Positions 1 through 35,119 of a DNA stretch of 35,119 nt are shown one piece after another; positions within the stretch are counted from its first letter, which is position 1, and every line of letters begins with the position of its first letter. A program made the position numbers and the translations under genes. The notes beneath the pieces are model-generated. The model made no database searches, was not told where the DNA came from, and was given only the letters and a program-made list of their open reading frames with translations. This DNA comes from a virus. Where the stretch lies: the IMG/VR virus record IMGVR_UViG_3300042308_000219, positions 1-35,119 of that record. The stretch is one strand, 5' to 3'.

Positions 1-1015
1 TTTGTTTCTTGCTGGTGTCAACATGTTTGTTGAACCAAGGAATAGGTGTTGATTTAGGTGCGGGTTCCATGTACTTGATACCAATTTCGTTCAGTGCGTT
101 CTTGGCAGTGAAGTCCACAAAGTCTCTCAAGATGTTGGCGTTGAGTCCAATTACAGGACCAAACTTGAACAAGTAGTCAGCCCATTCTTTTTCTTCACGA
201 ATCACATCTAGGTACAGTTGGTATACTTCACGTTCGCATTCTGCTTTGACGGCAGCAAAGCGAGGATCCTCTTTCACAACTTGATTGATCAAGAACGCAG
301 TCCACTCCTTGTGCAAGATTTCGTCCTGCAAGATTAGTTGAATGATATTGCCGTTGCCAATAAAGATCTTGTTTTCTACCATGGCCAGGCTTGTGGCAAA
401 TGATACCATAAAGCGGAATGCTTCAAGAGCGTAGCTGGCATGTAATGCCATGTAAATTGCTCGGACATGTTCTTTTTCTGTAACTGCTTCACCTAGCTGT
501 TTGCGACAGTTGACCATGTGCAGTTCTTCGTAGTAGTTGCCCACACTTGATGCCATGTCTACAATTTCTTTGGTGTCGTGAATGGTGTTGAACACATCCT
601 TGGGCACGTTGTAGATGTTGCGAATGATGTGACTGTAACTGCGGCTATGGATGTTGGTTTCAAAAAATGTCCAGTTGTAAACCAAGGCTTCTAGTTCGGG
701 CAAACTCACCACAGGTGTAAAGATTTGACTTGGGCCACGACCTTGTAAACTATCCAGTGCTGTTTGACGCAGTAGGTTTGATGTAAAGATGTGTTTGACA
801 GTGTCTGACGCATCTTTAAAGTCTTGTGAGTCCTTGGTCAACGAGATCTCTTCAGGTATCCAGAAAAACCCACGTGCCTCTTGCTCATATTTGGCAATCT
901 TGTTGTACTTGACTTCTTCAAAGCGTTGAATAGTTACAGGACCTGCAGGATCTAGGAACATCTTGCGATTGAGATAGTCTGTTTTTGTTTTTAAATTGTA
1001 TTGTTGTTTACTCAT
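1..1015 (-). CDS. nrdB: Ribonucleotide reductase small (beta) subunit, C-terminus cut by window edge
   Basis: Class I ribonucleotide reductase radical-generating subunit. It houses the di-iron/tyrosyl radical site and partners NrdA to make dNTPs for phage DNA synthesis in the host cytoplasm. The reading frame starts at the ATG at 1013-1015 (MSKQQYNLKTKTDYLN) and runs open to base 1, giving about 338 residues with the C-terminal tail missing. Visible family signatures include FFWIPEEISLTKD near residue 50, the helix with EALVYNWTFFETNIHSRSY, EEVHM-type metal-ligand helices (YYEELHMVN) and LQDEILHKEWTAFLI. It lies directly downstream of a small gene and nrdA on the same strand, so nrdA-small gene-nrdB form one unit. 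No clear Shine-Dalgarno precedes it (TAATTAAAATG), so coupling to the upstream stop is likely. Family identity is secure. Confidence 0.95.
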   Translation of the reverse strand, partial: MSKQQYNLKTKTDYLNRKMFLDPAGPVTIQRFEEVKYNKIAKYEQEARGFFWIPEEISLTKDSQDFKDASDTVKHIFTSNLLRQTALDSLQGRGPSQIFTPVVSLPELEALVYNWTFFETNIHSRSYSHIIRNIYNVPKDVFNTIHDTKEIVDMASSVGNYYEELHMVNCRKQLGEAVTEKEHVRAIYMALHASYALEAFRFMVSFATSLAMVENKIFIGNGNIIQLILQDEILHKEWTAFLINQVVKEDPRFAAVKAECEREVYQLYLDVIREEKEWADYLFKFGPVIGLNANILRDFVDFTAKNALNEIGIKYMEPAPKSTPIPWFNKHVDTSKKQ

Positions 1016-1020
1016 TTTAA

Positions 1021-1212
1021 TTACCAGTGTCTGATTGTGTTGGCTATAATAAAGCCACAAGTTATAACATGTATTATAACCCAAAACGTTTTGAAGAACA
1101 AGGCTATTCGAGCTTCCTGAAGAGTCAGTATAGGCACATCAGGGCGATCATGATCTGATTCGCCCATCAAGTGCCCAGTGGCTCGTGCCCATATCTTTTC
1201 TAGACTGTTCAC
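1021..1212 (-). CDS. Small single-span membrane protein coupled to nrdA
   Basis: A 63-residue protein of unknown function inserted between nrdA and nrdB. It begins with GTG, and the GTGA overlaps the nrdA TGA stop, so translation is probably coupled. The N-terminal 35 residues are polar and charged; the C-terminal part, from about residue 38 (FFKTFWVIIHVITCGFIIAN), forms one hydrophobic segment that should span the inner membrane and ends in TIRHW. The stop lies 5 bases before the nrdB start. I do not recognise the family. The position suggests a protein made together with the reductase, but nothing in the sequence shows a role in nucleotide metabolism. Confidence 0.6.
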   Translation of the reverse strand: MNSLEKIWARATGHLMGESDHDRPDVPILTLQEARIALFFKTFWVIIHVITCGFIIANTIRHW

Positions 1213-3527
1213 AGTTTACAGCTTTCGCAGTCTTCCTCAAGATCAAAGTCAATCTCCTCCAGTGGAGCGGCCTCGTCGGCTTTTTGTTTTGATCCTGCTT
1301 TGTTGATTAGACTGTAGTAGAATGTTTTCAATCCCCAGTAGTGTGCCTGCATCAAGTTCTTGGCAATCAGGGTTGTGGGGACTTTACGGTCAGCAAAGTG
1401 TGCAGGGTTGTAGAATGTGTTTGTGCTAATGGACTGATCAATGTAGGCTGCTAACACAGCCGCTGTCTTTAAGTATCCGTCACAGTCTTTCTGTGCCCAC
1501 ATCTGTTGATACTTGTTTTTCAACTTGTGATATTCAGGCACCACCTGTGTTAGTGAGCCTGCCTTGGATTCTTTTACAGAAATGAGACTCATGGGCATTT
1601 CAATACCATTGGTTGAGTTGATTACTACAGAGCTACTCTCCACAGGAGCAATGGCCATTTGTGTGGCATTGCGCACACCATAACTGCGCATCTCTGCACG
1701 TAGGCCTTCCCAATTCAGTTCAGGAGTAAAGTCTGTAAGTTCGTTAACACCCTTGGCCCGTAGTTCCCAGGGAAAGACGCCTTTGCCATAACGTGTTTTA
1801 TCAGAGTCTTTGCAACGGCCACGTTCCTTGGCCAGCTCAACTGACGCTTCTGTTAGGTAGTAGGCTTGGTGTTCCATCCACGTCTTGACTTCAGCCAGGG
1901 AGTCTCGCTCTCCGTACTGGAGGCTTCGCTTGGCGTGCCAGTAGGCAAGGTTGGTGACTCCGATTCCCAGTGGTCTAATTTCGTCGTTGGAGAGTTTAGA
2001 CTGGATGGAAAGAAAATCTTGATAGTCAAGAATGTTATTGAGGCTACGATGCAGTATGCGGCAAGCACGGCGCATGTCTTCTGGGTTACGGAACGCACCC
2101 CAATTGATTGAGCCCAGTGTGCAAAGTGCAATACGACCAGACTCGTCATCCAGACGTTTAAAGGATTTAGTAGGTAAAAGAATTTCACAGCAAAGATTAC
2201 TCTGGTAAATTGTATGATACTCAGGATCAAATGGTCCTTGATTCATAACATTGTCAACAAACACAAGATAGATACGTCCTGTATCTGTGCGTTCTTTTAA
2301 GATGCCCGACTTAAATACTTCTTCGGCGCTCATGGTCTTTGTTCTTAAATCAGTACGCTTTTCGTATTCGCAATAGAGCTGTTCAAACCGTTCTGTGTTT
2401 GAGTAGAAAGCCTCATATAAATCTGGAACTTCATTTGGATCAAAGAATGTTATTTGTTCTTTGTTTTTAAATCGTCTCCAGAAGAAAGCACTAAGCACAA
2501 CCCCATAATCCATATGACGCACTCGGGTTTCTTCTGTTCCTTGGTTGTTCTTAAGTACAATAAGATCATCAAACTGATGATGCCAAATAGGATAAAAAAC
2601 AGTAGCACTTGCATTACGAATACCTCCCTGTGAACATGATCGTAAATCACCGAACCATTTTTTCAGGAAAGGTATCATACCTGTGTGCATAATCTCACCA
2701 CCACGGATGGGACTACCCAACGGACGCAATCGTCCAATCTCTAAACCAATGCCTGCACGTTTGCTGGCATACTTGGCCATCATTTCCCCGGACGCGAAAA
2801 TACTGTCCAGATCATCATCCGAGCGAATAAGAACACAACTACTAAACTGTTTAGTAGGCGTTCCCAAGCCGGCAAGGACTGGAGTTGCAAGAGTGAAGAG
2901 TCCATCACTGGCTGCTTGGTAATACTCTTTGATGTAGCGCATTCTCGCTGAGTTCGGTTCTTCTGCGTGAAATACAGTAGCGGCCGCGACCATGTATCTA
3001 ATTTGTGGAGTTTCATATATTTGTTTAGTACTACGGTTCTTGACCAAGTACTTCTCTATTAATTGTTCAATTGCCGCATATGAATATGTTTCGTCCTTGG
3101 AGTGATCCAGCATGTCGTTCATGCGATTCCAATCTTCTTCCGAATACCACTCTAACAATTCAGGAGTGTATAATCCAGTGGCCACATTGATTTTTACTAT
3201 TTCATACAGGTGCGGTGGAGTATAACTTCCGTACACATCTTTGCGTAACATACTGAGTCTTTGTTTGCCTGCAACAAACTGATAGTTGGTGTGCCCTACA
3301 TCAGGATTTGATTCCACATCAATGAGGTCTACTATGGCTCTTAGTGTGATTTCGTCAATTTCTTTGGTGGTAATTCCATCGTAAAAATGCAACTGTGCTT
3401 TAATCTCTACCATGCTCTGACTTACGTCTGCTGTGCCTGCACAGATTTTGGCAATTTGTGTCTGCCACTTTTCCAATGCCAAAGGCTCCCGCTGCCCTGA
3501 GCGTTTTACAACTGTTATTATTTTCAT
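1209..3527 (-). CDS. nrdA: Ribonucleoside-diphosphate reductase large (alpha) subunit
   Basis: Catalytic subunit of class Ia ribonucleotide reductase (772 aa, close to the usual 760-780). It reduces NDPs to dNDPs with NrdB. The N-terminus is an ATP-cone-like region (KIITVVKRSGQREPL). Active-site residues can be matched to the E. coli enzyme: C231 (FSSCVLI), N444/C446/E448 in SNLCCEILLPT, and C469 (IALCTLGSIN). The C-terminal redox pair is C767-E-S-C770. The ATG at 3525-3527 follows AGTAGGAG, a good ribosome-binding site. It starts 7 bases after the upstream gene's stop. A TACAAATA sequence at 3541-3548 (one mismatch to the T4 late motif) lies 13 bases upstream, so it may have its own promoter as well as read-through from the fibre gene. 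Confidence 0.97.
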   Translation of the reverse strand: MKIITVVKRSGQREPLALEKWQTQIAKICAGTADVSQSMVEIKAQLHFYDGITTKEIDEITLRAIVDLIDVESNPDVGHTNYQFVAGKQRLSMLRKDVYGSYTPPHLYEIVKINVATGLYTPELLEWYSEEDWNRMNDMLDHSKDETYSYAAIEQLIEKYLVKNRSTKQIYETPQIRYMVAAATVFHAEEPNSARMRYIKEYYQAASDGLFTLATPVLAGLGTPTKQFSSCVLIRSDDDLDSIFASGEMMAKYASKRAGIGLEIGRLRPLGSPIRGGEIMHTGMIPFLKKWFGDLRSCSQGGIRNASATVFYPIWHHQFDDLIVLKNNQGTEETRVRHMDYGVVLSAFFWRRFKNKEQITFFDPNEVPDLYEAFYSNTERFEQLYCEYEKRTDLRTKTMSAEEVFKSGILKERTDTGRIYLVFVDNVMNQGPFDPEYHTIYQSNLCCEILLPTKSFKRLDDESGRIALCTLGSINWGAFRNPEDMRRACRILHRSLNNILDYQDFLSIQSKLSNDEIRPLGIGVTNLAYWHAKRSLQYGERDSLAEVKTWMEHQAYYLTEASVELAKERGRCKDSDKTRYGKGVFPWELRAKGVNELTDFTPELNWEGLRAEMRSYGVRNATQMAIAPVESSSVVINSTNGIEMPMSLISVKESKAGSLTQVVPEYHKLKNKYQQMWAQKDCDGYLKTAAVLAAYIDQSISTNTFYNPAHFADRKVPTTLIAKNLMQAHYWGLKTFYYSLINKAGSKQKADEAAPLEEIDFDLEEDCESCKL

Positions 3528-3534
3528 TCTACTC

Positions 3535-3960
3535 CTACTTTATTTGTAGTTTTATTTGGTTTTGTGTTATCTGATGTCGTGTCTTTTTGGGACTCTGGTT
3601 GATATTTACGACAGTGTCTCGGTCCCAATTCAATATATATTTCTCTTGAGTTGTCAGGACTAAATTGTCGCTATCTGCCTCTACAAGCACCGCGTCTTGC
3701 AGATCTGGTCTATCAACTATAGCTATAGTATACATGATTCCCAGGCCGCGAGCAAGAGAACAGTAAGTGTTATCTTCAAGTAGTTGCCAAGGATCTGGCC
3801 AATTTGCTCGATCATCCCAGTGCAAATGGTAAGGTTGCCAAGGGGTGTTGAACCACCATGTGTTGATGTCTTTTACCACAACATCAACATCTCCGATTTC
3901 ACAGCGGCGACGAAGTTCTGACCAGGAGGCGAGTCTCTCGCCAAATGTTTTGGGCCACAT
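3535..3960 (-). CDS. Conserved phage protein of unknown function (fibre-linked)
   Basis: A 141-residue protein rich in Trp and Asp (WWFNTPWQPYHLHWDD, WPDPWQLL), with no signal peptide or membrane segment. Its start overlaps the TAA stop of the fibre gene upstream (TAATG), so it is likely translated with it. From memory, similar short proteins beginning with a WPKTF-like motif sit beside Mtd-N-type fibre genes in marine T4-like phages. That pairing suggests a fibre assembly or accessory role, which is inference. No enzyme motif is visible. The C-terminus is Gln/Lys-rich and contains a TACAAATA sequence (3541-3548) that may serve nrdA. Confidence 0.75.
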   Translation of the reverse strand: MWPKTFGERLASWSELRRRCEIGDVDVVVKDINTWWFNTPWQPYHLHWDDRANWPDPWQLLEDNTYCSLARGLGIMYTIAIVDRPDLQDAVLVEADSDNLVLTTQEKYILNWDRDTVVNINQSPKKTRHQITQNQIKLQIK

Positions 3961-5741
3961 TAAGATAGGTGTGTGATTGAATATTTAATTGTACCATCAT
4001 CACCGGTGCTGGATGATGTGTAAGATACAGTTACATTGCCGCCTGCGGCAGCGGCAGATAGTGTGATTCCAGTTGAAGAATTTTCTGCATAATCATCTGA
4101 ATAAGTGAATCCAGTACCAGATATAATACTCATTGTACCACTTCGATAGCTGGCGCTTCTTGTGATAGTATAGTCAACGTTGAATGCCACAATGGGATCA
4201 CTCAGTCCTGTGTTGACCACAAACAAGTCTTCTGTTGTGGCATCTGTTAACACATCTGCTACGCCGGTGGTACGAGTGTACTCACCCAGTTGCATTTGAT
4301 TAGCAATGGTGTCATTGGCTGTGCCGTCAATAATATAGCTGATGCCACGAATGTTCATGCCCAGCACAACAGATCCGGTGTTGTTTAATGCAATGCGAGG
4401 ATGACTGACTGAATCAGCAGTTGTGCGTTCAAATAGATCACCAACACTGATATTGTTGTCAGCATCTATGTCAATTATTGGCCGTGTTACAATACCTAAG
4501 AATATGTTGCCAACATCATAGAAAATGTTGTATGCAGATGCATTTAGTGTGGCACCTGTGATCACAATGCCTTCGTGATAGATATTGTCAAAAATGTTTT
4601 CTACAATTCTCACTCCTGTTGGTTCGGTGTCCAACATAATGCCCTGGAACAATGTGTCAAAGTATCCATTGCTAATTGTACAACCCTTGATCACATTGGC
4701 AGTCATGATACCATAGGTTGCTCCACTAAATTTACATCCAGTAAAATTAACTTGTACACACGGCAAACTTGGACTGCTGTTAAAATGCACACACGCCAAT
4801 GCGTCTAGTTCTGTGTTGCCATCAGCCGTGGTAAACGGTCCTTGAAAATTCACCTGCTCAAAACTCACTTGACTGCTGCGGTCAACCAAACACACATTGT
4901 GTAGCACTGTGGTTCCGTTGCCTTGATTGGCAGTTTTTACTGCCATGTTAATCATTTCAATATTTTGTGGCGGGAGAGCACCATTGGTACCAATGCTTGC
5001 TCCGGTTTGCTGTAAACTGTCTGCTGTTTGTATCACATACTCTGGCAAGTCTTGTTGTTCCCAATAGGTGGTGTTTGTTGGGGCAATAGGACTTCCTGGA
5101 CTGGTAGGATCTTCAGCTGGTACTACTGACTTAGATCGATAATAGTTGCCATTAACTGTGTAATAAACCATTACACCCGACGCATATGGTGTCAATGTCA
5201 CCCAGTCGTTGACCTGGAAACTGATAATGCTAGAGTCTGAGCCTTCGCCGTACAATTGCGCAAATGGTGGCACAAGAATAGTGCCAGTTACTAGATACGT
5301 ACCTGCAGGGAAAAACAAACTTCTACGAATTTGTGTGTTGGTCTGGCGGCAATATATCTGATACAATGCACGATTAATAGCGGCAGTGTCGTCGGTTACT
5401 CCGTCGCCTGTTGCCCCAAAATCTGTAACAATAGCATAGCTGTCTAATCGAGCTTGAATGCTTTGTGTTACTGGGTTGCCTGATGTAGCTCCTGTTTGTA
5501 CTGTGTATCCAGCCGCATCTCCTTGATAGGTATAAGCAGTGACATAACTCAGCAGGTCCGAAAACTCTGTTAGTACTTCGGTGTTGCCAACAACTGGGGC
5601 GCCTTCGGCAAGCTCACCATTGCCAATGTATAATTTGCGTTCATCAATGGCCCAGCCAAGTTCAGCGCCAGCCAGTGGTTGTGGTAGATCCTGTGCAAGA
5701 CCTTTGCGTTGGGTAATTCTAGATATTTGTAAAATGGCCAC
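3960..5741 (-). CDS. Tail fibre / tailspike with pectate-lyase-type beta-helix
   Basis: A 593-residue virion receptor-binding or depolymerase protein. Residues 1-60 (ILQISRITQRKGL, LAGAELGWAIDERKLYIGNG) match the N-terminal module seen on many marine phage fibres (major-tropism-determinant N-terminal type), probably the baseplate attachment part. From about residue 107 the FGATGDGVTDDTAAINRAL segment is the signature of the pectate-lyase superfamily right-handed beta-helix. The middle is Asn/Gly/Thr-rich with beta-helix rungs; the C-terminal 100 residues look like a beta-rich tip. The start is GTG at 5739-5741, supported by GAGGAA 6 bases upstream; the next in-frame ATG would remove the N-terminal module. 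A CTAAATA late-promoter motif lies 22 bases upstream. Catalytic activity on a polysaccharide is possible but not demonstrable here. Confidence 0.88.
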   Translation of the reverse strand: MAILQISRITQRKGLAQDLPQPLAGAELGWAIDERKLYIGNGELAEGAPVVGNTEVLTEFSDLLSYVTAYTYQGDAAGYTVQTGATSGNPVTQSIQARLDSYAIVTDFGATGDGVTDDTAAINRALYQIYCRQTNTQIRRSLFFPAGTYLVTGTILVPPFAQLYGEGSDSSIISFQVNDWVTLTPYASGVMVYYTVNGNYYRSKSVVPAEDPTSPGSPIAPTNTTYWEQQDLPEYVIQTADSLQQTGASIGTNGALPPQNIEMINMAVKTANQGNGTTVLHNVCLVDRSSQVSFEQVNFQGPFTTADGNTELDALACVHFNSSPSLPCVQVNFTGCKFSGATYGIMTANVIKGCTISNGYFDTLFQGIMLDTEPTGVRIVENIFDNIYHEGIVITGATLNASAYNIFYDVGNIFLGIVTRPIIDIDADNNISVGDLFERTTADSVSHPRIALNNTGSVVLGMNIRGISYIIDGTANDTIANQMQLGEYTRTTGVADVLTDATTEDLFVVNTGLSDPIVAFNVDYTITRSASYRSGTMSIISGTGFTYSDDYAENSSTGITLSAAAAGGNVTVSYTSSSTGDDGTIKYSITHLS

Positions 5742-5758
5742 GATGATTCCTCAATTGA

Positions 5759-6475
5759 TCACGTATTTAGCAGATAATACTGTTCAACCTTGCGCCACCA
5801 CAAATCTCTATATTTGTCAAATTCTGCGCCCTCTAGCACAAACTCTTGATATTCTGGGGGTTTAATGATGTTGAACTGATCATCAAGATCAGGTTTCACA
5901 CACATTAAAATAACGCCCTTGCGTATTCGAGTGCCGTGCAATTCATTATGTGCTTCGGCATAGGCGCATAACTGTACAAAATAGTCTTCAATCCATTCAC
6001 GCTTTTTGGGCTTGTTGGTTTGTTTGTAGTCCAGAATTGATTCTTCGTTCAAATGTATGCCAGCGCCATCTGTTGTGCCTGCATAGATACTGGGAAAGTA
6101 CAGCGGAACTTCAATTCCCCAGAACTCTGACACATTTCGTAGTCCCTTGTCCACAACAACTTTGGCCATGGCATGACTGGGCCAGGTGTAGGGATTTGAT
6201 CCAGGGTCTTTGATTGCACCATCACGCACATACTGTTCAAGATACGTGTGCATGCGTGTGCCACGATTGGCAGCTTCTGTTGTGATCTGTTGTGCTTTTT
6301 CTACGCCCACACTCTTGCGCCAGCGATTTAATGCTTCTATCTTGTCCTGACTTTTGGTTTTGTCAAGTATGGTTGTTACACTGGGTAAGTTATTGCCATC
6401 CGGTGTGGCATAGAATCGTTTGCCCTCTAGTACCACACGAGGAATAGGTTTGTAATCAAATTTTGGGTTGTACAT
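5759..6475 (-). CDS. RecB-like PD-(D/E)XK nuclease
   Basis: A 238-residue protein with the ordered motifs of a RecB/Cas4-type PD-(D/E)XK nuclease: a conserved His in GTRMHTYLEQY (H76), a glutamate in WGIEVPLY (E122), Asp136 in YAGTTDGAG, the D149-Y-K151 catalytic pair in SILDYKQT, and a Q-x3-Y helix (VQLCAYAEA). This fold cuts DNA with two metal ions; in T4-like phages such enzymes are usually annotated as exonucleases acting in recombination or host-DNA degradation. The four-cysteine [4Fe-4S] signature of Cas4 is absent (only two scattered Cys), so it is not an obvious client of the nearby Fe-S genes. Its ATG directly follows the TAA stop of the upstream radical SAM gene, making it the last gene of that operon. 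Confidence 0.85.
   Translation of the reverse strand: MYNPKFDYKPIPRVVLEGKRFYATPDGNNLPSVTTILDKTKSQDKIEALNRWRKSVGVEKAQQITTEAANRGTRMHTYLEQYVRDGAIKDPGSNPYTWPSHAMAKVVVDKGLRNVSEFWGIEVPLYFPSIYAGTTDGAGIHLNEESILDYKQTNKPKKREWIEDYFVQLCAYAEAHNELHGTRIRKGVILMCVKPDLDDQFNIIKPPEYQEFVLEGAEFDKYRDLWWRKVEQYYLLNT
5764..5770 (-). promoter_or_regulatory. Late promoter motif for the tailspike gene
   Basis: CTAAATA on the minus strand, embedded in the last codons of the nuclease gene. It is followed by a 22-base leader carrying GAGGAA before the GTG start of the tailspike. It matches the TATAAATA/CTAAATA late-promoter type of T4-like phages and recurs before several late genes in this window. Confidence 0.55.
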
Positions 6476-7792
6476 TTAGTTTAGATCGCTGAGGCCAGTG
6501 GAAATATCATACACTGGTAAGGTAATGTTGGTATTGTTAAAGTGAGTGTGATAGGTTTGCTGATCGTTATGAGACAGTAGTCCATACAGTTTTGAATTTA
6601 AAACAAAACTGTTTGTACCGGTTCGTTTGTCGTAATCGGCGCTGAATTTCAAGTAGTCATCAAATATTGATCTCGGAGTCACTTGGTCTGACTGCAACAG
6701 CAATAACATGCTTTTGAAGTATTCATGTTGTACTTTGGTTGTGGTATATTTTGTAAAGAAAGGATGTGCCACTGCTGTTTGTAAAATTGAAATCAGTTGT
6801 GGTCTATACTCCTGTGGCAGTGATTCTACCATCAATGCCAATGGCCGATTTATGTGTGTGGTTTGCAACCAAATTTCTATGTTGTTTTCGTTACACCAGT
6901 TGTACCAATAATCTAACCATTCTACAATGTAAAATATATTGTTAAGACTGAATACTGGTGTTATCAATAAATCGTATTTGCCGGGATAGTTTTTTCTAAC
7001 ATACAAAAATTCATCTAGGCTTGATTGTACCTTGCCGAATTTTGCAGGCCAACGAACATAATGATAGTTTTCGTTTATGCTGTCAATACTGGCCAAGAAA
7101 AATATATTTCTAAACTGCAACAATTTATTACGCAACTCTTCAAGATTGATTACTAGGCTTGTGGTAATTCTAATGGACGTTGTGGCAGCCAGATCTTGAT
7201 CAATCATCCAGTCTAGCAATTTAATAAATCCAGCTTGTAACATGGTTTCTCCACCAATGGGGTGAAGAATAAAATTATCAGTTTGGCTGTGTTTGTCAAC
7301 GATCATGGCAGTCATTTGCTGCCAATACATGGCATTGTCCGAGATATCTACATCCAAACCAGGCTCAGATGGCACACGCATTTTTTCTGACCAATAACTA
7401 CTGTCAAAGCTGTTGCAACTTCTGCAGGCCAAATTACAACGATTAGAAAATTTCATGCCAACCTGAAGATCGGCTGGTTTTTTATCCTGTTCAAACTTGT
7501 TCAATTGTTCAGGTGAGAAGTCTATTAGATATTTGATTCGTTCACTTTGAGCACCATTTTTTTCAATTGTGCCACACAGATGACAGGCTGCTGGCAACTT
7601 TTTGTTTTCAATGTCTGTTTGTAAACTGTTTATGAATTCATTATCTAGTTCTAGATCAGTGTACGAAGTGTCTAGATTACAACATACTGTTATTTTTAGT
7701 TTTTCTTGTTGAATTCTATAATCATAATTGTTGTAAGGGCTTACACACAGATGGGGACGATCCTTAATCCACTGTATTTTGTTTTCAATCAT
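6476..7792 (-). CDS. Radical SAM enzyme A, with N-terminal cysteine module
   Basis: A 438-residue radical SAM protein. The [4Fe-4S]/SAM motif is C119-NLA-C123-RS-C126 (CxxxCxxC), followed by a GGE motif (PIGGETML). Ahead of it lies a cysteine module at C16, C37-C38 and C70-HL-C73, with the same spacing as in the radical SAM proteins at 15522 and 17506. This probably binds an auxiliary Fe-S cluster, although classical SPASM/twitch domains sit at the C-terminus. The C-terminal 150 residues have no cysteine cluster and match nothing I know. Its ATG immediately follows the iscA TAA stop, placing it in the iscU-iscA operon. The substrate is unknown; members with auxiliary clusters often modify peptides or proteins, which is only a family expectation. 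Confidence 0.85.
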   Translation of the reverse strand: MIENKIQWIKDRPHLCVSPYNNYDYRIQQEKLKITVCCNLDTSYTDLELDNEFINSLQTDIENKKLPAACHLCGTIEKNGAQSERIKYLIDFSPEQLNKFEQDKKPADLQVGMKFSNRCNLACRSCNSFDSSYWSEKMRVPSEPGLDVDISDNAMYWQQMTAMIVDKHSQTDNFILHPIGGETMLQAGFIKLLDWMIDQDLAATTSIRITTSLVINLEELRNKLLQFRNIFFLASIDSINENYHYVRWPAKFGKVQSSLDEFLYVRKNYPGKYDLLITPVFSLNNIFYIVEWLDYWYNWCNENNIEIWLQTTHINRPLALMVESLPQEYRPQLISILQTAVAHPFFTKYTTTKVQHEYFKSMLLLLQSDQVTPRSIFDDYLKFSADYDKRTGTNSFVLNSKLYGLLSHNDQQTYHTHFNNTNITLPVYDISTGLSDLN

Positions 7793-8116
7793 TTAAACTC
7801 TGAAACTTTCTCCACATCCACAGCGGTCACGTTCGTTCTTGTTGATAAATTCAAATCCTTCATTGAGTCCGTTGCGTTTGAAATCAATAATCATGCCGTC
7901 AAGATAGGGTATGTTCTTGGGATCTACAAATATCCTAATTCCATTGCTATCGTAGTGTCTAACACAATGCAAGTTGGGATTGTCTACATATTCTAGCACA
8001 TAGGCCAAGCCTGAACAACCTGTGGTTCTAACACCCACTTGAATACCCTGACCTTTGCCACGTTTGGCAATGCTCTTTAGTATCTTATTGGCTGCTATAT
8101 CTGTTACTGTGATCAT
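7793..8116 (-). CDS. iscA: A-type iron-sulphur carrier, IscA-like
   Basis: A 107-residue HesB/IscA-family protein, the usual length for the family. A-type carriers take Fe-S clusters from the scaffold and deliver them to apo-enzymes. The three invariant cysteines are present: C34 in TTGCSG, and C99 and C101 in the C-terminal CGCGESF. The start ATG overlaps the stop of the upstream radical SAM gene (ATGA), and its own stop abuts the next radical SAM start, so it is sandwiched between two putative cluster clients in one transcript. The sequence resembles the bacterial ISC-operon IscA more than SufA or ErpA in my reading (GVRTTGCSGLAYVLEY), though these paralogues are hard to separate by eye. 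HesB-like proteins have been reported in marine phages. Confidence 0.92.
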   Translation of the reverse strand: MITVTDIAANKILKSIAKRGKGQGIQVGVRTTGCSGLAYVLEYVDNPNLHCVRHYDSNGIRIFVDPKNIPYLDGMIIDFKRNGLNEGFEFINKNERDRCGCGESFRV

Positions 8117-9012
8117 ACTGCAACATCGTCTTTCTTCCAGTTCTTTTTCAAGTTGGTAAAAGTAATAGGCTTGTAGTCATAGGATTCAGGGCAAAACTTA
8201 CATTGATCAATCATGTTGTCAATATTGCCCAAGAACTCAGCACCACGGGTGTCAAACTCGTCAATGGTCAGTGGCCGGTAACCTCTCATTAACAAGCGGT
8301 CTTCGTCTGAAATATCAAATTGATACTGATCATCAAATTCAGGCATCAAGGCAGCCGGACCACACTTGTAGATCTTGCCACGAATCATGTGATAGTTCTT
8401 AAAGCGAGCAAACGCACAGTTGTCATGTGCCTTGACAGGATCACTGTTGTACAGTCCGAATCGGCCATTGGGCAATTCTAATATGTTGCTTTGCACAAAT
8501 TTGTTACTCATCCAGGCATGCACATAGTTTTTGTTTACATCGGTGAACTGAAAGTCTGAACCAATGGGATGTGTAGGATCACTGGTTTCCACAATAGGTG
8601 CGGTTAGAAAGTTTCTAATGCGTGAAAAGATTTCTTCTTTATCGTCTGGATTGTGTATACTGATGCCGATCCAGTGCCCTTGACCGTTGCCCAGTGCTTC
8701 ATACAAGCCCTTGACCTGGTCAATGCGTGTGCCGTTGCTTTGTATTTGCACACCTGAATGATCTGGCCACAGGCGTTTTAATCCCTCAACCCACTTGTTG
8801 ATTTCTGGATTGAGCAAGGGCTCGCCGCCAAGTATAACAGGATGACGGATGTCAATTTTCTCTGCCCAGCGTTCTAGTATAGGACCGTATTCGTCCCAAC
8901 TTTGCCATCCAGAGAATTTATAATTGTTGTAGCGATTACAGCCAGTGCAGGTCAAGTTACAAACGTTTGTAACATAAAATTCCAGTTTATCAATTAAGAT
9001 GCGTTTGGTCAT
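8113..9012 (-). CDS. Radical SAM enzyme B, with C-terminal SPASM/twitch-like cysteines
   Basis: A 299-residue radical SAM protein. The core motif is C18-NLT-C22-TG-C25, followed by GGEP at residues 62-65 and an ISIHNPDD strand. Its extra cysteines are C-terminal (C199, C217, C271-KF-C274), the layout of a SPASM/twitch auxiliary cluster, which sets it apart from the three other radical SAM proteins here. I chose the ATG at 9010-9012, which leaves a 23-base overlap with iscU. In-frame ATGs at 9028-9030 and 9058-9060 would add 6 or 16 residues but overlap iscU further, and the extra residues precede the first predicted strand. The stop overlaps the iscA start (ATGA). Probably a protein- or peptide-modifying enzyme; substrate unknown. 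Confidence 0.85.
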   Translation of the reverse strand: MTKRILIDKLEFYVTNVCNLTCTGCNRYNNYKFSGWQSWDEYGPILERWAEKIDIRHPVILGGEPLLNPEINKWVEGLKRLWPDHSGVQIQSNGTRIDQVKGLYEALGNGQGHWIGISIHNPDDKEEIFSRIRNFLTAPIVETSDPTHPIGSDFQFTDVNKNYVHAWMSNKFVQSNILELPNGRFGLYNSDPVKAHDNCAFARFKNYHMIRGKIYKCGPAALMPEFDDQYQFDISDEDRLLMRGYRPLTIDEFDTRGAEFLGNIDNMIDQCKFCPESYDYKPITFTNLKKNWKKDDVAV

Positions 9013-9382
9013 GTTTCTTTCTGTAGTCATCAACTGCGGCCTTGATAGCATCCTCGGCAAGAATACTACAGTGTATTTTTACAGGAGGCAGGGCTAGTTC
9101 TTCAGCAATTTCAGAATTTTTGATCTGTGAAGCATTATCTAATGTCATACCTTTGACCATTTCAGTGATCAAGGAACTTGATGCAATGGCTGACCCGCAA
9201 CCATATGTTTTAAATTTTGCATCTGTAATTATTCCATCTACCACTTTGATCTGCAATTTCATTACATCTCCGCAAGCAGGTGCGCCAACCATACCAGTAC
9301 CAATATCAGTATCGCTCTTGTCAAAAGATCCGACGTTCCTGGGGTTTTCATAGTGATCTACAACTTTTTCTGAGTATGCCAT
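8990..9382 (-). CDS. iscU: Iron-sulphur cluster assembly scaffold IscU
   Basis: A 130-residue IscU, matching the family length of about 128. It is the scaffold on which IscS-derived sulphur and iron form [2Fe-2S]/[4Fe-4S] clusters. Cluster ligands C37 and D39 (APACGDV), C62 (YGCGSA) and C105 (KIHCS) are all present. The LPPVK motif at residues 98-102, bound by the chaperone HscA, is intact. Long blocks around GMVGAPACGDVMKLQIKV match the enterobacterial protein as I remember it, suggesting capture from a proteobacterium. The start is the ATG at 9380-9382 (MAYSEKVVDHYENP), exactly the bacterial N-terminus; a longer frame upstream would overlap the preceding gene and is unlikely. No IscS, HscA/B or ferredoxin gene is in the window, so host partners must be used. 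Confidence 0.96.
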   Translation of the reverse strand: MAYSEKVVDHYENPRNVGSFDKSDTDIGTGMVGAPACGDVMKLQIKVVDGIITDAKFKTYGCGSAIASSSLITEMVKGMTLDNASQIKNSEIAEELALPPVKIHCSILAEDAIKAAVDDYRKKHDQTHLN

Positions 9383-9383
9383 A

Positions 9384-9686
9384 TTATTGTGTACAAGTTC
9401 TTTCTCGGTATGTTTGACCATCCGGTGTTTGGATTTCTTTCCAAGGGGTGCATGATTCTTGCAGTTGCACAATTACTGGTTGTCTCTGAACAAACACAGT
9501 TTCTGCTTGCACAGGACGATTAGCAATTGCCGCGCCCACTACACCGCCAATAATGATAGGAACAACCCAGTTGCCCTGACCATAGTGCCTAGCATGACCG
9601 TGGTGTCTGTGGCCATGATTCCAGTGCTGTGCCAGCACAGGCACAGTGACCATCAACAATGCTAGTGAAATTAAGATCTTTTTCAT
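9384..9686 (-). CDS. Exported His-rich protein with glycine-zipper-like segment
   Basis: A 100-residue secreted protein and first gene of the iscU operon. It has a typical signal peptide (MKKILISLALLMVTVPVLAQ, cleavage likely after VLA), then a His/Arg-rich stretch (HWNHGHRHHGHARHYGQGN) that could bind a metal. A short hydrophobic glycine-rich segment follows (VVPIIIGGVVGAAIAN), like bacterial 2TM glycine-zipper envelope proteins. The C-terminal part has two cysteines (ESCTPW, RERTCTQ) that could form a disulphide in the periplasm. The ATG at 9684-9686 is preceded by AAGGAG with good spacing and by a near-perfect sigma70 promoter. Its TAA is 1 base before iscU. Metal binding or envelope modification during infection is speculation; the family is not one I can name. 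Confidence 0.75.
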   Translation of the reverse strand: MKKILISLALLMVTVPVLAQHWNHGHRHHGHARHYGQGNWVVPIIIGGVVGAAIANRPVQAETVFVQRQPVIVQLQESCTPWKEIQTPDGQTYRERTCTQ

Positions 9687-9704
9687 TGTGATCTCCTTTG
9701 AGTT

Positions 9705-9733
9705 ATTATACTATATATAACGCCTGCAGTCAA
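9705..9733 (-). promoter_or_regulatory. Strong sigma70-type promoter of the exported protein/iscU/radical SAM operon
   Basis: On the minus strand: -35 TTGACT (9728-9733), a 17-base spacer, and -10 TATAAT (9705-9710). Transcription should start about 12 bases upstream of the AAGGAG and ATG of the exported-protein gene. With 5 of 6 and 6 of 6 consensus matches and ideal spacing, host RNA polymerase should use it without phage factors, implying early expression of the Fe-S operon. Confidence 0.85.
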
Positions 9734-9753
9734 CCAAATGTTGACAGTTTTGA

Positions 9754-10113
9754 TTAAACGCCGCGGGATTTGTTCATTGCCGATTTAGCGGCATTGGCAA
9801 CTATGTCTTGTGCTTTGTTAACGGGCATTGTGGCAGGAGCTTCTGGTTCTCCGGCACCTTTGAATATGATTTCTTGTGATTCTGGGGTCATAGGTTCTAA
9901 CACCGAACTCAGTGGAGGTTGTCCAACAATTTCTTCAATATTGTCTTCGGTGACATTGATATTCAGACTTTGTGCAAGACTAATAAATGCACCTCGAGAA
10001 ATTTGTTTTTGGGCGCCTTCGTCTTCTGCACGTCCGGCAAGAAAATTGACCAGCCCCAATAGTTCATCGGGACTTGGCGTTGAGGATTCCGTTATGAATT
10101 CACGGAATCGCAT
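9754..10113 (-). CDS. Conserved phage protein, unknown function
   Basis: A 119-residue acidic, soluble protein starting MRFREFITESS, a short basic/aromatic N-terminal tag common to T4-like phage proteins from aquatic samples (recollection). The middle is helical and the C-terminus is Ala-rich and basic (NAAKSAMNKSRGV). No catalytic motif is visible. The start overlaps the stop of the upstream gene (TAATG), so the two are translated together. It is the last gene of the block read from late-type promoters; a 67-base gap with the promoter for the next operon follows. A virion or assembly role is inferred only from its neighbours. Confidence 0.7.
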   Translation of the reverse strand: MRFREFITESSTPSPDELLGLVNFLAGRAEDEGAQKQISRGAFISLAQSLNINVTEDNIEEIVGQPPLSSVLEPMTPESQEIIFKGAGEPEAPATMPVNKAQDIVANAAKSAMNKSRGV

Positions 10114-10988
10114 TATCTACGTGCTCGGCCCAGTCCAGCGCCGCCTGCGGCTGCTTCTGGTTCTACCGGCATTTCTCCACCCATTTCGGGAGCAGGAGCA
10201 GCCATGTCAGCTTGCACATCTACCACGCCAGGGGCAGTGGCCATGCCAGCGTCTGGTGCAGGTGCTTGGCCTGTTACCACGCCCAGAGCTTGATCCAAGG
10301 CAGCTTTGGCACCTTGTAGATTTTGTACCAGACCAGCAAGAGCGGCTGTGGCATCTGAGTTGAATCTTGTGGCTTGATCCATGCCCACTTGGTTCTTAAT
10401 AGAGTCAACTAAGGCTGGCAACTCTTTGAACTGCAACTCAGTTACATCTTCTAGCATGCCTTGCATTTTATCAACCATGTCTTGTGCGGCCAAAACAACT
10501 TGAGCTTGTTGTACTTCAGATTCGTTCAAACGAGTCATCACACGACGCAGTCGGCTTTCGGCCTGCATCATGGCAGCGCCGGCCACTAGCTTTTGCTCTT
10601 CAGGATTCAATGCTTGACCACTAGTGCTCTTTTTCAAGGCTGCAGCCAACTTAGGATCTTTTACTTGCACAGTATTTGGTTGTGCAGGTTTAGCACCTGG
10701 AGTAGCGCCTACACCAGCGGCAGGAGCAACAGGAATAGCTTCTTCAGCCATGCGTGTGGTCAATGCCTGTTCCATCATTACCAGTTTAAGGTAACCAGGA
10801 TTCTGTTGGCTTTGATATCTAGCAGACCCTGAACGATGCTCATGTAGCAGACCTTGCACACGGTGCAACAGGTGTTGAGTCTGTCGCGGTGTTAAACGGT
10901 CAAACTCAATGTTAGAGCCAAAGTAACTTTCGAAAACTTTAGCGATTTGTTTTGTTGGCGACGGGGCGGCCAGTTCTTGCAGTTTCAT
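10113..10988 (-). CDS. Helical, Ala/Pro-rich phage protein, probably late
   Basis: A 291-residue protein. The N-terminus (MKLQELAAPSPTKQIAKVFESYFG) and the following helical region up to about residue 85 look folded. Residues 85-115 are low-complexity Pro/Ala/Val linker. A long helical section from about 150 to 240 (RLRRVMTRLNESEVQQAQVV) could form a coiled coil. The tail is Ala/Pro/Gly-rich and ends in GRARR. No enzyme motif is seen. The ATG at 10986-10988 is preceded by GAGG, and a CTAAATA late motif lies 23 bases upstream inside the end of the preceding gene. It partly overlaps that gene (50 bases). Likely virion-associated or an assembly factor; I do not recognise the family. Confidence 0.7.
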   Translation of the reverse strand: MKLQELAAPSPTKQIAKVFESYFGSNIEFDRLTPRQTQHLLHRVQGLLHEHRSGSARYQSQQNPGYLKLVMMEQALTTRMAEEAIPVAPAAGVGATPGAKPAQPNTVQVKDPKLAAALKKSTSGQALNPEEQKLVAGAAMMQAESRLRRVMTRLNESEVQQAQVVLAAQDMVDKMQGMLEDVTELQFKELPALVDSIKNQVGMDQATRFNSDATAALAGLVQNLQGAKAALDQALGVVTGQAPAPDAGMATAPGVVDVQADMAAPAPEMGGEMPVEPEAAAGGAGLGRARR

Positions 10989-11436
10989 TTGAGAATCCTC
11001 TAATTTGCATATATTTAGCCGAAATTAAACATTTCTCTAATTCGGCATCAACTGCTTCCATGTGATCAATCTTGCGTTGAAGTTTGATGGAAACACCTTC
11101 GTAAAAATCTTCGTGCTTGCTACGTGTTGCAAGTGTTTGACGGCAGTGTATATCCGCCGCTAGACTATGTTTTTTGGTATCTAGTGTGCGTATTATTCGT
11201 GCTAGTGTGAGTTGATTGTGTTGATCTGCAATACACCAGCTGATTGCACTGCGCTTGCTACCAAATGTTATAGGATCTTGATTTTTAACATTAACTATAA
11301 ACTTGTAGTCTGTGGGTATAATATTGTATTTTCCAAAAGCCAGTATGCCACCTCGCCCATCACTCACAATCAACTTGTCAGTTAGATTGAGTAGTTCTTT
11401 TGCGGCAAAGGCTTCTAGCTTGTTTTGTTTGTTCAT
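10939..11436 (-). CDS. Conserved phage protein, unknown function
   Basis: A 165-residue basic protein. The first half is beta-rich (KLIVSDGRGGILAFGKYNI, KFIVNVKNQDPITFGSKRSA); the second half is helical with many Arg/Lys/His. No signal peptide or membrane segment. The ATG at 11434-11436 overlaps the upstream stop (ATGA), and its 3' end overlaps the next gene by 50 bases, hosting that gene's late promoter. Similar proteins occur in marine T4-like phages as I recall, without an assigned role. The tight coupling to the coiled-coil membrane protein upstream suggests a shared late function. Confidence 0.7.
   Translation of the reverse strand: MNKQNKLEAFAAKELLNLTDKLIVSDGRGGILAFGKYNIIPTDYKFIVNVKNQDPITFGSKRSAISWCIADQHNQLTLARIIRTLDTKKHSLAADIHCRQTLATRSKHEDFYEGVSIKLQRKIDHMEAVDAELEKCLISAKYMQIRGFSNETARTGRPVANKTNR
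11012..11018 (-). promoter_or_regulatory. Late promoter motif
   Basis: CTAAATA on the minus strand, 23 bases upstream of the ATG at 10988, with a GAGG ribosome-binding site in between. It lies inside the 3' end of the overlapping upstream gene. Confidence 0.5.
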
Positions 11437-11693
11437 TTAAATACATACGTTGTGACTAGCCATCCAACAGTGGCCAACAGCATGCCAATGATCCCCGATC
11501 CCCATGTGACCAACTGATCGTTACGTTTAGCAGCCATTTCCTGCACTATATTATGCACTTCGTCAATGGTGCCTTTAAGGCTTTCTACATTGGACTCAAG
11601 AGTCTCTAATTTAAGTTCAAGCATTTTATATCGCTCGGCACACAATTCAACATGTGCTTCTAGACTCTTTTTCTCAATATCAGTTGTGTCCAT
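11433..11693 (-). CDS. Coiled-coil protein with C-terminal membrane anchor
   Basis: An 86-residue protein. Residues 5-60 form an obvious heptad-type coiled coil (YKMLELKLETLESNVESLKG), followed by one transmembrane helix near the C-terminus (WGSGIIGMLLATVGWLVTTYVFK). This layout, a cytoplasmic or periplasmic coiled coil with a membrane tail, is seen in phage lysis accessory proteins and in many small phage proteins of unknown role; a holin or lysis part is possible but unproven, and no endolysin is nearby. The ATG is preceded by GGGAG and by a CATAAATA late motif at 11711-11718, supporting late expression. Confidence 0.65.
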   Translation of the reverse strand: MDTTDIEKKSLEAHVELCAERYKMLELKLETLESNVESLKGTIDEVHNIVQEMAAKRNDQLVTWGSGIIGMLLATVGWLVTTYVFK

Positions 11694-11705
11694 TATGGGC
11701 TCCCA

Positions 11706-12128
11706 TCATTTATTTATGGGTTCAAACCAAATGTTCTGATCTGGTCCAGCTGTTACTAACACTGCTTGCTCGGTGAGCTTTTCAGTTAATCCTGTGAGCA
11801 TAGGCACACCTGCACATTCATTTACTAATCCAGTTAAGTCTCCTGCGTGTCCAGTAGTACTGTATACTTCTCCGTGCTCAACTTCAAATTCAAATTGCCA
11901 AGTTCCTGAATCATTGCCGTTAGGTATAACATTCAATGGCTGTGTACGCAGACTAATTAGTTGATTCAATGTTTCCCAATTGCGCTGTTGATTCCTGGCA
12001 AATGTCCAGTCGTGTTGATTTTTAATTGTGTTGCCAGCGCCATCCGTAAAAGGTATTTGGCTGGGTCTAAAATGACCAGTGATGCCGGTGGCCGAGCAAT
12101 CAAACAGAGTTCTACAGAGTATTCGCAT
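11706..12128 (-). CDS. Conserved phage protein, unknown function
   Basis: A 140-residue protein beginning MRILCRTLFDCSATGITGHF. I chose the ATG at 12126-12128. A frame-extending ATG at 12194 would place 22 extra residues across the transcription terminator at 12153-12185, so it is unlikely to be used. The N-terminal region has two close cysteines; the middle contains RNQQRNWETLNQLISLRTQP, which I recall from unassigned aquatic T4-like phage proteins. A TTAAATA late-type motif ends 8 bases before the start. No motif points to a function; the neighbourhood suggests a structural or late role. Confidence 0.7.
   Translation of the reverse strand: MRILCRTLFDCSATGITGHFRPSQIPFTDGAGNTIKNQHDWTFARNQQRNWETLNQLISLRTQPLNVIPNGNDSGTWQFEFEVEHGEVYSTTGHAGDLTGLVNECAGVPMLTGLTEKLTEQAVLVTAGPDQNIWFEPINK
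11711..11718 (-). promoter_or_regulatory. Late promoter motif
   Basis: CATAAATA on the minus strand (7 of 8 to the T4 late consensus TATAAATA), overlapping the end of the upstream gene, 17 bases before the ATG at 11693. The short leader holds a GGGAG ribosome-binding site. Confidence 0.5.
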
Positions 12129-12136
12129 TATACCAG

Positions 12137-12143
12137 TATTTAA
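12137..12143 (-). promoter_or_regulatory. Late promoter motif with very short leader
   Basis: TTAAATA on the minus strand, ending 8 bases upstream of the ATG at 12128, leaving almost no leader and no ribosome-binding site. It sits just after the bidirectional terminator, so the downstream gene needs its own promoter. Confidence 0.45.
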
Positions 12144-12152
12144 CGGCCAACA

Positions 12153-12185
12153 AAAAACCCAGGATATTTCTAACCTGGGTTTTTG
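12153..12185. terminator. Bidirectional rho-independent terminator
   Basis: A perfect inverted repeat: AACCCAGG (12156-12163), a 10-base loop, and CCTGGGTT (12174-12181), with A-runs on the left and T-runs on the right. Both strands therefore read a G/C stem followed by T-rich sequence. It closes the one-gene unit 12202-12603 on the minus strand. Confidence 0.85.
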
Positions 12186-12201
12186 TTTAATCAATTATTG
12201 A

Positions 12202-12603
12202 TTAGGTCGATAGCTTGAAGCCAACGCTGGTTGCACTGTCCAACTGATAGCCAGTGTAAGTGATGTTGGCAGCTGCCAAGAACACAGCGGCGCTGGTGTT
12301 AGTAGAAGCATTTGCAAACGCACCTGTTGGGTAAGTAGCGAAACTCAATACTGTACCGTCAACTTGATACATTGCGATTGTAGCAGTTTGTTGAATAGCT
12401 TGAATAACGTTTCCAACGTACTCTTGAACACCTTGTTGTGAAACAACAGTAGTGTTAGCAACAGCACGGAAGAAGTCTAACTTAGGACCAGCTAGGTTAA
12501 CTGGTGTAGCGGCTGTAGAAGCTGATGGGCTTACTGGGCCGTTTTGTACGTCGATTGCGAATACCGGTTGGGAATCGCCATTTACGGGTGTAATATATGC
12601 CAT
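12202..12603 (-). CDS. Probable abundant virion protein
   Basis: A 133-residue protein starting MAYITPVNGDSQPVFAIDVQNGP, rich in Ala, Thr, Ser and Val and poor in charge, typical of small phage capsid-decoration or tail proteins; no Cys, no signal peptide. It is a self-contained unit: a late CTAAATA motif at 12647-12653, a 43-base leader with TTAAAGGAAA, the gene, then a strong terminator 17 bases after the stop. That arrangement, with an excellent ribosome-binding site, suggests high late expression. The exact virion role is unknown; a decoration or fibre-associated protein is my inference. Confidence 0.7.
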   Translation of the reverse strand: MAYITPVNGDSQPVFAIDVQNGPVSPSASTAATPVNLAGPKLDFFRAVANTTVVSQQGVQEYVGNVIQAIQQTATIAMYQVDGTVLSFATYPTGAFANASTNTSAAVFLAAANITYTGYQLDSATSVGFKLST

Positions 12604-12646
12604 GATAAATTTCCTTTAAGTTTGTGACCCATTACGGGTCTGCTTT

Positions 12647-12653
12647 TATTTAG
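12647..12653 (-). promoter_or_regulatory. Late promoter motif for the abundant virion protein
   Basis: CTAAATA on the minus strand, 43 bases before the ATG at 12603, in the 64-base gap between two genes. The leader carries TTAAAGGAAA as ribosome-binding site. Confidence 0.6.
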
Positions 12654-12667
12654 TCAATTTGGAAAAA

Positions 12668-14548
12668 TCATGTGGGTTGAGAGTTATTTCTCTGTCGGTT
12701 TTGAGCGGCAAAAGCATTGGGATCAAAACGATTCACAGCTTTTGCATAACCTGCAGGCGTGGCCATTACCCAGCCTTCTTGTCCAGGGTGCTCTAGGTCT
12801 GCTTGCTTTAGGATATCCATTTTTAGATCATGCAACAGTATAAACGCAGTAAAGGCAGCGGCCAGGGCAGGGGTATTACTACTAGGGCTTTCCAAGTATT
12901 CCACAATGTTGCGGAACTTGCTGGGTGTTACTTTGCTTTGTAACCATTCGCCAAACTCGGGCAACAGTGTAGCAGGGTTCAGCGGAGAACCAACCTTGGT
13001 GTTGATATAATCCACGCACAGTTTGGCAAGGTCAGTGATCTTGTGTGCCCGCAGTTCTGCAGGATTAAACAATGTGGCAATGGCAGTTCCATCTGTGCGA
13101 ATCAACTGTTTGAGTTGTTTTACCTTGGCGGGCTCGGTAGCCAATGATTTAGGAGTTGCAGGACGCTCTAGCATCAATCCAGGCACTTCATTGAACTTTA
13201 CGCCGCTGAGTGGCTGTCTTGCATCTCCTACATCTGAGTACATGCTATGTACTGCAATACCAATATCACTATTGCCAATGCGTTGTCCTAAGTTACTTCG
13301 GGCTGGAATTTTGTACTCAACAGTGTTGGGACGGAAAACATAGTTGCCTGCAATCTCCGGGGGTGTTGACATGTACAACAAATCACCTTTGACGTAGCCA
13401 CGAAAGTTAGCGGGCAATGTGGCTTCTAGCACAGGGAATAGCTGTGCGTACAAATTAATTAATTCGTCACGACTACCCGAACGTGTGCGTTGAATAGCAG
13501 CCATCATTTGGGGACTTGTAGCAAGGCCGTCATAGCCCTTGGCTTCAAAGCCTGATCCGTCAGTTAACACAAACTCACCTGTGGCGGGTTTGCGGCCCCA
13601 GATCACAGCAGGCTTGCCATCCCACTTGGCTGTAGTTGTACGTGGATTCTCTGTAGCGTGTTGAACAATTTCTAATGCATCAATTATGCCTTGTGTGCCA
13701 CGACGGAACACAAGATCTTCCAAGTGCTCAATACCTTTGGCTCGGCCACCCACACCAGGCTCTTCTGCTTCAACTAAAGCAACATACCCACGATTGACAA
13801 TACGATCACGCAAGCGTCCCAAGAAACTCACGTCGTCTTCTGACACCGACAGTTGTGGCTCTTTTAATCCTTCACGTGTGAGATAATCACGGAAGTCTTT
13901 TAGCTTGGCATCTTTATTGGGGTCATTGCTTAATGCGGCGTAGATGCTTTCCACATTCTTTAAATTTTCTTTTGTGAATGCGGGACCTAACAGCACCCGA
14001 GCCACATGGTTAGGATCCATTCCGCCTGGCACTAGTTCTTCTGTTGATCTACTGAACATGCCATTGGCACCTACTTTGAACCCCAGGGCTTTGGCCATGC
14101 TGGACATCAGTACATTACGGTTCATACCCTTGAATGCTGAACCTTCTGCGCCACCATAATAGAACGTGCCCCAGTCCAAGTTGGGGAAAAACATAAAGTC
14201 TGTTTGCACATAACCTTTGTTGGGGTCTCCGGCAATGGGAGTACGAAAGTGTACTTCGCCCTTTTTAACAACCCATTCACGTGGATCTAATCCTTGGCTG
14301 GTCACAATCTGTTGCAGTGCTGTGGCCAATTGATCTTTATCAATTTCGTTTAGGTCCACCCCAAGATCTAGGTCACCAGATGTGGGTTTGCGGCCAGTGG
14401 ATCCTAGCCAGCGTTCGGGTGGAAAGTCAATTCCCAGAATGTTTTCAATATAAGCAATGGTGGCAGGCACATCCGCTTGATTGATGCGTTGCGTCAGTGG
14501 CTGACCTTGCTTGTCTTTAAATACGTTTCCGCCTTCTTTGAGATACAT
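12668..14548 (-). CDS. Putative two-domain nucleotidyltransferase / ligase-like protein
   Basis: A 626-residue protein with two nucleotide-transfer signatures. At residues 48-65 LGSTGRKPTSGDLDLGVDL has the Pol-beta superfamily layout (G49-S50, then D59-x-D61), with a third acidic strand at YVQTDFMF (D117). In the second half AKWDGKPAV holds K308-W-D-G311, the motif I (KxDG) of ATP-dependent nucleic-acid ligases and capping enzymes. It is followed by a GDLLY strand (388-392, motif III-like) and NTVEYKI (408-414, motif IV/V-like). A ligase or nucleic-acid repair enzyme is possible. Known large aquatic-phage proteins of unknown function may belong here, but I cannot confirm the family. The C-terminal 150 residues are helical. 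The start is 3 bases after the upstream stop. The reading of both domains is by motif only. Confidence 0.6.
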   Translation of the reverse strand: MYLKEGGNVFKDKQGQPLTQRINQADVPATIAYIENILGIDFPPERWLGSTGRKPTSGDLDLGVDLNEIDKDQLATALQQIVTSQGLDPREWVVKKGEVHFRTPIAGDPNKGYVQTDFMFFPNLDWGTFYYGGAEGSAFKGMNRNVLMSSMAKALGFKVGANGMFSRSTEELVPGGMDPNHVARVLLGPAFTKENLKNVESIYAALSNDPNKDAKLKDFRDYLTREGLKEPQLSVSEDDVSFLGRLRDRIVNRGYVALVEAEEPGVGGRAKGIEHLEDLVFRRGTQGIIDALEIVQHATENPRTTTAKWDGKPAVIWGRKPATGEFVLTDGSGFEAKGYDGLATSPQMMAAIQRTRSGSRDELINLYAQLFPVLEATLPANFRGYVKGDLLYMSTPPEIAGNYVFRPNTVEYKIPARSNLGQRIGNSDIGIAVHSMYSDVGDARQPLSGVKFNEVPGLMLERPATPKSLATEPAKVKQLKQLIRTDGTAIATLFNPAELRAHKITDLAKLCVDYINTKVGSPLNPATLLPEFGEWLQSKVTPSKFRNIVEYLESPSSNTPALAAAFTAFILLHDLKMDILKQADLEHPGQEGWVMATPAGYAKAVNRFDPNAFAAQNRQRNNSQPT

Positions 14549-14551
14549 GAT

Positions 14552-15268
14552 TTATTTCTTCATACCAATTAATTGTTGTAACGCTGCCAGGCTCGCTGGA
14601 TCTCTTGCCATTTGTTGCATTTGTGCAACTTGATTTGCATCTAGGTCCAATTCATCAGCCACTTTCTGGGCCTGTGGATTTACTCTGCTGGAGGCTGTTC
14701 GTCGAGCGCCACTGAACTGTGCTATGCTTTTGGCACGTTGTACTGACGTTGCCAAATCCATCCAGGTTTTATTGGCTTTGCCAGCATTGGTTTTGGGATC
14801 CATGGTCACGTCAATTGCAGACTGAATTTGCACTGGCAACTGCTGTGATAACATACGTGCATCATTGTTGTCACTCAAGGCCGCAAGGCCAGCAATGTCA
14901 ATGTTAGGAGCAAACAGGCTGTTTAGAAATTTTTCAAATTCTTGTGTGAGTTCTGCAGGTGCCAGCTGGTCTGCGCCTGTGGCGGGTATCTTGGGATCAG
15001 CCACTGACTTTGAAGTGCTCACCAGTTGTTGTACCGCTTGAGCCCAACGTTGTTGCATTTGTTTGGCCAATGGAGCCAACAATGATCGATTCATCTGACC
15101 GGCTGCTGCCTGGCGTTGATTTGCAGATGTTGGCGAACCTACAAATTGGTCTGCAGGAACAGATCCTGGTAACAATTTATTAGCTAGCCCTGTAGCAATG
15201 TTGCTGCCAATTTGTCCCATTATACCAGCTTCGTTTATGCGGCGACGTGTTATTTCATGAATCTGCAT
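14552..15268 (-). CDS. Conserved helical phage protein, unknown function
   Basis: A 238-residue, Gln/Ala-rich helical protein starting MQIHEITRRRINEAG, a basic N-terminal tag often seen in T4-like aquatic phage proteins. Gly/Ala/Gln-rich helices follow (QMQQRWAQAVQQLVSTSK), ending in QMQQMARDPASLAALQQLIGMKK. I chose the ATG at 15266-15268 because TTAGGAAAA lies just upstream; an earlier in-frame ATG at 15304 has AAGG directly abutting it and adds 12 residues. No enzymatic motif, signal peptide or membrane segment. It overlaps the upstream gene by 14 bases and is followed closely by the nucleotidyltransferase-like gene. Role unknown. Confidence 0.7.
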   Translation of the reverse strand: MQIHEITRRRINEAGIMGQIGSNIATGLANKLLPGSVPADQFVGSPTSANQRQAAAGQMNRSLLAPLAKQMQQRWAQAVQQLVSTSKSVADPKIPATGADQLAPAELTQEFEKFLNSLFAPNIDIAGLAALSDNNDARMLSQQLPVQIQSAIDVTMDPKTNAGKANKTWMDLATSVQRAKSIAQFSGARRTASSRVNPQAQKVADELDLDANQVAQMQQMARDPASLAALQQLIGMKK

Positions 15269-15503
15269 TGGTTTTCCTAACGGATCTAGAAAACTTTCCA
15301 GCATCCTTTGTTCTTATGGCATTGAGCAATTTTCTTGTGAGATTTTCTGCCTGTTCAGCACCAAACTCTTTTTCAATTTGTTCTACTAGACGGATAGCAC
15401 TGGCAATGATATTGTCAGCTCTGCTTTCAATTATCAGGCGACGATCACGCTCAACATACATTGAGTCCAGTTCTTCTAACAAACTACGTGTCTTTTTTTG
15501 CAT
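15255..15503 (-). CDS. Small charged helical phage protein
   Basis: An 82-residue, highly charged, all-helical protein (LLEELDSMYVERDRRLIIESRADNI and a second amphipathic helix). Comparable short proteins starting with a KKTRSLLEEL-like segment occur in T4-like cyanophages, as I recall, with no assigned role. The ATG at 15501-15503 follows a CTAAATA late motif at 15523-15529 by 19 bases. The leader has only a weak AAGG. It is the first gene of the late block that continues to 9754. Confidence 0.65.
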   Translation of the reverse strand: MQKKTRSLLEELDSMYVERDRRLIIESRADNIIASAIRLVEQIEKEFGAEQAENLTRKLLNAIRTKDAGKFSRSVRKTNADS

Positions 15504-15521
15504 TACTACAGGGCCTTTGTA

Positions 15522-16544
15522 TTATTTAGTACTTATTGACGGAACAATTTGTTCTGCTGCCTTGGGGAATATTTTGCGCCAGTCGGTTCCGCGACGTTGA
15601 TCTATCCTGTCAAGATGCTTGATAACAATATCATGGCCACTGGTGACAGACATTGGACCTATTGTTGGATTTAGATCATGTGGTATCGGTCGACCCAGTT
15701 TATCATGTTTAAAATTTGTTGCAAACCAGTTTGTAATTTCGTCAACATAGCATTGGCTTAAAATATTAACTGTGGTATTGATGCCAAATGCTGTGTTTTT
15801 CCCACAATTGTCAATCATCCAACGAAAGTTTTCTATTGTCTGAGTCCAGTCTGCTGGATATCTTATGTATTCAAATCTTTCGCCAATGTCGTCTAGGCTA
15901 CAAAATACATCAATCCATTCGCATTCAGCCCAGACCTCTAGTAGTTCTGAACTGGGCTGTATTGTGCCATTGGTAGTATAATACAACTTGACCTTAGATT
16001 TGTTTGGTAGTGCTTGTAGAAATTCCACGTGTTCTTTACTGAGAAACGGTTCGCCGCCCCAAAAATGAATATTTTTTATATGACTTAAATCTAAGTTTTT
16101 CCATGAATCATTTATTATAGATTTTTTCATGTCTTTAATAAATCCAAGCTCCTGTTTCCACAAACTACTGTTAGAAGGTCCGCACATGATACAGGCTAAA
16201 TTGCAGATGTCACCAACCCAGTAATCCATATTTGTTAGTTCAACCGTGGGAACATCGCCAGGCCGGAGTGGAGGATTGTGGGCTGCCCAACTATCGTCAG
16301 CAATTTGCTTGCGACTGGGGAACCCCTGGCTTTCCATTTCAGTACATGATTTACACCCAACTGGTGGAGTTCCATCGATCCACTGTTGCCGAATTTTGAT
16401 CAATTCAGTGTTGTTCACAAAATCTACTGTTTCTGCCTGGAATATTGGATATATGCAACAAGGGGAAATAGCAGGTTTATTGTTACGGAATTCGATGCTG
16501 AGATTTTTAAATGGCTCTAGGCAAACGGTATTAGTATTGTTCAT
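15522..16544 (-). CDS. Radical SAM enzyme C, with N-terminal cysteine module
   Basis: A 340-residue radical SAM protein. N-terminal cysteines are C8, C29-C30 and C64-KS-C67; the core motif is C114-NLA-C118-IM-C121, then GGEPFLSKEH. It is a clear paralogue of the protein at 17506: they share YWxGD-CNLAC, SSxWKQEL, GGEP-LSKEH, DDIG-RFEY-RYPA and a C-terminal RRGTDWR. A CTAAATA late motif ends 6 bases before the ATG, leaving no ribosome-binding site, so the mRNA may be leaderless. The promoter region is divergent with that of the tail-fibre gene at 16613, suggesting both are made late. Substrate unknown; modification of a virion protein is a hypothesis. Radical SAM assignment is secure. Confidence 0.87.
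   Translation of the reverse strand: MNNTNTVCLEPFKNLSIEFRNNKPAISPCCIYPIFQAETVDFVNNTELIKIRQQWIDGTPPVGCKSCTEMESQGFPSRKQIADDSWAAHNPPLRPGDVPTVELTNMDYWVGDICNLACIMCGPSNSSLWKQELGFIKDMKKSIINDSWKNLDLSHIKNIHFWGGEPFLSKEHVEFLQALPNKSKVKLYYTTNGTIQPSSELLEVWAECEWIDVFCSLDDIGERFEYIRYPADWTQTIENFRWMIDNCGKNTAFGINTTVNILSQCYVDEITNWFATNFKHDKLGRPIPHDLNPTIGPMSVTSGHDIVIKHLDRIDQRRGTDWRKIFPKAAEQIVPSISTK
15523..15529 (-). promoter_or_regulatory. Late promoter motif overlapping a radical SAM stop codon
   Basis: CTAAATA on the minus strand, covering the last codons and stop of the radical SAM gene at 15522, 19 bases before the ATG at 15503. It would start the late transcript covering 15255-15503 and the genes below it. Confidence 0.55.
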
Positions 16545-16550
16545 TTGGAT

Positions 16551-16557
16551 TATTTAG
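16551..16557 (-). promoter_or_regulatory. Late promoter motif, leaderless geometry, for radical SAM C
   Basis: CTAAATA on the minus strand, followed by six bases (ATCCAA) and then the ATG at 16544. A T4-type late start site would fall at or next to the start codon. Confidence 0.55.
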
Positions 16558-16572
16558 TGGGTGCAGAATTCT

Positions 16573-16580
16573 AATAAATA
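16573..16580 (+). promoter_or_regulatory. Late promoter motif for the plus-strand tail-fibre gene
   Basis: AATAAATA on the plus strand (7 of 8 to TATAAATA), followed by a 32-base leader with AAAGGAAC before the ATG at 16613. It lies within 25 bases of the opposing late motif of radical SAM C. Confidence 0.55.
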
Positions 16581-16612
16581 TCTATTACTGCTTACAAAGC
16601 AAAGGAACACAA

Positions 16613-17509
16613 ATGACTAGTCAGATCAACCCAAACAATATAGATGCTTCGTATCCTGTGGCCGGACAGCCCAACAACACCCAAGGCTTTCGTGACAATT
16701 TTACAGCAATTCAAACAAATTTTCAAGCCGCTGAGAACGAAATAAACGATCTTCAGAGCAAAGCTGTTTTAAAGGCCGCACTGACTGGTACCACATTGGA
16801 CAACAACATGAATGATGCGCTGATTTATGCGGCAAAAATTCAAGACTTTTCGGCCACATCAGTTGCAATCACTGCCACAGCAGGAAGTATTGTGGTGGAT
16901 TACAGTGCAGGACATTATCAAACTATTTCAACCACAGGCAATATCAATGTCAGCATTGGCAATTTTCCAACTGCTCCAGCGTTTGGATATATTAAACTAC
17001 AACTGGTAACAGATGCTCCCGGAAGAACTGTCACATTCTCTGGCATGACCACACTGTATGGCACCACAGGTGTTCAAGGCATGACTGGCAATACCATCAC
17101 ATTTGCTGCCACTGGCACCTATGAGTTTGCATTCCAGACCAACAGCGGTGGTACAACTGTTACCATGTTTGATCTAAATCGTCCTTTGTGTTTGTACACA
17201 AATCCATTGTTGTTGGCCAGTAGTGAAGACTTGGCTGCATCAGCGGCTGCAAGTTTGGCAACTACTGCCAGTTATTTTAGTACGTCAGCCGCCGAAACTG
17301 CCACTCTGGCTGCTGGTACTAATGGTCAAATCAAAACCTTTATGATGGCTGCCGACTCAGGCGACATGGTAATCACAGTGACCAATGCAGGATGGAAAGC
17401 AAGTGGCACAGGAACTATTACATTTGATGCCATTGGGGACGGTTGCACCCTACAGTACATTAACAGCAAGTGGTATTGTGTGGGCAACAACGGTTGTGTA
17501 TTTGCTTAA
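16613..17509 (+). CDS. Tail-fibre-like structural protein
   Basis: A 298-residue virion protein. The N-terminus (MTSQINPNNIDASYPVAGQ, NNTQGFRDNFTAIQTNF) is the attachment module found on fibre-like proteins of aquatic T4-like phages. The rest is Thr/Gly/Ala-rich beta structure (FGYIKLQLVTDAPGRTVTFS) with no charge clusters. The C-terminus has three cysteines (GDGCTLQY, then WYCVGNNGCVFA). It is the only plus-strand gene in the 9-19 kb region and lies between two paralogous radical SAM genes. Its TAA stop overlaps the TAA stop of the convergent gene within the palindrome TTAA. The start has AAAGGAAC upstream. Late expression is expected. Confidence 0.82.
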   Translation: MTSQINPNNIDASYPVAGQPNNTQGFRDNFTAIQTNFQAAENEINDLQSKAVLKAALTGTTLDNNMNDALIYAAKIQDFSATSVAITATAGSIVVDYSAGHYQTISTTGNINVSIGNFPTAPAFGYIKLQLVTDAPGRTVTFSGMTTLYGTTGVQGMTGNTITFAATGTYEFAFQTNSGGTTVTMFDLNRPLCLYTNPLLLASSEDLAASAAASLATTASYFSTSAAETATLAAGTNGQIKTFMMAADSGDMVITVTNAGWKASGTGTITFDAIGDGCTLQYINSKWYCVGNNGCVFA

Positions 17510-18468
17510 ACCAATTCAGGAAACGTTGTTCTCCAATCGGTTCCACGGCGTGCATCACATGCATTTAAAAATTCTATTGCAATCTCTTTTGACGAGGTAG
17601 TTGCTAGTCTCCCAATTGCCAATTGTTGCTGGTGCTCGATAGGATCTGCAAATCTAGACACAGAAAAGTTTTTCTGTAACCAGGCATTAAGATTGTCAAG
17701 ATTGTGATAATTCAACATGCTCACTGTGGTGTTTACATTAAACATACAATTATGCGGCGCATGATCAATGAACCACTGCAGATTATCTACAACTTGTTCC
17801 CATTTAGCCGGATAACGTTGGTATTCAAATCTTGATCCAATGTCATCAATGCTAAAATCTATCTGCACCAACTTGTACTGACTCCATAAATCCATCAATT
17901 CCTGGCTAGGAAGAACTGTTCCATTGGTGTTATAACTAACATATATGAGATTTTTATTGGATAGTGTATGCAACAATTTCACGTGTTCTTTACTGAGCAA
18001 CGGTTCTCCGCCATTGAAGTGAACATATCTTAAGTGGCTTGTATCCATTGAAGTCCAAAAATTATTAACAATAGTTTTTTTAGATTCAGTAGAGTAATTT
18101 AATTCTTGTTTCCAAACACTACTAGAGTCAGGACCGCATATTGCACATGCTAAATTGCACAAATCACCAGTCCAGTAATCTAATCGCACCAGTTCCACGT
18201 TAGTATTGTACATGTCGTTGTCACGATACCAATTATTACTTCCTTGCCTACGACTAATCATCCCTTGGTCTTCTGTTTGTTTGCAATTATTGCAAGCCTG
18301 TGGCCACTCTCCTTGGTGCCATGAATTTCTGACAGTTTGCAAGAATTTGTTGTTGTGAAAATCAATTTTTTCAGCACCTGTTTTTTGGGATAAACAGCAA
18401 GGTCCTAATTTTAAACCAGCAGACGGAACTACATTTAAATTTTTAAACGCATCTATACAATTATTCAT
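17506..18468 (-). CDS. Radical SAM enzyme D, with N-terminal cysteine module
   Basis: A 320-residue radical SAM protein and paralogue of the one at 15522. N-terminal cysteines are C4, C24-C25 and C59-NN-C62; the core motif is C104-NLA-C108-AI-C111, then GGEPLLSKEH. The C-terminus ends RRGTDWRTTFPELV, like its paralogue. The ATG overlaps the TGA stop of the helicase gene (ATGA), so unlike paralogue C it should be co-expressed with replication genes rather than from a late promoter. Its stop is shared with the convergent tail-fibre gene. The conserved N-terminal cysteines suggest an auxiliary Fe-S cluster. Substrate unknown. Confidence 0.87.
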   Translation of the reverse strand: MNNCIDAFKNLNVVPSAGLKLGPCCLSQKTGAEKIDFHNNKFLQTVRNSWHQGEWPQACNNCKQTEDQGMISRRQGSNNWYRDNDMYNTNVELVRLDYWTGDLCNLACAICGPDSSSVWKQELNYSTESKKTIVNNFWTSMDTSHLRYVHFNGGEPLLSKEHVKLLHTLSNKNLIYVSYNTNGTVLPSQELMDLWSQYKLVQIDFSIDDIGSRFEYQRYPAKWEQVVDNLQWFIDHAPHNCMFNVNTTVSMLNYHNLDNLNAWLQKNFSVSRFADPIEHQQQLAIGRLATTSSKEIAIEFLNACDARRGTDWRTTFPELV

Positions 18469-19937
18469 CCTTTTTTAATACCTGCCAGCATTTGTTTGAG
18501 TTTTGCACTTTGCACTTCAGCTGTGACTTTTTCTGTGTCTTCTGATTTTAACTCCTTGCCCCCTGCTTGATATTCCCAGGCATGTGTGCCTGTGGGCTTT
18601 TCCCACTTGGTAGATTTAGTGCTTTCAGTATCAACAGTGGTTATTTGGCTACGTGCTTTGATTGTGTCCATGATACTGCTTTGTGGCTTGTTGTAGCCGG
18701 TTCCTTCATCGCCGCCTTCGTCTGTAATACGCATGGTTTCAATGTTGTATTCTAAATCAATCTTTTGTCCCACGCCTGTTGAACTACGCGATTTCATACA
18801 CTGAATCTGATACTTGCCACGCTCTTTCATTGAACGACTGGTGAAGATACCAAACACGTTGTCAGCTGTATTGATCTTAGAGATACCTCCCGAAATGTGC
18901 GAGTGATCAAATTCAACTTCTTCTACTGCACTACGATTCAACTGAGACGCAGTAACCATTAACACTCCCAGCTCTTTGGCCAAATTACGTAATTCCTCAC
19001 TCACATACTTGTCTTTTACAAACAAATCATTGGGACTGACTTTTGCGCTTACTGGCATCAACAAATCCAAATAGTCAATCATTAAAAAATCTACTTGGAT
19101 TCCTGTTTGTATCTGCACTTCTTTAATGTAACTGCGGATATCGTTGATGTTGCTTTGTGCCGGCAATGCTTTTACACGATATTGTCCAGACTTTTTGCCC
19201 ACCAGCATGACCTTCATTGTGGTTGTGTCAATGTCCTTGCGAATGTCCTTGGTACTTGTTTGTGTTAACATAGCATCTGTACGCAAACTTGTGAGCTCTT
19301 CTGAAAGTTCTAGTGTGATATAAACCCCACTTAATCCTTGTTGTAGCCAGTTCAGTGCAATGTTCATCATGACCAAGCTCTTGCCCGAACCTGATCCGCC
19401 TGCAAAGATGTTTAGTTCTCCTCTTGAGAATCCACCATACAATAGTCTGTCCATTTGTGGCCAGCCTGTTGATACTTGCCCACCTGAGTTGAAGTATTTG
19501 TTGATACGTCCAGCAGGATCAGCAAAGTAGTCTGTGCCCATGTCTTTGGTGAGAGAAATTTGTACAGCATCTTTGATCAGTTTTTCAACAGGATCAAAGT
19601 CGCCTTTTTCCAACAAGTCTGCTGCCTTTAAAATAGCACGTTCAAGTTCTTGGCGCTTGGTAAACGATTCAAACTCGCCCATGAACCAATCATAATGACC
19701 TTGGTTCAGATCTGGCACTGGAGCAAGTTTAACTCCTGTGGTTGCAGAAATCTGCAACCTATCAGGCATGGTCTTGTGTTTGTCACTGTGTTCTTTGATA
19801 AACTCTGCGGCTTTGCGCAAGCTCCGGTCAAAGTTCTCTGGGTTGTAAATATTTTGAATGCGTACATAACTGCTCGCATCTTCCAACATCATCTCTAAAA
19901 ATAGTCGTTGGACATCAAGTCCGTATTCTTTTAGCAA
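18465..19937 (-). CDS. 41: Replicative DNA helicase, T4 gp41-type
   Basis: A 490-residue DnaB/RecA-fold hexameric helicase that unwinds DNA ahead of the fork and works with the primase. The N-terminal domain covers residues 1-130. The P-loop is GGSGSGKS at 180-187, the Walker B-type strand FLMIDYLDLL is at about 284-293, and TASQLNRSA is the DnaB-family sensor region. The C-terminal tail (after about 420) is charged and probably flexible. T4 gp41 is 475 aa. The start is TTG at 19935-19937, supported by AAGGAAG seven bases upstream; the first internal ATG would delete 15 N-terminal residues. It overlaps the primase gene by 23 bases, as expected for a primosome pair. Confidence 0.93.
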   Translation of the reverse strand: MLKEYGLDVQRLFLEMMLEDASSYVRIQNIYNPENFDRSLRKAAEFIKEHSDKHKTMPDRLQISATTGVKLAPVPDLNQGHYDWFMGEFESFTKRQELERAILKAADLLEKGDFDPVEKLIKDAVQISLTKDMGTDYFADPAGRINKYFNSGGQVSTGWPQMDRLLYGGFSRGELNIFAGGSGSGKSLVMMNIALNWLQQGLSGVYITLELSEELTSLRTDAMLTQTSTKDIRKDIDTTTMKVMLVGKKSGQYRVKALPAQSNINDIRSYIKEVQIQTGIQVDFLMIDYLDLLMPVSAKVSPNDLFVKDKYVSEELRNLAKELGVLMVTASQLNRSAVEEVEFDHSHISGGISKINTADNVFGIFTSRSMKERGKYQIQCMKSRSSTGVGQKIDLEYNIETMRITDEGGDEGTGYNKPQSSIMDTIKARSQITTVDTESTKSTKWEKPTGTHAWEYQAGGKELKSEDTEKVTAEVQSAKLKQMLAGIKKG

Positions 19938-20898
19938 GTTGTTTCTTCCTTATTTCTATCTTGATTTTACTTGTTTCTCTTGATTGCATAATAGTCAGCA
20001 AGGTTCCAAGTCGACCCAACTCTACCACAGCATCGTTTATATCTTTAACGTGCGCAGGCCAGTTGGGTATGCTCACAGCCCATCCTAGTTCTACAGCACG
20101 ATCAATTAGTTCTAGGCCAGCCACATCTTGGTCTGGCACTACTGTTATTTGTTTTCCTAGACTGCGTATGAGTCTAGCCTGTCCATCGCTGATGGTGTTG
20201 TGCATCACGGCAAGGCCTCCGATACTGAGTGCATCAAAGATACCTTCCATTACTAACGCATGGTCCCAGGCGGGGTTTTGTAGATCTGTGCCAAACACAT
20301 AGTTAGGTTGGCTGTCGGATATGTACTTAGGCGTTTTGTTGTCGAGAAATCTACATGTATAACCCACAATCTGATCATTATGGGTAAATGGAATTACCAC
20401 ATGCGGTCGTGTCCAGTGAACACCATCTGTTTGCAATTGTACCATTACAGGAAAGTCTTCCGGCACGCCTCGTTGGCGCACATAGTTTCTGTGGTCACCT
20501 TCTTCGGTCAACAGTTCAGCATATGGCGGCAAATCACGTTCTTCAAACTCAATCGTACTCAGTGTGTTAAAAGTTCGTTGACGATCTTCTAATATGCCAT
20601 TGATGCTTCTATGGCGCAGACTTTCTAGGTTGAGGAAATCAATTTCAGCATCGGGTACACCCATCCAGCTCAAGAGCCTGCGGGCTTTGAAGCTTACAGT
20701 GCGGCCAAGGATAAAGCTAGCAGTGTATCCACAGTTGAAGCAGTGATAACTCCAACCTTGTTCTGTGGCTTTAAGTCCACCACGTTGTCGTTTGTCTATG
20801 TTGTTGCCACTGTAACTGCAACAAACTGCATTGAAACTGATCCAACCAGATGGAGTCTGTTTGCGTTTGTTGGGTAAGTAGGAGACAATGTCTAGCAT
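19915..20898 (-). CDS. 61: DNA primase, T4 gp61-type
   Basis: A 327-residue primase that makes RNA primers for lagging-strand synthesis with the gp41 helicase. The N-terminal zinc-binding region has CC at 26-27 and HCFNC at 52-56. The TOPRIM catalytic part shows the glutamate motif ALVMEGIFDALS (E218) and the DxD motif VVPDQDVAG (D256, D258). T4 gp61 is 342 aa, so the length fits. A promoter whose -10 element ends 6 bases before the ATG lies in the gap upstream, and no ribosome-binding site can be seen between them, suggesting a leaderless message. The 3' end overlaps the helicase gene and supplies its ribosome-binding site. Confidence 0.93.
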   Translation of the reverse strand: MLDIVSYLPNKRKQTPSGWISFNAVCCSYSGNNIDKRQRGGLKATEQGWSYHCFNCGYTASFILGRTVSFKARRLLSWMGVPDAEIDFLNLESLRHRSINGILEDRQRTFNTLSTIEFEERDLPPYAELLTEEGDHRNYVRQRGVPEDFPVMVQLQTDGVHWTRPHVVIPFTHNDQIVGYTCRFLDNKTPKYISDSQPNYVFGTDLQNPAWDHALVMEGIFDALSIGGLAVMHNTISDGQARLIRSLGKQITVVPDQDVAGLELIDRAVELGWAVSIPNWPAHVKDINDAVVELGRLGTLLTIMQSRETSKIKIEIRKKQLAKRIRT

Positions 20899-20904
20899 CT
20901 GTAT

Positions 20905-20933
20905 AGTATAACAGATCTATCAACAAAGATCAA
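20905..20933 (-). promoter_or_regulatory. Sigma70-like promoter, leaderless geometry, for the primase
   Basis: On the minus strand: -35 TTGATC (20928-20933), a 17-base spacer, -10 TATACT (20905-20910), then six bases (ATACAG) and the primase ATG. It fills exactly the gap between the neighbouring genes. The predicted start site coincides with the start codon. Confidence 0.65.
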
Positions 20934-22004
20934 TCAACGATACATCAAATTGGTAATAGTACCATTGTTTATGATAACACTGGCATAGACCGGATTGCCA
21001 AACGTTATTGGCAAATATCCAGACCCAGGATCGGTTACTGTGATAGGTCCAATACCTCCATCAGATCCTATGCTGGCCACTGCTCGGGCTCCTGCACCAT
21101 TGCCCACAATTAACACATTTGGTGCGGCCACATAGTTTTGGCCGGTGTTGTTGACTGTGATACCCGTGACCATTCCGTCAACCACTGTGGCAGTGGCAGT
21201 GGCTCCAAACCCTTGGCTTTGGTTAAATGCCACTCGAAGTAGTGGATGGAACCCAAGTACATTAAGATAAATGCTTTCTGTTGCATCCAAATACTGTGTT
21301 GAATCTGTCACATCATACCAAGGTGCTTCATAGTCCTCGGCTGCCTGTGCTTTGATTGTGCCGGTGTAATGTGTTAGATCCATTTTGATTGTGGTCAAAC
21401 TGGCACCGTGTGTGGGAATTTGACTTGAATAAAATTCTGTTGCGTGTGCGGCATTTAATGGCTGCGGCGTAAGAGCCCAGTCAGGCCAGTCACTTGGTGG
21501 ATTTTGTGGCCATGCATTTGGTCCATAAATTGTGGGAATAGTCAAGTTGGCACTATCTTGAAACTCGGGCAGTATTGAATCCACAATATTACAGTCGGCT
21601 CGAGCTTGTGAGTTGGCATCTGTATATACTGCTTGAACGTAATTGCCCGAAGTGCGTTGGATGCTGTAGCTGGCAGGCTGTGCCACCAAATCAATGGTAT
21701 CTTCTGTGGTCAGCACTACCTTGACTCTGCCAAGTGCGGCACTGAGAGTTTCCATCGGTTTGCTGAGTAGCAGTACATCGCCATTTTGGCTGATCATACG
21801 GAACACAAATGTGCTGCCGGTAATGTTTACAGGTTTTTGTTCCTGGTTAATAAATTCAAACAAAAGCACATTATCAACGCCTTTGTTAACAGTTAATTGT
21901 TTTGCGTACACTGGATCGTACCTCGCTGTGAAATAGCCACCGCTGGTGTCAATCAATAACACTCTGGTGATTTGCTGATATAAGTAAACGGTGGTGGAAT
22001 ACAT
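20934..22004 (-). CDS. Virion structural protein (baseplate/tail type)
   Basis: A 356-residue structural protein starting MYSTTVYLYQQITRVLLIDT, an N-terminus I recall from virion proteins of aquatic T4-like phages. Residues up to about 150 form a beta-sandwich-like region (VLLFEFINQEQKPVNITG). The C-terminal 100 residues contain two copies of a repeat ending G-x-x-Y-x-x-x-P (GQNYVAAP and GSGYLPI), common in phage baseplate and fibre proteins. I chose the ATG at 22002-22004; a longer frame to 22163 would run antisense through the divergent gene. A CATAAATA late motif ends 7 bases before this ATG. Exact virion position unknown. Confidence 0.8.
   Translation of the reverse strand: MYSTTVYLYQQITRVLLIDTSGGYFTARYDPVYAKQLTVNKGVDNVLLFEFINQEQKPVNITGSTFVFRMISQNGDVLLLSKPMETLSAALGRVKVVLTTEDTIDLVAQPASYSIQRTSGNYVQAVYTDANSQARADCNIVDSILPEFQDSANLTIPTIYGPNAWPQNPPSDWPDWALTPQPLNAAHATEFYSSQIPTHGASLTTIKMDLTHYTGTIKAQAAEDYEAPWYDVTDSTQYLDATESIYLNVLGFHPLLRVAFNQSQGFGATATATVVDGMVTGITVNNTGQNYVAAPNVLIVGNGAGARAVASIGSDGGIGPITVTDPGSGYLPITFGNPVYASVIINNGTITNLMYR
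21979..21986 (+). promoter_or_regulatory. Possible late promoter for the plus-strand gene at 22017
   Basis: TATAAGTA on the plus strand, one mismatch to the T4 late consensus, 30 bases upstream of the ATG at 22017 and inside the 5' end of the opposing structural gene. Confidence 0.4.
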
Positions 22005-22011
22005 AGAACAA

Positions 22012-22019
22012 TATTTATG
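22012..22019 (-). promoter_or_regulatory. Late promoter motif, leaderless geometry, for structural protein
   Basis: CATAAATA on the minus strand (7 of 8 to TATAAATA), then seven bases (TTGTTCT) and the ATG at 22004. The same bases contain the start codon of the divergent gene at 22017. Confidence 0.6.
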
Positions 22020-22394
22020 GGTAATAATATCTTTGACAAATTGACGGAAAAGTATCCGTTTATCACGCTGTGCGTGTATGCAAACGTGGAGTACGTAGGG
22101 GTGGTTCAGAACCGGGACGATGCAGTCACAACTATCTACGACTTTGGTAGTATACCACTGCAAGAAGACAAAATGAAGTTCTTGGAACTGGCCACAACAT
22201 GGTGGTGGGAAAGCAACAGATCTATCCCCATTAACATATTTTTGCGTACAGAGTGGGAGCCGTTCCGTTACACCTTGAGAACCTTTGTCAACAAAGATTT
22301 AGAAATCTTGCATGGACCTGCTTGTAGTTTACTAGATATATCTCGCAAAAAGAGCAAGCGTAAATCAATTACACTGGTGCGACGTCTTGATTAA
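22017..22394 (+). CDS. Conserved phage protein, unknown function
   Basis: A 125-residue protein (MGNNIFDKLTEKYPFITLCVYANVEYVG) with a mixed alpha/beta pattern, a WWWESNR segment and a basic C-terminus (ISRKKSKRKSITLVRRLD). Very similar short proteins recur in marine T4-like phages as I recall, with no assigned function. It diverges from the structural gene, with only 12 bases between the two start codons, and its 3' end overlaps the convergent gene at 22369 by 26 bases. No recognisable catalytic residues. The basic tail could contact nucleic acid, which is speculation. Confidence 0.75.
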   Translation: MGNNIFDKLTEKYPFITLCVYANVEYVGVVQNRDDAVTTIYDFGSIPLQEDKMKFLELATTWWWESNRSIPINIFLRTEWEPFRYTLRTFVNKDLEILHGPACSLLDISRKKSKRKSITLVRRLD

Positions 22395-22947
22395 GCAAGT
22401 TCATGTGCAACACAACCAACATTGCATAAGACAAGCTGTGTGATTTTTTAAACGTGTATCCCTGACTATCGTCCCCGTTCCATACACTCTCAAATACATC
22501 TGCCCAGGACTGATTTTGCAAGTGTGCCTTGCCTGGTCTAATAATACTAATAAATGCTGCCATCTGTGGTATGGTTGTTGGGCGCATGTTCTTCAACAAG
22601 TCTGTGTAATTGCCCACGTGAACCAATTGCTTGGACCAGTTGGTATCTTGCCAAAGTCTATCCCAAGCCGGAGTAGCTGTTAACATCTCTTGATAGTGCT
22701 CAGGATTTTTAATCAATTGATACACACTCATATTCAAAAAGTCTATTTTAAAATACCCACGCTGTTCAGCTTCTTCGTATTCCAATGCCGCACAGTTGTT
22801 TATGGGATCGTAGGGAATGTCTGTAACATACACCCCAGAATTATGACGTCGTACTTGACCTTGTGTGATCTGCCGTGCAGGAGTATACTGTATTAGTTTC
22901 AGTATGCTTTCTCTATCAGCAAAGTCAATGTCAATGTCCGCACTCAT
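22369..22947 (-). CDS. Miniature C-family DNA polymerase-like protein
   Basis: A 192-residue protein that strings together conserved blocks of bacterial DNA polymerase III alpha (DnaE/PolC). It has DIDIDF at residues 4-9 (catalytic aspartates D6 and D8), RHNSGVYV at 34-41 (the HxxGV block), GYFKIDFLNM at 64-73 (third catalytic Asp, D69), and FKKSHSLSYAML at 166-177 (the KSH-A-Y finger block). DnaE is about 1,160 aa; PHP, thumb and most of the fingers are missing. The metal-binding triad is retained, so it may still bind metal or nucleic acid, but polymerase activity is doubtful. The start ATG at 22945-22947 overlaps the upstream TGA stop (ATGA). A longer in-frame start would lie inside the SGNH gene. 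I cannot name an established role. Confidence 0.7.
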   Translation of the reverse strand: MSADIDIDFADRESILKLIQYTPARQITQGQVRRHNSGVYVTDIPYDPINNCAALEYEEAEQRGYFKIDFLNMSVYQLIKNPEHYQEMLTATPAWDRLWQDTNWSKQLVHVGNYTDLLKNMRPTTIPQMAAFISIIRPGKAHLQNQSWADVFESVWNGDDSQGYTFKKSHSLSYAMLVVLHMNLLNQDVAPV

Positions 22948-23675
22948 AATCTCATGTCCTCTAATATAGATTGTACATGTGGCCATAGCCATGTGTCAAC
23001 CAATTGCTGTGATTCCGCAGTTGCATAGTGTCCACAATCAGTTTTTTTGAGCATCATACGATTGCATTCTGCGGCTGCCGATCCGGGTACAATGTTAACA
23101 ACATCCTTTAACCATTCGTATCCTGGTAATATCAATTCAGTGCTGTCAACAAACCAAGAGAAGAACACAAGAGGTTTTTTCCATTGGTCACATAGTGCTT
23201 TGATTGCCAACATGTTGTGAATAGTTTGGTAATCATAAAATCTTGTGCCTGCTACTTCTCGTAACCAAAACTTATCCAGGTCGCCCGAATCTTGTCCAGT
23301 CAGTGTATCTAACCACCGTCGGTTGTCATGTACATTCATGGTATAACAACCAATGTCTTTGTAAATGTTATTGTGACCGGGATCGTAGTAATCTCTAGGT
23401 GCAGGGATTGGATGTGCTCGATTGCCTGCTTGTATGTCCTGCCAGGTTTGTAGTCCGATTACAACTCTAGCAGGTTCTGTAAGTTGAACAATTACCAAAT
23501 CCACTTCAGGATCTTTAACAATGTCATGACACTTTTCTACATAGAATGCATTGCCAGCCCCGGCACTACATGCACGGACTAAACTGCTTTGTAAGCGGTC
23601 GCTCACATGATCCGGCCAGCTACGTCCATACTTGGTTGTGGAAAAGCTATCACCAATTGCTGCCAACTTTTTCAT
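22944..23675 (-). CDS. SGNH/GDSL-type hydrolase
   Basis: A 243-residue SGNH-superfamily protein. Block I is IGDSFS (G8-D9-S10, nucleophile Ser10), a glycine/asparagine block is SAGAGNAF, and the catalytic Asp/His pair is in TDCGHYATAES (D213, H216). Members hydrolyse esters, for example acetyl groups on polysaccharides or lipids. No signal peptide, so it acts in the cytoplasm or on the virion. I start at ATG 23673-23675, which overlaps the upstream TAA (TAATG); a TTG two codons earlier is less likely. Together with the glycosyltransferases near 30-35 kb it could be part of a glycan-modifying set, which is inference. Confidence 0.75.
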   Translation of the reverse strand: MKKLAAIGDSFSTTKYGRSWPDHVSDRLQSSLVRACSAGAGNAFYVEKCHDIVKDPEVDLVIVQLTEPARVVIGLQTWQDIQAGNRAHPIPAPRDYYDPGHNNIYKDIGCYTMNVHDNRRWLDTLTGQDSGDLDKFWLREVAGTRFYDYQTIHNMLAIKALCDQWKKPLVFFSWFVDSTELILPGYEWLKDVVNIVPGSAAAECNRMMLKKTDCGHYATAESQQLVDTWLWPHVQSILEDMRL

Positions 23676-24364
23676 TACCAACCTGCTTGGGTTAAAATCT
23701 CTTTGGCATACTCTTGATCTGCTGGGTAGTCATGAAACTTCTTGGCCCAGGCGTCACTATCAATGTATGGCCAAATCATTGCAATCTGCGATGAGTTTAA
23801 GTTGTTCAAAAACTCTTGACCAGATGCTGAGTTATAAATCACCCAGGGCGATATACGTCCAGTTGTAACTGCATGACATAGTACATTACCATTGCCGTAA
23901 CGCAAACAGTCATGTGTTGGATGTGTGGTCTTTTCACTCCAGTCAATACTGTACTCTATTGCACGGGCTAGAGCATCTGCCACAGCTTCTACCCGTAGAT
24001 AAAACAACAAGTACTCTGTGTAGATTTTGTCACTGCACCAATGATCAATTTTCTTGTTGTTCTTGAGTAACCAAGTCATAAACTGTGCAGGATTGATAGC
24101 TCGTGTGTTTACGCAATAGCGACCAAACTTTACAAAGGCTCGGTAGTACGGCGAATCACAAAAGTCCTCAAACGTTTTGAGTTTGGCTGACCCTTGTGCC
24201 ATTTCATAGAACTTGATATAGGCCTGAAAGCCCAGTTGTACACCGCGCTCACTTTGTTCCATTCGACGTCGTTTGGGCTCGCACATGTGTACTGCAATAG
24301 AGCTTTCTCTTGCAAACTCTTTCTTGCAAAACTCACATGTAAACTTACTTGTTGTCTCGGCCAT
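23675..24364 (-). CDS. Zinc-finger phage protein
   Basis: A 229-residue protein with an N-terminal zinc-finger-like motif, C10-EF-C13-x12-H26-x-C28 (FTCEFCKKEFARESSIAVHMC), followed by a basic patch (EPKRRRMEQ). The remaining 190 residues are helical with many aromatics (FVKFGRYCVNTRAINPAQFM) and match no enzyme I know. Zinc-finger proteins of this size are found among T4-like aquatic phage replication genes. Nucleic-acid binding is likely given the finger and basic patch, but the target is unknown. The start is the ATG at 24362-24364 with AGAG upstream; a TTG at 24385 would extend it further into the upstream gene. It overlaps the gp62-like gene by 20 bases. Confidence 0.7.
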   Translation of the reverse strand: MAETTSKFTCEFCKKEFARESSIAVHMCEPKRRRMEQSERGVQLGFQAYIKFYEMAQGSAKLKTFEDFCDSPYYRAFVKFGRYCVNTRAINPAQFMTWLLKNNKKIDHWCSDKIYTEYLLFYLRVEAVADALARAIEYSIDWSEKTTHPTHDCLRYGNGNVLCHAVTTGRISPWVIYNSASGQEFLNNLNSSQIAMIWPYIDSDAWAKKFHDYPADQEYAKEILTQAGW

Positions 24365-24797
24365 GTGCTCTAATGTATTGATCAAGTTCTTTTTTGGTTG
24401 TTATTGCTGCCATAACATCTATCTCGTCAGACTTGTAGTGTGGGAACAGCTCTGCCAATTGTTTTTTTATGCTGCCAACACCTGCTTCTTTTTTCTTGGG
24501 AGCAATCCAATTGTGTCTCATTGCACCTAGTCCTGGGCTCACAGTTGTGGCCATGAGCCATTGCAGTTTGCGATGTCGTGTTGAGTTGATGTTAAAGAAG
24601 TTTTTGTTCAGTCTCTCATTGGTAGCAATCACATAAAACTCTTGCAAGTCTCTTGAGCCTTCTACTGCTGATCCCCAACGTATCATGAGAAACGGTGCAA
24701 ACTTCTTGCGCTCTTCATCTGTTAACTCGTCGTAGAAATCTCTGACCTTATGATCAAACATTTTCATCTCGTTAGCAATGCTTAGTTTATCAGTCAT
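24345..24797 (-). CDS. Probable clamp-loader small subunit, gp62-like
   Basis: A 150-residue helical protein. The segment KKFAPFLMIRWGSAVEGS followed by ATNERLNKNFFNI, LQWLMATTV and MRHNWIAPKKK follows the layout I associate with T4 gp62: a PFMxNR-type helix, an NEMN-type turn and a W-K ending. gp62 bridges five-subunit gp44 rings in the sliding-clamp loader. It is smaller than T4 gp62 (187 aa), like aquatic-phage versions. No gp44 or gp45 gene is adjacent here, which weakens the call. The ATG overlaps the end of the upstream gene by 8 bases. If not gp62, it is an unassigned replication-region protein. Confidence 0.5.
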   Translation of the reverse strand: MTDKLSIANEMKMFDHKVRDFYDELTDEERKKFAPFLMIRWGSAVEGSRDLQEFYVIATNERLNKNFFNINSTRHRKLQWLMATTVSPGLGAMRHNWIAPKKKEAGVGSIKKQLAELFPHYKSDEIDVMAAITTKKELDQYIRAHGRDNK

Positions 24798-25032
24798 GTG
24801 TTTTCTTTAGATTATACAACACAAATAGTTGGTCCAACAACTCTCGCATGGCCGGATCGTGTTCACACATTTGTAGCACTTGATTTATTTCGCTACGATA
24901 TTCTCTCATAGCAATGCTTTCGCTATCAGTCCAACCCACTAACTGTCGCTTAATTTGACCCATTTCCCGAGCATAGATTCGATTGTCTACCCGCTCGTAA
25001 ATGTAAGTTGTACTTGGTTTGAGACTTCCCAT
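24790..25032 (-). CDS. Small conserved phage protein, unknown function
   Basis: An 80-residue soluble protein starting MGSLKPSTTYIYERVDNRIYARE, then a helical half (AMREYRSEINQVLQMCEHD). Similar MGSLKP-type short proteins appear in aquatic T4-like phages in my memory, always unannotated. The ATG at 25030-25032 has AAGGAAAA upstream. It lies 6 bases after the upstream gene and overlaps the gp62-like gene by 8 bases, so it belongs to the uvsW-to-polymerase-like transcript. No motif indicates function. Confidence 0.7.
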   Translation of the reverse strand: MGSLKPSTTYIYERVDNRIYAREMGQIKRQLVGWTDSESIAMREYRSEINQVLQMCEHDPAMRELLDQLFVLYNLKKTHD

Positions 25033-25038
25033 TTTTCC

Positions 25039-25539
25039 TTACCAGGCCTTGTTATAATCCACAATTTCACAGTTACGACTAATGTCTTTGACAAAGTACA
25101 CACACTCAGGCTCGGCGCCATCAGTAATTGGCACCGCTAGCATTTGACCATTTTTAAGTTTAGGAGCATACCATGATACTTCATGATACACATCTAAAAT
25201 TTCAATGTCCGGAAAACTAGGGCGGAAACTGGTCAATGGATTAAACTGAAATACCTTGAACCCACGATCGTTGATTGATGTCAGAGGCAACACTTCTAAG
25301 TCACCAATCTCAGGTTCGCCAATTAGCACTTGCCAGTCCATGGGCATCTTGATTGTGTTATCGCCTATGCGTAATACCAGTGCCGGACTGTTAAAGCTCT
25401 CTAAAAAGATCAACGGAATAAAGTGATAGTCAGGATCTGCTGGATTAGAGTTATCTAGTATAGCAAACCTCATGTCATCCACCTCTTCAGGCAAGTGGTC
25501 AAGGTCATAGTGTTGATTGTCTAGTGTTAGTATTCGCAT
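25039..25539 (-). CDS. Conserved phage protein, unknown function
   Basis: A 166-residue acidic beta-rich protein (MRILTLDNQHYDLDHLPEEV, PMDWQVLIGEPEIGDLEVLP, DVYHEVSWYAPKLKNGQML). It resembles unassigned proteins beside replication genes of marine T4-like phages, as I recall. No catalytic motif, signal or membrane segment. A promoter with TTGACT and TAATAT separated by 17 bases lies in the 37-base gap after uvsW, with only six bases between the -10 box and the ATG and no ribosome-binding site, so a leaderless start is predicted. Confidence 0.7.
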   Translation of the reverse strand: MRILTLDNQHYDLDHLPEEVDDMRFAILDNSNPADPDYHFIPLIFLESFNSPALVLRIGDNTIKMPMDWQVLIGEPEIGDLEVLPLTSINDRGFKVFQFNPLTSFRPSFPDIEILDVYHEVSWYAPKLKNGQMLAVPITDGAEPECVYFVKDISRNCEIVDYNKAW

Positions 25540-25545
25540 AGTAGT

Positions 25546-25574
25546 ATATTACAGTATTTCGTAGTAGAAGTCAA
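25546..25574 (-). promoter_or_regulatory. Sigma70-like promoter, leaderless geometry
   Basis: On the minus strand: -35 TTGACT (25569-25574), a 17-base spacer, -10 TAATAT (25546-25551), six bases (ACTACT), then the ATG at 25539. It fits exactly between the uvsW stop and the next gene. Confidence 0.65.
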
Positions 25575-25576
25575 GT

Positions 25577-27046
25577 TTATTTGATCTTCATCCACTCTAA
25601 TTTTTCTACTGAGAACGGATAGTTGGCTTCCTTGTAGAATTGTTTGCGTTTGGTTAGATGTCGTTTGGCAAACTTACATGTTGATGTTATGTCCCAGATC
25701 TGTACATGGTCTTTGTCTTCTGCTTTACGTATGCCACGACCAATTGACTGTATAACACGCACAAAACTCTTGCCCGGTTCAATAAGCACTAGATTAAAAA
25801 TACGTGGAATGTTAATACCCACAGCAGCCACGCCATATGTGGCCACAATGATTTTGCCTGTTGCTTCGGCCACTTCGTCATATTCATCTTGTCTGGCTTT
25901 TGCTTTGGTTGCGCCACTCACAAACACAGCACCGTCGCCCAGTCGTTCTACCAATTGCCTGCCACATTCTGTTCTGTCTACTAACACAAGTGTGTTGCCT
26001 GTTTCGTTAACCCTGCGCACAAGGTCTGCCATGGTATCCAATCTACCCGATTCTTCCAGCAGGTATTTAAGCTCACTTTGATAGTTTGAGTATTCCACAT
26101 GATCCACCAACTGCACAATGTTAACATGACACTGCGCCAGCACACCACGATCCTGTAGTTCACTTGCACTGAGTTTACTAACAACAGGGCCAAGACCAAC
26201 TAGTAATGCCTGGCTCTCAAACTTCTCTTTGGGTATGGTTCCGGTCAGGCCCCAACGAATTGGCACTCTAGCCATGATGCCTGTTAGCAAGGTTTTGAGT
26301 GCATCTGCTTTGGCCATGTGTACTTCATCCACAATAACACACACCACATCTTCCATGAAGTCCTGTATGGTAAATTTTGCTGTGCCTTCTTTTGAATCTT
26401 TAAGCAGGTTATTTAGACTTTGCCAAGTACAGATAGTATGTGTCTTGCCGTAGTCTTTCCTATCACCAAAATACACACCAACATCCAGCCCCAAGTTAAC
26501 ATAGTCTTTTTCTGTTTGTGTTACCAAGCTCTTGTTGGGCACAATTACAATTGATCTACCATAAGGTTGTACGTTCCAACTCAAGGCTGCTGTCATGATA
26601 GTCTTGCCTGCACCTGTGGCCACTTCTTGTATGCATTGCGGATTCTGCAAGTAGTTGTTGATGATCTCTACTTGGTAATCTCGCAACACAATGGGTTCAC
26701 CCTCTTGTGGGTGTCCTTTGGGCCATAGTGTGCCAGAAAATGTATCTTCCTTCATCAACGCAAACTCAAATGTAGTTGAATACTCGCGCTGGTCATCTAG
26801 TTCAATGTCGTAGTTGTACTGTTCTAAGATAGGAATAATCTCAGGCAACAGATTGGTGTATGTGCTACCACCAAGTTGGAAGTAGGCAATCTTGCCATCC
26901 CACCTCCCAAGTCTCACAGCAGGCAAATACCTTGCTGCCGGATTCTCGTACTTAAAAGTATTAACCAGTTTTTTACGCACATCCAAATCAAGCCCTTCTA
27001 GTTTGATATTGACTTCGTCACGTATTTGTATTGTGCATTGTTTCAT
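25577..27046 (-). CDS. uvsW: ATP-dependent helicase UvsW
   Basis: A 489-residue superfamily 2 helicase (T4 UvsW is 503 aa). In T4 it branch-migrates recombination intermediates and unwinds R-loops, switching replication from origin- to recombination-dependent. The N-terminal DNA-binding part is residues 1-110. Helicase motifs are Walker A ATGAGKT at 143-149, DEVH at 240-243 (motif II), LTGT at 267-270 (motif III) and QSIGRGIRK at 432-440 (motif VI). The ATG overlaps the upstream TGA stop (ATGA). It is followed by an independent promoter for the next gene. Confident by motif order and N-terminal similarity (LGRWDGKIAYF). Confidence 0.95.
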   Translation of the reverse strand: MKQCTIQIRDEVNIKLEGLDLDVRKKLVNTFKYENPAARYLPAVRLGRWDGKIAYFQLGGSTYTNLLPEIIPILEQYNYDIELDDQREYSTTFEFALMKEDTFSGTLWPKGHPQEGEPIVLRDYQVEIINNYLQNPQCIQEVATGAGKTIMTAALSWNVQPYGRSIVIVPNKSLVTQTEKDYVNLGLDVGVYFGDRKDYGKTHTICTWQSLNNLLKDSKEGTAKFTIQDFMEDVVCVIVDEVHMAKADALKTLLTGIMARVPIRWGLTGTIPKEKFESQALLVGLGPVVSKLSASELQDRGVLAQCHVNIVQLVDHVEYSNYQSELKYLLEESGRLDTMADLVRRVNETGNTLVLVDRTECGRQLVERLGDGAVFVSGATKAKARQDEYDEVAEATGKIIVATYGVAAVGINIPRIFNLVLIEPGKSFVRVIQSIGRGIRKAEDKDHVQIWDITSTCKFAKRHLTKRKQFYKEANYPFSVEKLEWMKIK

Positions 27047-27906
27047 TCTATAGTTACTCTGTTTACGTGCTGGCGGCGGGCAATCTCTTTTAGCAAGGTG
27101 CTACGAGACACAGTCTCTTCTAGTTCTGCCAGTGGAAAGCGTAGCGGTAGTGCTCTTGTATTATACACGTTTTCTATGTCGCGAGCAAGGAAAAAGTCTT
27201 GATGTGCCTGAACGTATTTTGCCATGCTGGACAATTTGGTTTCTAGGTCTCTATCGTAAAATGCCACATTGAAATCGGCACTGTAGTGATCAAACGGACA
27301 AAACGCATCATCGCCAATGTATTGGTCATTATCATGTGCAAGGTCCTCTACAGTTTTGCCTATCTCAGCATAGTTCAAATACACAGTACCAAACTTGATA
27401 CGCATGGTTCCGTGTTGCCGTTGTAGTGTTGTGCTAAGTTGATGCGTCTTGGGCATGCCATACCATGTGCATACAAATCTATGCGGGTTGGTTCCTAGTA
27501 TGCCTTCACAACGATGTACAGCCAAGTTTAAATTAGCCAAAGCTTCTTGAACCGGTACTGGCGCACTATGCCAGAATCTTGTGTTTTGTTGATCTAACAA
27601 TCCGTGATACTGTTCAAAAATGTTGTGCATGTAGTTTAAACAATTTTGATCAAATGTAAACTTGCGACGTATGATGTACTCATAGGAGTTTATGGTTTCG
27701 ATACATTGTTCAATCGAGGCAATGGCACGGGCAGTTTCTTCTGCAGGTGTGCCAAACCCATAAAATCTATCTGGATGATCCAAAGGCCATTGGTCACGCT
27801 GACGCATCCGCTCTAGCCACAACTGAGTTATGGGATTGTCTAGTAACCGGAATTGTAGTGTGAGGTCAGAGTCATGGCCTAACTCAATGAGCAAGTGTTG
27901 AGGCAT
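27043..27906 (-). CDS. Conserved phage protein, unknown function
   Basis: A 287-residue protein without recognised motifs. It is rich in His, Tyr and Trp (FDHYSADFNVAFYDRDL, RFVCTWYGMPKTHQL), predicted alpha/beta, cytoplasmic. It directly precedes and overlaps uvsW (ATGA), so it may act with replication or recombination genes. A near-consensus sigma70 promoter (TTGACT, 17 bases, TATACT) ends six bases before the ATG, with no ribosome-binding site between; the transcript would begin at or beside the start codon. The stop-codon context and the absence of another in-frame ATG before residue 34 support this start. Confidence 0.7.
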   Translation of the reverse strand: MPQHLLIELGHDSDLTLQFRLLDNPITQLWLERMRQRDQWPLDHPDRFYGFGTPAEETARAIASIEQCIETINSYEYIIRRKFTFDQNCLNYMHNIFEQYHGLLDQQNTRFWHSAPVPVQEALANLNLAVHRCEGILGTNPHRFVCTWYGMPKTHQLSTTLQRQHGTMRIKFGTVYLNYAEIGKTVEDLAHDNDQYIGDDAFCPFDHYSADFNVAFYDRDLETKLSSMAKYVQAHQDFFLARDIENVYNTRALPLRFPLAELEETVSRSTLLKEIARRQHVNRVTIE

Positions 27907-27912
27907 AATAAC

Positions 27913-27941
27913 AGTATATACTTATCACTGCAAAAAGTCAA
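27913..27941 (-). promoter_or_regulatory. Sigma70-type promoter, leaderless geometry, upstream of uvsW operon
   Basis: On the minus strand: -35 TTGACT (27936-27941), a 17-base spacer, -10 TATACT (27913-27918), six bases (GTTATT), then the ATG at 27906. The -35 box overlaps the T-run of the terminator just upstream, so termination and re-initiation are packed together. Confidence 0.75.
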
Positions 27942-27971
27942 AAAGACAGGTACCTTTTTTAAGGGTACCTG
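27935..27971 (-). terminator. Rho-independent terminator after the AAA+ ATPase unit
   Basis: On the minus strand CAGGTACC, a 9-base loop, GGTACCTG (27947-27971), then TCTTTTTGACTTTTT. The stem is 8 bp and perfectly paired. It ends the transcript from the AAA+ ATPase and small downstream gene. Confidence 0.8.
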
Positions 27972-27979
27972 CCATAAAG

Positions 27980-28007
27980 CCTGGGCCGGAGCCAACCAAT
28001 GCCCAGG
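27980..28007. other. Second hairpin in the intergenic region
   Basis: Inverted repeat CCTGGGC (27980-27986) and GCCCAGG (28001-28007) with a 14-base loop, 8 bases from the terminator stem. On the minus strand it lies between the small gene at 28027 and the terminator. It has no T-run on that strand, so it may protect the mRNA 3' end or form part of a compound terminator. The 120 bases from 27907 to 28026 hold only these hairpins and the promoter. Confidence 0.5.
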
Positions 28008-28026
28008 AAAAAGGAAACAAAATGAA

Positions 28027-28128
28027 CTAACCAACTACTACTCGAAAACCCTGTTGCTCCTGTTCGTCTGCCTCATACTGGGTATCCACAGCAAATAGGA
28101 ATAAGTCACCATCATAAATTTTATACAT
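28027..28128 (-). CDS. Very small phage protein downstream of AAA+ ATPase
   Basis: A 33-codon reading frame (MYKIYDGDLFLFAVDTQYEA, then an acidic DEQEQQ stretch and GFRVVVG) beginning 2 bases after the ATPase stop and ending TAG. Codon content is protein-like (strongly patterned beta-strand then acidic helix), and no other gene claims the space. A GAAGAG sequence 9 bases upstream could serve as a weak ribosome-binding site, or translation may be coupled. It lies before the hairpins and terminator, so it is within the transcript. Function unknown. Confidence 0.5.
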   Translation of the reverse strand: MYKIYDGDLFLFAVDTQYEADEQEQQGFRVVVG

Positions 28129-28130
28129 AA

Positions 28131-29153
28131 TTAGGCACTCTTCATACATGTTGTCTCTGACATGCGCTTCCAGTTGTTGGGAAAGCTCTTGCGTAAGTCT
28201 GCAATCTTGAGCGCCATTCGCAAGGATACCTCACGCAGGCGTTCTTTGTTGGCATGCATAAAGTCAATAATGTCATCTTGTGCATACTCATTAAAGTCGT
28301 AGTCTGCAAACAACACGCCATCTTTGGCAATCTGTTTGATACGCAACAACTTGTCACGCATGGTGTCCAAGGTCAAGTCCAGATAGTGACAACGTGACTG
28401 CAAGGCATCCAAGTGGTCCCGCAATTTTTGAGACTTCATCTTGTCAAACTTCAAATTTGTGATAAAGATAACGCTACCTTTAAACTCAAAACGGTCTGGG
28501 ATGCCCTCACGGCGCAAGGCACTGCTCTCTGACAGCCAGCTAATGACACGTTTCTTGCCTGAGTCCAAGGCACCCTTGAGCAAGTTAAGAGCAACGTCAT
28601 CTAACAAGATGCTGTCACAGTCATCAAACACGACTACACTGTTGGCGTCACTGTATTTGTACAGGGTTTGGTACAGGCCAATAGGAGTGGCACTGCCTTT
28701 AACTACCTCTGCACGGAGTCGCTTGCCTGCCAACTTGTCAAACAAGCAGGCTTTCTCAATCTCTGTCTCGACGCCGTAGCTCTTGCCCACACCCGGAGGG
28801 CCGCTCACAATCATAGCACGGATGTCGCCTGTTACTGTGGCCTTTGTCATCTCGTGCAAGATGTCAAAACGCTCACGGATACGATCCATGGCCTCGTCAT
28901 CTGTCTCAACTACTGTGGGCTTCTCAAAATGTACTGTATTGTCTTGCACGGCATCTCCTGTTACATATTCAAAATTTTGGATGGAATCTACCTTGATACG
29001 CACGGTATCTGGGCAGTTGGGAAAGTTACCATCATTTTTGACAGTAACATAATTGCCTTTGGCGCCAGAGGCGTAGCCTGACACTAAAGTAAAAGCAATA
29101 TTGCAGACGGGCTTGTTACGATACTCGCCCTTAATAATACGAATGGCACTCAT
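28131..29153 (-). CDS. AAA+ ATPase, phage type
   Basis: A 340-residue AAA+ ATPase. The N-terminal 80 residues (SAIRIIKGEYRNKPVCNIAF, GAKGNYVTVKNDG) form a beta-rich non-ATPase region. Walker A is GPPGVGKS at 118-125 and Walker B is VVVFDDCD at 173-180, followed by a sensor-1-like strand VIFITNL. The C-terminal part carries the AAA lid helices (EVSLRMALKIADLRK). It resembles unassigned AAA ATPases carried by many aquatic T4-like phages rather than the clamp loader gp44. The ATG has AAGGAG upstream and its own near-consensus promoter at 29184-29212, so it is an early gene. Confidence 0.85.
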   Translation of the reverse strand: MSAIRIIKGEYRNKPVCNIAFTLVSGYASGAKGNYVTVKNDGNFPNCPDTVRIKVDSIQNFEYVTGDAVQDNTVHFEKPTVVETDDEAMDRIRERFDILHEMTKATVTGDIRAMIVSGPPGVGKSYGVETEIEKACLFDKLAGKRLRAEVVKGSATPIGLYQTLYKYSDANSVVVFDDCDSILLDDVALNLLKGALDSGKKRVISWLSESSALRREGIPDRFEFKGSVIFITNLKFDKMKSQKLRDHLDALQSRCHYLDLTLDTMRDKLLRIKQIAKDGVLFADYDFNEYAQDDIIDFMHANKERLREVSLRMALKIADLRKSFPNNWKRMSETTCMKSA

Positions 29154-29183
29154 GGTTGGCTCCTTGTTGTGCGTTAAAATTAA

Positions 29184-29212
29184 ATTATAGCAGAAGTCGA
29201 ATTAAGCGTCAA
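29184..29212 (-). promoter_or_regulatory. Sigma70 early promoter with extended -10
   Basis: On the minus strand: -35 TTGACG (29207-29212), 17-base spacer ending TGC, -10 TATAAT (29184-29189). The TGC just before the -10 makes an extended -10. The -35 lies in the last codons (Val-Asp-Ala) of the upstream gene. Confidence 0.85.
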
Positions 29213-29600
29213 CCTTGACAGCCTCAATTCCGAACTGTTCGAGCAACACGGCGCGGCAGGCATCTACGGTGCGTTTGGTTACCACTACCTTGCCACCTAG
29301 GAATCCCACATAGAGATTTCTGTGTGCTACAAACTTGATCTCGCCGTCTGCACCTGTGTGCTTTTGGCGAGCGGTGGGCTTGGCCACTGTCTTAGCAGGT
29401 GCCTTTGTGGGCTTTTCTGCTTTGGCAGGCACTGCCGCGGGCATTGGTGCTACCGACTTAGGTGCGGCATTGACAATGCCATGCTTCTTGTCATACTTGG
29501 CAATCTCTGCTGGAGTCTTGCCCCAGGTAGCTAACAGACGTTTGACTTCTGTACCGGGCAGTTGATTCCAGTGGATGATCTTGTCAGTCCAGTTTTGCAT
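29202..29600 (-). CDS. Small basic phage protein with Ala/Pro/Lys linker
   Basis: A 132-residue protein: an N-terminal helical part (WNQLPGTEVKRLLATWGKTPAEI), a low-complexity Pro/Ala/Lys linker (residues about 48-80, with repeated PAKAEKPTKAP-type units), and a C-terminal beta-rich domain (KFVAHRNLYVGFLGGKVVVTK). The linker joins two small domains and gives a net basic charge, compatible with nucleic-acid contact, though no known motif is present. ATG preceded by AAGGAG, with a near-consensus promoter at 29631-29659, so it should be an early gene. Unknown function. Confidence 0.7.
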   Translation of the reverse strand: MQNWTDKIIHWNQLPGTEVKRLLATWGKTPAEIAKYDKKHGIVNAAPKSVAPMPAAVPAKAEKPTKAPAKTVAKPTARQKHTGADGEIKFVAHRNLYVGFLGGKVVVTKRTVDACRAVLLEQFGIEAVKVDA

Positions 29601-29630
29601 CTTTGGCTCCTTTTTAATTACTATACAAGT

Positions 29631-29659
29631 ATTATAGCAGTTTGGGATTTAATGGTCAA
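29631..29659 (-). promoter_or_regulatory. Sigma70 early promoter with extended -10
   Basis: On the minus strand: -35 TTGACC (29654-29659), 17-base spacer ending TGC, -10 TATAAT (29631-29636). The spacer contains TAAATCCCA, also found in the promoter at 29934-29962. Confidence 0.85.
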
Positions 29660-29693
29660 ATGGTAAAATGTAGCTTTTTTACAACAAAACTGC

Positions 29694-29903
29694 TTATTTT
29701 TTAAGCACTTCGTAAAAACGCTGGTTGATAATGTCCATTTCCTCTTTGGAAACGTAGAAATCTGTAGTGGGATCGTAGTAGGCACCCTCTTTGTTGTCAT
29801 AATACAACACTTGACCAGAGAAGTTAAACGGGCCTTCAAGGCCTTTACGTGGCTCGTACTTGGTACGCATCATGTCTGTAGTGTCAACAACCTTGTAACC
29901 CAT
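29694..29903 (-). CDS. Small early phage protein, unknown function
   Basis: A 69-residue protein (MGYKVVDTTDMMRTKYEPRK, then FNFSGQVLYYDNKEGAYYDP and a helical end) with no motif I recognise. The ATG has AAGGAG upstream and its own near-consensus promoter at 29934-29962, an independent early unit like its two neighbours. Such small singly-promoted early genes in T4-like phages often encode host-takeover proteins; that is inference from position only. Confidence 0.7.
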   Translation of the reverse strand: MGYKVVDTTDMMRTKYEPRKGLEGPFNFSGQVLYYDNKEGAYYDPTTDFYVSKEEMDIINQRFYEVLKK

Positions 29904-29933
29904 TTTGGACTCCTTATTTCTTACAATACTTCT

Positions 29934-29962
29934 ATTGTAGCAAAATGGGATTTATCGGTCAA
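29934..29962 (-). promoter_or_regulatory. Sigma70 early promoter with extended -10
   Basis: On the minus strand: -35 TTGACC (29957-29962), 17-base spacer containing TAAATCCCA and ending TGC, -10 TACAAT (29934-29939). It is the third member of the early-promoter set between 29.1 and 30.0 kb. Confidence 0.82.
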
Positions 29963-29966
29963 CCGT

Positions 29967-30704
29967 TTACTTCCAAAGGTCTTGTACTACTTTATCGTTA
30001 ATTTTGTGGGGTTTGGGGTTGCCATGAAATACTAAAACAGAAGTATTACCGTCAATAAGTGTGCCCTGGCCAGGTGCTCTGTGCTTTCTATACTGAAAGT
30101 CGTAGCCGCCATCAAAGCATTGCCACCGCCAACTTTTTAACTGTGCGTCATCAAAGTAACGAATTCTGTTGTGGCCAAGTGCGGCATATAGGTAGTCTTG
30201 ATCTCCCGGGTACTGTCTTGACAGTTTGGCAATGTCATTATTTTTAAACTTTTCCCATATCCATGCATGATGTTTGACATTCCACCACATCACACTAGAA
30301 TTCAATGTGTTAATTTTGGGATTTTGTAAATGTCTAAAATCTCTAATGCCCCAGAGATAGTTGGGGTCTAATTGAGTAATCCAACTTACATCACGCACAA
30401 CAATTGTGTCAAGATCAAAGTAAAGCAAATTGCCTTCGTGATGTTCTGGATTAAACACCTGCAGTTTATGCCACCATGATTTTTTTGGTCCTGCAATACC
30501 TGGCCAGTCTTGTAATATATGTTTGATCATGTAAGGAGGCACACTACGGTCATGTTCGGTGTAAACATGAAACCGCAGTCCCCCGGGTAAGTTACGTTCC
30601 AACATGTTGTACAACCGTTCAACATAGGTCCAGTCGTATCCGGTGCTGTGTATCACACAGGCACAATCAGTTACACCAGTGCTGATTCTATTCTTTTTAG
30701 CCAT
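29967..30704 (-). CDS. GT-A-type glycosyltransferase
   Basis: A 245-residue glycosyltransferase-like protein. It has a Rossmann-like start (TDCACVIHSTGYDWTYVERL), the metal-binding DxD motif in LLYFDLDTIV (D97, D99), an acceptor-region GDQDYLY and a C-terminal VFHGNPKPH whose His is typical of GT8-like metal ligands. It probably transfers a sugar from a nucleotide donor onto a phage or host molecule in the cytoplasm. The ATG follows AAGG and the gene overlaps the upstream capsule-type gene by 34 bases. It starts the glycan module that runs to the window end; acceptor unknown. Confidence 0.75.
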   Translation of the reverse strand: MAKKNRISTGVTDCACVIHSTGYDWTYVERLYNMLERNLPGGLRFHVYTEHDRSVPPYMIKHILQDWPGIAGPKKSWWHKLQVFNPEHHEGNLLYFDLDTIVVRDVSWITQLDPNYLWGIRDFRHLQNPKINTLNSSVMWWNVKHHAWIWEKFKNNDIAKLSRQYPGDQDYLYAALGHNRIRYFDDAQLKSWRWQCFDGGYDFQYRKHRAPGQGTLIDGNTSVLVFHGNPKPHKINDKVVQDLWK

Positions 30705-31513
30705 AAGCCTTGTTCTAATTCTGGTACAGTATATTCAGTGTGGCTGATTTGAGTAAGCCACAATTGTCTATCTAGGTCATACGGTTGTTCTATGTCAGCA
30801 ATGTCAACTCCTACAGGATAGGCCAAGCTGGTAAAATCTACAATGGGTCTAGCACCTGATATGGCTGCCTGTATGCCTGGTCCAGAATTATAGTTAACAA
30901 TAGCATGACAATCTAGACCCAAATCAAAACTGTCGTATGTGTTGGATACTCGGTTAGGTGATTCAATTTTGACTCCTGTTAGCCCTGCTGTGTTAAGACT
31001 GCATCTAGGATGTGGTCTAACATGTATGGGTCTATCTGTATTATTTCTCAATGTTTCTATTTGCAATCGTATCCATTGATCAAGGTTAACATTTGCTATT
31101 TGTTCACTTTGTGTGTGCTGTGCCGCAATCACAATGTGAGACTTTGAATTTGTAGGCATGCGTAGTTTTAAATGCATCTTGCCCGGACGGTCCCAATCTA
31201 AATTATCTAGGTGTCCGTAATATCCGTGAGAATTAATGTTGTTCACAGCAACCTTCCATGTGGTGCCTCGATTTAACGCACCAATGTCAATGATGATCAC
31301 TGGCTTGCCTTGTGATCTGTAGTGTCTATAGATGTTCTCATTGGCCGCCATTCTACCGGACCACAATGCTGACCATATTAATAGTGCATCTGAATCTTGG
31401 CCACGCTCTTGCGGTTCTATACCGGCCTTGCGCAAAGCACTAAGCATGGCATTCATAGGAGGGCCACCATTCAGGGCACGTTGTAAAGGATAATATGCTA
31501 TGTTTTTAATCAT
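30671..31513 (-). CDS. GT-B/capsule-synthesis-like protein, paralogue 1
   Basis: A 280-residue protein with features of GT-B/capsule-polysaccharide-type transferases: IHVRPHPR (about residue 160), then HAIVNYNSGPGIQAAISGARPI near 205-227, the nucleotide-sugar-binding-like Gly/Ala-rich loop, and a C-terminal helix. It is related to the proteins at 32325 and 34314 by the shared LDxW-T-RP-xIRP and NS-A-G-P segments. Its ATG is only 11 bases from the start codon of the divergent glycosyltransferase gene, so their promoters lie in each other's coding sequence. A TATAAT at 31529-31534 could be the -10. Donor and acceptor unknown. Confidence 0.6.
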   Translation of the reverse strand: MIKNIAYYPLQRALNGGPPMNAMLSALRKAGIEPQERGQDSDALLIWSALWSGRMAANENIYRHYRSQGKPVIIIDIGALNRGTTWKVAVNNINSHGYYGHLDNLDWDRPGKMHLKLRMPTNSKSHIVIAAQHTQSEQIANVNLDQWIRLQIETLRNNTDRPIHVRPHPRCSLNTAGLTGVKIESPNRVSNTYDSFDLGLDCHAIVNYNSGPGIQAAISGARPIVDFTSLAYPVGVDIADIEQPYDLDRQLWLTQISHTEYTVPELEQGLWLKRIESALV

Positions 31514-31524
31514 AAGTATTTTTG

Positions 31525-32328
31525 ATGAATTATACTGTATGTACCACTTTTAACGCCGCTGGGTATGAGAAATACGGCCAGCGAATGATACAAACTTTTT
31601 TGCAAAACTGGCCTGCTGAGGTGCAATTGGTTGTGTATGCTGAAAAATGCATAGTAAGTGAATCAGCACCCAACTTGATTGTACGTGATCTGGAAACGTC
31701 TAGCCCTGAATTGGTTGCGTTTAAACACAAGTGGCAAGGTGTGCCCAAAGCTAATGGTAATGTCAGTCAAGATCCAGTAAGAAGCAAACGCAAAGATGCG
31801 GGCAAAGGGTTTAAATGGGACGCTGTGAGATTTGCTCACAAGGTGTATGCTGTATTCCATTGTGCTAAAACTGCTACGTCTACATGGTTGTTATGGATGG
31901 ATGCAGATACCATATGCCATAGCCCAATTACCACAGGAGATATTGCTAGGTTATGTCCAGAACAAACAGATCTATGTTTCTTGGGACGTCGTGGAAAGTT
32001 CAGCGAGTGTGGATTGTATGCCATGAACTTGGATAGTCCTGCTACCAAATTGTTTCTAAACAAGTTTCAGCAATCGTACGATGATGCAGATAATGGCATA
32101 TTTAAACTAGACGAGTGGCACGACTCATTTGTATTTGATGCTGTGCGTCGTAGTAGTACGTTGATAGAATCAGATTGGTCCAGCCACTTGATCACGGGAG
32201 AAGGGCATCCGTTGATTAATTCTGCATGGGGAGCCTGGTTAGATCATTTAAAAGGTGCTAGAAAGAACACAGGTCGTAGCCCCGCTAGTGATCTCAAAGT
32301 CGCAAGAACAGAAGCATACTGGCAATGA
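31525..32328 (+). CDS. GT-A-type glycosyltransferase
   Basis: A 267-residue glycosyltransferase. The N-terminus (MNYTVCTTFNAAGYEKYGQR) and the DxD motif in WLLWMDADTI (D126, D128) mark a metal-dependent GT-A enzyme. Acceptor-region aromatic residues follow (LGRRGKFSECGLYAMN). I start at ATG 31525; a TTG one codon earlier is possible. CATAAGTA at 31511-31518, six bases before the ATG, could be a late promoter. The stop overlaps the next start (ATGA), so the two genes are coupled. It probably decorates phage DNA, virion or host envelope glycans; the substrate cannot be seen. Confidence 0.75.
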   Translation: MNYTVCTTFNAAGYEKYGQRMIQTFLQNWPAEVQLVVYAEKCIVSESAPNLIVRDLETSSPELVAFKHKWQGVPKANGNVSQDPVRSKRKDAGKGFKWDAVRFAHKVYAVFHCAKTATSTWLLWMDADTICHSPITTGDIARLCPEQTDLCFLGRRGKFSECGLYAMNLDSPATKLFLNKFQQSYDDADNGIFKLDEWHDSFVFDAVRRSSTLIESDWSSHLITGEGHPLINSAWGAWLDHLKGARKNTGRSPASDLKVARTEAYWQ

Positions 32329-33128
32329 ATTGGATTTTTCTCAACAAAAACAACAACGATGAGTACATAGAAATGTTTGCTCGTGGTTGTGGCTCTGCTC
32401 CCACTGAATTAGAGACCTGGGATTATAACAGCAGCCGGGATCCGTTGGTGATTCGCGGCATTATGAAACACAAAATTATCAAACAGTGCTGGCAAGATAA
32501 ACGCGAGTTCTTGTACATAGACTCAGGCTATCTTGGTAATCGCCGCTACGTCAAGAATCCACGTGGTGATAAAATTTGGCATAGAATTGTACCAAATAAT
32601 TTACAACACAACACCATAATCAACCGCCCGCCAGATCGATATCACCAACTTGGGCTGAGTCCAATGGCACCAAAAAAGAATGGTCGAAAAATTCTAATTG
32701 CTGCGCCAGATGAGAAGCCTTGCATATTTTACAATATCAAACTGGATGAATGGTTACACACCACTGTTGAAACAATAAAACAACACACTGATCGTCCTGT
32801 TGAAATTAGACAAAGAAATCCCAGTCGACAAACTCGTGTAGCCAACGATTTAGAATCAGCACTAGCTGATGTTCATGCCTTGGTTACATTTAATTCAATT
32901 GCGGCCACAGAAAGTATATTAGCCGGAGTACCAGCTTTTGTGCTGGCATCAACTAATGCGGCATTGCCAGTGTCCAACACTGATCTTGCTAAAATAGACA
33001 CTCCTTGGTACCCAGACAGAAATCAAATTGAAACATGGCTGTCGCATCTTGCTTACTGCCAGTTCTCTAACACTGAGCTAGCAAATGGAACTGCCCTTAG
33101 AATATTACAGGAGACTTACAATGTATGA
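32325..33128 (+). CDS. GT-B/capsule-synthesis-like protein, paralogue 2
   Basis: A 267-residue relative of the proteins at 30671 and 34314. The LDEWLHTTVETIKQHTDRPV segment and TFNSIAATESILAGVPAF loop align with theirs. The RPHP motif of the paralogues is replaced by RQRNPSRQ, so the donor-binding part has diverged and it may have another or no activity. The N-terminal part (MNWIFLNKNNNDEYIEMFAR) also differs. The start overlaps the upstream stop (ATGA), and the stop overlaps the next gene by 8 bases. Function is inferred from paralogy only. Confidence 0.55.
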   Translation: MNWIFLNKNNNDEYIEMFARGCGSAPTELETWDYNSSRDPLVIRGIMKHKIIKQCWQDKREFLYIDSGYLGNRRYVKNPRGDKIWHRIVPNNLQHNTIINRPPDRYHQLGLSPMAPKKNGRKILIAAPDEKPCIFYNIKLDEWLHTTVETIKQHTDRPVEIRQRNPSRQTRVANDLESALADVHALVTFNSIAATESILAGVPAFVLASTNAALPVSNTDLAKIDTPWYPDRNQIETWLSHLAYCQFSNTELANGTALRILQETYNV

Positions 33129-33771
33129 AAGCCATGGATGGTGGTTCCCGGATACGGAAACACACTTCCCACAAATGCTCAACAAGAGTATCAGCAAGGG
33201 AGGACCTGCTGAATATCAGTATCAAGTGCGCAACAAGAGTTTGACCTATGTCAGTCAGTTTAGAACTGGCATAGACATTGGCGCCAACGTAGGGCTATGG
33301 AGTCGTTCACTGGTGTCAAAGTTTGAGCGTGTGATTGCGTTCGAGCCAGTACCGCTATTTAGAGAGTGTTTGCAAAAGAATGTTTCTGGTAAAAACTTTT
33401 TTATCAGTCCCATGGCCTTGGGTGATCAAGACACCACAGCACGTATGAACATAACTGAAGGCAATACTGGACACACTCACATAGATCCTGCCAGTATCGG
33501 GTCAGGCGATACTACTGTGGTCAAACTAGACAACTTGTACATTGACAATGTAGACTACATTAAAATGGATTGCGAAGGATTTGAGTATCGAGTGATACAA
33601 GGCGCGGAACAAACTATCCGGCAATGGCGGCCTGTGGTTGTAGTAGAACAAAAACCACACGACATGTACTCAAAGGATTACGGGCAATTTGCAGCCATTG
33701 GATTGTTAGAATCGTTTGGAATGCACAAACTAGACCAAGTCAAAGATGACTGGGTCATGGGATGGAAATAA
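33121..33771 (+). CDS. FkbM-family SAM methyltransferase
   Basis: A 216-residue class I methyltransferase of the FkbM type. The SAM-binding motif I is GIDIGANVGLWS (50-61), motif II FEPVP (74-78), and KMDCEGFEYRVIQGA is the family signature. FkbM enzymes O-methylate sugars or similar hydroxyls, fitting the surrounding glycan genes. I chose the ATG at 33121 because GGAGA lies just upstream; an earlier in-frame ATG at 33085 is deep inside the preceding gene. The gene is followed after one base by another methyltransferase. Confidence 0.85.
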   Translation: MYESHGWWFPDTETHFPQMLNKSISKGGPAEYQYQVRNKSLTYVSQFRTGIDIGANVGLWSRSLVSKFERVIAFEPVPLFRECLQKNVSGKNFFISPMALGDQDTTARMNITEGNTGHTHIDPASIGSGDTTVVKLDNLYIDNVDYIKMDCEGFEYRVIQGAEQTIRQWRPVVVVEQKPHDMYSKDYGQFAAIGLLESFGMHKLDQVKDDWVMGWK

Positions 33772-33772
33772 T

Positions 33773-34333
33773 ATGACACTAATAGACAAAGCATATCAAA
33801 AACAACTAAACCGCATGCATGCCAGGGGCAAGTTCAACAACGGAGCCAAGGCATACAAGATTGTAGAAAAATTTATCAATCAATACCAACCCACAAGTCT
33901 ATTAGACTTTGGATGTGGCAAAGGAGCATTAATTGCTGGCATTAATGAGTTTCATCCTGCTATGCTTACTCAAGGGTATGACCCTGGAAATCCTGACTTT
34001 GCAGAGTTGCCTGACAGAACATTTGATGCTGTGGTCAGCACTGATGCATTAGAACATGTTGAACCAGTGCATCTTGACAAGACCCTACACATGATTGGCA
34101 GCAAGATCGAACGTTGTGGGTTTTTTAGAATTGCCTGTTACCCTGCCAAAAAGAAACTGCCCGACGGCCGCAACGCTCATTTGATTGTGGAATTACCCGA
34201 GTGGTGGAGACACAAAGTGGAAGCAGAAATGGGTGTTCGTATTGTTTGGGAAGAAATTAGCGAATTTGATAAAACTGACAAGTGGGCGTGGGTCAAAGGC
34301 CACAACTACGATATCATTGTAGAAAAGGCATAA
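33773..34333 (+). CDS. Class I SAM-dependent methyltransferase
   Basis: A 186-residue class I methyltransferase. Motif I LLDFGCGKG (43-51) binds SAM; FDAVVSTDALEHV is the typical post-motif segment. A C-terminal helical part ends in NYDIIVEKA. I start at ATG 33773 (after AAATAAT); a longer frame begins inside the FkbM gene. It probably methylates a small molecule or glycan precursor; the acceptor is unknown. Its 3' end overlaps the convergent gene on the other strand by 20 bases, with no terminator visible between them. Confidence 0.8.
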   Translation: MTLIDKAYQKQLNRMHARGKFNNGAKAYKIVEKFINQYQPTSLLDFGCGKGALIAGINEFHPAMLTQGYDPGNPDFAELPDRTFDAVVSTDALEHVEPVHLDKTLHMIGSKIERCGFFRIACYPAKKKLPDGRNAHLIVELPEWWRHKVEAEMGVRIVWEEISEFDKTDKWAWVKGHNYDIIVEKA

Positions 34334-35119
34334 ACTTTTGATATATCTTACCAGTTCGGGCATCCTCGTCGCTCCAGTGTGCGGCTGCTAGGTCTTGTAT
34401 CCATTGTTGCCGATCAAATGTTTCTGGTGATTCAATACTGGACACATTTTTGTTTGCCACGTTCCAACTTACACAACTTGAATCATCAGCAAACACAGGT
34501 ATGCCAGCACATACTGCTGCCACGCTTGCTGAACTGTTGAACAATACAACTGAATGAGCTCTGACTAAATTATCAGTTAGTCTACTATGCTTGGGATCTA
34601 TTAGAGTTACATTCCATTGTTTTCTATAGTGTGACAATGCATACTGTTTAAAGTCCTTCATCTCATAGGCATTTGGATGTGGGCGTATAACAATTGCTCT
34701 TGATGTATGAAGTCGTATTTCTTTAATTTTTGCATCTAACCATGTGATTGGATTTAAAGACTTCATTGAAAACCCACCATTGCGTTGCATACATATCAGT
34801 ATATGGCCGTTGTTGGCCTGTGGTGGAGTTACTTGCAGTGACAATTGTTGACTAATTTCTTGCCACTTCTCGGGTCCGCTATCTTTGTTTGCATACTCAG
34901 CACGATCATAAAACGGGCCGCCTAAACTATATCTGAGATACGTACCAGTATCATCAAGATATTTAAAGCAACTTGCGTCAATGCACATGGTTTTAAATCC
35001 CAGGCGCTGTTGCTCAGCAATAATTTGTTTGCGTAGTGCTATGTTTGGGCCACCAACGTTGGTAGTAACCCACCCCAGTATTACTGCCAAACGACTAGGG
35101 CGGTATTTAAAATCCCACT
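34314..35119 (-). CDS. GT-B/capsule-synthesis-like protein, paralogue 3 (N-terminus beyond window)
   Basis: A protein open to the window edge: the frame continues upstream of the obvious segment LAVILGWVTTNVGG through WDFKYRPSR with no stop or ATG, so the start lies outside. The visible part has IRPHPNAYEMK, the same RPHP motif as paralogue 1, then VVLFNSSASVAAVCAGIPVF, the shared NS-A-G-P loop. It is about 268 residues here. Together with the genes at 30671 and 32325 it forms a three-member family in one region, suggesting duplications. Sugar transferase activity is inferred from the family resemblance. Confidence 0.6.
   Translation of the reverse strand, partial: WDFKYRPSRLAVILGWVTTNVGGPNIALRKQIIAEQQRLGFKTMCIDASCFKYLDDTGTYLRYSLGGPFYDRAEYANKDSGPEKWQEISQQLSLQVTPPQANNGHILICMQRNGGFSMKSLNPITWLDAKIKEIRLHTSRAIVIRPHPNAYEMKDFKQYALSHYRKQWNVTLIDPKHSRLTDNLVRAHSVVLFNSSASVAAVCAGIPVFADDSSCVSWNVANKNVSSIESPETFDRQQWIQDLAAAHWSDEDARTGKIYQKFMPFLQ

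Follow-up and report, generated by a model that had tools for sequence, protein, structure and literature searches.

Group 2.2 jumbo phages have been described by Iyer et al. 2021 (PMC7824862) to encode a minimal Pol III alpha that is split into two proteins. This description was made by computation. The two genes are distant from each other and are found beside a family-B polymerase. The authors suggested that the split Pol III might contribute to the synthesis of one strand or to repair, and they interpreted it as a model for ancestral Pol III. One half, here termed A, had been noted in phage CBB in 2017 as a truncated alpha subunit of 172 amino acids (PMC5259590), followed in 2018 by a report of an alpha subunit in Atu_ph07. 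PHROGs names both halves (phrog_11778 and phrog_11127) 'DNA polymerase'. A jumbo-phage review from 2026 is silent on DNA polymerases, and no experimental work on the A–B pair was found in the literature searched. In bacteria, PHP and (HhH)2 domains are nearly universal in C-family members, and the metal ligands of Escherichia coli DnaE are D401, D403 and D555 (PMC3919608). The dNTP (dATP) is reported to be contacted in the E. coli enzyme by R362, R390, R709 and R710 (PMC4374717), and H760 of E. coli Pol III alpha is a proposed steric gate against ribonucleotides (PMC8485763).

Here, a stretch of 35,119 nucleotides of viral DNA (IMG/VR virus record IMGVR_UViG_3300042308_000219, hereafter the window) was analyzed, which encodes the other half, termed B. 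A sequence-only reading of the window had described this protein as a miniature C-family palm that may have a new role. The protein is not newly seen, since the split had been described by Iyer et al. and both halves carry PHROGs names. B of the window is one more member of the already described split Pol III. No basic difference from the system of the group 2.2 jumbo phages was apparent: the family is the same, and in the relatives so are the division into two genes, their distance and the presence of a family-B polymerase. The window differs in being a fragment from uncultured-phage data that lacks its own A.

The gene for B lies on the minus strand at positions 22369-22947. It starts with an ATG at 22947, ends with a TAA at 22369 and encodes 192 amino acids. 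A second in-frame ATG is located upstream at 22992; 22947 is supported as the start because the sequence MSADID is kept there in close relatives. B was matched over its full length by phrog_11778 (residues 3-188 against positions 7-194 of 197, E=8.8e-56). With Pfam and NCBIfam, the sole match in B was a piece of the Pol III finger that stayed below the threshold, and the relationship to Pol III is therefore remote by sequence. A search of solved structures with the single B sequence gave nothing significant (best E=1.3). Single-sequence and Pfam searches were thus too weak, and profiles and a fold comparison were required to place B. By tblastn, 63 phage records matched B over at least 80% of its length with 30-44% identity, and a viral-contig scan identified at least 590 IMG/VR candidate stretches that encode a B relative. 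The length and boundaries of B were the same in more than 90 homologues. Comparison with the nearest relatives gave dN/dS values of 0.04-0.12, with a median of 0.11 (99 pairs). The protein is therefore no random remnant, as had been argued from its sequence. When 84,980 species genomes were searched, only 11 loci were found, all of them in metagenome-assembled genomes, and there is thus no sign of a bacterial chromosomal family. B is present on two large contigs filed as bacterial metagenome-assembled genomes (PBPT01000016.1, 335 kb, locus L381; CASEYV010000001.1, 283 kb, locus L390), which are probably mis-binned jumbo phages.

The fold of B was predicted with AlphaFold2 as a single chain, based on an alignment of 41 sequences taken from viral contigs and the window. 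The resulting model had a mean pLDDT of 90.7 and a pTM of 0.82, and its best Foldseek matches were all Pol III alpha. With VIA-align, 187-188 of the 192 residues were superposed on Pol III alpha of Thermus aquaticus, E. coli and Mycobacterium tuberculosis and on PolC, with an rmsd of 3.0-4.0 Å. Against 14 C-family entries, Z scores ranged from 6.1 to 9.8 (9.8 to 3e0d and 9.7 to 3f2b), while unrelated chains reached at most 3.8. Superposition on DnaE had been proposed by the sequence-only reading as a check of its C-family assignment, and the predicted fold agrees with C-family polymerases and with nothing else at a comparable Z. Together, the open reading frame, the phrog_11778 match and the fold bear out the assignment. 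B corresponds to about residues 399-780 of DnaE (E. coli numbering). About half of this stretch is deleted. The thumb is missing, as is a large part of the fingers. B covers less than the full catalytic core, as the GRGS half of the palm lies outside B and outside the window. The earlier description of a 'miniature C-family palm' is correct in that B is a true reduced palm/finger protein. It is not supported in the sense of a self-contained unit, since the half with the nucleotide pocket is encoded elsewhere in the genome, at a distance that is usually tens of kilobases.

The motifs quoted in support of that description (DIDIDF, RHNSGV, GYFKIDFL and KKSHSLSYA) are all present in B, so that its claim of conserved blocks stands for these motifs and falls short for the complete core. 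Residues of B were matched to DnaE by sequence, and all positions given in the following are on the minus strand. D4-I-D6-I-D8 (22924..22938) corresponds to D401, D403 and D405 and provides the first two metal ligands. The third ligand, D555, is matched by D69 in K67-x-D69 (22741..22749, within K67-I-D69-F-L). Both motifs were invariant in 91 homologues. All metal-binding aspartates are thus kept, as had been claimed, and the proposed look at relatives found the Asp residues in 91 of 91. The RPG motif of the fingers, R137-P138-G139-K140, is located at 22528..22539; K140 is invariant in the phage family and is a Pro in E. coli DnaE. F166-K-K-S-H170-S-L-S-Y174 (22426..22452) was aligned to DnaE 742-767, with H170 at the position of H760. 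The motif R34-H35-N-S-G38 is also present. In a profile alignment, the kept blocks of B were placed at DnaE 597-642 and 742-767. Conservation was 100% in the 91 B homologues for D4, D6, D8, H35, G38, K67, D69, R137, P138, K140, H170 and Y174, and Y174 was still at least 90% conserved in a more divergent set of 41 B sequences.

The missing half of the palm was found by comparing the phrog_405 C-family profile with ten complete or long phage genomes. B was placed at profile positions ~579-809, and a second short ORF, A, was detected at positions ~340-437 in all ten. The A ORFs span 170-213 codons between stops, contain the motif G-x-G-R-G-S-S, in which G-R-G-S is invariant, and end with EFLK or EFLN. 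A is phrog_11127 and passes the Pfam cut-off for DNA_pol3_alpha. Its profile was aligned to DnaE 285-392. The A model (pLDDT 84.5), which was also run with Foldseek, was aligned to DnaE 275-393 with Z scores of 10-12 and no further. The N-terminal third of A (residues 1-66; L308:8001-8522) lies outside the DnaE match. As A stops at 393 and B starts at ~399, the palm is cut once, between the FLN and PDIDID motifs, and each side forms a separate gene. This single split site was found across divergent phages, with A ending in xEFL and B beginning with DIDID. An intact polymerase active site is accordingly not present in one chain, the GRGS half being a second protein. The genes for A and B are ~11-225 kb apart in phage records and ~96-108 kb apart in the nearest large relatives of the window. 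A was not found in the 35 kb window, which is a genome fragment, and is present far from B in the large contigs of its nearest kin (G001, G002 and G003). Because the fragment has no A gene of its own, we infer the pair for the window phage from these relatives.

Co-occurrence of the two halves was strict. By tblastn, A was recovered from 60 of the 63 phage records that encode B. Among the other three, A was detected with a profile in Slicko01, to which Slickus01 is a near-identical sister, and PP728206 is a partial record of 109 kb. Hence 62 of 63 B phages carry or very probably carry A, with one partial exception. Conversely, B was present in every record among the top split-type A matches. 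In viral contigs, A was found in all three B-bearing contigs of at least 176 kb, and B in seven of eight A-bearing contigs of at least 228 kb. The exception is a viral contig of 359 kb (G012, locus L145), in which A is present and B was not detected; this contig may be incomplete, or B may be lost or highly divergent. A family-B polymerase was identified in 10/10 phages and in 10/11 viral contigs, the single miss being a fragment of 39 kb. None was seen in the window fragment, and one is present in G001-G003. The expectation that the reduced C-family protein resides in phages with a family-B main polymerase was thereby supported for these relatives. A family-A polymerase as main enzyme of these phages was considered and rejected, as no convincing one was seen in any genome checked.

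B is located within a replication module. Downstream of it lie conserved genes for a DNA primase (19915..20898, minus strand) and a DnaB-like replicative helicase (18465..19937, minus strand), and upstream a conserved gene for a UvsW-like helicase (25577..27046, minus strand). The 3′ end of B is overlapped by the 3′ end of a small convergent gene on the plus strand (phrog_11637, 22017..22394), and a convergent gene is found at the same place in most relatives examined. Comparison of window positions 18465-27046 with loci L003-L008 and L012 revealed that B sits in a conserved order with UvsW, a series of short unknown genes, the convergent small gene, primase and DnaB; the locus of XacN1 was the most rearranged of those compared. 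The start of B is overlapped by four bases (ATGA) by a gene for a GDSF-motif protein (22944-23681, minus strand), which appears SGNH-hydrolase-like by eye and had neither a PHROG nor a Pfam match. Further conserved replication-module genes of the minus strand are located at 23675-25539 (phrog_11058 with a weak zinc-finger match, phrog_11758 and phrog_11279). In many relatives, a DnaQ-like exonuclease is encoded as a separate protein close to UvsW or to B, and could act as a proofreader. Such an exonuclease has been noted for CBB (PMC5259590) and Atu_ph07, and none was recognised in the window.

Compared with bacterial DnaE (E. coli, T. aquaticus, M. tuberculosis), the palm, a part of the fingers, the aspartates, the GRGS motif (in A) and the RPG and KSH motifs are shared. 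In contrast to DnaE, A and B are two chains and lack the PHP, thumb, HhH, clamp-binding and OB parts. No Pfam match to PHP or (HhH)2 was obtained, with A starting at about DnaE 275 and B ending at about 780. PolC of Geobacillus kaustophilus (3f2b) has the same palm/finger fold, and B was aligned to it over 188 residues at 3.5 Å. The differences are those seen for DnaE; in addition, PolC holds an embedded exonuclease and an OB domain according to the literature. Single-chain phage polymerases (phrog_405, phrog_11165 and phrog_12219) have the same catalytic domain, but in one chain and with thumb and full fingers.

A further difference concerns the residues that contact the dNTP. The equivalent of R362 is invariant in A. 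At the position of R390 (A4 alignment position 171), A has Glu in 43 of 45 sequences and Asp in the other two, a conserved charge reversal in the palm. The profile alignment and the structural alignment of A agree in this register. Single-chain phage polymerases have an Arg here in the FLN motif (ARFLN). The finger stretch with R709 and R710 is deleted in B, and the residues that replace it in the window protein (141-165) are without arginine. Taken together, three of the four dNTP-contact arginines are gone in A and B, and R362 alone is kept. K140 of B may partly compensate for the lost arginines. In consequence, the A–B pair may be a weak polymerase, a partner-dependent polymerase or an enzyme with a different substrate. 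This arginine pattern is a point added beyond Iyer et al. 2021 and was not found in the literature searched.

The analysis shows homology, a split into complementary halves, catalytic residues that do not vary, joint occurrence, purifying selection and a place in the replication module, and we regard the homology, the A/B split and the conservation of the catalytic site as near certain. A is likely to assemble with B, and an activity of the pair on DNA appears moderately probable. B would be the Mg2+-binding, template-side half of a two-protein minimal C-family polymerase core, and A would contribute the other half of this palm, with the GRGS nucleotide pocket. Assembly would most likely reuse the former intramolecular interface of the palm, where the chain is broken between DnaE 393 and 399, and would rebuild a nucleotidyltransferase active site. 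Working over short ranges beside the family-B replicase, the assembled pair would most likely extend DNA ends with deoxynucleotides as an accessory enzyme, with gap filling, primer hand-off or repair as proposed roles. With moderate confidence, we infer that A and B together serve the phage replisome as an accessory nucleotidyltransferase or polymerase. A two-chain enzyme is favoured because the metal site, the GRGS pocket and the steric-gate His are conserved and A and B are strictly paired, and a role in replication or repair because B lies beside primase and DnaB. With the PHP, thumb, HhH and clamp-binding parts missing, the pair would grip DNA poorly without a partner. Counting against this explanation are the loss of three dNTP-contact arginines and the 359 kb contig with A in which B was undetected.

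Three of the four arginines that contact the triphosphate are lost or charge-reversed, while the metal and sugar sites are frozen. Such a pattern would be compatible with an active nucleotidyltransferase whose chemistry or substrate is other than that of templated DNA synthesis, which we consider rather unlikely overall. Its acceptor could be a DNA or RNA end, a protein or a small molecule, or its product a nucleotide; the pair would then no longer be a templated polymerase. The invariant metal ligands, GRGS and H760 equivalent combined with the loss of arginines and template-gripping parts would fit such a transferase, as would K140, a family-specific invariant Lys adjoining the RPG motif. 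However, the genes lie within the replication module and the retained sugar steric-gate His fits dNTP use, and a transferase to another acceptor is unlikely. The extreme reduction, the complete family-B polymerase and the lost arginines would also suit a replisome part that is not catalytic or is regulatory, such as a sensor of nucleotides or primer ends or a factor for polymerase exchange. Metal-binding aspartates that are invariant across very divergent phages are unexpected for a pseudoenzyme, and we judge this role improbable. B alone resembles the core of the host enzyme and might be a decoy or inhibitor that binds host DnaE or the beta clamp, as the sequence-only reading had raised. No positive evidence for such interference was obtained: a scan for clamp-binding motifs found none in B and one chance-like match among 45 A sequences. 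B co-occurs strictly with A, keeps its catalytic residues and lies in the replication module, not among host-takeover genes. Interference with host DnaE is therefore unlikely, and a decoy acting as B alone highly improbable. Finally, B has one sixth of the length of DnaE, as might be expected if it were what remains of a decaying, horizontally acquired DnaE, or an assembly artefact. This was rejected on the basis of the uniform length and boundaries and the dN/dS of about 0.1, together with the invariant active site, and we give it virtually no credence. Should the two-chain enzyme be active, no smaller C-family polymerase would be known, and no other one made of two palm halves with a gene each. 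It would reveal how small a part of a bacterial replicase suffices, and why a second polymerase core is kept by a phage that has a complete family-B replicase. Direct testing is possible, as more than 500 related sequences are available in virus data and the isolates RaK2, 121Q, PBECO4 and PA5oct can be grown.

Some relatives carry, beside B, a third polymerase. This is a single-chain C-family protein of 570-620 amino acids without a recognised PHP domain, whose gene adjoins the DnaB gene (L125:76-1875, minus strand; G008:C1, about 25.5-27.3 kb; also L220-L299). The contig G008 (39 kb), with a B that is 73% identical to that of the window, encodes a version of 599 amino acids next to the DnaB gene. 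An A-like match in G008 was considered as a fused A–B protein; this was rejected, as the match is an intact C-family polymerase that is encoded separately and exists beside B. At least 135 relatives were found by scanning, and B was within the fetched flank in 31 of 80 loci. The Asp motifs were present in 76/76 long single-chain ORFs and in 31/31 accompanying B proteins examined. In eight contigs with the single-chain polymerase, all of them fragments, no separate A gene was detected. This third polymerase is a second point that goes beyond Iyer et al. 2021 and that was not found in the literature searched.

Elsewhere in the window, iron-sulphur genes are located on the minus strand at 6476-9472, 15522-16544 and 17506-18468. 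They encode an IscU/NifU-type scaffold, an IscA-type carrier and three Pfam-supported radical SAM proteins. A fourth relative, which bears CxxxCxxC and has no Pfam match, is found at 6476-7792. A run of likely glycosyltransferase-like and methyltransferase genes occupies positions 29967-35090, including an FkbM-type match at 33085-33771, and perhaps serves surface or DNA modification.
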